From NCBI GenBank assembly GCA_026400815.1, contig JAPLOI010000014.1:1-51963 (forward strand): 51,963 nt of DNA. Direction: 5' to 3'. The position numbers were made by a program, and so were the translations under genes. Shown in pieces: positions 1 through 51,963 of the stretch; the first letter of the stretch is position 1; each line of letters opens with the position of its first letter. This DNA is from Alphaproteobacteria bacterium (GTDB lineage Bacteria; Pseudomonadota; Alphaproteobacteria; Acetobacterales; Acetobacteraceae). The notes beneath the pieces are model-generated. The model ran no database searches. It saw only the letters and a list, made by a program, of their open reading frames with translations, and had not been told where the DNA came from.

Positions 1-123
1 CTCCGAAAGGCCGCCGCACGCAGCATCAGCGAGCTATGGGACGCGATCCGCGATGCCTTGGACGCCTTCACGCCACAGGAATGCGCCAACTATTTCACGG
101 CGACAGGCTATGAGCCAGATTGA
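1..123 (+). CDS. IS630-type transposase, C-terminal 40 codons (partial)
   Basis: Frame 1 is open from the window edge to TGA at 121-123 and encodes 40 residues ending in FTPQECANYFTATGYEPD. A segment of this kind (FTPQEC, NYF, AGY-like end) is typical of the extreme C-terminus of IS630-family DDE transposases. The catalytic DDE residues would lie upstream, outside the window, so activity cannot be judged. The end of the element appears to fall within the next ~30 bases, where it abuts a broken copy of a dispersed hairpin element. Assignment rests on a short segment. Confidence 0.7.
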   Translation, partial: LRKAAARSISELWDAIRDALDAFTPQECANYFTATGYEPD

Positions 124-150
124 TAGGATTCTGCTCTAGACGTTCTTGTT
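1..150 (+). mobile_element. Right end of an IS630-family insertion sequence (partial)
   Basis: The transposase stop at 123 is followed by about 27 bases unlike the flanking DNA. From 153 the sequence matches the right half of a family-I hairpin element whose left half is missing. The simplest reading is that the insertion sequence ends near 140-152 and interrupted the hairpin element. The exact terminal inverted repeat and the TA target duplication cannot be defined because the left end lies outside the window. Confidence 0.45.
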
Positions 151-152
151 GT

Positions 153-224
153 TTGCGCTGGGGGGTAGCCCCGGCGCAATCAAATGAAGTCTTTTTTGCT
201 TCTTTTTTCTTCCGAAAAAAGAAG
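153..224. repeat. Family-I multi-hairpin element, copy A (right part only)
   Basis: The central stem is TTGCGCTGGGG (153-163) with CCCCGGCGCAA (169-179), five-base loop, one G-T pair. It is followed by the conserved flank containing AAGTCTTTTTTG and the conserved right hairpin at 199-224 (CTTCTTTTTTCTT / GAAAAAAGAAG). The left hairpin and left flank found in copies B-D are absent and replaced by sequence next to the transposase. It lies between the transposase (+) and the leftward transporter gene, so it can still act as a leftward terminator. Confidence 0.75.
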
Positions 225-228
225 GCGC

Positions 229-1107
229 TTACTTCCTTTCCCTCCGCTGCTCCATCGCGACCAGGAACATCCCGGCCGCCAGGATGATGGCCGCGCCGAT
301 CCAGACCGCGAGGGGTGGGTGGTCGGCGAAGATGAGCCAGCCGAGGGCGAAGGCCCAGATGAGGCCGGAGTATTCGACCACGGCCATGACGGCGACCGGG
401 GCGCGGCGGATGGCGGCGAATTGGAGGAGTTGGCCGCCGGCGCCGATGATGCCGATGAAGATCAGCAGGACGAGTTGCCAGGGCGTTGGCGTGACCCAGT
501 GGAAGGCGACCCACAGGCCGGTGGCTACCAGGAAAAAGCCGTTCTGCAGCAGCATCTGCACCACCGCGCCTTCATGGCGGGCGACCTGGCGCATGAGGAT
601 GGCGGCGTGGGCCCAGAGGAGGGCTGCGGCCAGGACGAGGCCGATCGCCCAGGCGGGGGTTTCGCCGACGAGGAGTCCGCGCGGGTCTGCGGCGATGACG
701 ACGCCGGTGAAGCCGAGGATGATCGAGGCCCAACGCACGGCGCTGACGCGTTCGCCGAGGATGGGGATGGCGAGCAGCGTGGTGAGGATGGGGGAGGCGA
801 AGTAGAGCGTCATCATCTGCGCAAACGGCAGCAGCGGGGCGGCGGTGAAGTAGCAGAGCCAGGCGACGAGGGTGATGACGGCGCGGAAGAGCATGCGCTT
901 CAGCACCGGGGAGGCGGCGATGGCCTGGAGCGCGGGGGCGCGGCCGGCGATGAGGCAGCCGGTGGTGATGGTGAGGCTGCGGAAGAACAGGGCCTGGGCG
1001 ACGGGGAGGTAGGTGACGAGGTATTTGTTGGTGGCGTCGTTCAGCGCGAACAGCGCGTAGGACCCGACGCCGAGCAGCATGCCGGCGATCACGCTGTTGG
1101 ATTGCAT
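229..1107 (-). CDS. EamA/DMT-family membrane transporter
   Basis: The 292-residue product is almost entirely hydrophobic, with about ten predicted membrane helices in two five-helix EamA repeats, the usual architecture of drug/metabolite transporters. The chosen ATG at 1107 (MQSNSVIAGM) is preceded by GGGGAAG at good spacing; an upstream in-frame start at 1185 would add an arginine-rich tail overlapping ccmB and is less likely. The gene starts 11 bases after the ccmB stop, so it is probably co-transcribed with ccmAB. It sits where ccmC is usual in alphaproteobacteria. The substrate cannot be told; the family exports amino acids, nucleosides and other small molecules. Confidence 0.85.
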   Translation of the reverse strand: MQSNSVIAGMLLGVGSYALFALNDATNKYLVTYLPVAQALFFRSLTITTGCLIAGRAPALQAIAASPVLKRMLFRAVITLVAWLCYFTAAPLLPFAQMMTLYFASPILTTLLAIPILGERVSAVRWASIILGFTGVVIAADPRGLLVGETPAWAIGLVLAAALLWAHAAILMRQVARHEGAVVQMLLQNGFFLVATGLWVAFHWVTPTPWQLVLLIFIGIIGAGGQLLQFAAIRRAPVAVMAVVEYSGLIWAFALGWLIFADHPPLAVWIGAAIILAAGMFLVAMEQRRERK

Positions 1108-1118
1108 TGGCGCTTCCC

Positions 1119-1775
1119 CTACTCGGCGGCCGACCTCAGCGCGGCACCCGCGGCGAGCGGGCAAAGCGGGAGGGCGGCGGCGCACAGGGCGGACAAGAGC
1201 AGCAGATGGGGGCGTGCCGCCAGCCCCAAGGCGGCGGCATCGGCTGCGGCGACGCCGAAGATCAGGGCCGGGACGGCCATCGGCAGGACGAGGAGCGGGA
1301 GCAGGACGCCGCCGCGACGGGCGCCGAGGACCAGGGCGGCGCCGGTGGTGCCGATGAGGGAAAGGAAGGCAGTGCCGGGGATGAGGCCGAGCAGGAGGGC
1401 GGGCAGGGCTTCATCCGGCAGGCGCAGCATGATGGCCATGGGGATGGCGGCGAGCAGCAGGGGCAGGCCGGTGGTGAGCCAGTGGGCGGCGGCTTTGCCG
1501 AGCGCGATGGCGGCGGGGGGGAGGCCGGAGAGCAGCAGGTGGTCGAGCGAGCCATCTTCCGCGTCGGCGCCGAAGAGGCGGTCGAGCGGGAGGAGGGCGG
1601 CAAGCAGGGCGCAGACCCAGACGATTCCGGGGGCGATGCGGGCGAGGGTTTCCGGGGCGGGGCCGATGGCGAGCGGGAACAGGGCGCCGGCGACGAGGAA
1701 GAACAGGATGGCGGCGAGGGAATCGGTGCCGTGGCGGAGCGAGAGGCGGAGTTCGCGGGCGAGGAGCTTCCTCAT
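1119..1775 (-). CDS. ccmB: Heme exporter protein B (CcmB), cytochrome c maturation ABC permease
   Basis: The 218-residue integral membrane protein has about six helices and the CcmB-type N-terminus ([20 protein letters not shown]) followed by [20 protein letters not shown], the EDGSLE-like segment found across the family. With CcmA and CcmC it forms the ABC complex that releases holo-CcmE for periplasmic cytochrome c assembly. The start overlaps the end of ccmA by four bases (ATGA), showing translational coupling. Length is normal. ccmC is not present downstream. Confidence 0.93.
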
Positions 1776-2371
1776 GCCGAAAGCCTGAGGGTTTCGGCGC
1801 CGGGCAGGGGCAAAGGGAGGTGGGTGGCGGCCAGCACCACGCCGCCTGTGGCGCGGTGGTCGGCGAGCATGGTGCCGAGGGCGGCAACCGAGGCGGTGTC
1901 CAGCCCCAGCGTGGGTTCGTCCAGCAGCCAGATCGGGGCGGTGGCGAGGGCGAGGCGGGCGAGGGCGAGGCGGCGCTTCTGGCCGGCGGAGAGCATGCGG
2001 GCGGGGAGCGGGGCCAGGCGGGCGAGGTTGAGGCGGGCGAGGGCGGTTTCGATCTCGGGTGGTGTGCCCCAGAAGGCGAGGTTCTCGGCGACGGTGAGTC
2101 CGGGCTTCACCGCATCCTGGTGGCCGAGATAGGCGACGCGGGTGGCGTGGGTGGTGCGATCGGACAGGGCGTCTTCCCCGTTCCAGCGCAGGGTGCCGAC
2201 TTCGGCGCGGCCGAGGCCGGCCAGCACGCGCAGCAGGGTGGACTTGCCGGAGCCGTTGGGGCCTTCCAGCAGCAGCGCGCCGCCCGGGGGGAGGGTGAAG
2301 GAGAGGCCGGAAAAGACCAGCCTTTCGCCGCGGATGGCGGCCAACCCCTCGGCTTCAAGACCGTCAGGCAC
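1772..2371 (-). CDS. ccmA: Heme exporter ATP-binding protein A (CcmA)
   Basis: This 199-residue ABC ATPase carries Walker [10 protein letters not shown] (37-45), signature LSAGQKRRL (127-135) and Walker B with catalytic glutamate WLLDEP (about 148-153), followed by the D-loop GLD. The LSAGQ-KRR form and short length are typical of CcmA. It energises the CcmABC complex in System I cytochrome c maturation. It is divergent from acnA, a neighbour arrangement common in alphaproteobacteria, and is the first gene of the leftward ccmA-ccmB-transporter unit. Confidence 0.95.
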
Positions 2372-2478
2372 GTCTTTACTGCCCCTTAGTGGACCTACAG
2401 CCCCTTATGGGCTAATCCGGCGCGCGCAACCACCGGGCATCGGGCCGCGTACGCGCCCCATCAGCGAAGAGAGCCTCC

Positions 2479-5169
2479 ATGAAGAGCATTGGCCGGGACA
2501 GCCTGAACACGCAGCGCACGCTGGCGGTGGCGGGCAAGACCTATACCTACTTCTCCATCCCCGAGGCCGCGAAGGCGATCGGCGATGTCGCGCGTCTGCC
2601 GGTCAGCCTCAAGGTGCTGCTGGAGAACGTGCTGCGGTTCGAGGACGGGCAGGCCTATACGGTGGATGACGCCCGCGCCGTTTCCGGCTGGCTGGCCAAT
2701 GCCAGCAGCGCCAAGGAAGTGCCGTTCAAGCCCGCGCGCATCCTGATGCAGGATTTCACCGGCGTGCCGGCGGTGGTCGATCTCGCCGCGATGCGCGACG
2801 GCATTCTCCGCCTCGGTGGGAACCCGGAGAAGGTGAACCCGCTGGTGCCCGTCGATCTCGTGATCGACCATTCCGTGATGGTGGACTACTCCGCCACCGC
2901 CGACAGCGCCGAGAAGAACGAAAAGGTGGAGTTCGAGCGCAACGGGGAGCGCTACACCTTCCTGCGCTGGGGCCAGACCGCGTTCGACAATTTCCGCGTT
3001 GTGCCGCCGGGCACGGGCATTTGCCACCAGGTGAACCTGGAATACCTGGCGCAGGCGGTGTGGACCGCTGATCTCGATGGCAAGACCTTCGCCTATCCCG
3101 ACACCCTGTACGGCACCGACAGCCACACCACGATGGTGAACGGCATGGGCGTGCTGGGCTGGGGCGTGGGCGGCATCGAGGCCGAGGCGGCGATGCTGGG
3201 CCAGCCGATCGCCATGCTGATCCCGGACGTGGTGGGCTTCCGCCTGACCGGGCGCATGCCGGAGGGGGCGACGGCCACCGACCTGGTGCTGACCGTGACG
3301 CAGATGCTGCGCAAGCATGGCGTGGTGGGCAAGTTCGTGGAGTTCTTCGGCCCCGGCCTGGACGAGATGACGCTGGCCGACCGTGCCACCATCGCCAACA
3401 TGGCCCCGGAATACGGCGCCACCTGCGGCTTCTTCCCGGTGGACCGCGTGACCATCGACTATCTGCGCCTCTCGGGCCGCGATGAGGACCGGATTGCGCT
3501 GGTGGAGGCCTATTCCAAGGCGCAGGGCATGTGGCGCGACGCGACCACGCCGGACCCGGTGTTCACCTCCACGCTGGAGCTGGACATGTCGACCGTGCTG
3601 CCTTCGCTGGCTGGGCCGAAGCGGCCGCAGGACCGGGTGCTGCTGCGCGATGCCTCCACCGCGTTCAAGGGCGAGCTGACCAAGAGCCTGGGCGTGGCCG
3701 CCAACGATCTCGGCACCAAGGCCGCCGTTGCCGGCAAGAACTATGAGATCACGCATGGCGACGTGGTGATCGCCGCCATCACCTCCTGCACCAACACCTC
3801 CAACCCCGCTGTGCTGGTGGCCGCCGGGCTGGTGGCGCGCAAGGCGCGTGCGCTGGGGCTGACGCCGAAGCCTTGGGTGAAGACCTCGCTGGCGCCGGGC
3901 TCGCAGGTGGTGACGGAATACCTGGACGCTGCCGGGCTTTCGGCGGAGCTGGATGCCATGGGCTTCCAGACCGTCGGCTATGGCTGCACGACCTGCATCG
4001 GCAATTCCGGCCCGCTGGAAGACGCCATCGTGGATGCGATCGAGGACAACAAGCTGGTTGCCGTTTCCGTGCTTTCGGGCAACCGCAACTTCGAGGGCCG
4101 GGTGCACGCCAATGTGCGCGCCAACTACCTGGCCAGCCCGCCGCTGGTGGTGGCCTATTCCATTCTCGGCACGATGAACGAGGACATCACCACCGCCTCC
4201 CTGGGCACCTCCAAGGACGGCAAGCCGGTGTACCTGAAGGACATCTGGCCGACCAACAAGGAGATCGCCGACGTGGTGGGCGCCCACCTGTCGCGCGCCA
4301 TGTTCCTGAAGCGCTACGGCGAAGTGTTCAAGGGCCCGAAGCAGTGGCAGGCGATCCAGGTGGAAGCCGGCGCCCAGACCTATCGCTGGTCCGACAGCTC
4401 CACCTACGTGAAGAACCCGCCCTATTTCGACGGGATCACGATGGAGCCGGCGGCGAAGGGTGACATCAAGGGCGCGCGCATCCTGGCGGTGCTGGGTGAC
4501 AGCATCACCACCGACCACATCTCGCCCGCCGGCAACATCCGCAAGACCTCGCCGGCCGGGGAATACCTGCTGGAGCGGCAGATCCTGCAGCATGATTTCA
4601 ACAGCTACGGCGCCCGCCGCGGCAACCATGAGATCATGATGCGAGGCACCTTCGCCAACATCCGCATCCGCAACGAGATGCTGAATGGCGTGGAAGGCGG
4701 CATGACCCGCATCGGTGGCGGCAGCCCGCAATCGATCTACGACGCGGCGATGAACTTCAAGGCGCAGGGCACGCCCCTCGTCGTCATCGGCGGCAAGGAA
4801 TACGGCACCGGCTCCTCCCGCGACTGGGCGGCGAAGGGCACGGCGCTGCTGGGCGTGCAGGCGGTGATCGTGGAAAGCTTCGAGCGCATCCACCGCTCCA
4901 ACCTGGTGGGCATGGGCGTGCTGCCGCTGGTGTTCAAGAACGGGGTGGACCGCAAGAGCCTGGGCCTGACCGGCGACGAAGTGCTGGATATCCTGGGCCT
5001 GGACGAGCTGACGCCGCTGATGGACCTGGCGCTGGTGATCCACCGGCCGAACGGCACCACCGACCAGGTGGCGGTGCAGTGCCGCGTGGATACGCTCGAC
5101 GAAGTGAGCTACTGGCGCCACGGCGGGATCCTGCACTACGTGCTGCGTGGGATGGCCAAGGCGGCTTGA
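2479..5169 (+). CDS. acnA: Aconitate hydratase A
   Basis: The 896-residue product has the length of monomeric AcnA/IRP1-type aconitases. It interconverts citrate and isocitrate in the TCA cycle. The [4Fe-4S] ligands are visible as the Cys in [10 protein letters not shown] (about residue 436) and the pair in [12 protein letters not shown] (about 502 and 505). The swivel domain has the conserved [13 protein letters not shown] and [16 protein letters not shown] segments. The ATG at 2479 follows GAGAGCCTCC. Codon choice (GGC, CTG, ATC) is much more biased than in neighbours such as zapE, consistent with high expression. Confidence 0.98.
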
Positions 5170-5189
5170 GGCACGGACAGGAAGCAAGG

Positions 5190-5373
5190 CGAGGGGCGCT
5201 GCCCCTCGACCCCGCCAGGGACCTGAGGTCCCTGGACCCACATTCACTCCGCCTTCGGCGGGGAGGGGCCGCCCGGGTCTCTCCGCCGCCTCGACGGCCC
5301 CTCCCCGCCGAAGGCGGAAGAGGTCGCGGGGTCTGGGGCCTAAGGCCCCAGCGGGTCCAGGGCAGAGCCCTGG
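5190..5373. repeat. Family-II GC-rich five-hairpin element, copy 1
   Basis: Five hairpins lie in a row: CGAGGGGC/GCCCCTCG (5190-5208); CCAGGGACC/GGTCCCTGG (5215-5235); a central 23-bp perfect stem (5248-5270 with 5296-5318, 25-base loop); CTGGGGCC/GGCCCCAG (5333-5351); CCAGGGC/GCCCTGG (5357-5373). The reverse complement of 10856-11030 has the same hairpins and spacers in the same order but an unrelated central stem. The element fills the acnA-zapE gap and ends 13 bases before the zapE start. No T-run follows, so termination would have to work differently from a standard intrinsic terminator. Confidence 0.88.
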
Positions 5374-5386
5374 CCTTCCTTCTGCC

Positions 5387-6520
5387 ATGACCCAAGGCCC
5401 TTTGCCCGCCTATCGCGCCCGCGTGGCGCACGGGGAGCTTGCGCCGGATGCGGCGCAGGAGGCGGCGGCGGTTCGGCTGCAGGCCTTGTGGGAGCAGTTG
5501 CGCGGGTATGACCCTGCGCCGCCGGCGCCGGTGGCCAAGTCTGGGTTGTTGGGGCGGTTGTTCGGGGCGAAGCCGGCGGTGGTGCCGCCGGCGCCGAAGG
5601 GGCTGTACCTGGTGGGGCAGGTGGGGCGCGGGAAATCCATGCTGATGGATTTGTTCTTTGCCGAGGCGGATGTGCCGCGGCGGCGGCGGATTCATTTTCA
5701 TCGGTTCATCCAGGAGGCGCATGCGCGCTTCCATGCCCATAAGCGCGAGCATCCGGAGATCGACGACCCGATCCCGCCCTTGGCGGACCGGATCGCGGCG
5801 GAGGCGGCGCTGCTGTGCTTTGACGAGTTCCAGGTGCACGACATTGCGGACGCGATGATTTTGGGGCGGCTGTTCCAGGCGCTGTTCGATCGGGGCGTGG
5901 TGACGGTGGCGACATCGAACACAGCGCCGGACGATTTGTTCCGTGGGCAGCCGGGGCGGGATGCGTTCCTGCCGTTCATCGGCATTTTGAACCGGCATGT
6001 GGATGTGCATTTGCTGGACAGCGCGCGGGATTTCCGGCGGCAGCGGATGCGGGCGTTCGCGACCTGGCATGTGCCGGCGGATGGGCGGGCGGATGCGGCG
6101 CTGGACGATGTGTTCCGGACGATGGGCGGGGGCGAGACGCCGCGGCCGGCGGAGCTGGTGGTGATGGGGCGCAAGCTGCGCGTGCCGCTGGCAGCGGGGA
6201 AGGTGGCGCGGTTCGATTTCGAGGCGCTGTGCGGCGAGGCGCTGGGGGCGGGTGATTTCCTCGCGGTTGCCGAGCGGTTCCATACCGTGGTGCTGGATGG
6301 GGTGCCGCGGCTGTCGCCGGACAATTTCGACAAGGCGCGGCGGTTCATCGTGCTGGTGGATACGCTGTACGACCATAGGGTGAAGCTGTATGCCTCGGCG
6401 GAGGCGATGCCGGACCAGCTCTACATGCGCGGCGAGAATGCGCAGATGTTCGAGCGCACCGCCTCCCGCCTGGAGGAGATGCGCAGCCAGGATTATCTGG
6501 AGAGCGAACACCTGGCGTGA
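5387..6520 (+). CDS. zapE: ZapE / AFG1-family cell-division ATPase
   Basis: The 377-residue AFG1-like P-loop ATPase has Walker A GQVGRGKS (77-84) and Walker B LLCFDEFQV (142-150), plus the family segments PKGLYLVG and VATSNTAPDDLF. In E. coli ZapE binds FtsZ and acts at the division site; the mitochondrial homologue works in membrane-protein quality control. The ATG at 5387 (MTQGPLPAYRARV) matches the usual family N-terminus. The frame is open upstream into the hairpin element, but that stretch is low-complexity and not part of the protein. No good ribosome-binding site is visible. GGG and CGG codons are frequent, unlike acnA. Confidence 0.92.
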   Translation: MTQGPLPAYRARVAHGELAPDAAQEAAAVRLQALWEQLRGYDPAPPAPVAKSGLLGRLFGAKPAVVPPAPKGLYLVGQVGRGKSMLMDLFFAEADVPRRRRIHFHRFIQEAHARFHAHKREHPEIDDPIPPLADRIAAEAALLCFDEFQVHDIADAMILGRLFQALFDRGVVTVATSNTAPDDLFRGQPGRDAFLPFIGILNRHVDVHLLDSARDFRRQRMRAFATWHVPADGRADAALDDVFRTMGGGETPRPAELVVMGRKLRVPLAAGKVARFDFEALCGEALGAGDFLAVAERFHTVVLDGVPRLSPDNFDKARRFIVLVDTLYDHRVKLYASAEAMPDQLYMRGENAQMFERTASRLEEMRSQDYLESEHLA

Positions 6521-6539
6521 TGTTTCGCGGCAGGGCGGG

Positions 6540-6569
6540 GTGACATTGCGTTGAAGGCTGCGCTAGGCT
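6540..6569 (+). promoter_or_regulatory. Candidate sigma-70-type promoter for the aminotransferase gene
   Basis: GTGACA (6540-6545) and TAGGCT (6564-6569) are separated by 18 bases and lie 28 bases before the start codon. The same TAG-x-xT -10 form recurs at 11515 and 28810 in this window. Assigned by eye only. Confidence 0.35.
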
Positions 6570-6596
6570 GTTTCCAGCAACCTTCAAGAGGCCGCC

Positions 6597-7994
6597 ATGT
6601 CCCTGACCAACGCACCTGATCCCGAAATCCGCAAGGCCGTCGTCAAGCAGGACCTGGAGAATGTCCTGCACCCGATCGTGCAGCACACCGCGCTGGAAAA
6701 GAACCAGATGGTGGTGGTCGGCGCGCAGGGCTCCACCGTGCGCGACTATGACGGCACTGAATACCTGGATGCCATGGCGGGCCTGTGGTGCGTGAACATC
6801 GGCTATGGCCGCACGGAGCTGGCGGATATTGCCGCCGAGCAGATGCAGCAGATCGCCTACTACCCGCATACCGCGATGAACTTCCCGGCCGCGCGCCTGG
6901 CCGAGCAGATGAACGGGCTGATGGGCGGCGGCTACCACACCTATTTCGTGAACTCGGGCTCTGAGGCGAACGAGGCCGGCTTCAAGATCGCCCGCCAGTA
7001 TCAGCGCCATGAGCAGAAGCCGGGCGCGTTCCGCTACAAGACCATCAGCCGCTACTACGCCTATCACGGCACCACGCTTTCGACCCTGGCCGCCGGCGGC
7101 ATGGGCGAGCGCAAGGGCAAGTTCGAGCCGCTGGGCGGCAATGAGTTCGTCCATGTCGCGGCGCCGACCTGCTACCGCTGCCCGTTCGGCCTTGAGTATC
7201 CGACCTGCGAGCTGGCCTGCGTGACCAACATGGAGAGCACGATCCAGGGCGAGGGCCCGGACAGCATCGCCGAGATCCTGATCGAGCCGATCATGTCTGG
7301 CGTGGGCATTGCGGTGCCGCCCGACGAATACCTGCCGGCGGTGGCCAAGCTGTGCGAGAAGTACGGCGCGCTGCTGCACGTGGACGAGGTGATCAACGGC
7401 TTTGGCCGCACCGGCAAGATGTTCGCCCACCAGCATTACGGCGTGAAGCCGGACATCATGGCCGTCGCCAAGGGCATCGTTTCGGCCTACCTGCCGATCG
7501 CGGCGACCGTGGTGAAGAACGAAGTGTTCAACTCGTTCCTCGGCGAAGAAGCCGCCATGCGCCAGGTGATGCAGGTGAACACCTATGGTGGCCACCCGGC
7601 CGCCGCGGCTGTTGCCGTGCGCAACATCGAGATCATGCAGGAAGAGAAGCTCGCCGAGCGCGCGGCCGAGAACGGCAAGTACTTCATGGATGGCCTCAAG
7701 ACCCTGCTGAAGCATGCGGTCGTGGGCGATGTCCGCGGCAAGGGCCTGCTGCTGGGCCTGGAGCTGGTGAAGGACAAGAAGACGAAGGAGCAGGTTTCCT
7801 CGGCTCACGTTGGTGCCATGGTGGCCTTCTGCAAGCGGCAGGGCGTGATCATCGGGCGTTCGGGTGGCGGCAGCCGCCATTCCAACACCCTGACTTTCTC
7901 CCCGCCGCTGGTGATCACCCGCAGCGAGATCGACCGGATCATCGACGTGCTGGATCGCGGCCTGACGGAACTCGGCCCGCAGATGCAGGCCTGA
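6597..7994 (+). CDS. Class-III PLP-dependent aminotransferase (omega/taurine-pyruvate type)
   Basis: The 465-residue fold-type I aminotransferase has NSGSEANE, YHGTT, the cofactor-aspartate region LLHVDEVINGFGRTGK, and the Schiff-base lysine near residue 292 in AVAKGIVSAYLP. Family members move an amino group from an omega-amine, beta-alanine or taurine to pyruvate. The CYRCPFGLEYPTCELAC stretch, with its four cysteines, is found in a subset of taurine- or polyamine-pyruvate aminotransferases. The substrate is not decided by the sequence. It is followed 58 bases later by a DMT transporter in the same direction. Codon use is strongly biased, suggesting good expression. Confidence 0.85.
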   Translation: MSLTNAPDPEIRKAVVKQDLENVLHPIVQHTALEKNQMVVVGAQGSTVRDYDGTEYLDAMAGLWCVNIGYGRTELADIAAEQMQQIAYYPHTAMNFPAARLAEQMNGLMGGGYHTYFVNSGSEANEAGFKIARQYQRHEQKPGAFRYKTISRYYAYHGTTLSTLAAGGMGERKGKFEPLGGNEFVHVAAPTCYRCPFGLEYPTCELACVTNMESTIQGEGPDSIAEILIEPIMSGVGIAVPPDEYLPAVAKLCEKYGALLHVDEVINGFGRTGKMFAHQHYGVKPDIMAVAKGIVSAYLPIAATVVKNEVFNSFLGEEAAMRQVMQVNTYGGHPAAAAVAVRNIEIMQEEKLAERAAENGKYFMDGLKTLLKHAVVGDVRGKGLLLGLELVKDKKTKEQVSSAHVGAMVAFCKRQGVIIGRSGGGSRHSNTLTFSPPLVITRSEIDRIIDVLDRGLTELGPQMQA

Positions 7995-8052
7995 TCCCTC
8001 AAGGGGCGCGCCGCCGTGGCAGCACGGCGGCGCATCCTTGCCGGATGACCGG

Positions 8053-8988
8053 ATGAACCTGATCGAGGTTTCGGAATCGGCCCGGCGCTTGTCGGGCCGA
8101 TTGCAATTGGCGGCCCTGGCATTGCCGCCGGCGGTGCGCGGCATGATGTGGATGGCTGCGGCCGGCCTGACCTTCACGCTGCTGAACACGCTGATGCGCG
8201 GCATGTCGTTCACCATGAACCCGCTGCAGATCGGCTTCCTGCGCTATGTCTGCGGGCTGCTGATCGTGCTGCCGCTGATGCTGCGGGTGGGGCTTGCGGG
8301 GATGGTGCCGCATTCCGTGGGCGGGCAGTTCTGGCGCGGGGCGGTGCATACCAGCGGCATGCTGCTGTGGTTCACGGCGCTGCCGCATATTCCGCTGGCG
8401 GACAATGTTGCGATCGGCTTCACCTCGCCGATTTTCATCATGCTGGGGGCTTCGCTGTTCCTGGGCGAGAAGCTGGTCTGGGCACGCTGGGCGGCGGCGG
8501 CGTTCGGGTTCGTGGGCGTGTTGATCGTGGTGGGGCCTTCGCTGCAGCTCGGCTCCGGCGGGTGGTATTATCCGCTGCTGATGCTGGGGTCTTCGCCGTT
8601 GTTCGCGGCCTCCTTCCTGATCGTGAAGGCGCTGACGCGGCGGGACAAGGCGGAGGTGATCGTGCTGTGGCAATCGATCACCGTGGCGCTGTTCCTGTGC
8701 CCGTTCGCGCTGTGGGACTGGACCTGGCCGACCGGGCCGCAATGGGCGCTGCTGATGGTGTGCGGGGTGTTCGGCAGCCTGGGCCATTACTTCAGCACCC
8801 GGGCGCTGCGGGCGGCGGATGCTTCCGCCACGCAGGGGGTGAAGTTCATCGACCTCGTCTGGGCCTCGGTGGCGGGGATGATCGCGTTCGGCGAGTATCC
8901 GAGCACGACGACGGTGCTGGGCGGGTTGGTGATCTTCCTGTCCACGACCTGGATCGCGCGGCGTGAGGCGCGGCGGCGGGGGGCGTGA
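8053..8988 (+). CDS. EamA/DMT-family membrane transporter
   Basis: The 311-residue protein begins with about 40 hydrophilic residues, then about ten membrane helices in two EamA repeats (first from MMWMAAAGLTFTLLNTLMRG, second from YPLLMLGSSPLFAASFLIVK). The C-terminus ends in a positive cluster (RREARRRGA), consistent with a cytoplasmic tail. ATG 8053 was chosen; an in-frame TTG at 8038 would add five residues, and neither has a convincing ribosome-binding site. The substrate is unknown. It lies between the aminotransferase and a small dimeric-barrel protein, all rightward. Confidence 0.85.
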   Translation: MNLIEVSESARRLSGRLQLAALALPPAVRGMMWMAAAGLTFTLLNTLMRGMSFTMNPLQIGFLRYVCGLLIVLPLMLRVGLAGMVPHSVGGQFWRGAVHTSGMLLWFTALPHIPLADNVAIGFTSPIFIMLGASLFLGEKLVWARWAAAAFGFVGVLIVVGPSLQLGSGGWYYPLLMLGSSPLFAASFLIVKALTRRDKAEVIVLWQSITVALFLCPFALWDWTWPTGPQWALLMVCGVFGSLGHYFSTRALRAADASATQGVKFIDLVWASVAGMIAFGEYPSTTTVLGGLVIFLSTTWIARREARRRGA

Positions 8989-8995
8989 GGGCGTG

Positions 8996-9634
8996 ATGGA
9001 ACATTCGGGTATTCTGGCGGTGCTGAACGACCTCGATGCGGGGTGTGACCTCCCGGCGTATGAGGATTGGTATCAGCGCGATCACCTGCCGGATCGGCTG
9101 GGCGTGCCGGGGTTCCGGCATGCGCGGCGGTATCGGCGTGTGGAGGGGGCGGGGCAGGCGTTCTTCACCTTCTATGAGGTGGAGTCGGCGGCGGTGCTGC
9201 GGTCGGATGCGTATCGGGCCCGGCTGGCGGCGCCGACGGCGGGGACGGTGGACATGATGCGGCATTTCCGGGCGATGTGCCGGAGCATCTGCGCGGTGGC
9301 GGCGGATGAAGGGGCGGGGATTGGTGGTTTGGTGGCGGTGATCGGGATGGAGGCAGCGTTGTCGGTGCCGGGGGCGCGGGGTGTTCTGGCAGGGCTGCTG
9401 GGGCATGGCGCGGTGTCGCGCGCGCGGCTCTGGGTGGCGGCCGAGGATGTGGACGTGAACCCGGAGGCAGGGCTGCGGCCGGGGCAGGATGCTCGGCTGG
9501 GGACGATCCTGGTGGTGGAAGGCACGGAGGCCTCGGTGCTGCGCAATGCGGCGGAGACGGCCGCGGCGGCGCTGGGGATACGCGGGGCGGTGGGGCTGTA
9601 TGGCCTGCTGCATGCACGGGATGCGGTGGCATGA
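8996..9634 (+). CDS. Putative dimeric alpha/beta-barrel (EthD/DUF4286-like) protein
   Basis: The 212-residue product opens with ILAVLNDLDAGCDLPAYEDW and continues YQRDHLPDRLGVPGFRHARRY. The D-x-x-F/Y-x-x-W-Y-x-x-x-H pattern is seen in ferredoxin-like dimeric barrel proteins such as EthD and DUF4286. A second, weaker barrel-like half follows (residues about 105-210). The reaction is not known. ATG 8996 is used because it begins immediately before the first strand; an earlier start at 8963 would overlap the transporter gene. The stop overlaps the next start by four bases, so it is coupled to the phosphatase gene. Confidence 0.65.
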   Translation: MEHSGILAVLNDLDAGCDLPAYEDWYQRDHLPDRLGVPGFRHARRYRRVEGAGQAFFTFYEVESAAVLRSDAYRARLAAPTAGTVDMMRHFRAMCRSICAVAADEGAGIGGLVAVIGMEAALSVPGARGVLAGLLGHGAVSRARLWVAAEDVDVNPEAGLRPGQDARLGTILVVEGTEASVLRNAAETAAAALGIRGAVGLYGLLHARDAVA

Positions 9635-10344
9635 TTGAGTTCCAGCCTGCGCCGGGTCGGCTGCCCGCGGGGCACCGGGTGTATGCGATCGGCGATATCC
9701 ATGGCTGCCTGGACCGGCTGCGTGAGCTGCATGCGGCGATCGCGGCGGACCTCGCGGCGCGGCCGGTGGAGCAGGCGCTGCTGCTGCATGTGGGCGACTA
9801 CGTGGACCGGGGGCCAGACAGCGCCGGCGTGGTGCGGATGCTGGCGGCGGGCGATCCGCTGCCCGGCGTGGCCACCGTGAACCTTATGGGCAACCACGAG
9901 CGCACCATGCTGGATGCGCTGGACGGGGTGGGGCCCTCGGCGACGGATTGGATGATCTCTGGCGGGCGGGAGGCGCTGGCGAGCTGGGGCGGGGACCCCG
10001 ATGCGCCGCGCAACACCTGGCCGGCCCATGTGCCGGAGCCCGACATGGCGTTCCTGCGCGGGCTGGCGCTGCGGCACCAGGTGGGTGGCTATTTCTTCGC
10101 GCATGCCGGTATCCGGCCCGGCGTGGCGCTGGGGGCGCAGACGGACCAGGACCTGCTGACGATCCGCAACTCGTTCCTGTACAGCGAGCAGGATTTCGGC
10201 GTGGTGGTGGTGCACGGGCATACGCCGCGGGCGGCACCGGAGGTTCGGCACAACCGGATCGGGATCGATACCGGGGCGGTGTTCGGCGGCAAGCTGACCT
10301 GTGCGGTGCTGGAGGCGGACCGGGTGGGGTTCCTGCAAAGCTGA
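9631..10344 (+). CDS. PP1-like metallophosphoesterase (serine/threonine protein phosphatase type)
   Basis: The 237-residue protein has the full metallophosphatase signature: GDIHG (21-25), GDYVDRG (55-61), GNHE (87-90), a metal histidine in FFAHAGIRPG, and VVVHGHTPR near the C-terminus. These coordinate a dinuclear metal centre. Bacterial relatives include PrpA/PrpB phosphoprotein phosphatases and Ap4A hydrolases of the ApaH type. Length and the DYVDRG form favour the protein-phosphatase branch, but the substrate is not determined. It overlaps the preceding gene by four bases (ATGA). Confidence 0.88.
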   Translation: MIEFQPAPGRLPAGHRVYAIGDIHGCLDRLRELHAAIAADLAARPVEQALLLHVGDYVDRGPDSAGVVRMLAAGDPLPGVATVNLMGNHERTMLDALDGVGPSATDWMISGGREALASWGGDPDAPRNTWPAHVPEPDMAFLRGLALRHQVGGYFFAHAGIRPGVALGAQTDQDLLTIRNSFLYSEQDFGVVVVHGHTPRAAPEVRHNRIGIDTGAVFGGKLTCAVLEADRVGFLQS

Positions 10345-10406
10345 GGCGGTTTGCAGGCGCCTGATTTCGGTCTAACCACGGGGCGCGGCCGGCGGAACCG
10401 GCCAAC

Positions 10407-10452
10407 CCCAGATCATGATCCGGGCTGACAGCAGCGCGGATCATGATCTGGG
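10407..10452. repeat. Inverted repeat with 16-bp perfect arms
   Basis: CCCAGATCATGATCCG (10407-10422) and its exact complement (10437-10452) flank a 14-base loop, 63 bases after the phosphatase stop. Each arm contains the palindrome GATCATGATC, so several pairings are possible. It is followed by TCTTTGCTT, not a clean T-run. It may act as a weak terminator or be part of a dispersed repeat that continues into 10460-10510. Confidence 0.7.
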
Positions 10453-10465
10453 TCTTTGCTTGATC

Positions 10466-10508
10466 GCGTGATTCACGTCTCCGGCGATTCCGCCTCCGAC
10501 GATCACGC
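10466..10508. repeat. Short imperfect repeat unit upstream of the NIPSNAP gene
   Basis: GCGTGAT (10466-10472) pairs with ATCACGC (10502-10508) around a GC-rich segment containing CCGGCGATTCCGCCTCCG. The layout resembles REP-like units of alphaproteobacteria, but only one copy is in this window, so repetition is inferred. It lies immediately before the ribosome-binding site of the next gene. Confidence 0.35.
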
Positions 10509-10526
10509 TCTAGGGAGAAAACCGAC

Positions 10527-10847
10527 GTGATCGTCGACCTGCGCATCTATACCTGCAAGCCGAACAAGATGGCCGACTTCGTGAAGATCTATCAGGAACT
10601 GGCCTGGCCGCTGCAGCAGAAATACCTGGGCAAGTGCCTGGGCTGGTACACCACGGTGGAAGGCCCGCTGAACCGCGTGGTGCACATGTGGGGCTACGAA
10701 GACCAGGGCGACCGCGAAAAGCGCCGCAAGGCGATGGCCGGCGACCCGGCCTGGGGCGCCTACCTGAAGGCGGTGGCCGACGCCGAAGTGCTGCTGGAAA
10801 TGGAAAACCGCATCCTGGCGCCAACGGCGTTCTCGCCGGTGCAGTGA
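10527..10847 (+). CDS. NIPSNAP family protein
   Basis: The 106-residue protein starts VDLRIYTCKPNKMADFVKIYQ, then GWYTTVEGPLNRVVHMWGYED and AMAGDPAWGAYL, the recognisable NIPSNAP pattern (R-x-Y, N-x-V-x-H-x-W-x-Y). The fold is a small dimeric ferredoxin-like barrel; no enzymatic role is established for bacterial members. The start is GTG at 10527, preceded by AGGGAG at suitable spacing. Codon use is strongly biased. It is convergent with the rhodanese gene, with a family-II hairpin element between them. Confidence 0.9.
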   Translation: MIVDLRIYTCKPNKMADFVKIYQELAWPLQQKYLGKCLGWYTTVEGPLNRVVHMWGYEDQGDREKRRKAMAGDPAWGAYLKAVADAEVLLEMENRILAPTAFSPVQ

Positions 10848-10855
10848 AGGGAAGG

Positions 10856-11030
10856 CCAGGGGCTTTGCCCCTGGACCCCACTGGGGCCTTAGGCCCCAGA
10901 CCCCTTTTGTTTGCGCGTGGATAGGGGGGTGTCTGCGGATCGATGATCCGCAGACACCCCCCTATCCGCGCGCAAAAACATGTGGGTCCAGGGACCTCAG
11001 GTCCCTGGCGGGTCCAGGGCAGAGCCCTGG
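10856..11030. repeat. Family-II GC-rich five-hairpin element, copy 2
   Basis: Hairpins lie at 10856-10874, 10881-10899, 10910-10976, 10988-11008 and 11014-11030. The central one is a nearly perfect 67-base palindrome (10910-10941 with 10945-10976, three-base loop; 31 Watson-Crick pairs and one T/G pair). Read on the minus strand, the order and sequence of the outer hairpins match copy 1 at 5190-5373, while the centre is unrelated. It fills the gap between convergent NIPSNAP and rhodanese genes. Confidence 0.9.
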
Positions 11031-11037
11031 CCTTGCC

Positions 11038-11430
11038 TTACCGCGGCGGCGGCACTTCCGTGGGGCCGCCGGCGGTTTTCCATGCGGTGTATCCGCCGCC
11101 GACATGGGCGACGTTGTCCAGGCCCATGTCCTGGGCGGTTTTCGCCGCCAGGGCCGAGCGCCAGCCGCTGGCGCAGTAGAAGACGAAGCGCTTGGCCTCC
11201 TGGAAGATCGGCTTGGCGTAGGGGCTGTCGGGGTCGATCCAGAATTCCAGCATGCCGCGCGGGCAGGAGAAGCTGCCGGGGATGCGGCCTTCGCGCTGGA
11301 TCTCGCGCGGGTCGCGCAGGTCCACGAAGACGGTTTCGGTCGTGCCTTGCAGGGGGAGTGCTTGTTCCACCGGGATGGTTTGGATTTCGGCCTCTGCCTC
11401 GGCGAGCAGGGCCTTGTAGCCTTTCTTCAT
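11038..11430 (-). CDS. Rhodanese-domain protein
   Basis: The single rhodanese domain of 130 residues has VFVDLRDPREIQREGRIPGS and an active-site loop FYCASGWRSAL with the catalytic cysteine near residue 86. Such proteins carry sulfane sulfur as a cysteine persulfide in the cytoplasm. No signal peptide is seen. A short helical N-terminal extension (about 30 residues) precedes the domain. The start at 11430 is preceded by GGAGGACACG. It is divergent from the solute-binding protein gene. Confidence 0.88.
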   Translation of the reverse strand: MKKGYKALLAEAEAEIQTIPVEQALPLQGTTETVFVDLRDPREIQREGRIPGSFSCPRGMLEFWIDPDSPYAKPIFQEAKRFVFYCASGWRSALAAKTAQDMGLDNVAHVGGGYTAWKTAGGPTEVPPPR

Positions 11431-11490
11431 CGTGTCCTCCGCGCATTCTGGCGTGAGTCGGCCTTCCCGGTGCGTGCGGTGTCAAGGAGG

Positions 11491-11520
11491 TTGGCAAAGC
11501 TTGTGTCGGCTGCGTAGCAT
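11491..11520 (+). promoter_or_regulatory. Candidate sigma-70-type promoter for the solute-binding protein gene
   Basis: TTGGCA (11491-11496) and TAGCAT (11515-11520) are 18 bases apart and lie 28 bases before the ATG at 11549, in the divergent gap with the rhodanese gene. Assigned by eye. Confidence 0.45.
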
Positions 11521-11548
11521 CGCGGGACATAGAGGTTGGAGGCTCAGG

Positions 11549-13123
11549 ATGAAGCGTCGTGGTTTCCTCGCGGCCGGCGCCGCAACCCTTGCCGCCCCCG
11601 CGGTGCGGGCGCAGGGCGCCAAGGTGATCAAGTTCGCCCCGCAGGCGGACCTGGCGCTGCTGGACCCGCATTTTGCGCCCGCGCTGGTCACGCGCAACCA
11701 CGCCTACCTGGTGTACGACACGCTGTATGGCGTGGACGACGAGGCCAAGCCGCATCCGCAGATGGCGGCGGGGCATGTGGTGGAAGACAACGGCCTGACG
11801 TGGAAGATCACGCTGCGCGATGGGCTGAAATTCCATGACGGCACGCCGGTGCTGGCGCGGGATTGCGTGGCGAGCCTGAAGCGTTGGGCGACGCGCGATG
11901 TGTACGCGATCTCGGTCTGGGGCCAGGTGGAGGAGGTGTCCGCCCCCAGCGACAAGGTGATCCAGTTCAAGCTGAAGCGGCCGTTCCGGCTGCTGGCGGA
12001 CATGCTGGGCAAGCAGAACCCGTTCGCGCCGGTGATCATGCCGGAGCGGCTGGCGAACACGCCGCCGGCGCAGCAGGTGACGGAGGTGATCGGCAGCGGG
12101 CCGTTCCGCTATGTGGCGAACGAGCGCGTGGCGGGCTCGCGCAACGTGTACGAGAAGTGGCCGGGCTATGTGCCGCGGCAGGAGCCTGCGATCGGGTCCA
12201 CCGGCGGCAAGGTGGTGCATGTCGATCGGGTGGAGTGGCACACCATTCCGGACCCCGCGACGGCTGCGGCGGCGCTGCAATCCGGCGAGATCGACTGGTG
12301 GGAGCAGCCGACGGCGGATTTGCTGCCGCCGCTGCGCCGGCGCCCCGGCGTGGTGGTGGAGGTGCTGGACACGCTGGGCTACGTCGCGGTGCTGCGGTTC
12401 AACCACCTGCATCCGCCGTTCAACAACGCGGCCGTGCGGCGCGCGCTGCTGGGGGCGTTCAGCCAGACCGACATGATGACGGCGGTGGCCGGCGAGGACC
12501 GCAAGATGTGGATGGAGGGGGTGGGGTTCTTCACGCCCGCCTCCCCGTTTGCGAACAAGGCGGGGATGGAGGCGCTGACCTCGCCGCGCGACCTGGCGCG
12601 CGTGAAGGCGGCGCTGACGGCGGCGGGCTACACCAATGAGCGGTTCAACATGCTGGTGCCCACCGACCTGCCGGCGATCAACGCGATGAGCGAGGTGGCG
12701 GGCGAGGTGTTCCGCAAGCTGGGCATGAACATGGACTACCTGACGATGGATTGGGGCACGACGGCGGCGCGGCTGAATTCCAAGGCGGCGCCGACAGCGG
12801 GGGGATGGAACCTCAATTGCAATTACGCGCCCGGGTTCTCGCCGATGTCGCCGGCGGCGCACGGCTACCTGCGCGGCACCGGGCAGAATGCGCTGTTCGG
12901 CTGGCCGGAGTCTCCGGGGATCGAGGATCTGCGGGCGAAGTGGATCGATGCGACGGATTTGGCGGAGCAGAAGCGCATCGCCGAGCAGATCCAGCTGCAG
13001 GCGTTCCAGGACGTGCCTTATATTCCGCTGGGCGCGTTCTACTTCGCCAGCGCCTATCGCAGCAGCCTTTCGGGCATGGTGAAGGGCGGGATTCCGATGT
13101 TCTATAATGTGAAGAAGGCCTGA
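11549..13123 (+). CDS. ABC transporter solute-binding protein, family 5 (peptide/nickel type)
   Basis: The 524-residue periplasmic binding protein has a Tat-like leader: MKRRGFLAAGAATLAAPAVR followed by a likely cleavage site at AQG. The SBP_bac_5 fold is indicated by LTWKITLRDGLKFHDGTPV and the C-terminal DVPYIPLGAFYF segment. Ligands in this family range from di/oligopeptides to opines and glutathione; this one cannot be assigned. ATG 11549 is preceded by GGAGG. No permease or ATPase gene is adjacent: a terminator follows and the next gene is a MATE exporter, so it is an orphan that must pair with permeases elsewhere. Confidence 0.92.
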   Translation: MKRRGFLAAGAATLAAPAVRAQGAKVIKFAPQADLALLDPHFAPALVTRNHAYLVYDTLYGVDDEAKPHPQMAAGHVVEDNGLTWKITLRDGLKFHDGTPVLARDCVASLKRWATRDVYAISVWGQVEEVSAPSDKVIQFKLKRPFRLLADMLGKQNPFAPVIMPERLANTPPAQQVTEVIGSGPFRYVANERVAGSRNVYEKWPGYVPRQEPAIGSTGGKVVHVDRVEWHTIPDPATAAAALQSGEIDWWEQPTADLLPPLRRRPGVVVEVLDTLGYVAVLRFNHLHPPFNNAAVRRALLGAFSQTDMMTAVAGEDRKMWMEGVGFFTPASPFANKAGMEALTSPRDLARVKAALTAAGYTNERFNMLVPTDLPAINAMSEVAGEVFRKLGMNMDYLTMDWGTTAARLNSKAAPTAGGWNLNCNYAPGFSPMSPAAHGYLRGTGQNALFGWPESPGIEDLRAKWIDATDLAEQKRIAEQIQLQAFQDVPYIPLGAFYFASAYRSSLSGMVKGGIPMFYNVKKA

Positions 13124-13148
13124 GGCAGTCAGCCGAGGGTGATGAGGC

Positions 13149-13180
13149 GGGGCGGGCAGGTGATGCCCGCCCCTTTTTTT
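13149..13180 (+). terminator. Rho-independent terminator after the solute-binding protein gene
   Basis: GGGGCGGGCA (13149-13158) pairs with TGCCCGCCCC (13164-13173) around GGTGA, followed directly by seven T. This is a classical intrinsic terminator 25 bases after the stop, and it isolates the orphan binding protein from the MATE gene starting at 13191. Confidence 0.92.
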
Positions 13181-13190
13181 GCGAGGCTGC

Positions 13191-14519
13191 ATGCTGGTTG
13201 AAGCCCCTCCCTCTGCCGGCGTGCTGGCGCGGCGCATCGGCGCGCTTGCCGGGCCGACCTTTGCCATTGCGGTGCTGCAATCGGCGGGGCAGCTGATCGA
13301 GACGGTGCTGGCCGCGCGGCAGGGCACGCTGGCGCTGGCCGGCTGGGCGCTGGTGCTGCCGTTCACGCTGCTGATGCAGCAGATGTCGGCCGGCGCGATG
13401 GGGGGCGGGGTGGTTTCGGCCATTGCGCGCAGCCTCGGCGCGGGGCGGCGCGAGGATGCCTCGGCCCTGGTGCTGCATGCGCTGCTGATCGCGATGGGGT
13501 TTGCCGCGACCTACGTGCTGGTGCTGGCGGTGTTCCCGCGGGCGGTGCTGGGCGCGATCGGCGGGGCGGAGGCGGCGGCGGCGGCGGCGGCGTATTCCAT
13601 GTGGCTGTTCGGGGCCGGTGCGGTGCCGGCATGGCTGACCAACACGCTGGCCTCGGTGCTGCGCGGCGGCGGCAAGCATGGGCTGGCGGCGCGGATCACG
13701 CTGTTCAGCGCGCTGGTGCAGCCGCCCTTGGCCTGGGCGCTGATGGAGCCGGCGGGGTTCGGGCTGCCGGGGCTGGGGATGGCGTTCGCGCTCAGCCAGT
13801 GGGGGGCGGCGCTGGCGATGATCGTGGTGGTGGGGCGCGGCGGCGCGGGGTTCCTGCCGACGCTGCGGGTTCGGCCGCAGCGGGCGTTGTTCGGGCGCAT
13901 CCTGTCGGTGGGGGCGGTGGCCTGCGCGATGGCCACGGTGGCGAACACGACGACGATCCTGGTGACGGCCTCCATCGCGGTGCACGGGGCGGCGGCGGTG
14001 GCGGCGTATGGCATCTCGGCGCGGCTGGAGTTCCTGATGGTGCCGCTGGCCTTCGGCGTGGGTTCGGCGCTGACGGCGCTGGTGGGCCGCGCGGTGGGGG
14101 CGGGGGACTGGGTGACGGCGCGGCGCACGGCCTGGACCGGCGGGGTTGCGGCCTTCGTGGTGTGCGCGGCGTTCGGGGCGGCGGTGGGGCTGTTCCCGCA
14201 CGGGTTCGCGCGGTTCTTCACGGCGGATGCCGAGGTGGTGGCGCTGGCGGCGCGGGCGCTGGGCTATGTGGGGCCGGCCTTCGGGGCGTTCGGGCTGGGG
14301 ATGTGCCTGTATTTCGCCAGCATGGGCGCGGGGCGGATGCTGTGGCCGGCCACGGCGGGGCTGACGCGCATTGCCGTGGCGGTGGGCGGCGGGGCGCTGC
14401 TGTCCGGCCCGCTGGGCATGGGGCTGGACGGGCAGTTCCTCGCCGTGGCGCTGGGCATCACGGCGTTTGGCGGGCTGATCGCTTCTTCCGTGCGCCCGGG
14501 TGTTTGGGCGGCACGGTGA
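13191..14519 (+). CDS. MATE-family efflux transporter
   Basis: The 442-residue protein has about twelve membrane helices in two six-helix bundles. The N-terminal half has the MatE pattern (GPTFAIAVLQSAGQLIETVLAARQGTLALAGWAL, then MGGGVVSAIARSLGAGRREDA). The second half repeats it with EFLMVPLAFGVGSALTALVGRAVGAGD. It probably exports cationic or drug-like compounds using a proton or sodium gradient. ATG 13191 is used; an in-frame TTG at 13179 lies in the terminator T-run. It ends 15 bases from the convergent TPR gene, the only convergent junction with no room for a hairpin element. Confidence 0.88.
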   Translation: MLVEAPPSAGVLARRIGALAGPTFAIAVLQSAGQLIETVLAARQGTLALAGWALVLPFTLLMQQMSAGAMGGGVVSAIARSLGAGRREDASALVLHALLIAMGFAATYVLVLAVFPRAVLGAIGGAEAAAAAAAYSMWLFGAGAVPAWLTNTLASVLRGGGKHGLAARITLFSALVQPPLAWALMEPAGFGLPGLGMAFALSQWGAALAMIVVVGRGGAGFLPTLRVRPQRALFGRILSVGAVACAMATVANTTTILVTASIAVHGAAAVAAYGISARLEFLMVPLAFGVGSALTALVGRAVGAGDWVTARRTAWTGGVAAFVVCAAFGAAVGLFPHGFARFFTADAEVVALAARALGYVGPAFGAFGLGMCLYFASMGAGRMLWPATAGLTRIAVAVGGGALLSGPLGMGLDGQFLAVALGITAFGGLIASSVRPGVWAAR

Positions 14520-14534
14520 GGTGATGCCGCGCGG

Positions 14535-16829
14535 CTACTGGCGGGCTGGCGCGGGGGCCGGCGCCGGGGCTGCGGGTGATGGGGCGGCGGGTGGTGGGCG
14601 TTGCGCGCCGGCTGGTGCGGCGGCTGGGGGTGGCGACCCCGGAGGCGCGGCCTGGCCGGGCGGGGCGACGCCGCGCAGGCGGGCGAGGTCGGTGGCGTAG
14701 CGGCGGTTGCCGGGCTGGAGTTCCGCCGCACGGCTGATGGCGCCGATCGCCTCTGCACGCCGGCCGAGCGCGGCCAGCGCGGTGCCGCGGGCATGCAGGG
14801 CGGCGGCGTCGTCTGGCCTGTCTTTCAGCAGGCTGTCGAACAGGGCCAGGGCCTGGTCGTGGCGGCCGAGATCCATGAGAGTCCAGCCGCGCAGGGAGAT
14901 CACCGTGCCATCGCGCGGCGCGATACGCAGGATCTCGTCCACGGCGGCCAGCGCCTCCTCCGGCTTGCGCTGGGCGCGCATGGCGTTGGCACGCGCGAGC
15001 CTGGCGGAGATGCTGGTGGGGTTGCGCGCGACCTCGGCTTCGTAGGCGCGCATCGCTTCATCGATGCGGCCATTGGCGAACAGGGCGTTGCCCAGCGCCT
15101 CCTGCAGGCCGGGCAGGTTGGGGCGCACGTCGTTCACGCGGCTGATGAGGGCCAGCGCCTCTGCCGGGCGGCCGAGGTTGAGCATCACGACGCCTTCGAG
15201 CATCACGGCATCGAAATTGCCTGGGGCGAGGCGGCGCGCTGATTGCAGGTCGGTCAGTGCCTCCCGCGGGCGGCCGAGCTTCATCATGAGATGGGCGGAG
15301 CTGACATGCGACCAGACCGTGGTGCCTTCCTGCACCACAGCCTGCCTCTGCGCCTCCAGCCCGGCGTCGACTCGGCCGAGATCGATCAGGGCCTGGGCCT
15401 TGACGTTCCAGAGCAGCGGGAGGTTGCCCGCCCGGCGCTCCAACGCCTCCAGCGTGGCCAATGCCTCCTCCGCGCGGCCGCTGCGCACCAGGGAGCGTGC
15501 GTAGAGCACGGAGATCTGCAGGGACATTTCCGGCGGCAGGCGCTGTTCCTGCGCCAGGGCGACAAGGCGCGGGCGGACGATGTCTTCCGCATCGCCGCTA
15601 TCGGCGATGTACCAGGCGAAGATGACGGGGTTGAGGCGCTGCCAGACATCCACGGCCACCTGTTGGAACAGCTTGTCGGCCCCGGCCTCGGCGGGGACGG
15701 TGACGGAGGCGAAGCTGCGGCCGCCAGGCGCGCGCAGGCGCAGCTGCAACTCGGTGCCTTGGCGGGTGACATCGCCGGCGATGCGCAGCGAGGGGCGGCC
15801 AAGCAGGTCGCGCAGCAGGCTGGCGAGGCTGCGCAGGGTGAGGCGGTCTGGCGTGACGGTGTAGGCAGGGATGCGGCCGAGATTGGTCTTGCTGGGCCGG
15901 TTGCGGTCGTTTTCGCGGGTTTTCGTGAGCAGGGCGTCGATCGCGTCAATCAGGCGGCTGGCGGCCACTTCCGGTGTAAGGCCGCTGGCGGCGAGGTCGG
16001 CTGGCATCGCGATCGGCAGGATCTCCACCTCCAGCCGTTCGCTTTCGCGCCAGACCGGCCAGGCGGCGGCCGCGAGGATGGCGCCGATGAAGGCGACGAT
16101 GATGGCGAAGCGCAGGGTCCAGCCGATCGAGGCGGCGATCCAGCCGAAGCGGGCGCGTGGGGCGGCGACCATGACGGGGGGCATGGCGGCCACGACGGTG
16201 GCGGGTGCTGCGTAGGCCGGGGCGGCGACAGGGGGGGGCTGGTCGGCTTGGGCGGGGGGCGCGCCTGCGGGCTGGGTGGGGGCCGCGGGGGCGGCGGCCC
16301 CGGGCTGGGAGGGGATCTCTTGGGCGGGGATCTCGCGGGCGGGGCTGGCGGCCTGGGCGTTGGGTGTGGAACGGGCTGGGGGCGCGGTGCGGGGCGGCGG
16401 GGGCGGGCCGTACATGCCGGGGGGCATGACCTCTTCCTCTGGCGCGGCGGGCACGAGGGGTGGCGGCAGGGGGAAGGACGTGCGCATCGCCGGAAGCGGC
16501 ATGGCGGCGGGGATGGCGGGCATGGCTGCCGCGATCGGGGCCGCGGCAGGGGGCGCCACGGGGGCGGCCGTGGTGGGCTGCAGGGGGCGCAGGTCGGCCG
16601 GTACCGGCAGTGGGCGGGGTGGGGCGGCAGGCGGGGGCAGCGGCATGGAGGTGCGCTGGCCGGTGCCGAACAGCTTGGCCCAGAAACCCTTGCGGCGGCG
16701 CCCGCGCTGCGGCGCGTTGGCCTGGAGCATGGCGGCCATCTGCGCTGAATCAGACGCCATCTTCGCCGCCCTGGCCTTGCGGCGGCGGCGTCGCTCCAGA
16801 TAGGCGCCGAGCCACCCGAACATTGCCAT
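14535..16829 (-). CDS. Membrane-anchored tetratricopeptide-repeat protein with proline/alanine-rich N-terminal region
   Basis: The 764-residue product has three parts: a short basic N-terminus (MAMFGWLGAYLERRRRRKAR), a proline/alanine-rich low-complexity stretch (about 60-225), and one membrane helix (about 233-257, IAASIGWTLRFAIIVAFIGA). A C-terminal region follows with many TPR-type helical pairs (for example NALFANGRIDEAMRAYEAEV and ALDSLLKDRPDDAAALHARG-like repeats). It ends in another Pro/Ala tail. By the positive-inside rule the N-terminus is cytoplasmic and the TPRs periplasmic. A role in envelope assembly or secretion is plausible but unproven. ATG 16829 was chosen over a distant upstream start at 16970. 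A 7-bp stem-loop sits 19 bases upstream. Confidence 0.75.
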   Translation of the reverse strand: MAMFGWLGAYLERRRRRKARAAKMASDSAQMAAMLQANAPQRGRRRKGFWAKLFGTGQRTSMPLPPPAAPPRPLPVPADLRPLQPTTAAPVAPPAAAPIAAAMPAIPAAMPLPAMRTSFPLPPPLVPAAPEEEVMPPGMYGPPPPPRTAPPARSTPNAQAASPAREIPAQEIPSQPGAAAPAAPTQPAGAPPAQADQPPPVAAPAYAAPATVVAAMPPVMVAAPRARFGWIAASIGWTLRFAIIVAFIGAILAAAAWPVWRESERLEVEILPIAMPADLAASGLTPEVAASRLIDAIDALLTKTRENDRNRPSKTNLGRIPAYTVTPDRLTLRSLASLLRDLLGRPSLRIAGDVTRQGTELQLRLRAPGGRSFASVTVPAEAGADKLFQQVAVDVWQRLNPVIFAWYIADSGDAEDIVRPRLVALAQEQRLPPEMSLQISVLYARSLVRSGRAEEALATLEALERRAGNLPLLWNVKAQALIDLGRVDAGLEAQRQAVVQEGTTVWSHVSSAHLMMKLGRPREALTDLQSARRLAPGNFDAVMLEGVVMLNLGRPAEALALISRVNDVRPNLPGLQEALGNALFANGRIDEAMRAYEAEVARNPTSISARLARANAMRAQRKPEEALAAVDEILRIAPRDGTVISLRGWTLMDLGRHDQALALFDSLLKDRPDDAAALHARGTALAALGRRAEAIGAISRAAELQPGNRRYATDLARLRGVAPPGQAAPPGSPPPAAAPAGAQRPPPAAPSPAAPAPAPAPARQ

Positions 16830-16847
16830 GACTCCCGATGCCGGTAC

Positions 16848-16866
16848 GTGCCGCAGGTGGCGGCAC
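16848..16866 (-). promoter_or_regulatory. Stem-loop in the 5' leader of the TPR gene
   Basis: GTGCCGC (16848-16854) and GCGGCAC (16860-16866) form a perfect 7-bp stem with a five-base loop. On the minus strand it lies 19 bases upstream of the start codon at 16829, where it could influence ribosome access. No further evidence of regulation. Confidence 0.35.
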
Positions 16867-16993
16867 CGCACCATACGTTGCCTCCACGGCGCGCATGCCC
16901 TTCCGGTCAATGTACCCAGACATTTGCGGGCAATGGGGCGGCCCAGGCCGTTGCGGCCGTTGCAATCCACGCCCGCAGCCGCTGCACGCCGGG

Positions 16994-17007
16994 TTGATCG
17001 AGATCAA
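16994..17007. promoter_or_regulatory. FNR/FixK-type binding box
   Basis: TTGATCGAGATCAA fits the TTGAT-N4-ATCAA consensus of FNR, FnrL and FixK regulators exactly, and is a perfect palindrome. It is centred 171 bases upstream of the TPR gene start (minus strand) and about 41.5 bases upstream of position 17042, the expected start of a rightward transcript that would end at the terminator at 17124-17161. Which side it regulates is not decided. Confidence 0.6.
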
Positions 17008-17057
17008 GGCGGCGGCGGTGGGGCTGTGGGAGACAGGGTGCGTTCGGAGGCGCGGCA

Positions 17058-17108
17058 ATGCCCGCCTCCTGGCCCCCCAGATGGCCGGCCATGGTGCCGG
17101 CCCACTGA
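17058..17108 (+). CDS. Candidate 16-residue small protein or leader peptide
   Basis: ATG at 17058 is preceded by GGAGG (17046-17050) with a 7-base spacer, an ideal Shine-Dalgarno arrangement. The ORF encodes MPASWPPRWPAMVPAH and stops 15 bases before the terminator stem at 17124. Five prolines (one PP pair) and two tryptophans in 16 residues are unusual and could slow ribosomes. The start lies within the first hairpin of the candidate RNA. It is short enough that chance occurrence is possible; conservation in relatives would decide. Confidence 0.3.
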   Translation: MPASWPPRWPAMVPAH

Positions 17109-17123
17109 TCCCCCGGTGGGATC

Positions 17124-17161
17124 GGCCCGGCCGCTTTTCCCCAGCGGCCGGGCCTTTTTTT
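17124..17161 (+). terminator. Strong rho-independent terminator without an upstream annotated gene
   Basis: GGCCCGGCCGCT (17124-17135) pairs with AGCGGCCGGGCC (17143-17154), followed by seven T (17155-17161). It points rightward, yet the only gene upstream (TPR) is transcribed leftward away from it. It therefore must end a transcript starting inside 16830-17120. Confidence 0.9.
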
Positions 17162-17312
17162 CCTCGACGGGCCCTGGCATGGCGTGGCGCGCGCGGGCAC
17201 AGTCGCGTGGCCGAGACGGAGGCCGACGCTGCCGCACCCCCCCGCCTTTTCGCCGCGCTTCGCCGCGCCGCCGCATCCACCGCTGTGGAGCGGGGAAGGC
17301 GTGGGCGCGGAG

Positions 17313-18182
17313 ATGAAGGTGGCCACGCCGCAAGGGCCGGTGGCCGCGGTGCGGCTGCAGCCTGGGGCGGAGGTGATCGGGCCGGGCGGGCAGGCGGTGC
17401 GGGTGGAGGCGGTGCGGCATCTCGCCTTGCCGGCGGCGGCGCATCGGCGGCTGGGGCTGCCGGCGCCGGTGCTGGTGGAGGCGGGCGCGCTCGGCTTCGG
17501 CCAGCCGGCGCAGGACCTGGTGCTGGGCCCGGCGCAGTGCCTGCGGCTGGATGGGGCCTGGGTGCCGGCCTTCCTGCTGGCGGGCCTGCCCGGCGTGCGG
17601 CTGCTGGAGCAGGGCGCGCCGCTGGTGCTGCTGCGGTGTGCGGGTGGCGTGGGGGTGATGGTGTCGGGCGCGATGCTGGCCTCGGCCGGGACGGTGCCGG
17701 CATCCGGGGCGGCGGCGGTGCCGGCGCTGCTGCGGCTGGCGGGTGGCATCAGGCAGATGGACGGGTTCGTGGACCATGCCGACCGGCACGGGGTTGCGGG
17801 CTGGGCGATCGATCCCGCCGCGCGAGACCGGGTGCTGGCGCTGGAGGTGGTGTGCGGGGAGGAGGTTCTGGCCCAGGGCCTGGCAGACCGGCCGCGGCCG
17901 GACCTGGTGCAGGCCGGCACCGGGGGGCGGCTGGGGCGGCATGGCTTCGCGCTGCGTTTCGCGCGCCCGCTGGCGCCGGGGCGGGCCGGGATGCTGTTGG
18001 TGCGCGGGGCGGGCGGCGGGGCGACTCTCTCGGGCAGCCCGCTGCTGGTGGATGCAGCGGTGGCGGAGCCCGGACGGTTCGATGTTGCACTGGCGGGGTT
18101 GGCGGCGGATGCGGGGAGCGTGGACTTTTTGGCCTCGCTGGTGCGGCTTGCACTGCAAGGGAAGAAAGCAGTTCTTTTTTGA
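17313..18182 (+). CDS. Degenerate Hint-domain protein with C-terminal GW-type beta domain
   Basis: The 289-residue product begins MKVATPQGPVAAVRLQPGAEVI and continues LVLGPAQCLRLDGAWVPAFLLAG, the outline of a Hint (hedgehog/intein) domain. The nucleophilic cysteine at the start of the domain and the histidine of the central H motif are missing, so self-processing is unlikely. Residues about 145-260 form a second domain (GFVDHADRHGVAGWAIDPAA, ADRPRPDLVQAG, GRHGFALRFARPLAPGR, GSPLLVDAA) that aligns by eye with the C-terminal half of the protein at 22209-23069. ATG 17313 was chosen; GTG 17301 is in frame. The last residues (KKAVLF) and the TGA stop are encoded by family-I element copy B. Confidence 0.6.
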   Translation: MKVATPQGPVAAVRLQPGAEVIGPGGQAVRVEAVRHLALPAAAHRRLGLPAPVLVEAGALGFGQPAQDLVLGPAQCLRLDGAWVPAFLLAGLPGVRLLEQGAPLVLLRCAGGVGVMVSGAMLASAGTVPASGAAAVPALLRLAGGIRQMDGFVDHADRHGVAGWAIDPAARDRVLALEVVCGEEVLAQGLADRPRPDLVQAGTGGRLGRHGFALRFARPLAPGRAGMLLVRGAGGGATLSGSPLLVDAAVAEPGRFDVALAGLAADAGSVDFLASLVRLALQGKKAVLF

Positions 18183-18279
18183 AAAAAAGAACCAAAAAAC
18201 TTTTATGACTTTGCGCCCGGGCTAGCAACGGCGCAAAGTCATAAAAGTCTTTTTGCTTCTTTTTCTTCAGAAAAAGAAG
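18171..18279. repeat. Family-I three-hairpin element, copy B
   Basis: Hairpin 1: GTTCTTTTTTG/AAAAAAAGAAC (18171-18192). Central stem: 18193-18217 with 18230-18255, 25 pairs with one bulged G, core TTTATGACTTTGCGCC. Hairpin 3: CTTCTTTTTCTT/AGAAAAAGAAG (18256-18279). The A/T-rich arms place T-runs after stems on both strands, so it can act as a bidirectional terminator for the convergent Hint and aminotransferase genes. Hairpins 1 and 3 match copies C and D; the stem core does not. Confidence 0.9.
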
Positions 18280-18288
18280 AGTCTTGCT

Positions 18289-19137
18289 TCAATCGATCTT
18301 CGTGCTTTCCGCCCATTCGAAGTAGCGCTTGCGCGCCAGGGTGCCGACCGGGCCGGTGCCGAGCTGGCGATTTTCGTAGCGGGTGCAGGGCACGATCTTG
18401 CCGTAGTTGCCGCTGGAGAAGATCTCGTCGGCCTCTTCCAGGTCTGCCGCGCTGATGGTGGCTTCGCGGGCTTCGATGCCGGCTTCGTTCAGCAGCTCCA
18501 TGGTGCGCCAGCGGGTGATGCCGGCGAGGAAGGTCTTGTTGTCGCGCGGGGTCAGCGCCACGCCGTTCTTGACCATCCAGAGATTGGCCATGGAGAACTC
18601 GGCGATGTTGTTCCAGGGGTCGCGCATCACGGCGGCTTCGAAGCCGCGGCTTTCGGCCTCGCGGTTGGCGCGCGTGGAGTTGGGGTAGAGGCAGGAGGCC
18701 TTGGCATCGGTCGGCGCCATGTCTGGCGCGGGGCGGCGCAGGGGGGAGAGGGTGGCGGAGAAGCCCTCGTGCTCGCCGGGCAGCGGGGCGTCGTAGATGT
18801 GCAGCACGAAGGCGGTGCGGCCGTTGCCGTGCCGGGCGCCGGCGCCCTGGGTGAAGAACATCGGCTTGATGTAGAGCTCGGCCTCGCGGGGGAAGAGGCG
18901 GATGCCTTCCAGCGCCAGGGCGTGGATTTCCTCGGCGGTCTTGTCCGGGGCGAGGCCCAGGGCATCGGCGGAGCGCAGCACGCGCTGGCAGTGCAGTTCC
19001 AGGTCTGGCGCGCAGCGGCGGAAGGCGCGGGCGCCATCGAACACCATGGAGGCCAGCCAGAAGGAATGGTCGGCCGGGCCGGTGAGCTTGATGTTCTCGT
19101 CGGTCCAGGAACCTTCGTACCAGAACTGGGCAGCCAT
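18289..19137 (-). CDS. Class-IV PLP aminotransferase (branched-chain/D-amino-acid type)
   Basis: The 282-residue fold-type IV aminotransferase has MVFDGARAFRR near residue 33, the Schiff-base lysine in APTDAKASCLYPNS (about 145), and PWNNIAEFSMANLWMV followed by FLAGITRWRTMELL. Members transfer amino groups to 2-oxo acids (IlvE, D-amino-acid transaminase, ADC lyase). The sequence fits the branched-chain-like branch but is clearly diverged from the second copy at 34883-35782, so a specialised substrate is possible. It follows a flavoprotein gene on the same strand after a 72-base gap and is convergent with the Hint gene across element B. Confidence 0.85.
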   Translation of the reverse strand: MAAQFWYEGSWTDENIKLTGPADHSFWLASMVFDGARAFRRCAPDLELHCQRVLRSADALGLAPDKTAEEIHALALEGIRLFPREAELYIKPMFFTQGAGARHGNGRTAFVLHIYDAPLPGEHEGFSATLSPLRRPAPDMAPTDAKASCLYPNSTRANREAESRGFEAAVMRDPWNNIAEFSMANLWMVKNGVALTPRDNKTFLAGITRWRTMELLNEAGIEAREATISAADLEEADEIFSSGNYGKIVPCTRYENRQLGTGPVGTLARKRYFEWAESTKID

Positions 19138-19209
19138 GGGGGAAACTCCGAACGAACAGGGGGCGGGACGGAACGCCGGGCGTGGCGTTGCGTCAAGGGG
19201 GCGGGTGGG

Positions 19210-20625
19210 TCAGGGGGCGCGGGCCAGGGGTGCAGGCAGGGTTTCCGGGGCGAAGAAGGGGGTGGATTCCAGCTCCGGCTCCGCGAAGGCGGCGAGGCGG
19301 GCATGCAGCGCGTCGCGGTCTTCCACGAACAGGGCGCGGGCGATGGCGCTGGCGAGCAGGGTGGCGGCGGTGGAGACGCCGGGGATGTCGCTGGCGATGG
19401 CGCCCATCGAGGCATAGGCGGCGTGGTTGAAGACATGGACGCGGGCGAGGGCGGGGCAGGCGCCGGGGTGCTTTTCCGTGAGTTCGAAGCCGGGGCCGAG
19501 GAAGGGGTATTGGGCGAGCTCCGGGCGCTGCAGCGCGGGCGGGGCCGCGTAGGCGTCTGGCCAGAGGGCGATGTGGGGGGCGAGGGCTGCGAGTTCGGGG
19601 CGGCGGGCCAGGTTCACCTCGAACCCCGTGGCGGCGATCAGGAAATCGGCGCTGGCGGTGCGGCCGGGGAGGTCGAGGGTAACGCCGTGCTCCGCCGGGT
19701 GGGCGGCGAGGATGGGGGTGGCGACATGGAGGCGGAAGCCTTCGTGGCGCAGCACGCGGTGGACGCTTTCGTGCGGCGGGGGGGAGCGTTCGTCGTGCAG
19801 CCAGACCATGAGCTGCCAGCGCTCGGCGGGCGGCAGGGCGGACCAGCCCTCGAAATAGCCGGGGTTGGTGGCGCCGCGGCTTTTGTTCACCTGCGGCAGG
19901 GTGGGGCGGCGGCAATACATGTCCACGGCCGCGGCACCGGCTTCCAGGGCGGTGGCGGCGTTGTCGAAGGCCGCCGCGTTGGCGCCGAGCACGGCGACGC
20001 GCTGGCCGGCGAGGCGGGTGAAGTCGATCGGTTGGGATGCGTGGGCGGCGCGGCTGGGGAACAGGGCGGGGTCCAGGAAGGCTGGCAGGTTCATGCCGCC
20101 GGCGCCGAGGCGGCCGGTGGCGAGGATGACGTGGCGGGCGAAGCGCGGGCCGGCCGGGGTTTCCACGCGCAGGCGGTCGCCATCGGGGAGGATGGCTGTA
20201 ACTGGGGTGTGGTGGCGGATGGGCAGGGCCAGCACGCGCTGGAGCCAGGCGAGGTAGGCCTGCCAGTCGGCGTTGGCGATCTTGTACAGCGCGGCCCAGC
20301 CATCCTCCCCGTGGCGCGCGGTGTACCAGGCGCGGAAGGTGAGCGAGGGGATGCCGAGCGCGATGCCGGGCAGGTGCTTGGGGCTGCGCAGCGTGGCCAT
20401 GCGGGCGGTGGTGGACCACGGCCCCTCCTGGCCCGGGGCTGCTTCGTCCAGCACTTCGATCGCGCGGATGCCCTTGAACAGAAGTGCCGCGGCGGCGGCG
20501 ATGCCGCACATGCCGGCGCCGATGACCAGGGCATCGAGCGTGCCGGGTGGCGTGGCCGCCCATGGGCGCGGGGGAAGGCCGAGGTATTCGAGGTCGCGTG
20601 CGACCTGGGCGTCGTGGGCGTGCAC
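19210..20625 (-). CDS. FAD/NAD(P)-binding oxidoreductase (flavin monooxygenase-like)
   Basis: The 471-residue flavoprotein has an FAD-binding Rossmann motif VIGAGMCGIAAA (about 34-45) and a second dinucleotide motif VAVLGANAAAFDNA (about 210), and an ATGFEVN motif near residue 330 (FLIAATGFEVNLA), as in class-B flavin monooxygenases and related NAD(P)/FAD reductases. The Baeyer-Villiger fingerprint is not obvious. The substrate is unknown. It starts four bases after the M81 peptidase stop, so the two are co-transcribed, probably with the aminotransferase further downstream. The pairing suggests catabolism of an amino-acid-like compound, which is inference only. Confidence 0.75.
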   Translation of the reverse strand: MHAHDAQVARDLEYLGLPPRPWAATPPGTLDALVIGAGMCGIAAAAALLFKGIRAIEVLDEAAPGQEGPWSTTARMATLRSPKHLPGIALGIPSLTFRAWYTARHGEDGWAALYKIANADWQAYLAWLQRVLALPIRHHTPVTAILPDGDRLRVETPAGPRFARHVILATGRLGAGGMNLPAFLDPALFPSRAAHASQPIDFTRLAGQRVAVLGANAAAFDNAATALEAGAAAVDMYCRRPTLPQVNKSRGATNPGYFEGWSALPPAERWQLMVWLHDERSPPPHESVHRVLRHEGFRLHVATPILAAHPAEHGVTLDLPGRTASADFLIAATGFEVNLARRPELAALAPHIALWPDAYAAPPALQRPELAQYPFLGPGFELTEKHPGACPALARVHVFNHAAYASMGAIASDIPGVSTAATLLASAIARALFVEDRDALHARLAAFAEPELESTPFFAPETLPAPLARAP

Positions 20626-20629
20626 GGGG

Positions 20630-22123
20630 CTAGTCGGCCAGCGGGTAGAGCGAGCGGGGAGCGTGGCGGAAGGTGAAGGCCTTGATCTCCAGCGCGGCGG
20701 GGCCGGGGGCGTCGATGTCGATGATGTCCGTCAGCAGCGGCTTGAAGGCGGCGCGGAAGTGGTTCTTGGCCTTGACGCAGAGCAGGCTGACATCCTCCAG
20801 CGCGATGCCGTGCAGGGCGAGAAGGCCGGGGTCGTGCGGGGAGCGGCTGTAGGTGGTGACGATGACGCGCACGTGGCGCCCGCCCGGGGTGCCGGCCAGC
20901 GAGAGCAGCGCGGTGGGGCCGAAATTGGAGAGCACGCCGCGCATCATCGGGCCGGTATTGCGGAATTTGCCTTCCGTCAGCGCCTGCACGGTGCCGTTGA
21001 ACGGAACCGGCGCGCCATAGAGATTGGTCAGCCGGCCGCCGAGGCTGCCAGTAAGCTCCCCGCCGATGCCGACCTGCTGGGCGCGCTCCACCAGGCCGGG
21101 GTCGGTGATGTAGGCGAAGACGGTGGGCACATCGACATCGGCATCGAGCAGGGCGCGCAGCAGGCCGGGCGTGTCGCCGATGCCGCCGGAGCCGGCGTTG
21201 TCACCGGGGTCGGTCACGGCCACTGGGAATTTACCTGCGGCGAGCGCCTGGGCGATGCCCTCGGAGGGTGTGGGCAGGCGGATGAAGAAGCGGGCGCGGC
21301 GGGATTTCATCTGGGCGGCGTGGGCGTGCGCGATGGTGGCGGCGCGGTCGGCGCTGCTGGCGTGCCAGACCATGGCGGTGGCGCCGGCCGAGCGCGTGTC
21401 GCCATAGGTGAAGCCGCCGAAGGTGGAGACATCGAGCAGCTCGGGGTCGGCGGCTTCCAGCCCGGCGGCGAAGGCTTCCAGCTCCGCCATCGGGCCTTCG
21501 GCGGTGCGCATGTTGATGCTGGGCAGGATGGCTTCCATCGGCGCGATGGCCCCCTTGGGGCGCACGCCCTGTTCCACGCAGCGTTGCAGGACGGACAGCA
21601 CGCGCAGGGCCGCGGGGCGCTGGTCGATATGCGGGTGGGTTTTGTAGCCGGCGCCGAAATCGAGCAGCTGGGCGATCTCCGGGTCCATGTTGCCGTGCAG
21701 GTCGAAGCTGGCGCCGAGCGGGATGTGCGGGCCGATGGCGGCACGGACGCGGCGGATGGCCTCCAGGTCGCCGCGTGGTTCGTCTTCGATCAGCATGGCG
21801 CCGTGCAGGGCGAGATAGACGGCGTCGTAGCGCGTGGACGAGAGGGCGGGGATTATGCCGTCCATGATGGTTTCGAAGGTTTCGCGCGGCAGGGGGCCGG
21901 CGGGGCCGGCCTGGGCCATGCGGAGGAAATCACCCTGCCAGGCGGGGTTGGCGGCGAGGAATTCCAGCGCGCCGCCGATCTCGCTCTCGCTGCCCTGGAA
22001 CAGGGTGCGGGCGTCCGCCTCGCCGATGGCGTAGGTGCCGGAGCGGAAGGCCGGGATGTCGGTGGGGACAGGGGTGAAGCTGTTGCCCTCGTGGCTCAGC
22101 ATGGCGATGGCGATGCGCGGCAT
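20630..22123 (-). CDS. M81-family metallopeptidase (MlrC/microcystinase C-like)
   Basis: The 497-residue protein begins MPRIAIAMLSHEGNSFTPVP, with the HE pair of M81 proteins, and contains FDLHGNMDPEIAQLLDFGAGYKTHPHID, where the D-x-H and T-H-P-H residues are likely zinc ligands. MlrC hydrolyses linear microcystin products, but most M81 members act on unknown small peptides or amidohydrolase-type substrates. The ATG at 22123 follows AAGGAGG; an upstream in-frame start at 22249 lies beyond this site and is rejected. Its promoter must lie in the 85-base gap with the divergent Hint gene. Confidence 0.88.
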   Translation of the reverse strand: MPRIAIAMLSHEGNSFTPVPTDIPAFRSGTYAIGEADARTLFQGSESEIGGALEFLAANPAWQGDFLRMAQAGPAGPLPRETFETIMDGIIPALSSTRYDAVYLALHGAMLIEDEPRGDLEAIRRVRAAIGPHIPLGASFDLHGNMDPEIAQLLDFGAGYKTHPHIDQRPAALRVLSVLQRCVEQGVRPKGAIAPMEAILPSINMRTAEGPMAELEAFAAGLEAADPELLDVSTFGGFTYGDTRSAGATAMVWHASSADRAATIAHAHAAQMKSRRARFFIRLPTPSEGIAQALAAGKFPVAVTDPGDNAGSGGIGDTPGLLRALLDADVDVPTVFAYITDPGLVERAQQVGIGGELTGSLGGRLTNLYGAPVPFNGTVQALTEGKFRNTGPMMRGVLSNFGPTALLSLAGTPGGRHVRVIVTTYSRSPHDPGLLALHGIALEDVSLLCVKAKNHFRAAFKPLLTDIIDIDAPGPAALEIKAFTFRHAPRSLYPLAD

Positions 22124-22208
22124 GGCGGAGCCTCCTTGGTGGCCGGGCAGGGTGCCGGGTGTGGTGGCCTGGATCAACCCGGCATGGCAGGCGATGATGC
22201 GGCATGGA

Positions 22209-23069
22209 ATGCGCGATGGGATGCAGGTCGTGACGACGTGGCTGTGCACCGGCGGGAGCCGGCTGGCGACTCCGCACGGGATGGTGCCGGTGGAGCGGCT
22301 GGCGGCGGGTGATCTGGTGCTGGGGCGCGAGGGCGGCGTGTTGCCGGTGCGCTGGGTGGGGCGGTTGCATTTGCCGGCCGCGGCGTTGGCGGGGCAGCGG
22401 GCGCTGTGGCCAGTGCTGGGGCCGCAGGGGATGATGCTGCCCGGTCAGGTGATGGAACGGAATGGCTTTCCGCCCGTGGCGGCGCGCTGGCTGGTGGATG
22501 GCCGCGTGCTCTCCCGCCCCCAGCCCGTTGCGGCGCTGGAGGTGTTCAGCCTGGAGCTGGACGGGGCAGAGGCGCCGGATGGGGCGGCCGTATGGGCCGA
22601 GGATGCGGTGGAGCCGGCACTGCCGCAGGAGGGCGTGCTGTTCGCGTTGCGGCAATCCCTCGCGGGTGCGCCCGGCGGCGCGCTGGCGGGGCGGCTGGAT
22701 GAGGTGACGCGGCAGGCTGTGTCTGGCTGGGTGGCGTTGCAGGAGGATGCCGGCCCGGTGGCGGTGGAGCTGGTGGTGGACGGGGTCGTGCTGCCGCCGG
22801 TGGTGGCGGACGGATATCGTGCCGACCTGGAAGCCGCCGGGGTGGGCGATGGGCGGCGGGGGTTCCGCCTGGTGCTGGACCCGCCGCTGGATCCGCGGCG
22901 GCGGCACCTGCTGCGGGTGCGCCGCGCACTGGATGGGATGGACCTGCCTGGCTCGCCGGCGCTGCTGGATGCGGCGGCGGGGCTCGGGGCGGTGCTGGCG
23001 GAGGTGGACGATGCCAGCCTGCTGCGCGAGATGGCGCGGGCGGTGGCGGCGCGGATTGAGGAGACGTGA
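22209..23069 (+). CDS. Hint-domain protein with C-terminal GW-type beta domain
   Basis: The product (about 286 residues) starts with TTWLCTGGSRLATPHGMVPV and ERLAAGDLVLGREGGVLPVRWVGR, a clear Hint_2-type domain. The candidate nucleophilic cysteine is only about 10 residues from the N-terminus, so there is almost no N-extein to release. The central SPGHxM motif of active Hint domains reads GPQGMML, lacking the histidine. The C-terminal ~110 residues (VSGWVALQEDAG, VADGYRADLEAAGVGDGRRG, FRLVLDPPLDPRRRH, GSPALLDAAA) match the C-terminal domain of the protein at 17313-18182. Start is uncertain among ATGs at 22194, 22197, 22209 and 22221; none has a strong ribosome-binding site. Confidence 0.65.
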   Translation: MRDGMQVVTTWLCTGGSRLATPHGMVPVERLAAGDLVLGREGGVLPVRWVGRLHLPAAALAGQRALWPVLGPQGMMLPGQVMERNGFPPVAARWLVDGRVLSRPQPVAALEVFSLELDGAEAPDGAAVWAEDAVEPALPQEGVLFALRQSLAGAPGGALAGRLDEVTRQAVSGWVALQEDAGPVAVELVVDGVVLPPVVADGYRADLEAAGVGDGRRGFRLVLDPPLDPRRRHLLRVRRALDGMDLPGSPALLDAAAGLGAVLAEVDDASLLREMARAVAARIEET

Positions 23070-23165
23070 TGGAATTGGCAGGTTGAATAAAAACGAAATA
23101 CCCCGCCCGCCGTTTGGTGTGGGGCATTCGGTGCGGGCAGAAAAAGACGATGGTGCGGTTGGCCG

Positions 23166-25205
23166 CTACAATACCCCGGGAAAATGGCATGCCACCATCT
23201 GCCCCTCAACGCCTGGCCGCAGCTTGGGCTCCTCTGCCGCGCAGATATCCTGCGCCGCGGGGCAACGCGTGCGGAAGCGGCAGCCGCTGGGCGGATTGGC
23301 GGCATTTGGCGGCTCGCCCTGCATTGGCACGTGGCGCCGTGCCCGTTCGATGCGCGGGTCCGGCACCGGGGCGGCGGCGATCAGCGTGCGCGTGTAGGGG
23401 TGCAGCGGCCGGTTGAACAAATCGGCCGCACGGCCCTGTTCCATGACACGGCCGAGGTAGAGCACCACGATCCGGTCGCACACGTGGCGGATCACGGCGA
23501 GGTCGTGGGAGATGAACAGGTAGGTCAGGCCCAGCCGCTCCTGCAGCTCCACCATCAGGTTGATGATCTGCGCCTGGATGTTCACGTCCAGCGCCGAGAC
23601 CGGCTCATCCGCCACCACCAGATCGGGCCCCAGGGCGAGGGCGCGAGCGATCGAGATGCGCTGCCGCTGCCCGCCGGAGAATTCATGCGGGAACCGCGCC
23701 GCCGCCGTGCCGGGCAGGCCGACGATGTCCAAAAGCTCCCCCACCCGCGCCCACGCCGCGGCCCCATCGGCCACGATGCCGTGCAGCAGCAGCGGTCCAG
23801 ACAGGATTTCGCCGACGGACATGCGCGGGTTCAGCGAGCCATAGGGGTCCTGGAAGATCATCTGCATCCGCCGCCGCAGCGGCCGGATTGCCGATTGCGG
23901 GGCGTGGGTGATATCGGTGCCGTCGAAGGAAATGCTCCCAGCGGTCGGCTCGTGCAGCCGCAGCACCAGCCGCGCCAGGGTGGATTTGCCGCAGCCGCTT
24001 TCGCCCACCAGCCCCACCGTCTCGCCGCGGGCCACGGACAGGCTCACCCCGTCCACCGCCCGCAGCACGCGTGGGGCGGAGAAGTAGCCCTGCTTGGGCA
24101 GCGCGAAATGCTTGGTGAGGTCGCGCACCTCCAGCAGTGGCGCCGCTGGCTGCGCGGCCTGGGCGGGGGCGGCTGTGGCAGGCGCCCGTGCCGGCGTGTG
24201 CAGGGTGCTGCCTTCCTGTGTGACCCAGCAGCGCGATGCCCGCCCCTCGCCGATCGGCAGCAGCGCCGGATGCTCGGCGCATTTCGCCACCGCGAAGGGG
24301 CAGCGGGCGCGGAAGCGGCAGCCCGCGGGCCAGGCCCTGGGATCGGGCGGTTGGCCGTCGATCGTGGTCAGGCGCCGGTCCGCGGCTTCCGCATCTATGC
24401 GCGGCGCGGCGTGCAGCAGCGCCCAGGTATAGGGGTGGCGGGGGTCTGAGAGCAGTTGCTCCGGCGGGCCTTCCTCCACCACCTCGCCGGCGTACATCAC
24501 CAGGATGCGGCGGCAGACATTGGCGATCACGCCGAGATCATGGCTGATCAGGATCACCGCCGTGCCCAGGTCGCGGTTCAGCTCGCGCAGCAGTTCCAGG
24601 ATCTGCGCCTGGATGGTGACGTCCAGCGCCGTGGTCGGCTCGTCGGCGATCAGCAGGGCGGGCTCGTTGGAAAACCCCATCGCCAGCATCACGCGCTGGC
24701 GCATGCCGCCGGAGAACTGGTGCGGGTAGGAATCCACCGCCGCCTCTGCCCGGCCGACGCCCATGCGGCGCAGCAGGGAGATGGCGCGGGTGCGGGCGGC
24801 GGCGGGGGTGAACCGGCCATGCGCCGTCATTGCCTCGACCAGCTGCTTGGCGATCCGCAGCACGGGGTTGAGCGAGGTCATGGGGTCTTGGAACACCATG
24901 GCGATCTCGCGCCCGCGCACCGCGCGCAGCGCCTCGTCGTCCAGCGTTGCGAGGTCGCGCCCGCGGAATTCGACGGAGCCGCCCACGATGCGGGCGGGCT
25001 CGTCCAGCAGCCGCATGATCGACTTGGCGCAGACGCTTTTGCCGGAGCCGCTCTCGCCCACGATGCCCAGCGTTTCGCCCGCGTGCAGGTCGAAGCTGAC
25101 GCCATCCACCGCGCGCACGGGGCCGCTATCAGTCAGGAACCAGGTGCGCAGGTCGCGCACCCGCAGCAGCAGTTCAGCGGGTGCCGTCTCAACGTGTGCG
25201 GGCAT
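23166..25205 (-). CDS. Dual ATP-binding protein of a peptide/nickel-type ABC importer (fused DppD-DppF)
   Basis: The 679-residue protein contains two complete ABC modules. Module 1 has Walker A GESGSGKS (50-57), signature FSGGMRQR (164-171) and [12 protein letters not shown]. Module 2 has GESGCGKS (401-408), FSGGQRQR and [12 protein letters not shown]. Each is followed by the oligopeptide-transporter C-terminal region with a cysteine cluster ([15 protein letters not shown] and [15 protein letters not shown]) that in OppD/DppD proteins can bind an Fe-S cluster. A 30-residue Ala/Pro linker joins them. It overlaps the upstream permease gene by 17 bases and is the last gene of the operon. Confidence 0.95.
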
Positions 25206-26058
25206 GCGGGTCCAGCCAGTCGCGGATGCCGTCGCCGACGAAGTTGAACCCCATCACCACGGAGAGGATGGCGAGGCCCGGGAAGGTGGCCACCCACCAT
25301 TGCTGCACCAGCTCCCGCCCCTCCGCCACCATCGCCCCCCATTCCGCCGTGGGCGGCACCACGCCCAGGCCGAGGAAGGACAGGCCCGCGAACACCAGGA
25401 TCGCCTGGCCGAGATCGAGCGTTACCAGCACGATCAAGGGCCCCACGGCGTTGGGGATGATCTGGCGCACCAGGATATGCGCGGGCCCGAAGCCCACGGA
25501 TTGCGCCGCCTCCACGTATTCCAGGCTGCGCTGGGTCAAAACGAGACTGCGGGCGAGGCGCGCGAATTTGGGCCACCACACCACCAGCATGGCGATCACC
25601 GTGTTCACCGTGCCGATGCCCAAGGCGGCCGCGATGGCCATCGCCAGGATGATCGGCGGGAAGCAGAACACGAGGTCGGTCACCCGCATCAGCGCCTCTT
25701 CCGCCCAGCCGCGGGCATAGGCGGCCACCGCGCCCAGCAGCGTGCCGAACAGCCCGCCCACCAGCACCACCGCCATGCCCACCGCCAGCGAGATGCGCGC
25801 GCCATACACCACCCGCGCCAGCACATCGCGCCCCAGCGCATCCGTGCCCAGCCAATGCATGGCGGAGGGCGGCTTCAGCCGGTTGGCCACGTCTACCGTG
25901 TTCGGCCCGTAGCTCAGGATCCATGGCGCAAGGGCTGCGGCCAGGACCCAGGCGAGGATGATCGCCCCGCCCAGTGCCGCCAGCCCGTAGCGCCGCAGCC
26001 AGCGCAATGCCGCCGGGCGTGGGTGCGGCACCGCAACCGGCACGGCCACCCCGCTCAT
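25189..26058 (-). CDS. ABC importer permease, DppC type
   Basis: The 289-residue inner-membrane permease has an N-terminal OppC-like region (helix GLAALGGAIILAWVLAAALA then HWLGTDALGRDVLARVVYGAR) and the binding-protein-dependent transport domain with the EAA loop EAAQSVGFGPAHILVRQIIPN. Its helix count (about six) and length are typical. Start ATG 26058 overlaps the DppB stop by four bases. The longer frame upstream (to 26583) is a shadow of dppB. Confidence 0.94.
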   Translation of the reverse strand: MSGVAVPVAVPHPRPAALRWLRRYGLAALGGAIILAWVLAAALAPWILSYGPNTVDVANRLKPPSAMHWLGTDALGRDVLARVVYGARISLAVGMAVVLVGGLFGTLLGAVAAYARGWAEEALMRVTDLVFCFPPIILAMAIAAALGIGTVNTVIAMLVVWWPKFARLARSLVLTQRSLEYVEAAQSVGFGPAHILVRQIIPNAVGPLIVLVTLDLGQAILVFAGLSFLGLGVVPPTAEWGAMVAEGRELVQQWWVATFPGLAILSVVMGFNFVGDGIRDWLDPHARTR

Positions 26059-27068
26059 GCCCGGGCCACGCGCGGATCGAGCAGCGCGTAGGACAGGTCC
26101 ACCAGCAGGTTCACCAGCACGAAGATCGCCGCCACGATGGCGGTGATTGCCATGATCGCCGGGAAATCCACCGTGACGGCGCTGCGGAAGGTGTAGCGGC
26201 CGAGCCCGGGCCAGCCGAACACCGTCTCCGTCATCACCGCCCCGGTCAGCAGATTGGCATAGGCGAGCCCGCCCAGCGTCACCACCGGCAGCATCGCGTT
26301 CGGCACCGCATGGCCCGTGACCACCACGCGGGCCAGCAGCCCCTTGGCGCGCGCCACCCGCACGTAATCCTGGCTCAACGCCTCCAGCATCGCCGCCCGC
26401 GTGGTGCGGGTGATGAGCCCCAGCGTGGAGGCCGCCAGCACGATGCTCGGCAGCACCAGGTGGGCGGCCGCATCGCGGAACGTCTCCCAATCCCCCGCCA
26501 GCGCGGTATCGATCAGCAGCAGCCCGGTGATCCTGTCTGGCGGGAAGGCGATGGGATCGAGCCGCCCCGGCCCCGGCGCCCAATCGAGCTGGCCGTAGAA
26601 GATCGCCAGCATGATGAAGGCGAGCCAGAAGGTGGGCGCGGAAACGCCGATCAGCGCCACGAACCGCGCCAGGTGGTCCACCCAGCTATCGCGCTTCACC
26701 GCGGCCACCACGCCCAGCGGCAGACCCACCGCGAGCGACAGCAGGAAGGCGATGGTGGCCAGCTCCAGCGTGGCCGGCGCGTAGTCGATGATATCCGCCA
26801 GCACCGGCCGGCGGGAGGAGATGGAGATGCCGAGGTCGCCCTGCGCCAGCCGCTTCAGGAACAGCCAGTATTGTTCCCACAGCGGCAGGTCCAACCCCCA
26901 GCGGGCGCGGAATTCCCGCACCTGCACGGGGTCGGAGGCCTGCATGTCCCCCAGTGCCGCCATCGCCGGGTCGCCGGGCACCGTGTTGGCGATCAGGAAG
27001 ATCACCAACGTGGCCAGCAACACCATCACCACCGCGGTGGCCAGGCGCGAAATAACGTAGCGGATCAC
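26055..27068 (-). CDS. ABC importer permease, DppB type
   Basis: The 337-residue permease opens with MIRYVISRLATAVVMVLLAT, the standard DppB/OppB first helix, then the periplasmic region with NTVPGDPA and RARWGLDLPLWEQYW. It ends in a transport domain with RAAMLEALSQDYVRVARAKG, the EAA-type coupling loop. It starts 19 bases after the solute-binding protein stop and is translationally coupled to dppC. Confidence 0.95.
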   Translation of the reverse strand: MIRYVISRLATAVVMVLLATLVIFLIANTVPGDPAMAALGDMQASDPVQVREFRARWGLDLPLWEQYWLFLKRLAQGDLGISISSRRPVLADIIDYAPATLELATIAFLLSLAVGLPLGVVAAVKRDSWVDHLARFVALIGVSAPTFWLAFIMLAIFYGQLDWAPGPGRLDPIAFPPDRITGLLLIDTALAGDWETFRDAAAHLVLPSIVLAASTLGLITRTTRAAMLEALSQDYVRVARAKGLLARVVVTGHAVPNAMLPVVTLGGLAYANLLTGAVMTETVFGWPGLGRYTFRSAVTVDFPAIMAITAIVAAIFVLVNLLVDLSYALLDPRVARA

Positions 27069-27087
27069 GCGCCCGGCGCCGCGACGG

Positions 27088-28707
27088 TCAGGCGGGCTTG
27101 GCCGCGGCCAGGTCGGCCATCCAGCCCGCCGCCGTCAGGTTCAGCCCGCCCACGCTCTTGCGCACCGCCACCTGGTACACCGGCTGGACCAGCACGATGT
27201 GGTGCGCGAAATCCACCATCCGCTTCTGGTATTCCCGATACAGCACCGCGGCCTTGGCGAGGTCGCGCTCCGCCCCGGCATCGGCCACCAGCTTGTGCAT
27301 GTCTGCCGGCACATCCCACACCACGCGCCTGGCCACACGGTTGACGGTGGCCGAGGTCCACAGCCAGTTCTCCGGCGCCGGCGGGTTCCAGAAGGTCAGC
27401 ACCGCTTCGGCCTTGCCGCCCAGGAACATGGTACGCAGGTTCACCTGGTCCATCGGCGCCAGCTCCGCGACGATCCCGACGCGCGCCAGGTCCGCCTGGA
27501 TCTTCTGCGCGAGGTTCTGGTACGTCACGCCCGCGATCGCGGCATTGCCGTAGGCGAGCTGGAACTTGAACCCGTTCGGCAGCCCGGCCTCGGCCAGCAG
27601 GCGGCGGGCCTTCGGCAGGTCCTCGTTGAAGCCGATCTCCTTGGTCAGCGCCTCGGTGGAGCCGTTGGTGCCCACCGGCAGGAAGCTGGTGGGCCGCACC
27701 GCGGCACCGCCGGCGAGGTTCTTGATGATGCCGTCGAAATCGATCGCATGGCCGATCGCCTGGCGCGCCAGCTTGTTCTGCAGCGCCGGGTTCGACTGCG
27801 CCTCGGCCACCGCCATGTAGATGAAGTCCAGGCTCGGCGTGCCCATGATGGAGATGTTGGGGTCGTTCTTCAGCGTGGCGATCTGTTCGGGGATCAGGTT
27901 GAACGCCACGTCGATATCGCCGCGCTGGATTGCCAGGAGCTGCGCCGCGCTCTCGCTCATGTGGCGGATCAGCACCCGCTCATAGCCCGGGGCGCCGCGC
28001 CAGTAATGCGGATTGCGCACCATCTGGATCTGCTGGTTGCGCTGCCAGCCCGTCAGGCGATAGGGCCCGGCGCCGGCGGAGTTGTTGTTCAGCCACTCCG
28101 TGGCCTTGTCCTTGTCCTTCGCATCCGCCGCATCGGTGCCGCCATTGGCCACCACCTGCGACTTCTCCTGAATGCCGAAGGCGGGCGTGGCGATGATCGA
28201 GATCACCGGCAGCGTGGGGTCCTTCAGCACCAGGTCCACCGTGGTGGCATCCACCACCGCGACCGATTCCACGTGGGAGATGTACTGGAACGGCTGGTCC
28301 TTGATGGCGAGGTGGCGCGCAAAGGAGAAGCGGACATCCTCCGCCGTCACCGGGGCGCCGGAGGCGAACTTCACCCCGGGGCGCAGCTTGAAGCGGATGG
28401 TCTTGCCATCCGGCAGGTAGGACCATTCGGTGGCCAGGGCCGGCTTGACCGTGATGTTGTCCCCGGCATCGTAGGTCACCAGCCCGTCGTACGCGGCGCG
28501 CGTCGGCAGCGGGTTGGAATACTGGTAGACCCGCACAGGATCGAGCGAGAGCGCATCGCTGATATCGAGCCCGATCACCAGCGCACCGCGCCGCGCGCTG
28601 CTCTGCGCATCGGCCGGGCGGGCACCTGCCAGCAGGCTCGTGAGCATCCCGGCCGCACCGGCCATCAATGGGCGCCGGCCGAAGCCCGGCTCGTCCTGGT
28701 CCGCCAT
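27088..28707 (-). CDS. ABC solute-binding protein, family 5 (first gene of the importer operon)
   Basis: The 539-residue product has a twin-arginine-like leader (GFGRRPLMAGAAGMLTSLLA, cleavage probably after ADAQ) and the family-5 segments GKTIRFKLRPGVKFASGAPV and SVAVVDATTVDLVL. It delivers a ligand to the DppBC permease encoded downstream. Placement next to two amidohydrolases and a Rieske protein suggests a carboxylate, ester or aromatic ligand rather than a peptide, which is inference. ATG 28707 follows GGGGGAT; an upstream start at 28755 is less likely. Confidence 0.93.
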   Translation of the reverse strand: MADQDEPGFGRRPLMAGAAGMLTSLLAGARPADAQSSARRGALVIGLDISDALSLDPVRVYQYSNPLPTRAAYDGLVTYDAGDNITVKPALATEWSYLPDGKTIRFKLRPGVKFASGAPVTAEDVRFSFARHLAIKDQPFQYISHVESVAVVDATTVDLVLKDPTLPVISIIATPAFGIQEKSQVVANGGTDAADAKDKDKATEWLNNNSAGAGPYRLTGWQRNQQIQMVRNPHYWRGAPGYERVLIRHMSESAAQLLAIQRGDIDVAFNLIPEQIATLKNDPNISIMGTPSLDFIYMAVAEAQSNPALQNKLARQAIGHAIDFDGIIKNLAGGAAVRPTSFLPVGTNGSTEALTKEIGFNEDLPKARRLLAEAGLPNGFKFQLAYGNAAIAGVTYQNLAQKIQADLARVGIVAELAPMDQVNLRTMFLGGKAEAVLTFWNPPAPENWLWTSATVNRVARRVVWDVPADMHKLVADAGAERDLAKAAVLYREYQKRMVDFAHHIVLVQPVYQVAVRKSVGGLNLTAAGWMADLAAAKPA

Positions 28708-28786
28708 GGTCGATCCCCCGCGTTTGGTTGTTTGGCGGACTATTCCCCAGCCCATCGGCCAGCGCCAGCCAAAAACCGCGACACCA

Positions 28787-28815
28787 TCGACGCCCCTGGA
28801 ATTCCGCGATAGCCT
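28787..28815 (+). promoter_or_regulatory. Candidate sigma-70-type promoter for the amidohydrolase operon
   Basis: TCGACG (28787-28792) and TAGCCT (28810-28815), 17-base spacing, 33 bases before the first amidohydrolase start, in the 140-base divergent gap with the importer operon. The gap probably also holds the leftward importer promoter, which I cannot place convincingly. Confidence 0.4.
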
Positions 28816-28847
28816 TCGCCATCCACGGGGAAACGGGAACCAGCAGA

Positions 28848-29912
28848 ATGGCGCTGCCCGCCGGCATCGATTGCGACGTGCATCCCGCCGTGCCCGGCAT
28901 GCGCGCCCTGCTGCCCTATCTCGACCCCTACTGGCAGGAACAGGTGACCGTTCGCGGGATCGACGGGTTGGACCTCGCCAGCTTCCCGCCGCAGATGGAT
29001 GCCCATGGCCGCGCCGACTGGCGCGACGGCCGCGCCAAGCCCGGCACCTCGCTGGAGGCCCTGCGCACCCATGCGCTGGATGGCTTCGGCTCCCAGCTTG
29101 CCATCTGCAACCCGCTCTACGGCGTGCTGGCGATCAACAACGAGCATTTCGCCGCCGCTGTCGCCCGTGCCATCAACGCCTGGCTGATCGCCGAATGGCT
29201 GGACCGCGAGCCCCGCCTGCGCGGCTCCATCACGGTGGCGGCCCAGAACCCCGAGCTGGCGGTGGAGGAGATCGAACGCCGCGCCGGCGACAAGCGCTTC
29301 GTGCAGGTGTTGCTGTTGGCCCAAGGCGATGCTCCGCTCGGCAACCGCCGCTTCTGGCCGATCTACGCCGCCGCGCAGCGCCACGGCCTTTCCATCGGCA
29401 TCCACGCCGGCAGCACGTTCCGCCACGCGACCACGTCCAACGGTTGGCCCTCGTACCACCTGGAGGACTATGCGGCGCACGCGCAGTCCTTCCAATCCAA
29501 CCTGCTGTCGCTGGTGCACGAGGGCGCCTTCGCCAAGTTCCCCGGCCTGATCTTCGTGCTGATCGAAAGCGGCTTCACCTGGCTGCCCGCCTTCATGTGG
29601 CGCGCCAACAAGACCTGGCGCGGCGTGCGGGCGGAAGTGCCCTGGGTGGACCGCCCGCCCGGCGACCTGATCCGCGACCACGTTCGCGTGACGCTGCAGC
29701 CCACCGACCGCCCGCCCTCTGGCGCCGACATGCAGCGCCTGCTGGAACAGCTCGGCCGCGACGACATGATCCTGTTTTCCACCGACTACCCGCACTGGCA
29801 GTTCGACGGCGACGCAGTCTGGCCCGACGGCTTCTCCGACGACCTCAAGCGCCGCGTGCTGCTCGACAATCCCCGCCAGGCCTATCCCCGATTGCAGGAG
29901 GCTCAGCCATGA
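28848..29912 (+). CDS. Amidohydrolase_2-type metal-dependent hydrolase/decarboxylase, first of a pair
   Basis: The 354-residue TIM-barrel protein begins GIDCDVHPAVPGMRALLPYL and has IGIHAGSTFRHAT (metal histidine) and LFSTDYPHWQFDGDAV (catalytic/metal aspartate), the amidohydrolase_2 (ACMSD-like) pattern. Relatives include nonoxidative decarboxylases and hydrolases of carboxylated aromatics. ATG 28848 follows GGGAACCAGC. Its stop overlaps the next start (ATGA), so it is coupled to a paralogue; the two may form a heteromer or act in sequence. The substrate is unknown. Confidence 0.85.
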   Translation: MALPAGIDCDVHPAVPGMRALLPYLDPYWQEQVTVRGIDGLDLASFPPQMDAHGRADWRDGRAKPGTSLEALRTHALDGFGSQLAICNPLYGVLAINNEHFAAAVARAINAWLIAEWLDREPRLRGSITVAAQNPELAVEEIERRAGDKRFVQVLLLAQGDAPLGNRRFWPIYAAAQRHGLSIGIHAGSTFRHATTSNGWPSYHLEDYAAHAQSFQSNLLSLVHEGAFAKFPGLIFVLIESGFTWLPAFMWRANKTWRGVRAEVPWVDRPPGDLIRDHVRVTLQPTDRPPSGADMQRLLEQLGRDDMILFSTDYPHWQFDGDAVWPDGFSDDLKRRVLLDNPRQAYPRLQEAQP

Positions 29913-31021
29913 CCCCCGAAGACGGCCGCATCATCCCCGCCCCCGCGACCCAAGCACGCAGCCGGCTCAAGCTGATCGATTGCGACGTGCACCACGCACT
30001 GCGCTCCAGCAAGGACCTGTTCCCCTACCTGGCCACGCGCTGGCACCGGCATCTGGAGCAGTTCGGCGCGCGCCGGCCGATCCCGTTCACCGGCTCCTCG
30101 CCCTACCCGAAAACCGCGCCGGCCCTCTCGCGCACGGATTCCTGGCCCCCGAACGGCGGCCCCCCGGGCTCCGACCTCGCCTTCCTGCAGGAGCAGCTGC
30201 TCGATCCCTACAACATCGAATACGGCCTGCTGCACCTGCTGATGAGCGGGATGGACGAGCGCAACCAGGATCTGGGCAACGCCGTGTGCAGCGCCATCAA
30301 CGACTGGCAATACGAGCACTGGACCCAGAAGGACGGCCGCCTGAAGGCCGCCATCGTCGTGCCCGGCGAAGACCCGCCGGCCGCGGTGCGCGAGATCGAG
30401 CGCTGGGCCGGCAACCCCGATTTCGTCCAGATCAGCATGGTCACCCACACGATCGAGCCGCTGGGAAGGCGCCGCTACTGGCCGATCTATGAGGCCGCGC
30501 AGGCGCACAACCTGCCCGTGGGCCTGCACAGCTCCGGCTTCAACGGCCACGCCGTGACCGGCACCGGCTGGTGCAGTTTCTATGTGGAGGAGCAGCACAA
30601 CGTCGCCCTCTCGCAGCAGAACCTCGCCATCTCGCTGGTGTGCGAAGGCGTGTTCGAACGCTACCCGGCGCTGAAGGCCGTGATTGTCGAGGCCGGCTTT
30701 GTTTGGGTCCCTTCCGTCGCCTGGCGGCTGGACCAGCATTGGGCGCGCATGAAGGATGAGGTGCCGCACCTCACCAAGAAGCCGTCGGAGTATTTCCGTT
30801 CCAACCTCTGGTACTCCAGCCAGCCGGCGGACGAGCCCGAAAAGCCCGAATTCCTGCGCCAGAGCCTGGATTGGCTTGGCTGGGACCGGTTGCTGTTCGC
30901 CACCGACTACCCGCACTGGGACATGGACAGCCCGGAACAGGCCTTCAAGTTCCGCATGAGCGAAGCCGAACAGCGCATGATCTTCGCCGACAACGCCCGC
31001 GCGCTGTACGGGCTGGCCTGA
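29909..31021 (+). CDS. Amidohydrolase_2-type metal-dependent hydrolase/decarboxylase, second of a pair
   Basis: The 370-residue paralogue of the preceding gene has the same landmarks: LIDCDVHHALRSSKDLFPYL, VGLHSSGFNGHAVTG, VIVEAGFVWVPSVAWRLDQHW and LFATDYPHWDMDSPEQAF. Compared with the first copy it has an extra loop (residues about 55-85, rich in Pro, Ser and Gly) before the second strand. The start has a strong AGGAGG. It is followed three bases later by the Rieske gene, so all three genes form one operon. Confidence 0.87.
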   Translation: MTPEDGRIIPAPATQARSRLKLIDCDVHHALRSSKDLFPYLATRWHRHLEQFGARRPIPFTGSSPYPKTAPALSRTDSWPPNGGPPGSDLAFLQEQLLDPYNIEYGLLHLLMSGMDERNQDLGNAVCSAINDWQYEHWTQKDGRLKAAIVVPGEDPPAAVREIERWAGNPDFVQISMVTHTIEPLGRRRYWPIYEAAQAHNLPVGLHSSGFNGHAVTGTGWCSFYVEEQHNVALSQQNLAISLVCEGVFERYPALKAVIVEAGFVWVPSVAWRLDQHWARMKDEVPHLTKKPSEYFRSNLWYSSQPADEPEKPEFLRQSLDWLGWDRLLFATDYPHWDMDSPEQAFKFRMSEAEQRMIFADNARALYGLA

Positions 31022-31024
31022 TCC

Positions 31025-31438
31025 ATGGCGCGCCACGTCGTCGCCGCCGCCGGTGAAATCCCGCCCGGCGGGCGCAAGCTGGTTACCGTGCGCGGGCGGC
31101 AGATCGGCATCTTCAACCACGGTGGCGAATACTTCGCCCTGCTGAACCGCTGCCCGCACCAGGGCGCCGAACTCTGCAAGGGCACGCTGATCGGCCTGGC
31201 CACCTCGAAGGAGCCCGGCCATTTCGAACTCACCCGCCAGGGGGAGATGCTGAAATGCCCCTGGCATGGCTGGGAATACGATATCCGCACCGGCCAATCC
31301 TGGTGCGACCCCAACGACACCAAGGTGCGAGCCTACCCCGTGACAGTGGAACCCGGAACCACCCTCGTCAAAGGCCCCTACGTAGCGGAGACGTTCCAGG
31401 TGACGGCGGACGAGGCCTACGTGGTGTTGGAGCTCTGA
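31025..31438 (+). CDS. Rieske [2Fe-2S] protein
   Basis: The 137-residue protein carries both Rieske boxes: CPHQG (box 1, C-x-H within NRCPHQGAELCKG) and CPWHGWEYD (box 2, C-x-x-H). It is longer than typical Rieske ferredoxins (about 105 residues) because of a ~20-residue insertion between the boxes (IGLATSKEPGHFELTRQGEM). No oxygenase catalytic domain, signal or membrane helix is present. It could supply electrons to an oxygenase encoded elsewhere, or have a structural or redox role with the amidohydrolases. Last gene of the operon; family-I element copy C follows 10 bases later. Confidence 0.92.
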   Translation: MARHVVAAAGEIPPGGRKLVTVRGRQIGIFNHGGEYFALLNRCPHQGAELCKGTLIGLATSKEPGHFELTRQGEMLKCPWHGWEYDIRTGQSWCDPNDTKVRAYPVTVEPGTTLVKGPYVAETFQVTADEAYVVLEL

Positions 31439-31448
31439 AGGCAAGAAT

Positions 31449-31554
31449 CTTCTTTTTGTGAACAAAAAGAAGCAAAAAAACTTCATTCGTTTGATGCGGA
31501 GGGGGCCTCATCAAACGACCATAAGTTTTTTGGTTCTTTTTTTCAAAAAAGAAC
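31449..31554. repeat. Family-I three-hairpin element, copy C (inverted orientation)
   Basis: Relative to copies B and D this one is reversed. It has CTTCTTTTTGT/ACAAAAAGAAG (31449-31472) first, then a central stem (31473-31496 with 31509-31532, core CGTTTGATG/CATCAAACG, with an internal mismatch loop), then GTTCTTTTTT/AAAAAAGAAC (31533-31554). It separates the convergent Rieske and DUF4304-like genes. Confidence 0.88.
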
Positions 31555-31567
31555 CCTTACCCGTGAG

Positions 31568-32191
31568 TCACATGATCGTACCTTCAAACGGTTTAAGCCT
31601 CAGTGCAGCGCGCTGCACCCCGATGCGCGCACGAACCGTCTGCGCGAAAGCCTCCGGCTGCCCGAGCGTCGCGACCAGCGCCGACACATGCGGAGTCACA
31701 CGAGTGTTGCTGATCGATTGGAACATGCGGGCGGCAGCGGGCACCATCCCCGCCAGCCCCGCGGCAACGCCCGCATTCAGTGCCAGCCAGCTGCCGCGCT
31801 GCGGCGCCGGTGTCTCATCCTCATCCCGCAGCAGAACCTCGGCTGTCGCCGCGACCGACCCGAACCGCTCCATGAGCGCCTGAGCTTCGCTGGCGGCGCT
31901 CGCAGACAGGTCCGGCAGACCGGCCCTGAAACCGAGCTCGTCACGGGCTGCCAGAAACGACCCAACGCGCTGCCCATAGTCGAGCGTGACCACGCCCATC
32001 GTTCCCCACAGCCAATGCGCGGCCACGTTGAGATAGCTGCCCCTCTCCCAAGCACTGGGCCGGAATTCCACCACCGTCAGCCACCAGCCATGATCAGCCA
32101 GCCAGGTTCTGCTCCGCCCCATTCGGCGGAACCCTAGCGGCCCGAGCGCCGCCTTCGCCGCCGTGGCGATCAGCGCGTTATGGTCGGTCAC
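31568..32191 (-). CDS. DUF4304-like protein of unknown function
   Basis: The 207-residue soluble protein starts with GPLGFRRMGRSRTWLADHGW and WLTVVEFRPSAWERGSYLNV. The G-F-x-R-x-G-R-x-W-x-x-D-x-x-W-W pattern and GSYLNVAAHWLW are like DUF4304-type proteins. No signal peptide or catalytic motif is recognisable. Codon use is less GC3-biased than the neighbours (for example AAA, TCA, GAG mixtures), so recent acquisition is possible. It lies between element C and the sensor kinase gene, which starts on the same strand 15 bases beyond its start codon. Confidence 0.6.
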   Translation of the reverse strand: MTDHNALIATAAKAALGPLGFRRMGRSRTWLADHGWWLTVVEFRPSAWERGSYLNVAAHWLWGTMGVVTLDYGQRVGSFLAARDELGFRAGLPDLSASAASEAQALMERFGSVAATAEVLLRDEDETPAPQRGSWLALNAGVAAGLAGMVPAAARMFQSISNTRVTPHVSALVATLGQPEAFAQTVRARIGVQRAALRLKPFEGTIM

Positions 32192-32206
32192 GCACCCTCC
32201 ACGGCA

Positions 32207-33541
32207 TCACGTCGGCACGGTCACCCGCACCCGCAACCCGCCCAGCGGCGAATCCTCCAGCGCGATATCCCCGCCATGGGCCCGCACCACGTCGAGCGCG
32301 ATCGAGAGGCCGAGCCCCGTGCCGCCCCCGGCGCCGGCCTCGAAGGGCCGGAACACATCGGCCCGGCGTTCCGGCGCGATGCCCGGCCCGTCATCGTCCA
32401 CCGTCAGGCAAACGCCACCCGGCACCAGCTGGGCCGCGATCGCCACGCGGCGGGCGTGGCGGCGGGCGTTGTCCACCAGGTTGGTGATGGCGCGACGGAA
32501 CGCATCGGCGCGCAGCATCAGCGTCACCTCCTCGGGCCGGGCCAGGGACACCTCCGCCCCCGCGCGGCGGGCGTGGCGGGCCACGTCGTCCAGCAGCGGG
32601 GCGAGTTCCGTCAGCTCCGCCGTTTCCTCACCTACCCCGCGTGCGAAGGCGAGGTAGCCGCCGATCATGCGGTCCATCTCCTCCAGGTCCACGGTCAGGT
32701 CCACGATGTCCTGCCGGTTCGCCTCGTCCACCTTCATCATCACCAGGGCGAGGCGCATGCGCGTGAGCGGCGTGCGCAGATCGTGCGAAACGCCCGCCAG
32801 CATCTGCGTGCGCTGCGCCAGGAAGCGGCGCACCCGTTCCTGCATCACGTTGAAGGCGCTGGCGGCCTGGCGCACCTCGGTCGCCCCGCCCGGCCGCAAG
32901 GGCGCGGTTTCATGCCCGCGCCCGAACGCATCCATCGCGCGCGCCAGGCGGCGGATGCTGCGCACCTGGTTGCGCAGGAACAGGGCCGCAATGCCGAACA
33001 GCAGCAGGGAGGAGCCTACGAGCCACGCCACGAACAGGGAGAGCGTGCCGGCGAACAGCCGCTTGCGCGGCACGTCCACCTCCAGCAGCCCGCCCTGCAT
33101 CTCCGTGCGCAGGATCACGGAGAGGGGATCGCTCTGCCAGTCCAGCGCCACCGGCCGGCGCAGCCGCTCCTCCAGCGCGGTGACCAGGCTGCGCTCCAGC
33201 ACCTCCAGCTGTGGCGGGCGTTCATGCGCCGGGCCCAGCACGCCCGGCACCAGCCGCATCTTCAGTTCCAGCCGGTCATAGGCGCCGGCCAGCACGCGCG
33301 CCTGGTATTCCGGCGCGCGCTCCAGCGCATCGATCACGATCGCCACCTCGCCGGCGATGGCGGCGGAGAGCCGGCGCGAGACGATGCTCATATGCGTGCC
33401 GTAGAACAGCTGCAGCGCGACGGCCTGCACCACCACCAGCGGCACCAGCACGATCAGCAGGCTGCGGCCCAGCAGCCCGCGCGGCATCAGCGCCTTCAGC
33501 GCCTGGGCCAGCCGGCGCGGCAGCGCGAGGCGGCTGGCCAT
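32207..33541 (-). CDS. EnvZ-like membrane sensor histidine kinase
   Basis: The 444-residue kinase has two membrane helices (about 26-47 and 164-189) around a ~115-residue periplasmic domain, a HAMP region (about 190-242), and an H-box AGVSHDLRTPLTRMRL with phospho-acceptor His253. It also has N-box ITNLVDNARRHA and G-boxes DDGPGI and GTGLGLSIALDVVRAHGG. It overlaps the response regulator gene by one base (TGATG), so the two form a cognate pair. Signal unknown; the related alphaproteobacterial systems include the kinase partner of PetR/OmpR-like regulators. Confidence 0.93.
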   Translation of the reverse strand: MASRLALPRRLAQALKALMPRGLLGRSLLIVLVPLVVVQAVALQLFYGTHMSIVSRRLSAAIAGEVAIVIDALERAPEYQARVLAGAYDRLELKMRLVPGVLGPAHERPPQLEVLERSLVTALEERLRRPVALDWQSDPLSVILRTEMQGGLLEVDVPRKRLFAGTLSLFVAWLVGSSLLLFGIAALFLRNQVRSIRRLARAMDAFGRGHETAPLRPGGATEVRQAASAFNVMQERVRRFLAQRTQMLAGVSHDLRTPLTRMRLALVMMKVDEANRQDIVDLTVDLEEMDRMIGGYLAFARGVGEETAELTELAPLLDDVARHARRAGAEVSLARPEEVTLMLRADAFRRAITNLVDNARRHARRVAIAAQLVPGGVCLTVDDDGPGIAPERRADVFRPFEAGAGGGTGLGLSIALDVVRAHGGDIALEDSPLGGLRVRVTVPT

Positions 33542-34242
33542 CAGTAGCCGGGCTTCAGGATATAGCCCCGCCCACGCACTGTATGCAGGAAGCGCGGCTC
33601 GCGCGGGTCGGTCTCGATCTTGCGGCGCAGCCGGGTCACCTGCACGTCGATGGCGCGCTCGCCGGATTCGTCCATCTCCAGCGCGGCGCCGATATCCTCG
33701 CGCGTCAGCACCTCGTTCGGCCGTGCCGCGAGGGCGGCCAGCAGCGCCGCCTCCCCCCCGGTCAGCCGCACCACGCCGGCGGGCCCGCGCAGCTCGCCGC
33801 GGGCGCGGTCGAACACCAGCGGCCCCAGCGCCACCGGGCCGGAGGGCGCCGTGTCCACCGGCACCGCCGGCGCGGCCCGGCGCAGCAGCGCGCGGATGCG
33901 CAGCACCAGCTCGCGCGGATCGAACGGCTTGGGCAGGTAGTCATCCGCCCCGGCCTCGAACCCCGCGATCCGGTCCTCCGGCGCACCGCGCGCGGTCAGC
34001 AGCAGGATCGGCGTGACCGCGTTGTCCCGCCGCAATGTCTCGGTCAGCTCCAGCCCGTTCTCGCCGGGCATCATCACGTCCATCACGATCAGGTCCGGCT
34101 GCAGGATGCGCAGCTTCTCCCGCGCCGCCACCGCATCCTCCGCCGCACTCACGCGGAACCCGTTCTCCCTCAGGTAGCGCCCCAACAGCTCGCGCAGCCG
34201 GTGGTCGTCATCCACCACCAGGATCAGGGCGTCGTCGTTCAC
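33541..34242 (-). CDS. OmpR/PhoB-type response regulator (PetR-like)
   Basis: The 233-residue regulator has a receiver domain with the acidic triad DDD (11-13), phospho-acceptor Asp55 in LIVMDVMMPGENG, the switch threonine in ILLLTARG and Lys107 in YLPKPFD. A winged-helix effector domain follows, ending VRGRGYILKPGY. Order MarR - regulator - kinase matches the petP-petR arrangement of alphaproteobacteria, in which PetR controls cytochrome bc1 genes in Rhodobacter; function here is inferred from that. It overlaps the MarR gene by four bases and the kinase by one. Confidence 0.93.
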   Translation of the reverse strand: MNDDALILVVDDDHRLRELLGRYLRENGFRVSAAEDAVAAREKLRILQPDLIVMDVMMPGENGLELTETLRRDNAVTPILLLTARGAPEDRIAGFEAGADDYLPKPFDPRELVLRIRALLRRAAPAVPVDTAPSGPVALGPLVFDRARGELRGPAGVVRLTGGEAALLAALAARPNEVLTREDIGAALEMDESGERAIDVQVTRLRRKIETDPREPRFLHTVRGRGYILKPGY

Positions 34243-34781
34243 GACCGGTTCCGGTCCAGATACAGCCGCGCCTCGTCGTCCATGATGCCGCGCATCACCC
34301 GGCGGAACCCGTCCACCGCGCCGGCCCCGGCCTCGCGATAGGCCGCCGCCAGCCGCTCGCGCTGGCGGTCGAACAACTGCCGCTCCAGCGCCTCGCCGGT
34401 TTCGGTCAGGGTCAGCAGGCGCTGGCGCCGGTCCACCTGGCCCTGCTGCTGGGTGACGTAGCCTTCCTCCACCAGCATGTTCAGCACCCGCGCCAGGCTC
34501 TGCTTGGTGATGCGCAGGATCGACAGCAGGTCGGATACCGGCAGGCCGGGATTGCGCCCGATATAGTGCAGCGCCCGGTGATGCGCCCGGCCCATGCCCA
34601 GCCCCTCCAGCACCTCGTCCGCCGCGCGGGTGAAATCGCGATAGGCGAAGAACAGCAGGTCCTGCGCCGAGCGCAGTTCCTCCTCGCGCAGGAACAGCAG
34701 GTTGGCGCCGGCGGGCATGCCCGTGCGCGAATCAGACGACCGGGCCTCGCCCGCACGGAGCTCGCCCTTCAGATCGGGCAT
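34239..34781 (-). CDS. MarR-family transcriptional regulator (PetP-like)
   Basis: The 180-residue protein has the MarR winged-helix core: HHRALHYIGRNPGLPVSDLL, ILRITKQSLARVLNMLVEEG and VDRRQRLLTLTETGEAL, the D-R-R wing motif included. Start at 34781 was chosen because GAGGT lies about ten bases upstream; ATG 34790 and TTG 34799 are also in frame. First gene of the three-gene regulatory operon, divergent from a class-IV aminotransferase. It may act at the inverted repeat in the intergenic region. Confidence 0.88.
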   Translation of the reverse strand: MPDLKGELRAGEARSSDSRTGMPAGANLLFLREEELRSAQDLLFFAYRDFTRAADEVLEGLGMGRAHHRALHYIGRNPGLPVSDLLSILRITKQSLARVLNMLVEEGYVTQQQGQVDRRQRLLTLTETGEALERQLFDRQRERLAAAYREAGAGAVDGFRRVMRGIMDDEARLYLDRNRS

Positions 34782-34808
34782 ATCTGGCATACCTCGCAAT
34801 TACGGCAG

Positions 34809-34864
34809 GATTGTTGACGTAGCTGAAACACGATTATAGCGTTGCCACCCATAGAGCAACAATC
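34809..34864. promoter_or_regulatory. Divergent promoter region between the marR-type gene and the aminotransferase
   Basis: GATTGTTG (34809-34816) and CAACAATC (34857-34864) form a perfect 8-bp inverted repeat 40 bases apart. Between them a candidate rightward promoter reads TTGTTG (34811-34816) - 18 bases - TATAGC (34835-34840). The repeat arms overlap the -35 and the region just upstream of the aminotransferase ribosome-binding site, so bound regulator could repress it. A+T content is higher than in surrounding DNA. Confidence 0.4.
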
Positions 34865-34882
34865 TTGCGGGAGAGCAGTCCC

Positions 34883-35782
34883 ATGGCGCTGGTTCCTTTC
34901 GATGACCGGGATGGGTTCATCTGGTACAACGGCACAATGATGCCCTGGCGAGACGCCAAGCTGCACGTGCTGTCGCATGGCCTTCACTATGCCAGCGCCG
35001 TGTTCGAAGGCGAGAGGGCATATGCCGGCAACATCTTCAAGCTGCGCGAACACACCGACCGCTTCCACAACTCCGCCCGCATCCTCGGCTTCGAGATTCC
35101 GTACACCGCCGACGAGATCGACGCCGCCTGCATGCAGGTGCTCGCCGCCAACGGCCAGACCGATGCCTATGTCCGCCCGCTGGCCTGGCGCGGTTCTGAG
35201 ATGATGGCCGTCGCCGCCCAGAACTCGAAGATCAACGTTGCCATCGCCACCTGGGCCTGGCCCGCCATGTTCGCCGACCGGATGAAGGGCATCCGCCTCG
35301 ATATGGCGGAATGGCGCCGCCCGCACCCGCAAACCGCCCCCACCGCCTCCAAGGCCGCCGGCCTCTACATGATCGGCACGCTCTCCAAGCACGCCGCCGA
35401 GGCCAAGGGCTTCCAGGACGCGCTGATGCTGGATTGGCGCGGCCATGTCTCTGAAGCCACCGGCGCCAACGTCTTCTTTGCCTTCGACGGTGAGCTGCAC
35501 ACCCCCACGCCGGATTGCTTCCTGGATGGCATCACGCGCCGCACCGTGATGGCCCTGGCGCGGGTGAACCAGATCAAGGTGGTGGAACGCACCATCATGC
35601 CGGAGGAAATTGCCCACGCCAGCGAAGTGATGATCGTCGGCACCGGCGCCGAAGTGACCCCGGTGCGCGAAATCGCCGGCACCCACTACACGCCGGGCCG
35701 GATCACCGAGACGCTGCTGACCGATTACGAGAAGCTAGTGCGCATGAGCCCGGCCGATGTGGAGAAGCGGCTGGCGGGTTAG
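34883..35782 (+). CDS. ilvE: Branched-chain amino acid aminotransferase (IlvE type)
   Basis: The 299-residue fold-type IV aminotransferase begins ALVPFDDRDGFIWYNGTMMPW and has LHYASAVFEGERAY, YVRPLAWRG, the Schiff-base lysine in TASKAAGLYMIG (about residue 160) and VSEATGANVFF with DGITRRTVMALA. It fits IlvE better than the copy at 18289-19137 and would make leucine, isoleucine and valine from their 2-oxo acids. ATG 34883 has GGGAGAG upstream; codons are strongly biased, implying high expression. It is divergent from the marR-type gene and has its own terminator. Confidence 0.9.
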   Translation: MALVPFDDRDGFIWYNGTMMPWRDAKLHVLSHGLHYASAVFEGERAYAGNIFKLREHTDRFHNSARILGFEIPYTADEIDAACMQVLAANGQTDAYVRPLAWRGSEMMAVAAQNSKINVAIATWAWPAMFADRMKGIRLDMAEWRRPHPQTAPTASKAAGLYMIGTLSKHAAEAKGFQDALMLDWRGHVSEATGANVFFAFDGELHTPTPDCFLDGITRRTVMALARVNQIKVVERTIMPEEIAHASEVMIVGTGAEVTPVREIAGTHYTPGRITETLLTDYEKLVRMSPADVEKRLAG

Positions 35783-35838
35783 GCAACCGGGTCAGTACAT
35801 TCCCGCCGCTTTGTCGCCGGGTGGGGTGTCGGACTGAG

Positions 35839-35866
35839 GCCGATCGGATGCCTGCATCCGATCGGC
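35839..35866. repeat. Perfect 13-bp palindrome downstream of ilvE
   Basis: GCCGATCGGATGC and its exact complement are separated by CT only. It precedes the ilvE terminator by 9 bases and lies between convergent genes. It may be a leftward terminator component for the acyl-CoA dehydrogenase gene or a protein-binding site; no T-run follows on either strand. Confidence 0.6.
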
Positions 35867-35874
35867 TGTTGATC

Positions 35875-35910
35875 AACCCAGGACCCTGGCAGGTGTCCTG
35901 GGTTTTCTTT
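35875..35910 (+). terminator. Rho-independent terminator of ilvE
   Basis: AACCCAGGAC (35875-35884) pairs with GTCCTGGGTT (35895-35904) around a 10-base loop, with TTTTCTTT at the end. Located about 90 bases after the ilvE stop and before the convergent acyl-CoA dehydrogenase gene. Confidence 0.9.
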
Positions 35911-35927
35911 GTGACAGCCCTGCCGGG

Positions 35928-37142
35928 TTACCCCACGCGCCACTTCCAGAAATCACCGCCTTCGCGGGTCATGAAGTTGGAGAGCACCATGCGGTGCACT
36001 TCGCTGGCGCCGTCCACCAGGCGGGCCTGGCGGGCGTAGCGGTAGATCCATTCCACCGGCGTGTCCTTGGAGTAGCCGCGGGCGCCGAGGAGTTGCAGCG
36101 CGGTGTCGGCCGCCTTGTGCAGGGCGTCGGCGACCACGATCTTGGCCATCGAGACTTCCTTGCGGGCGAAGTCGCCCTGATCGAGCAGCCAGGCGGCCTT
36201 CATGGTGAGCTGGCGGCCGATCTCGATTTCCATGGCGGCCTGGCCGATGAGGGTTTGCACGCTTTCGTGGTCGATCAGCCGGCCGCCGAAGCTGCGGCGC
36301 TGCTGGACATACTCCATCGCGATTTCCAGGCAGCGGCGGGCCAGACCGGTCCAGCGCATGCAGTGGGTGAGGCGGGCCGGGCCGAGGCGGATCTGGGTGA
36401 GCTTGAGGCCGTCTCCCACTTCCATCAGGCGGTTTTCGTCGGGGATTTCCAGCCCGTCGAACTCGATCTCGCAATGGCCGCCGTGTTCCTCCGGCCCCAT
36501 GATCTCGATGCGGCGCAGGATGCGCCAGCCGGGCTGGTCGCGGTGGAACAGGAAGGCGGTGAGGCCCTTGCGGTCATCGGCCGAGGTGCGGGCGATGAGG
36601 ATGAAGTGCTCGGCGGTTTCGGCGCCGGTGATGAACCACTTGCGGCCGTTGATCTTCCAGCCGGTGTTGGTGCGCACGGCTTCGGTGTTGGTGAGCGAGG
36701 GGTCGCTGCCGCAGCCACGGCCGTCTTCGTCCATCGGCTCGGTCATGATGAAGCTGGAGTTCATCTTGCCGTCGATGACGGGTTGCAGCCACCAGTCCTG
36801 CTGGGCCTTGGTGGCGACCTGGGCCATGACGCGCATGTTGCCGTCATCCGGGGCGGCGCAGTTGAAGCAGACGGGGCCGAAGATGGAGCGGTTCATTTCC
36901 TCGTAAAGCACGGCCTGCTCGACCATCGGCAGGCCGCCGCCGCCGCGGGATTTCGGCGATTGCAGGGCCCAGATGCCCATGGCGCGGGTTTCCTGGCGCA
37001 GTTCGGCCAGCAGGGCGTGGTTGATGTTCTCGTGCGCGTCGTAGCTGGCGCGGTCGCGCTCCAGCGGGATCAGGCGCTCGTTGACGAAGTTGCGGATGGC
37101 GAGGCGCTTGGCCTCGGTCTCCGGGGAGATGGTGAACTGCAT
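35928..37142 (-). CDS. Acyl-CoA dehydrogenase
   Basis: The 404-residue flavoprotein has the acyl-CoA dehydrogenase layout: helical N-domain (INHALLAELRQETRAMGIWAL), FAD/acyl-binding middle segment (SSFIMTEPMDEDGRGCGSDP, INGRKWFITGA) and C-domain (RRSFGGRLIDHESVQTLIGQ, ending ARLVDGASEVHRMVLSNFM). The ARLVDGASEVHR end resembles the ACAD10/11-like subgroup. It oxidises an acyl-CoA to the 2-enoyl-CoA, passing electrons to ETF. No partner beta-oxidation genes are adjacent, so the chain specificity is not known. Confidence 0.92.
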   Translation of the reverse strand: MQFTISPETEAKRLAIRNFVNERLIPLERDRASYDAHENINHALLAELRQETRAMGIWALQSPKSRGGGGLPMVEQAVLYEEMNRSIFGPVCFNCAAPDDGNMRVMAQVATKAQQDWWLQPVIDGKMNSSFIMTEPMDEDGRGCGSDPSLTNTEAVRTNTGWKINGRKWFITGAETAEHFILIARTSADDRKGLTAFLFHRDQPGWRILRRIEIMGPEEHGGHCEIEFDGLEIPDENRLMEVGDGLKLTQIRLGPARLTHCMRWTGLARRCLEIAMEYVQQRRSFGGRLIDHESVQTLIGQAAMEIEIGRQLTMKAAWLLDQGDFARKEVSMAKIVVADALHKAADTALQLLGARGYSKDTPVEWIYRYARQARLVDGASEVHRMVLSNFMTREGGDFWKWRVG

Positions 37143-37223
37143 GGCGGACCTCCGGCGGTGTTGGGCGCAGTATCGCGCCGGGCGGGGCGTGCCGCCAGAC
37201 GGGGCTGGCGGCTTGGCTTGTGT

Positions 37224-38138
37224 TCAGCCGCGCGGGTGGGATTTGCGCCAGACGTCCATAAGCTGGGCGGTGTCCACCGCGGTGTAGCGCTGCGTGGTGG
37301 AGAGGCTGGCGTGGCCGAGGAGGTCCTGGATGGTGCGCAGGTCCGCGCCGCCGGCCAGCAGGTGGGTGGCGAAGGAGTGGCGCAGGGCGTGCGGGGTGGC
37401 GTGTTCCGGCAGGCCGTTCGCGCGGCGGAAATTGCGCAGGGTGCGCTGGGCGACGCCGGGGTTGAGGCGTTCGCCGCGCACGCCGACGAAGAGCGGGGCG
37501 GTGGGGTTGGTGGGCTCCGGGTGGTGGCGCAGCCAGTCGGCGATGGCCTCGCGCACGGCGGGCAACACCGGGACGATGCGGGGCTTGGAGCCTTTGCCGA
37601 GCACGCGGAGCATGTCGTCGCTGCCCAGGCGGGGGGCTTCGGCGATGTTCAGGGCGAGGGCTTCGGCGATGCGCAGGCCGCTGCCATAGAGCAGGCTGAA
37701 CAGGGCGGTGTCGCGCGCCTGGGTGAAGGCGGTGTCGGTGGCCTCGCCGATATCCTGCGCGACGGCGCGGGCTTCCGTGGGCGTCAGCGCGTGCGGGAGG
37801 GGCGGCTTGGCCTTGGGGGTGGCGAGCAGGGCGATCTGGGCGTTGGCGACGCCGTGGCGGCGGGCGAGGAAGCGGAAGAAGGCGCGCACGGCGGCCAGAT
37901 GGCGGGCGCGGGTGCTGTTCCCTGCGCCCTCGCTGGCCTCCCAGGCTAGCCAGGCGCGCAGATCGGCGGCGCGCAGGGCGGCGAGGGCCGCCAGGGTGGG
38001 CTCCTCGCCGAGATGGCGGGTGAGGAAGCCGAGGAAGGCGGCGATGTCTCGCCCGTAGGCCTCCACGGTGAGCGGCGAAGCGCGGCGTTCATGCGCCAGC
38101 CAGGCGAGGAAGGCGGCGCGGGCCTGTTCGGCGGTCAT
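37224..38138 (-). CDS. xerC: Tyrosine recombinase XerC
   Basis: The 304-residue recombinase has an N-terminal SAM-like domain (RRASPLTVEAYGRDIAAFLG) and the catalytic residues Arg156 (YGSGLRIAEAL), Lys182 (GKGSKPR), His250 and Arg253 (HALRHSFATHLL), His276 (LLGHASLSTTQRY) and nucleophile Tyr285. With XerD it resolves chromosome dimers at dif. The gene partner order DUF484-xerC, overlapping by four bases, is shared with pseudomonads and other alphaproteobacteria and favours XerC over XerD or a phage integrase. Confidence 0.93.
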   Translation of the reverse strand: MTAEQARAAFLAWLAHERRASPLTVEAYGRDIAAFLGFLTRHLGEEPTLAALAALRAADLRAWLAWEASEGAGNSTRARHLAAVRAFFRFLARRHGVANAQIALLATPKAKPPLPHALTPTEARAVAQDIGEATDTAFTQARDTALFSLLYGSGLRIAEALALNIAEAPRLGSDDMLRVLGKGSKPRIVPVLPAVREAIADWLRHHPEPTNPTAPLFVGVRGERLNPGVAQRTLRNFRRANGLPEHATPHALRHSFATHLLAGGADLRTIQDLLGHASLSTTQRYTAVDTAQLMDVWRKSHPRG

Positions 38139-38752
38139 CGTCTCATCGCCGCGGCCACGGCGCGGGCCAGGAAGGCGAGCGGGCCGAGGCCCTGGGCGGG
38201 GTCGAGCGAGGTGTCGTCGCGCGTGGCCAGCGCAATCAGGCCGGCGGGGCCTTCGCCGGGCAGGCGAAGCAGAGCCTCGTGGCGGGCGAGGCGGGCGGCT
38301 TCGCCATGCAGGATTTGGGCGTCTGGCCCGCCGTTCCGGAACACCACGGCGCGGGTGCCGAGCAGGCGGGCGACCTGGCCGGGCGGCAGGGCGCGGGTGC
38401 CGGGCCACGGCGCTTCCAGGCAGAGGCTGGCGCTGTCGATGGCGAGCAGGGCGGGGAACTCGCCGGTGATGCACTCCACGGGATCCTGGGCGCGGATCAG
38501 GGCCAGCACGGCTTCCTGCACGCGGCGGGCCATGCCGGCGGTGGCGCGGCCGGCGGCGAGGACGCCATCGGCGCGTTCGGCCATCGCCTCGGCATGGGCG
38601 CGCTCGATTTCCAGCATCGCGGCCATGTGGTCGGCCAGCGCCTCGCCATGGACGCGGGTGGGCGGCGTGAGGGCGCGGTAGAGCTCCGGGCGGTCGGCCA
38701 GGAAGGCGGGGTGGGCGCGGAGATAGGCGGCGATGTCGTCGGGGTGGGTCAT
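38135..38752 (-). CDS. DUF484 family protein
   Basis: The 205-residue protein starts MTHPDDIAAYLRAHPAFLAD with the DUF484 opening (I-x-x-Y-L-x-x-H-P-x-F). A coiled-coil-prone helix follows (AALADHMAAMLEIERAHAEA region, about 55-95), then a GAF-like C-terminal half. Function unknown; linked to xerC in many proteobacteria. ATG 38752 was chosen; the upstream frame to 38848 runs into the repeat at 38789-38903 and codes for a low-complexity Cys/Pro tail, so it is not the true start. Confidence 0.88.
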   Translation of the reverse strand: MTHPDDIAAYLRAHPAFLADRPELYRALTPPTRVHGEALADHMAAMLEIERAHAEAMAERADGVLAAGRATAGMARRVQEAVLALIRAQDPVECITGEFPALLAIDSASLCLEAPWPGTRALPPGQVARLLGTRAVVFRNGGPDAQILHGEAARLARHEALLRLPGEGPAGLIALATRDDTSLDPAQGLGPLAFLARAVAAAMRR

Positions 38753-38788
38753 GGGCGACGTGGTGCCGGAGGGGCAGAAAGCACAGGG

Positions 38789-38903
38789 GTCACAGAGGGC
38801 ACAGAGGGCCACAGAGAGCACGGAGACGAGGGCAGAGCACGGAGGCATCCTGGTCTCATCGCGGTCTCTGTGCCCCTCTGTGGTCCTCTGTGTTCTCTGT
38901 GAC
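38789..38903. repeat. Family-III CACAGAGG-type palindromic repeat, copy 1
   Basis: Arms built of repeated CACAGAG units (GTCACAGAGGGCACAGAG at 38789) face complementary CTCTGTG units (ending CTCTGTGAC at 38903), giving a long imperfect hairpin. It lies between fsa and DUF484 (both leftward). Repeats of this kind with CAC(A/G)GAGG units occur in many unrelated bacteria; the role is not established. Confidence 0.85.
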
Positions 38904-38948
38904 CACTTTGCTTGCCGATGCCGGCCGCCGCGCCGGGGCGTTCCTGCT

Positions 38949-39605
38949 TCAGGCGATCGTCTGCCCGGTCTTCGCCCAATCGGCCAGGAACGCCGCCAGG
39001 CCCTTGTCCGTCAGCGGGTGGCCGTAGAGCATGCGCAGCACGTTGGGCGGCAGGGTGGCGACATGGGCGCCGAGCTTGGCGGATTCCACCACGTGGATGG
39101 GGTGGCGGATGCTGGCCACGAGGACTTCCGTCTTGAGCGCGCTATAGTTGCGGTAGATGGCGACGATGTCGGCGATCAGGGCCATGCCGTCCTGGCCGAT
39201 ATCGTCCAGGCGGCCGACGAAGGGGCTGACGAAGGTGGCGCCGGCCTTGGCGGCGAGCAGGGCCTGGGCGGCGGAGAAGCAGAGGGTGACGTTGGTTTGC
39301 ACGCCTTCGCCGGTGAGGGTCTTGCAGGCGCGCAGGCCGTCGGGCGTGAGGGGGAGCTTGATGGTGACGTTGGTGGCGATCTTCTTGAGCACCGCGGCTT
39401 CGCGCATCATGCCTTCGTAGTCGGTGGCGGCGACCTCGGCGCTGACCGGGCCCTCGACGATGGCGCAGATCTCGGCCACCACGTCGAGGATCTTGCGGCC
39501 GGACTTGGCGATGAGGGAGGGGTTGGTGGTGACCCCATCGAGCAGCCCGGAGGCGGCGAGCGACTTGATCTCGGCCGTGTCGGCGGTGTCGACGAAGAAT
39601 TTCAT
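38949..39605 (-). CDS. fsa: Transaldolase / fructose-6-phosphate aldolase-like protein
   Basis: The 218-residue protein has the short TalC/Fsa-type transaldolase length and pattern: [33 protein letters not shown], Schiff-base lysine Lys83 in [13 protein letters not shown], and [15 protein letters not shown]. It cleaves or forms C-C bonds between dihydroxyacetone units and aldehyde phosphates in the non-oxidative pentose phosphate pathway. Distinguishing true transaldolase from fructose-6-phosphate aldolase by sequence alone is unreliable. It is divergent from priA with 49 bases between them. Confidence 0.9.
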
Positions 39606-39654
39606 GGCGGTCTTCCGATCAGGGGGCTGGCGTTGCTTGGGTTGGGTATAGCGG

Positions 39655-41895
39655 ATGGCTGAGCGGAACAGGAAGCGGGTGGAGCAGGGGGAGCTGGTTC
39701 CGGAGGCGCGCGGGGCGGTCGCGCCCCAGGCGCGCGGGACGATCGTGCCTGTGCTGCTGCCCTATCCGTTTGCGGGGCCGTTCGATTATCGGGTGCCGCA
39801 GGGGATGAGCGTGGCGCCGGGGGATATCGTGATGGTGCCGCTGAACCGGCGCATCGAATACGGCGTGGTGTGGGATGGGCCGCCGGAGGGCACGGTGGGG
39901 GACAACCGGCTGCGGCCGATCTCCGGGCCGGCGGAGGCGGCGCCGATGCGCCAGGATGTTCGCCAGCTGGTGGATTGGATCGCGGCCTATACCGTCTCGC
40001 TGCCCGGGGAGGTGCTGGCGATGGCGCTGCGGGTGCCGGCAGTGCAGCCGGAGACGGCGCCGGTGGGCTGGCGGCGGGCGGAGGCGTTGCCGGAGGCGCG
40101 GATGACGGAGCAGCGCCAGCGGGTGCTGGAGGTGCTGGGCGAGCGGCTGCTGGCCGGGCCGGCGCTGGCGCAGGAGGCCGGCGTTTCCTCCACCCTGCTG
40201 CGTGGCATGGCCGATGCCGGGCTGATCGTGCCGGTGCAGCTGGCGGTGGCCCCGCCGTTCCAGCTTCCGGATCCAGAGCATCCGCGGCCCGAGCTTTCGG
40301 AAGACCAGGAGGCGGCGGCGGCGGAGCTGCGCGCGGCGGTGCAGGCGCGGGGGTTTTCGGTGACGTTGCTGGAGGGGGTGACGGGCTCCGGCAAGACGGA
40401 GGTGTATCTGGAGGCGATCGCGGAATGCCTGCGGCAGGGGCGGCAATGCCTGATCCTGCTGCCGGAGATCGCGCTGTCCTCCCAGTGGCTGGAGCGGTTC
40501 GAGCGGCGGTTCGGGGTGGCGCCGGCGGTGTGGCATTCCGATCTCGGCAGCCGCACGCGGCGGATCACCTGGCGGGAGGTGGCGCGCGGGGCGGCGCCGG
40601 TGGTGGTGGGGGCGCGCTCGGCGCTGTTCCTGCCGTTCCCGGACCTCGGCCTGGTGATCATCGACGAGGAGCATGAGACGGCGTTCAAGCAGGAGGATGG
40701 CGTGGTGTACCACGCGCGGGACATGGCGGTGGTGCGCGCGCGGCTGTGTTCGGCGCCGGCGGTGCTGGTTTCCGCCACGCCGAGCCTGGAGACGGTGGCC
40801 AATGCGGAGGCGGGGCGGTACCGGCGGCTGCATTTGCCGTCGCGGTTCGGGGGGGCGAGCCTGCCCGATATCGAGCTGATCGATCTGCGGGCGACGCCGC
40901 CGGAGCGGGGCAAGTTCCTGGCGCCGCCGCTGGTGGAGGCGATGCACGCCACCTTCGCGCGCGGGGAGCAGGCGATGCTGTTCCTCAACCGGCGCGGCTA
41001 TGCGCCGCTGACGCTGTGCCGCACCTGCGGGCACCGGATGCAATGCCCCAATTGCACCGCCTGGCTGGTGGAGCACCGGGCGCGGCGCATCCTGCAATGC
41101 CACCATTGCGGCCACACCATCCCGATCCCGCCGGAATGCCCGGAATGCAAGGCGCCGCATTCGCTGACGGCGGTGGGGCCGGGGGTGGAGCGGATCACGG
41201 AGGAGGCGCGCGAAACCTTTCCGGAGGCGCGGCTGCTGGTGATGGCGAGCGATACGCTGACGGGCCCGCAGGCGGCTGCCGATGCGGCACATGCGATCGA
41301 GGACCGGCAGGTGGATCTGATCATCGGCACGCAGATCGTGGCCAAGGGGTGGCATTTTCCGCATCTGACGCTGGTGGGGGCGGTGGATGCCGATCTTGGT
41401 TTGGCGGGGGGCGATCTGCGCGCGGCGGAGCGGACGGTGCAGCTATTGCACCAGGTGGCCGGGCGGGCGGGGCGGGCGGATGCGCCGGGGCGGGTGCTGC
41501 TGCAGACCTTCTCGCCGGAACACAAGGTGATGCAGGCGCTGCTTTCCGGCGACCTGGAGAGCTTCCGCGAGAACGAGGCGGCGGAGCGCCGGCCCGGCCA
41601 TTGGCCGCCATACGGGCGGCTGGCGGCGCTGGTGGTGAGTGCGGACAGCGCCGAGGCGGCGGATATTGCGGCGCGCGACCTGGGCCGGGCGGCGCCGGCG
41701 GGAGATGGGATCCTGGTGCTGGGGCCGGCCCCCGCCCCTCTCGCCATCCTGCGCGGGCGGCACCGGCGGCGGCTGCTGCTGAAGGCGCGGCGGGATGTGG
41801 CGGTGCAGCCCCTGATCCGCGACTGGCTGGCGCAGGTGCCCACCGGGCGCGGGGTGAAGGTGGAGATCGATATCGATCCGGTGAGTTTTCTGTGA
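39655..41895 (+). CDS. priA: Primosomal replication helicase PriA
   Basis: The 746-residue helicase has the N-terminal 3'-DNA-binding domain ([20 protein letters not shown]) and helicase Walker [13 protein letters not shown] (about 243-254). The DEAH-like box is [14 protein letters not shown], and paired zinc-binding cysteines follow ([13 protein letters not shown] and [17 protein letters not shown]). It ends with [16 protein letters not shown]. It restarts stalled forks by loading DnaB. Length is normal for alphaproteobacteria. ATG 39655 used. It ends 15 bases before family-III repeat copy 2. Confidence 0.96.
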
Positions 41896-41909
41896 GCCGG
41901 TAAGGAAGG

Positions 41910-42002
41910 TTCACCACGGAGGCACGGAGGACACGGAGGAAGGCACGGAGTCGAAGCTTCACCTCCGTGCCTTCTCCGTGAACTCCGTGCCTCCGTGGTG
42001 AA
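41910..42002. repeat. Family-III CACGGAGG-type palindromic repeat, copy 2
   Basis: TTCACCACGGAGGCACGGA (41910-41928) is exactly complementary to 41984-42002 (19 bp). Inside, GAAGGCACGGAG pairs with CTCCGTGCCTTC. It sits between convergent priA and an uncharacterised gene and is a candidate bidirectional terminator. Confidence 0.88.
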
Positions 42003-42014
42003 TCTGTCCTTTCT

Positions 42015-42734
42015 TCAGCGTGCCCGCGTCTCGTAGGCCTTGATGGCGGAGGCGACGCCCATCTTGCTCATGGCATCCAGCCGGGAGCGGAAGCGGGCGC
42101 AGCCTGGCCGGTCGTTCACGTCCACCAGCCAGAAATCCTGGCCGGAGATGACGCCGAGGCGCACGGCGATCTTGCGGCCGCGCAGTTCGGTGCGGGCCAC
42201 GCGGCCCATGCCGAAGCCTTCCACCTGCCAGACGAGATCGGGCAGGGAGAGCACCTCGTCCTCCGCGGCGCGGTCGGGCACGCGGGCCAGGCCGGCGAGT
42301 TCGGCGGCCAGGGCGGCGGCCTGGAGGTAGGCGTCGCGGTTCTGGATCGCGGAGATCTGGCCGATGCCGTGCGGCACCGCGCCATAGGCGGCGAAAACGG
42401 TGCGCACATCGTCCATGTGGGACAGGTACAGCACGATATCGGTGGCTTCGCAGCGATGCTGGCATTGGGAGGCCGCGGCTTCGCGCACGAAGGCCGTGAC
42501 GTCGCGCAGGCCCAGGCCGGGATGGTCGTTGCTGTAGGTGAAGCGGATGCGCCATTCGGCCCAGGGGCGCTTCCAGCGGAACGTGTCTGTCACCAGCAGG
42601 CCGAGCACCTGGACATGGGCGAGGTCGTGCACCACCGGGGCGCCGCCGAACAGCGCCGCGCCGAGGCCGGGGGCAGGGGCACTCCCGGTGCCGGGCGCTG
42701 GGGGCCCCGCCTTGCGTCGCGTCCAGCTGAACAT
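42015..42734 (-). CDS. Uncharacterised protein
   Basis: The 239-residue soluble protein of unknown family starts MFSWTRRKAGPPAPGTGSAP. It has a short Pro/Ala/Gly-rich N-terminus, then an acidic/aromatic mixed domain with RFTYSNDHPGLGLRDVTAFV, QCQHRCEATDIVLYLSHMDD and a C-terminal GQDFWLVDVNDRPGCARF segment. No signal peptide or membrane helix. The start at 42734 was chosen because the upstream frame (to 42959) is a shadow of the FAD-oxidase gene. Divergent from that gene by 139 bases. I do not recognise the family. Confidence 0.6.
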   Translation of the reverse strand: MFSWTRRKAGPPAPGTGSAPAPGLGAALFGGAPVVHDLAHVQVLGLLVTDTFRWKRPWAEWRIRFTYSNDHPGLGLRDVTAFVREAAASQCQHRCEATDIVLYLSHMDDVRTVFAAYGAVPHGIGQISAIQNRDAYLQAAALAAELAGLARVPDRAAEDEVLSLPDLVWQVEGFGMGRVARTELRGRKIAVRLGVISGQDFWLVDVNDRPGCARFRSRLDAMSKMGVASAIKAYETRAR

Positions 42735-42873
42735 GGCCGGAGCATCGGCTGGGGTGGTCAAGGAAGAGTTAAGGATGCGGATCGGTGCCGAAGGATTCAC
42801 CAGGGCGGCGGGGCGATCTTGCGCGCGGGGCGTGGCCGCGCCATTGCTCGGGGCGAAACAGGAGAGACTGGCC

Positions 42874-44268
42874 ATGTCCGAATCCGTCGCGTCCGGGGCC
42901 GTCGATGCCGTGGTGGAGGCTGCGCGCGGTTTCCTGGGCGAGCGCATCACCACCTCCACCGGGCATCGCGACCATCATTCGCACGGGCAGGACACGCATC
43001 CGCCGGTGATGCCGGATGCGGTGGCGTTCGTGGAGAGCACGGAGGAGGTCTCGAAGCTGCTGGCGCTGTGCCATGCGCACGGGGTGCCGGTGGTGCCCTA
43101 TGGCACCGGGACCTCGCTGGAAGGGCATGTGACGCCGGTGCGCGGCGGGATCACGATTGATCTCTCGCGCATGACGGCGGTGCTGGAGGTGAACGCGGCG
43201 GACATGGATTGCCGGGTGCAGCCGGGCCTGACGCATCGCAGCCTGAACACGCATCTGCGCGACCAGGGCCTGTTCTTCCCGGTGGATCCCGGCGCCGATG
43301 CTTCCCTGGGCGGGATGTGCGCCACGCGCGCCAGCGGCACCAACGCGGTGCGCTACGGCACCATCCGCGAGAACGTGCTGGGCCTGACGGTGGTGCTGGC
43401 CGATGGGCGGGTGATCCGCACCGGGGGGCGGGTGCGCAAATCCGCGGCCGGCTATGACCTTACGCGCCTGTTCATCGGCAGCGAGGGCACGCTGGGTGTG
43501 ATCACCGAAATCCAGCTGCGGCTGCACGGCATTCCAGAGGCGAGCAGCGCCGCGGTGTGCCAGTTCCCGGATTTGGGCAGCGCGGTGGAGACGGTGATCG
43601 CGGTGATGCAGGCCGGCATTCCGGTGGCGCGGATCGAGCTGCTGGACGACGTGCAGATGGGCGCCTGCATCGCCTATTCGAAGCTGGAGGGGCTGACGCC
43701 GGCGCCGACGCTGTTCTTCGAGTTCCACGGCACCGCGGCGGGCGTGAAGGAGCAGGCGGAGCTGGCGGAGGAGATCGCCGGCACTTTCGGTGCGGCGGGG
43801 TTCCAGTGGGCCACCGACCCCGCTGAGCGCGCGCGGCTGTGGCGGGCGCGGCATGATGCCTACTGGGCGGCGCTGGCGCTGAAGCCGGGCCACCAGGGGA
43901 TCGCCACCGATGCGATCGTGCCGATCTCCAGGCTCGCCGAGTGCATCCTGGGGGCGCAGGAGGATATCCGCGCCTCTGGCCTCACGGCGCCGATCGTGGG
44001 GCATGTGGGGGATGGCAATTTCCACACCGTGATCCTGGTGCCGCCGGAAGCCGGCGGGCTCGACCAGGCATGGGAGCTGGACAAGAAAATCGTGGCCCGC
44101 GCCCTGGCCCTCGGTGGCTCGTGCAGCGGGGAGCACGGGGTGGGGATCGGCAAGCGCGAGTTCCTGGAGGCCGAAGTGGGGGCCGAGGCGCTGGCGGTGA
44201 TGCGCAGCGTGAAGGCTTCGCTGGATCCGAAGGGGATTCTGAATCCGGGGAAGATTTTTCTCAACTGA
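42874..44268 (+). CDS. FAD-linked oxidase (D-lactate dehydrogenase / GlcD type)
   Basis: The 464-residue flavoenzyme has a PCMH FAD-binding domain: VVPYGTGTSLEGHVTPVRGG, MTAVLEVNAADMDCRVQPGL, GADASLGGMCATRASGTNAV, and KSAAGYDLTRLFIGSEGTLG. The GlcD-type C-domain has VGHVGDGNFHTVI and CSGEHGVGIGKREF, whose histidines typify the D-2-hydroxyacid dehydrogenase (cytochrome) group. It probably oxidises D-lactate or a related 2-hydroxyacid at the membrane. ATG 42874 follows AGGAGAG. It ends in the normal C-terminal DPKGILNPGKIF. Element copy D begins 8 bases after the stop. Confidence 0.93.
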   Translation: MSESVASGAVDAVVEAARGFLGERITTSTGHRDHHSHGQDTHPPVMPDAVAFVESTEEVSKLLALCHAHGVPVVPYGTGTSLEGHVTPVRGGITIDLSRMTAVLEVNAADMDCRVQPGLTHRSLNTHLRDQGLFFPVDPGADASLGGMCATRASGTNAVRYGTIRENVLGLTVVLADGRVIRTGGRVRKSAAGYDLTRLFIGSEGTLGVITEIQLRLHGIPEASSAAVCQFPDLGSAVETVIAVMQAGIPVARIELLDDVQMGACIAYSKLEGLTPAPTLFFEFHGTAAGVKEQAELAEEIAGTFGAAGFQWATDPAERARLWRARHDAYWAALALKPGHQGIATDAIVPISRLAECILGAQEDIRASGLTAPIVGHVGDGNFHTVILVPPEAGGLDQAWELDKKIVARALALGGSCSGEHGVGIGKREFLEAEVGAEALAVMRSVKASLDPKGILNPGKIFLN

Positions 44269-44276
44269 AGGAAGCC

Positions 44277-44392
44277 GTTCTTTTTTGAAAAAAAGAACCA
44301 AAAAACTTTCATGACTGGTGCGCGTGCTAGATGGTCTGGCACGCGCGCCAGTCAGAAAAGTCTTTTTGCTTCTTTTTCTTCAGAAAAAGAAG
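44277..44392. repeat. Family-I three-hairpin element, copy D
   Basis: Hairpin 1: GTTCTTTTTTG/AAAAAAAGAAC (44277-44298). Central stem: 44299-44327 with 44339-44368, core GACTGGTGCGCGTGC / GCACGCGCGCCAGTC with one G-T pair. Hairpin 3: CTTCTTTTTCTT/AGAAAAAGAAG (44369-44392), identical to copy B. The central core shares no sequence with copies A-C. It lies between convergent FAD-oxidase and dienelactone hydrolase genes. Confidence 0.92.
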
Positions 44393-44396
44393 AGTC

Positions 44397-45065
44397 TTAC
44401 TTGCTTAGGTTCTGCTTGAAAAAGCTGAAGGTGCGTTCATGCGCCAGCGCCGCATCGGGCGCGGAGAAGCTGGCGCGTTCGTCGCAGCCGAAGCCGTGCT
44501 GGGCGCCTTGGTAGACATAGACTTCGATGCCGGGCTGGGCGGCGCGGATGGCTTCCACGTCGGTCAGTGGGATGCCGGTATCCTTCTCGCCGAAGTGGAG
44601 TTGCACGGGGCACATTGGGCGCTCGGTGCGAGTGCCGGCGACGCCGCCGCCGTACCAGCCGCTGGCGGCGGCGAAGCGGGTGGAGCGGGTGGCGCCCCAC
44701 CAGGCCACGGTGCCGCCGAAGCAGTAGCCGGTGATGCCCAGGGTGCGGCTGCCCAGCGCATGGGCGGCGGCGTCCACGTCCAGCATCACCTCGTGGTTGT
44801 CCAGCCGGCCGCGCAGCGCGATGCCTTGCTTGACGTCTTCCGGGGTGTAGCCGAGTTCGGCCTGGGGTTCGGTGCGGTCGAACAGGGCGGGGGCGATGAC
44901 GGCGTAGCCCTGGGCGGCGATCTTCTCGCACATGTTGCGGATGTGGTGGTTCACGCCGAAGATTTCCTGGATGACGACGATGCCGGCGCGGGCGTTGTCG
45001 GGCCCGGTGCGCCAGGCGGAGAGGCGATGGCCGTCTTGCGCGGTGAGAGTGATGGTCTGGCCCAT
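44397..45065 (-). CDS. Dienelactone hydrolase family protein
   Basis: The 222-residue alpha/beta-hydrolase has the dienelactone hydrolase triad: Cys115 in GYCFGGTV, Asp162 in FGEKDTGIP and His190 in YQGAQHGFG, with the family glutamate in VVIQEIFGVNHHI (about 34). These enzymes hydrolyse carboxymethylenebutenolide or similar lactones and esters in aromatic catabolism. No other chlorocatechol-pathway genes are nearby, so the substrate is open. ATG 45065 was chosen at the family start. It is divergent from the DUF4169 gene by 37 bases. Confidence 0.92.
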   Translation of the reverse strand: MGQTITLTAQDGHRLSAWRTGPDNARAGIVVIQEIFGVNHHIRNMCEKIAAQGYAVIAPALFDRTEPQAELGYTPEDVKQGIALRGRLDNHEVMLDVDAAAHALGSRTLGITGYCFGGTVAWWGATRSTRFAAASGWYGGGVAGTRTERPMCPVQLHFGEKDTGIPLTDVEAIRAAQPGIEVYVYQGAQHGFGCDERASFSAPDAALAHERTFSFFKQNLSK

Positions 45066-45102
45066 GTTGATTTCCCCTTGGTGTGCGGGCCAGGATGGGG
45101 GG

Positions 45103-45288
45103 ATGGCTGAGATCGTCAACCTCCGGCGGGTGAAGAAGCAGCGCGCGGCGGCCGAGCAGGCGGCCGAGGCGCAGCGCAACCGGGTGCTGCACGGGCGCAC
45201 CAAGGGGGAGAAGCTGCGCGACCGGCTGGAAGCGGAACGCGCCGCCCGCGGGGCGGACGGCGCGCGGCTGGAGCCGGGGAAGGATTAG
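45103..45288 (+). CDS. DUF4169 family small basic protein
   Basis: The 61-residue, highly charged helical protein starts MAEIVNLRRVKKQRAAAEQA and has VLHGRTKGEKLRDRLEAERA, the typical alphaproteobacterial DUF4169 sequence. Function is unknown. Preceded by GGATGGGGGG. It stops at 45288, sharing four bases (45285-45288) with the 3' end of the convergent PEP-CTERM gene, so there is no room for an intergenic terminator. Confidence 0.9.
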   Translation: MAEIVNLRRVKKQRAAAEQAAEAQRNRVLHGRTKGEKLRDRLEAERAARGADGARLEPGKD

Positions 45289-46091
45289 CGCCGGCGGCGG
45301 GCCACCCCGAGGGCGGCGAGGCCGATGCCGAGCAGGGCGAGCGAGGCGGGTTCCGGTACCTCGACATTGATGACGACCGTGCCGTTGCGGACCTGGAAGA
45401 GCTGCCGGCCAGGCGTGCCGATGTTGCTGGCCGTGTTCAGCGCGTTGGCGCCGCCATCGATCAGGGCGCTGCAGGTGGCGGAGCCGGCAAGCTCATAGGC
45501 ATCGTCGATGCCGTTGCTGAAGCCAGCCCGCGCGCAGGAGCCGCCCAGGCCGTTGGAGCCGCCGCTGGCATTGCCGGACTCCCACTGCATGGCACCGTAG
45601 TTGAAGTAGATATCGGCATTGCCCGTGCCGATGTCGCTGCGATCCACCAGCAGGAGCTGGAAATCGTTCAGTTTGTCGTCACCATTCGCGAAATACCCGA
45701 CGTTTGGCCAGTTCACCCCGAAGGCCTGCTGGCCGCCGAAGGTGCCGGTGCCGTAGCTGACGATGCCGCTGCCGGCGCCCGTTGTATCCACGTCGGCGAA
45801 GAACGCGGCGATGATCACTGCGTTGGTGCTGAGCAGGGGGAAGGCCGTGAAGGTGCTGAGCGCCGAGGCGAACGTGATGTTGCCGTTATTGTTAACGAAG
45901 GCGGTTGAATAGGAGGTGCCGTAGAAGTTGAAGCTGAAGCCCAGCGCCACCGAGTCCGTGCTGTCGTCGTCGTTGGCGGGCAAGGTGGTGGAATTGAAGC
46001 CGGGCACGATGGCGGCGGCTTGGGCCGGGCCGGCGATTGGTGCGGCGAGAAGGGCCGTGGCGACCAAAGCGCCGTTGAGGGTGGTTCGCAT
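45285..46091 (-). CDS. PEP-CTERM exported protein with nidogen-like domain
   Basis: The 268-residue exported protein has a Sec leader (MRTTLNGALVATALLAAPIA, cleavage likely after QAAA), a NIDO-like domain (VNNNGNITFASALSTFTAFP, AAFFADVDTTGAGSGIVSYG, QLLLVDRSDIGTGNADIYFN) and a C-terminal PEP-CTERM signal. The signal comprises VPEPAS, the helix LALLGIGLAALGV and ARRRR. Such proteins are processed by an exosortase, which must be encoded elsewhere, and often go with exopolysaccharide. Expression probably uses the sigma-54-type promoter at 46194-46209. A GC-rich 8-bp hairpin (about 46114-46137) lies just upstream of the ribosome-binding site. Lower GC and more Asn/Ser/Thr than neighbours. Confidence 0.9.
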   Translation of the reverse strand: MRTTLNGALVATALLAAPIAGPAQAAAIVPGFNSTTLPANDDDSTDSVALGFSFNFYGTSYSTAFVNNNGNITFASALSTFTAFPLLSTNAVIIAAFFADVDTTGAGSGIVSYGTGTFGGQQAFGVNWPNVGYFANGDDKLNDFQLLLVDRSDIGTGNADIYFNYGAMQWESGNASGGSNGLGGSCARAGFSNGIDDAYELAGSATCSALIDGGANALNTASNIGTPGRQLFQVRNGTVVINVEVPEPASLALLGIGLAALGVARRRR

Positions 46092-46193
46092 CGAAGACAC
46101 TCCAGAAATGGCCAGCCGCGCCGTTGCGGGGCGCGGCAAAGGGATCCAGTCGGAAAGGCGCATACATCGTTGGACGATAGATGCGACAAACGA

Positions 46194-46209
46194 AGCATTT
46201 TTCGTGCCA
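46194..46209 (-). promoter_or_regulatory. Sigma-54-type promoter of the PEP-CTERM gene
   Basis: On the minus strand the sequence reads TGGCACGAAAAATGCT, against the RpoN consensus TGGCACG-N4-TTGCW: one mismatch, with correct GG (-24) and GC (-12) spacing. Transcription would begin near 46183, giving a leader of about 92 bases. Confidence 0.7.
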
Positions 46210-46259
46210 CCCACTAGCCTGCTGATTTCAAATAACATCCGGAATGGTGGTGGCCGAAC

Positions 46260-46276
46260 TGTCGGTTTTCTTTACA
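46260..46276 (-). promoter_or_regulatory. Candidate PrsR-type enhancer box upstream of the PEP-CTERM gene
   Basis: The minus strand reads TGTAAAGAAAACCGACA, placed about 55-70 bases upstream of the sigma-54 promoter, as expected for an enhancer. From memory, a TGTAA...CCGACA motif accompanies PEP-CTERM genes controlled by PrsK/PrsR and RpoN; I could not verify the exact consensus. No prsK/prsR genes are in the window. Confidence 0.45.
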
Positions 46277-46325
46277 GCCCAGGGCGCTCGCAGGGGGGGC
46301 TGCGGAAATGCGTAAAAAATGATGA

Positions 46326-46346
46326 CATACTGTATGGAAAGCATAC
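46326..46346. repeat. Triple alternating CATAC/GTATG unit
   Basis: CATAC-T-GTATG (46326-46336) is followed by five bases and CATAC (46342-46346), so the middle GTATG can pair with either side. Located between the methyltransferase 3' end and the candidate enhancer box; a possible regulator-binding site, otherwise unexplained. Confidence 0.35.
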
Positions 46347-46381
46347 CATTGCCGCTGGGGCGTGGCGGTAGGCGCCGGGGG

Positions 46382-47230
46382 TTAGCGCAGCGCCTCGCCC
46401 AGATTCACCTGGCCGCTGCCGCGCGGCAGCGGCTTGGGCTGGGTGGGGGCGGGGGCCCAGCCGGTGAGCATGGCCAGGCGGAGCGTGGCGGGGTGGCGGC
46501 CCCCGCGTTGCGGCAGGCTGGCCAGGGCGGCGGGGAACAGGGCGCGGGGCGGGGTTCGCTTGTTGCGCAGGCGCACGGCGTTGGACTCGCCGGCGGCGCG
46601 CAGATCGGCGAGCAGGGCGAACGGGCTGCCGTAGGAAAGGGTGATCTCGTCGGCATCCGCCACCGGCAGGGCGAAGCCGGCGCGTTGCAGCAGGGCGGCG
46701 GCGTCGCGCAGATCCGGGAAGGGTGAGACGCGGGGGGAGGCGCCGCCGGCGACCATGGCTTCGGCTTCCGTGAGCGCGGTGCGGAGTTCGGCGAGGGTGC
46801 CCAGCGCGGGGAGGCTGGCGAGGAACAACCCGTCGGGCTTGAGGGCCATGCGCAGCTGGATCAGGGCGCCGGGCAGGTCGTTGACCCAGTGCAGGGAGAG
46901 GTTGGCGACGATGAGGTCGAAGCTGGCCGGCGCGAAGGGGAGGAATTCCTCGTCGGCTGCCACGGCCTGGGGGCCGGCCTGGGTGGCCATGGCGGGGGAG
47001 AGGTCGCAGCTGACCACGTTCATGCCGCGGGCGCGCAGCAGCGGGGCGACGGCGCCGCGGCCGCCGACATCGAGCGCATGGGTGAAGCGGTGCTTGGTGT
47101 CGTCCAGCCTATCGAGCAGGCGGTCGGCGATGTCGTGCAGGATGGGCGCGACGATGTGCGCGCGGGCGGCGGCGCGGTCGCGGTGGCGGCGCACGGCGGT
47201 GCGGTCGAAGACGTGCAGGCTGTCGTTCAT
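46382..47230 (-). CDS. Class-I SAM-dependent methyltransferase (BioC/NDUFAF5-like)
   Basis: The 282-residue methyltransferase begins MNDSLHVFDRTAVRRHRDRA, then a SAM-binding glycine loop ALDVGGRGAVAPLL (about 52), acidic residue in VVSCDLSP, and FDLIVANLSLHWVNDLPGAL. The F-D-R-x-x-V-R-x-H-R-x-R-A start and LSLHWVNDLPG segment match the alphaproteobacterial NDUFAF5/BioC-like group, often next to comF and grxC. NDUFAF5 hydroxylates or modifies complex I and BioC acts on malonyl-ACP; which applies here is uncertain. Divergent from the four-domain rhodanese gene. Confidence 0.85.
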   Translation of the reverse strand: MNDSLHVFDRTAVRRHRDRAAARAHIVAPILHDIADRLLDRLDDTKHRFTHALDVGGRGAVAPLLRARGMNVVSCDLSPAMATQAGPQAVAADEEFLPFAPASFDLIVANLSLHWVNDLPGALIQLRMALKPDGLFLASLPALGTLAELRTALTEAEAMVAGGASPRVSPFPDLRDAAALLQRAGFALPVADADEITLSYGSPFALLADLRAAGESNAVRLRNKRTPPRALFPAALASLPQRGGRHPATLRLAMLTGWAPAPTQPKPLPRGSGQVNLGEALR

Positions 47231-47345
47231 GGAAGTCCTTTGCCTTAGCGCGCCGCCACCGGCCAGCCCGGCGCGCGCTGGATGTGCGCTTCCCGGCCGC
47301 CGATGCCAAGGCGTATGGTTCACGCAATGCGATGGAGGGAATGCG

Positions 47346-48890
47346 ATGCGCCGGATCGATGCGGGAACGCTGCGGGGCTGGATCACCGACGGGGCGGAGC
47401 TGGCGCTGCTGGATGCGCGCGAGGAAGGCGAGTTCGGGGCGAGCCATCTGTTCTGGGCGGTGCCGTGCCCGTATTCGAAGCGCGAGCTGCGGGCGCCTTC
47501 GTTGCTGCCGCAGCGCGGAACGCGGGTGGTGGTGTGCGATGACGGGCGCGGCGTGGCGGAGAAGCTGGGTGCGTATCTGGAGGGGATCGGCTGCACCGAT
47601 GTGAGCGTGCTCGATGGCGGCACGCCGGCCTGGGGGGCGGCCGGCTACGTGCTGTTCAGCGGCGTGAACGTGCCGAGCAAGGCGTTCGGCGAATGGGTGG
47701 AGCACCATTTCGGCACCGAGAGCGTGGATGCGCCGGAGCTGAATGCCTGGATCGCCGAGAAGCGCGACATGGTGGTGCTGGATAGCCGCACGATCGAGGA
47801 ATACCGGCGCATGTCGATCCCGACCGGGGCTTCCATGCCGGGGGGCGAGCTGGCGTATCGGATCGCGGATCTCGTGCCGAGTGCGGAGACGCTGATCGTG
47901 GTGAATTGCGCCGGGCGCACGCGGTCGATCCTGGGGGCGGAAAGCCTTCGGCAGGCCGGCGTGCCCAACAAGGTGGTGGCGCTGCGCAACGGCACGATGG
48001 GGTGGGAGCTGGCGGGGTTGGTGCCGGATCGCGGCAAGCCGGCGGAATTCGCGCCGGGGCGGCCGCGCACGGCGGCGCTGGCGATGGAGCGGGCGCAGGG
48101 CTTTGCCGCGCGGTCGGGCGTGACGGTGATCGATGCTGGCGCGCTGGCGGCGATGGAGGCGGATGCGTCGCGCACGCTGTACGTGCTGGATGTGCGCGAC
48201 CCCGTGGAATTCCGGGCCGGGACGCGGGCGGGCGCGGTTTCCGCGCCCGGGGGGCAGCTGGTGCAGGCGACGGATACCTGGGTGGGCGTGCGCGGGGCGC
48301 GGATCGTGCTGATCGACGATGACGGGGTGCGGGCGCGCATGTCGGCCGCCTGGCTGCGGCAGATGGGGCATGCCGAGGTGTTCGTGGCCGAGGGGGCGCT
48401 GGGGAAGGCGGTGCCGGCGGCGATGGCGGTGCCGAAGGTGGAGTGGGTGGAGGCCGATGAGGTTGAGGCGGCGGGGACCGTGGTGGTGGATCTCTCGCGC
48501 AGCATCGATTTCCGCGAGGGGCATATTCCCGGGGCGCTCTGGGGCGTGCGCGGGCGGCTGGAGGGGGTGAAGGCGCGGCTGGCGGGGGCGGCGCTGGTGG
48601 TGGCGGCCTCGCCCGATGGGGTTCTGGCGGCGCATGCCGTGGCGGAGCTGCGCGGGCTGACGCATGGCCGGGTGGCGGCGCTGCACGGGGGCACGGAGGC
48701 GTGGCGCAAGGCTGGGAAGCCTATGGAGCGGGATCGGACCGTGCCTTCGGATGGCGAGTGCATCGATTTCTACCTGCGGCCGTATGACCGCAACTCGGGC
48801 GTGGAGGAGGCGATGCAGGCCTATCTCTCCTGGGAGATCGACCTGGTGCACGAGATCGAGCGCGACGGGACGGTGCGGTTCGGGGCCTGA
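47346..48890 (+). CDS. Four-domain rhodanese-like protein
   Basis: The 514-residue protein has four tandem rhodanese domains (roughly 1-105, 125-225, 260-360, 365-470) and a ~40-residue tail. Active-site cysteines are kept only in domains 1 (VVVCDDGRG, Cys64) and 2 (VVNCAGRTRS, Cys188). The corresponding loops read IDDDGVRA in domain 3 and AASPDGVLA in domain 4, so these two cannot form a persulfide at the usual position. No signal peptide: cytoplasmic. ATG 47346 follows GGAGGG. The comF gene starts one base after its stop. Confidence 0.88.
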   Translation: MRRIDAGTLRGWITDGAELALLDAREEGEFGASHLFWAVPCPYSKRELRAPSLLPQRGTRVVVCDDGRGVAEKLGAYLEGIGCTDVSVLDGGTPAWGAAGYVLFSGVNVPSKAFGEWVEHHFGTESVDAPELNAWIAEKRDMVVLDSRTIEEYRRMSIPTGASMPGGELAYRIADLVPSAETLIVVNCAGRTRSILGAESLRQAGVPNKVVALRNGTMGWELAGLVPDRGKPAEFAPGRPRTAALAMERAQGFAARSGVTVIDAGALAAMEADASRTLYVLDVRDPVEFRAGTRAGAVSAPGGQLVQATDTWVGVRGARIVLIDDDGVRARMSAAWLRQMGHAEVFVAEGALGKAVPAAMAVPKVEWVEADEVEAAGTVVVDLSRSIDFREGHIPGALWGVRGRLEGVKARLAGAALVVAASPDGVLAAHAVAELRGLTHGRVAALHGGTEAWRKAGKPMERDRTVPSDGECIDFYLRPYDRNSGVEEAMQAYLSWEIDLVHEIERDGTVRFGA

Positions 48891-48891
48891 G

Positions 48892-49638
48892 ATGAACCTG
48901 CGCGCCGCACAGCGATGGGGGCTGGGCGCGGCGCGGGTGGTGCTGGATACGCTGCTGCCGGCGCATTGCCTGACCTGCGAGGCGTTGGTGGAGGCGCCCG
49001 GGCAGTTCTGCCCAGACTGCTTCGGCCAGACCAGCTTCATCACCGCGCCGCTGTGCCTTTCCTGCGGGGTGCCGTTCGTACATGCGCGGCATGATGGCTT
49101 GGTGTGCGACGACTGCGCGGTGGAGCCGCCGCCCTGGGGCGAGGCGCGGGCGGCGCTGGCGTACGACGCGCAGAGCCGGCGGCTAGTGCTGGGGTTCAAG
49201 CATGCCGACCGGACGGAACTGGCCACCGCACTGGCGCGGATGATGGCCCGCGCCGGGGCGGCGCTGCTGGGGCGGGCGGAGGTGCTGGTGCCGGTGCCGC
49301 TGCATCGCACGCGGTTGCTGGCGCGGCGCTACAACCAGTCGGCGTTGCTGGCGCGTGCGTTGGGGCGGATGGCGGGCGTGGCGGTGGCCGCCGATGCGTT
49401 GCGGCGGGTGAAGGCCACTGCGCCGCTGGGGGAGCTTTCGGCCACGGCGCGGGCGCGCATGCTCGATGGCGCGATCGCGGTGCGGCGGCCGGGTTCGGTG
49501 GCCGGGCGGCATGTGCTGCTGGTGGATGACGTGCTGACCAGCGGGGCCACCGCGCGGGCCTGCACGGCGGCGTTGCTGGCGGCCGGGGCGGCAGGGGTGG
49601 ATGTGCTGGTGGCGGCGCGGGTGCGCTCCCCCAGATAG
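48892..49638 (+). CDS. comF: ComF family protein
   Basis: The 248-residue protein has two N-terminal zinc-finger-like cysteine pairs (CLTC, CPDC, then CLSC and CDDC), followed by a phosphoribosyltransferase-type domain with the PRPP loop VLLVDDVLTSGATA and upstream VLVPVPLHRTRLLARRYNQS. ComF is needed for DNA uptake in competent bacteria; in most alphaproteobacteria its role is untested. Coupled to the four-domain rhodanese upstream and 52 bases from grxC downstream. Confidence 0.92.
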   Translation: MNLRAAQRWGLGAARVVLDTLLPAHCLTCEALVEAPGQFCPDCFGQTSFITAPLCLSCGVPFVHARHDGLVCDDCAVEPPPWGEARAALAYDAQSRRLVLGFKHADRTELATALARMMARAGAALLGRAEVLVPVPLHRTRLLARRYNQSALLARALGRMAGVAVAADALRRVKATAPLGELSATARARMLDGAIAVRRPGSVAGRHVLLVDDVLTSGATARACTAALLAAGAAGVDVLVAARVRSPR

Positions 49639-49690
49639 GCTTGCATCCCAGCGGGGCCGACACGACCATAGGGAGCGAAGGAGACAATTG

Positions 49691-49954
49691 ATGCCCGAAA
49701 TCGAGATCTACACCCAGGATTGGTGCGGTTTCTGCGCCCGCGCCAAGCAGTTGCTGGAGAAGAAGGGTGCGGCCTATCGCGAGATCGACGCGCCGAACGG
49801 CACGCCGGAACGCGCCGAGGCGATGCAGCGCTCCGGCGGGCGGACCACGGTGCCGCAGATCTTCATCGCCGGCGCGCATATCGGCGGCTGTGATGACCTG
49901 GTGGCGCTGGAGCGGGCCGGCAAGCTCGACGCGCTGCTGGCGGGCGCGGGCTAG
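49691..49954 (+). CDS. grxC: Glutaredoxin 3 (GrxC type)
   Basis: The 87-residue glutaredoxin has IEIYTQDWCGFCARAKQLLE with the redox pair Cys12 and Cys15 (CGFC rather than the more common CPYC), the cis-proline in RTTVPQIFI and GGCDDLVALERAGKLDALL. It reduces disulfides using glutathione. The start is well set by GGAGCGAAGGAG upstream. It follows comF as in many alphaproteobacteria. Confidence 0.95.
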   Translation: MPEIEIYTQDWCGFCARAKQLLEKKGAAYREIDAPNGTPERAEAMQRSGGRTTVPQIFIAGAHIGGCDDLVALERAGKLDALLAGAG

Positions 49955-49960
49955 GCGCGC

Positions 49961-50788
49961 TTGCCTGGGGCCGACCAGGAGGCGTGGCGGGCGCTGAACC
50001 GCGCCAACTGGGATGAGCGGGTGGCGATCCATCTGCGCGCGCCGATGTACGACCTCTCGGATCTGCGCGAAGGCCGCGGGCGGCTGGAGGCGATCGAGGA
50101 GGCGGAACTCGGCAGCGTGGCCGGGGAGCGCATCGCCCATCTGCAATGCCATTTCGGGGCGGACACGCTGCGGCTGGCGCAGAAGGGGGCGGCGGTGGTG
50201 GGGCTGGATTTCTCCGCCCCCGCGATCGAGGCGGCGCGCGGGCTGGCCGGGGAGCTGGGGCTGGCGGCGCGGTTCGTGTGCGCGGATGTGTACGACGCGG
50301 CGGCGGCGATCCCCGGGCCGCATGGGTTCGACCGCGTGTTCGTCACCTGGGGCGCGCTGTGCTGGCTGCCGGATGTGGCGGGCTGGGCACGGGTGGTGGC
50401 TTCGCTGCTGCGACCGGGAGGGCGGCTCTACCTGGCGGAGGGGCATCCTTCGGCCTGGGTGTTCGATGACGATGCTGCCGAAGGCCCGCGCCCCGGCTGG
50501 TTCGCGCCCTATTTCGAGCGCGGGCCGCTGGTGCTGGACGACCCGCGCGACTACGCCGACCCAGAGGCGCGGCTGGCGAACCAGCGCACGCACCAGTTCC
50601 AGCACACCATGGCCGATGTGCTGAACGCGCTGGCCGGCGCCGGTCTTTCGCTGGATTGGCTGCACGAGCATGACGGCGTGCCGTGGCGCATGTTCGCCTG
50701 CCTGGAGCAGGGGGCGGACCGGCTGTGGCGCTTTGCGGACCGGGCGTGGCTGCCGCTTTCCTTCTCCTTGTCGGCAACGCGACGGTGA
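49961..50788 (+). CDS. Class-I SAM-dependent methyltransferase
   Basis: The 275-residue methyltransferase has AHLQCHFGADTLRLAQKGAAV (SAM-binding motif I) followed by VGLDFSAPAIEAARG, VCADVYDAA and FDRVFVTWGALCWLPD, then VASLLRPGGRLYLAEGHPSA. Substrate unknown. The frame is bounded by the grxC stop codon (49952-49954), and the only start before the conserved region is TTG 49961, six bases later; no ribosome-binding site is visible, so it probably relies on coupling to grxC. A hairpin follows at 50797-50829. Confidence 0.85.
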   Translation: MPGADQEAWRALNRANWDERVAIHLRAPMYDLSDLREGRGRLEAIEEAELGSVAGERIAHLQCHFGADTLRLAQKGAAVVGLDFSAPAIEAARGLAGELGLAARFVCADVYDAAAAIPGPHGFDRVFVTWGALCWLPDVAGWARVVASLLRPGGRLYLAEGHPSAWVFDDDAAEGPRPGWFAPYFERGPLVLDDPRDYADPEARLANQRTHQFQHTMADVLNALAGAGLSLDWLHEHDGVPWRMFACLEQGADRLWRFADRAWLPLSFSLSATRR

Positions 50789-50796
50789 TGCCGAAG

Positions 50797-50829
50797 CCCG
50801 TTGGCCGCGCCTCCCCAGCGGTCAACGGG
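50797..50829 (+). terminator. Hairpin after the methyltransferase gene
   Basis: CCCGTTGGCCGC (50797-50808) pairs with GCGGTCAACGGG (50818-50829), twelve pairs with one G-U, nine-base loop. No T-run follows (TCTTGG), so it is a weak or factor-dependent terminator at best. Confidence 0.45.
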
Positions 50830-50934
50830 TCTTGGCAAGCGCGCCAGGCGGGGCGCCCTGCCAGAGGTGTATTGATCGGAAATTAACCTGTGTCCCGTTT
50901 CTAGCCGCCCTCCAAGGCATGGCAGGGCGCCACG

Positions 50935-51963
50935 ATGAGCGGCAGCGTCACGGTTCTCGACAACACCGCCGGCGGCACGGCAACGGGCCTGCTGAACAGC
51001 GGTGGCAACGTGGGCACCTCGGCCTTCCGGGGCCATGTGTTCGAGACCGCGGGCACCTCCAGCTGGGAGCTGACCGGCATCCGGCTGGCGTTGCGCGCCT
51101 CCTCCGCCGGCGCGACCACGGTGACGTTCTCGCTCTACTACGTGGACGCCGACAACCTGCCGACCGGCGCGGTGCTCAGCACCGTCTCGGTGTCGGCGGA
51201 CCTCACCACGACCGCGGCCTACTACTACTTCAACGAGGCGGCGCTGGGGGACATGGCGAACTACAGCCTCAGCGCCTCGATGCGCTACGCGGTGACGCTG
51301 TCCGCCTCCCAGTCGATCACCTGGTCGCAGTACAGCCCGATCACGCCCCCCACCGCGTACAACGGCTTCAGCTACGTGACCTATGTGGTCAGTAGCACCG
51401 GGGCCTGGTTCAACACCCAAACCGCCCGGCCCGCCATGCAGCTGGAGGCGCAGGCCACCTGCTTCCTGCGCGGCACGCTGATCCTGACGTCGCGCGGGGA
51501 GGTGAAGGTGGAGCGGCTGTGTGCGGGCGACATGGTGGCGACGAAGTTCGGCGGGCTGCGGCCGATCCGCTGGATCGGGACCCAGCGTTTCGAGGGCCGG
51601 CTTGCCGAGGCGGGGCACCAGCCGATCCGGTTCGCGGCCGGCAGCCTGGGGCAGGGGATTCCGAGCTGCGACCTGCGCGTTTCGCCGGGGCACGCGATGC
51701 TGGTGCAGGACGGGCAGGGCGGCGAGGTGCTGGCCCATGCCGGGGCGCTGGTGAACGGCAGCACGATCACGCAGGAGCGGGTGCGCGGGGAGATCGAATA
51801 CTTCCACATCGACCTCGGCCCACATGATTGCGTGCTGGCGAACGGGGCCTGGGCGGAAAGCTATTTTGAGGATCGCAACCGCGATGCCTTCCACAACGCG
51901 GCGGCGTTCCATGCGCTGAACCCCGGCCACGAGACGGTGCGGCAGGCAACGTGCCTGCCGATC
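50935..51963 (+). CDS. Hint-domain (hedgehog/intein) protein, 3' end beyond the window
   Basis: The frame is open from ATG 50935 to the window end (343 codons, no stop). Residues about 1-170 are a Thr/Ser/Ala-rich beta domain (SWELTGIRLALRASSAGATT, YYVDADNLPTGAVLSTVSVS). From Cys182 onwards is a well-formed Hint_2 domain: CFLRGTLILTSRGEVKVERL, IRWIGTQRFEG, VSPGHAMLV with the central histidine, and DCVLANGAWAESYFEDRNR. Unlike the two copies at 17313 and 22209 it keeps both the leading cysteine and the SPGHAM motif, so self-cleavage is plausible. Such proteins are common in Acetobacteraceae. Start lacks a clear ribosome-binding site. Confidence 0.85.
   Translation, partial: MSGSVTVLDNTAGGTATGLLNSGGNVGTSAFRGHVFETAGTSSWELTGIRLALRASSAGATTVTFSLYYVDADNLPTGAVLSTVSVSADLTTTAAYYYFNEAALGDMANYSLSASMRYAVTLSASQSITWSQYSPITPPTAYNGFSYVTYVVSSTGAWFNTQTARPAMQLEAQATCFLRGTLILTSRGEVKVERLCAGDMVATKFGGLRPIRWIGTQRFEGRLAEAGHQPIRFAAGSLGQGIPSCDLRVSPGHAMLVQDGQGGEVLAHAGALVNGSTITQERVRGEIEYFHIDLGPHDCVLANGAWAESYFEDRNRDAFHNAAAFHALNPGHETVRQATCLPI

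Follow-up and report, generated by a model that had tools for sequence, protein, structure and literature searches.

The window, i.e. the whole stretch of 51,963 nucleotides analysed here (Acetobacteraceae assembly GCA_026400815.1, contig JAPLOI010000014.1), carries three intact copies of a repeat, at 18171-18279, 31449-31554 (inverted) and 44277-44392, each of which consists of an arm, a core and a second arm (Table 1). An arm begins on its outer side with a small hairpin, which is followed inward by a C, an A-tract and CTT. The main arm types are A (GTTCTTTTTTGAAAAAAAGAACCAAAAAACTT), B (CTTCTTTTTCTGAAGAAAAAGAAGCAAAAAGACTT), a form of B with one extra T per strand, and C, which has the loop GTGAAC. 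At the left end of the 18171 element, repeat and gene overlap: the upstream Hint-domain gene has its stop codon within the hairpin of the A arm (18171-18182), and its last codons are formed by the repeat. The ORF at 31568-32191, beside the 31449 element, has no relative in the genus and no Pfam match and, therefore, this locus has no ortholog series; the nearest called gene on this side of the element ends at 32207.

Table 1. Repeat elements of the window, their parts and the adjoining genes
Feature	Position	Strand	Remark
Remnant of lost left arm	142-148	+	
Core hairpin kept in the one-arm remnant	149-183		
Sole arm left, of the long B type (six T per strand)	187-224	-	4 nt away from the EamA stop codon on the - strand
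A arm of 18171 element	18171-18202	+	provides the TGA stop for the gene called on the + strand at 17301-18182
Core of 18171 element	18203-18244		near-identical in G001, wholly different in G007
B arm of 18171 element	18245-18279	-	
Class IV aminotransferase	18289-19137	-	convergent neighbour of 18171 element; orthologs found
Rieske domain protein	31025-31438	+	upstream neighbour of 31449 element
C arm of 31449 element (CTTC...GAAG, loop GTGAAC)	31449-31483	+	copy inverted relative to the other two
Core of 31449 element	31484-31522		folding z -3.5
A arm of 31449 element	31523-31554	-	
FAD-linked oxidase	42538-44268	+	convergent neighbour of 44277 element
A arm of 44277 element (GTTC...GAAC hairpin, A-tract, CTT)	44277-44308	+	8 nt past the stop of the + strand gene
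Variable self-complementary core of 44277 element	44309-44357		folding z -9.2; orthologs
B arm of 44277 element (CTTC...GAAG hairpin, read inward from the right)	44358-44392	-	4 nt away from the stop codon of the gene on the - strand
Dienelactone hydrolase family	44397-45203	-	convergent neighbour of 44277 element; orthologs found

An earlier note, made from the letters of the window, had described the three intact copies, and its coordinates, hairpins and flanks all hold. It had also listed a broken copy at 153-224; a remnant is indeed present (approximately 142-224), and it is the left arm that has been lost, while the core hairpin and the right arm are kept. Folding of the three intact elements is far more stable than that of dinucleotide shuffles on either strand (z -6.4 to -9.6); the + strand of the remnant has a z of -3.8. 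The three-hairpin layout proposed in the earlier note is the computed minimum only in the A-C copy at 31449 among the three intact copies. For the two A-B copies (18171 and 44277), the proposal does not hold, because the two arms are near-complementary and the computed minimum is one long hairpin.

Copy number and placement at gene ends

The 5.11-Mb genome to which the window belongs has 256 matches to the 32-mer of the left half of the element with at most three mismatches, while a reversed control has 0, which excludes chance as the origin of the repeat family; the further copies that the earlier note predicted thus exist. Counts of 179 to 350 are obtained for all nine genomes of the genus, among them the window's own. 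Beyond the genus, the 32-mer matches in 2 of 15 other genomes of the same family (22 and 77 matches) and in 0 of 16 genomes of other families. When a looser pattern of the arm was searched for by exact match, 45 of 150 genomes of the family gave hits, up to 843 per genome and zero in the reversed control; the remaining 105 have no match, and pattern-negative genera may carry variants. Copy number is uneven even within a genus (87 and 1 in g58, 14 and 431 in g65, 66 and 0 in g72). In a draw at the level of the order, consisting of 150 genomes that all belong to the same family and are partly the same ones, 35 genomes match the arm pattern. At least 116 stretches match in the exact-pattern scan, and the matches listed include Gluconacetobacter, Asaia, Roseomonas, Pseudoroseomonas, Novacetimonas, Endobacter, Rhodovarius and an Acidiphilium MAG. 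One of these Acetobacteraceae stretches (L047) has the same core as one copy in G007, a genome of the window's genus. The one-sided strand order of arm matches in two genomes (G085 and G264) was taken as a listing effect; their total counts are balanced.

Some matches have a different setting. A plasmid search gave near-full matches on two Pseudoroseomonas cervicalis plasmids and one short match on an Enterococcus plasmid, and a phage search gave one short Microviridae match (MG945182.1), i.e. a 39-base A arm match of 95% identity between annotated features. The exact B-arm hairpin is found in 15 stretches from 13 IMG/VR contigs, with copies in or beside sequences called viral. In addition, five MAG stretches titled Oscillospiraceae or Clostridia (L057, L064, L102, L115 and L127, the last of which was assigned to this set by its low G+C content and likeness to L102 alone) have an exact 33-mer A-arm match without the rest of the element.

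Three observations go beyond the earlier note, i.e. the placement at stop codons, an orientation bias in co-directional gene pairs and the unlike arms. Placement was analysed in 0.85 Mb of the window's genome, comprising four large contig stretches and the window, in which genes were called with a purpose-built hexamer model rather than a standard gene finder (coding fraction 0.87-0.91). A scan of 0.95 Mb with an arm profile trained on this genome (G000), which misses very divergent arms, gave 173 hits with a score of at least 12, while no reversed-control hit reached 10; the cut-off for the element table was an arm score of at least 7, at which the reversed control gave 2 hits. In the 0.85 Mb, the 39 two-arm elements lie in 17 convergent, 21 co-directional and 1 divergent gaps against a background of 109 convergent, 552 co-directional and 111 divergent adjacent gene pairs. 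Weighted by intergenic length, the single divergent element among 39 corresponds to p=4.9e-5 and the 17 convergent elements to p=2.2e-4. Of the gaps of 60 bp or more, 25 of 54 convergent ones and 32 of 220 co-directional ones contain an element or a single arm, as does 1 of 100 divergent ones. The distance from stop codon to arm is 2-16 nt in 47 of 55 cases, and in two called genes, including that at the window copy 18171, the arm itself contains the stop codon. On a Pseudoroseomonas plasmid with independent annotation, the one plasmid examined, a stop codon follows 5 nt after the end of a copy. At the 21 co-directional elements, the upstream stop is faced by the GTTC arm in 16 cases, by the CTTC arm in 3 and by an arm of other type or untyped in 2 (binomial p=0.004).

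The same placement is observed in other genera, where 93 elements are divided into 44 convergent, 44 co-directional and 5 divergent cases and the stop distance is 2-20 nt in 100 of 132 cases; these numbers derive from 111 of 116 loci, five low-G+C or Clostridia/Oscillospiraceae stretches being excluded, and 14 of 107 elements had no called neighbour.

Unlike arms and variable cores

In the window's genome, all 67 typed elements combine one GTTC arm with one CTTC arm, and 6 of the 73 elements are untyped. The arms are also unlike in 97 of 102 typed elements of other genera (5 of 107 untyped), at loci that were fetched by the A-arm pattern, and the two hairpins are identical in only one element. 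Among 518 arm hairpins, many of which are related copies, 298 are GTTC/GAAC, 198 are CTTC/GAAG, 4 are other complementary pairs and 18 are mismatched, and there are no clean crosses of the type GTTC/GAAG or CTTC/GAAC. The rule is not universal because four of the six arm pairs in the match list of one genome (G119), counted by eye, have CTTC on both sides with different loops. With the core of the 44277 element, the long hairpin is computed to be favoured over three local hairpins by 2.1 kcal/mol if the arms are unlike and by 21-22 kcal/mol if they are equal.

To compare copies at matched loci, the same gene end was sought for 40 loci in four genomes (G001, G007, G004 and G002). In the resulting 110 orthologous places, which omit weak or doubled matches and most of G002, two arms are present in 84 (30 of 30 in G007), one arm in 11 and none in 15. 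In the 84 two-arm pairs, the arms are 93-99.6% identical and the cores 69-86%, while third codon positions beside the elements (48 pieces) are 83-91% identical. Thus, relative to third positions, the rate of change is somewhat higher in cores and much lower in arms. A arms without length change have 0 substitutions in 1,340 site-pairs over both hairpin strands, of which 670 belong to the outer strand, and B arms have 17 substitutions in 1,242 site-pairs over the two strands; the count covers recognisable arms, with 17 A and 9 B pairs omitted because of a length change or lack of a match and 6 of 168 arms assigned to neither type. Single arms score like the arms of whole elements (median 35.1 vs 35.8), and a significant hairpin adjoins the single arm in only 10 of 25 cases.

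In 12 of the 15 arm-less places, comparison revealed no junction at the arm edges, and in the seven with both flanks found, homology ends 10-28 nt before the element and resumes 10-43 nt after it, as would be left by a ragged deletion.

The cores are 1 to 70 nt long. According to the earlier note, they are hypervariable, differ entirely and are always paired, and each of these statements is too strong. When 38 unbiased cores were compared with 200 dinucleotide shuffles each, 28 folded better than 95% of the shuffles (mean z -3.7) and 10 did not, and one of the 39 unbiased elements has a core of 1 nt. Moreover, 47 of 73 cores share a 13-mer word with another copy (random genomic segments, mean 2.65), i.e. 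cores form related groups. These groups probably explain why the own partner of a half-core is within the best 5% in just 15 of 38 cases, even though the mean pairing energy is -23.0 kcal/mol for own halves vs -14.5 kcal/mol for swapped halves. The idea that cores are copies of an independent repeat was dismissed: the 15 longest core words found outside elements are 15-18 nt long, 13 of them are in coding sequence, and none points to a free-standing source.

The earlier note also suggested selection on structure. For the cores, this suggestion has moderate support from the pairing of the two halves and from the orthologous cores, in which one-sided changes that break a pair number 94 vs 163 expected with random placement. 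Double compensatory changes, by contrast, are not enriched (10 vs 11.6 expected) and, therefore, were not used as proof of structure selection. For these counts, 17 of the 84 ortholog pairs were excluded as short, weakly folding or under 65% identical. Thus, stems are held mainly by avoidance of breaking changes. The proposed copying mechanism that writes new palindromes is not needed at most loci, because 75 of 84 ortholog pairs keep a core identity of approximately 65% or more; of the nine pairs below this value, two belong to a core-less locus. Cores mostly drift and wholesale replacement is rare, although single-locus replacements do exist. For instance, the core of the 18171 element is replaced in G007 and its B arm is longer, while the adjoining protein is still 99% identical; at locus p34, four species have three different cores; and at the 44277 locus, G008 has the element in the opposite orientation. 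At locus p0, four species retain a copy whose core is just 1 nt long and whose arms still form a hairpin followed by T-runs.

Interpretation as a probable bidirectional terminator

Based on these data, we suggest that this dispersed, non-coding repeat family functions as a bidirectional intrinsic (Rho-independent) terminator placed just past stop codons, in which unlike arms would keep the two tails apart; judging from sequence, we assign this model a probability of roughly 0.6. In this model, the repeat would act mainly in convergent and co-directional gaps. RNA synthesis arriving from either side would allow the core to form its stem-loop, after which the facing arm would give rise to a long U-rich tail (AAGTYTTTTTGSTTCTTTTT). 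Because the tail in one direction is the leader in the other, each arm also carries the complement of its own U-rich part and can fold into a small local hairpin, such that no pairing with the A-tract or the opposite tail would be required. With two different arm types (GTTC/GAAC versus CTTC/GAAG), most of the advantage that equal arms would confer on the long hairpin is lost. The core would need only to pair and could thus drift, while the arms would need their sequence and would thus be frozen.

Several lines of evidence are consistent with this model. A stem-loop followed by a T-tract is present on both strands, with T-runs in both arms and significant folding in most cores, and both in the window's genome and in other genera the elements are at the 3' ends of genes and avoid divergent gaps. 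The orientation bias, the deficit of pair-breaking changes, the conservation of arms above that of third codon positions, the unlike arms and the retained p0 copy point in the same direction. An A-tract, a stem and a T-tract on both strands, at gene ends and away from divergent gaps, make up the layout of a bidirectional intrinsic terminator. PMC12207403 names upstream A-tracts as a characteristic of bidirectional terminators, and PMC1852404 gives the rationale for terminators of this kind between convergent genes. The repeat shares with them a GC-rich stem between A-rich and T-rich tracts and the enrichment between convergent genes. The repeat described here differs from these in having hundreds of copies with near-identical tails, small hairpins made with their own complement, and two tail types. 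As for the unlike arms, they may be plain descent from one A-B ancestor; that copies with a longer B arm or a C arm stay unlike leans towards selection for unlike arms, without being proof.

Other observations argue against a plain terminator. A U-tail does not require the outer strand of the small hairpin, and yet this strand is frozen in A arms; 10 of 38 cores are no better than shuffles; compensatory changes are not enriched; and single arms are kept intact. Moreover, since 105 of 150 genomes in the family are without the arm pattern, hosts do not need the repeat for termination in general. A simple consensus terminator scan of window positions 1-20000 gave 9 sites vs 8.8 in shuffles, i.e. 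no excess; it called only the small B hairpin at 18256, missed the cores at 18171 and 149 and is uninformative. The conserved outer hairpin strand and the single arms leave room for a protein or a mobilising enzyme that acts on the arm. On balance, the repeat is real, high-copy and patchily distributed, and it is most likely a self-insulated bidirectional terminator.

As such, one natural element present in hundreds of copies per genome would separate the sequence-bound part of a terminator from the part that only has to pair, and the intact, one-arm, core-less and replaced-core copies at matched loci would represent a natural series on what a two-way terminator needs. The unlike-arm rule also offers a simple, testable idea as to how terminators built from inverted repeats avoid becoming one long palindrome, and since genomes of a single family range from 0 to 843 arm matches, one may also ask by what route a terminator is able to spread.

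Alternative explanations and related repeat families

A possible, if rather doubtful, reading is that the family is a clade-specific, self-spreading terminator repeat. A putative protein would recognise the unlike, self-insulated arms as hairpins and move or maintain the repeat beside stop codons, and the host would have adopted hundreds of copies as two-way insulators; unlike arms would be kept since equal arms would create a long, perfect palindrome, prone to misfolding in the RNA and to instability in the DNA.

It is unlikely that the family is primarily a non-autonomous mobile repeat similar to MITEs or BIMEs, inserted specifically at gene ends or surviving only there, in which the arms would be hairpins for a trans-acting transposase, the core a passenger and terminator activity a by-product. 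The patchy distribution with matches in 45 of 150 genomes and large differences inside one genus, the conservation of both small-hairpin strands, the intact single arms, the fixed A-B layout with its orientation bias and the copies on the two P. cervicalis plasmids would all be explained in this way. However, positions are largely common between species (84 two-arm, 11 one-arm and 15 arm-less of 110 places), and the 12 arm-less comparisons lack a junction at the arm edges.

MITEs are short, non-coding repeats with inverted terminal repeats and a patchy distribution, and their insertion is precise and duplicates the target site. The elements described here are likewise short, non-coding and patchily distributed, with inverted ends. 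However, at 14 sites with arm-less or reduced orthologous loci (the 12 arm-less loci above, one with the small hairpin alone and several one-arm loci), there is no clean empty site and no junction at both arm edges, and the ends are unlike in 67 of 67 typed elements. REP/BIME repeats with their RAYT proteins are similar in that there are more than 100 copies, inverted pairs of small palindromes and variable spacers (PMC2817692). In that class, a GTAG-type word stands at the foot of the palindrome, and the RAYT gene lies between two inverted copies of the repeat. However, in 39 copies read by eye (one left flank missing), no GTAG-type word lies beside the arms, the flanks being AAGGAAGC-like.

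Membership in the RAYT/REP class was rejected. The sole PF01797 match of the window's genome adjoins GTAG-type repeats; this RAYT-like gene is flanked by GTAGCCCGCATC..GATGCGGGC rather than by arms, and no arm with a score of at least 12 is present in 4.5 kb. Across genomes, PF01797 is found in 17 of 150, and the richest carriers of the arm (G003, G008, G103 and G150) lack it; arms are present in 10 of the 17 genomes with a match vs 35 of 133 without, a comparison that takes two 150-genome draws as the same. The RAYT-like gene with its inverted GTAGCCCGCATC..GATGCGGGC repeats (contig C53, approximately 1881-2526 of stretch L353) constitutes an REP system of its own within this genome.

Uptake-signal (USS/DUS) terminators, which occur in Neisseria and Pasteurellaceae, share with the elements a high-copy conserved word, its arrangement as an inverted pair and the location at convergent gene ends (PMC1852404). 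In those terminators, the conserved word builds the stem, whereas the present family has its conserved words in the tails and a variable stem. Because the core varies, the family was not assigned to this class. The earlier note's impression that no element with such a layout has been described is in line with our searches: the window has 0 Rfam covariance matches at the gathering score, no description of the element was found in the open-licence literature searched, including the available text of PMC2267715 and PMC4686929, and the four exact hairpin strings are absent from that literature.

We consider it improbable that a DNA- or RNA-binding protein (a nucleoid protein, a gyrase-like supercoil sink between convergent genes or a protector of RNA 3' ends) binds to the arms and that the core only sets the spacing. 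Arms that are near-frozen on both strands, enriched between convergent genes and kept with a 1-nt core (locus p0) or as single arms would agree with such a function, but a core length of 1 to 70 nt misfits a fixed spacing and the cores pair above chance. HU/IHF (PF00216), the one candidate family examined, is present in 150 of 150 genomes and, hence, uninformative.

Finally, continual rewriting of cores as new palindromes, by template switching at quasi-palindromes or gene conversion between copies, is very improbable: the core replacements at 18171 and p34, the words shared between 47 of 73 cores and the inversion at the 44277 locus fit with it, but gradual drift dominates in the 75 of 84 ortholog pairs with conserved cores, and the 10 of 38 cores that pair no better than shuffles have been left unrepaired.

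Other palindromic repeats are found close to the elements. A different dispersed palindrome, GGCGGAACCGCTTCGCGTTCCGCC, has 7 pattern matches on both strands in the 0.85 Mb, in which a palindrome may count twice, and adjoins single arms on two contigs of the window's genome (C42 and C18, e.g. C42:45656 and C18:165929). At C55:97687-98451 in this genome (stretch L198), two intact arms located 11 and 13 nt from convergent stops flank approximately 695 bp that hold other palindromic repeats, as if the core were their landing place.
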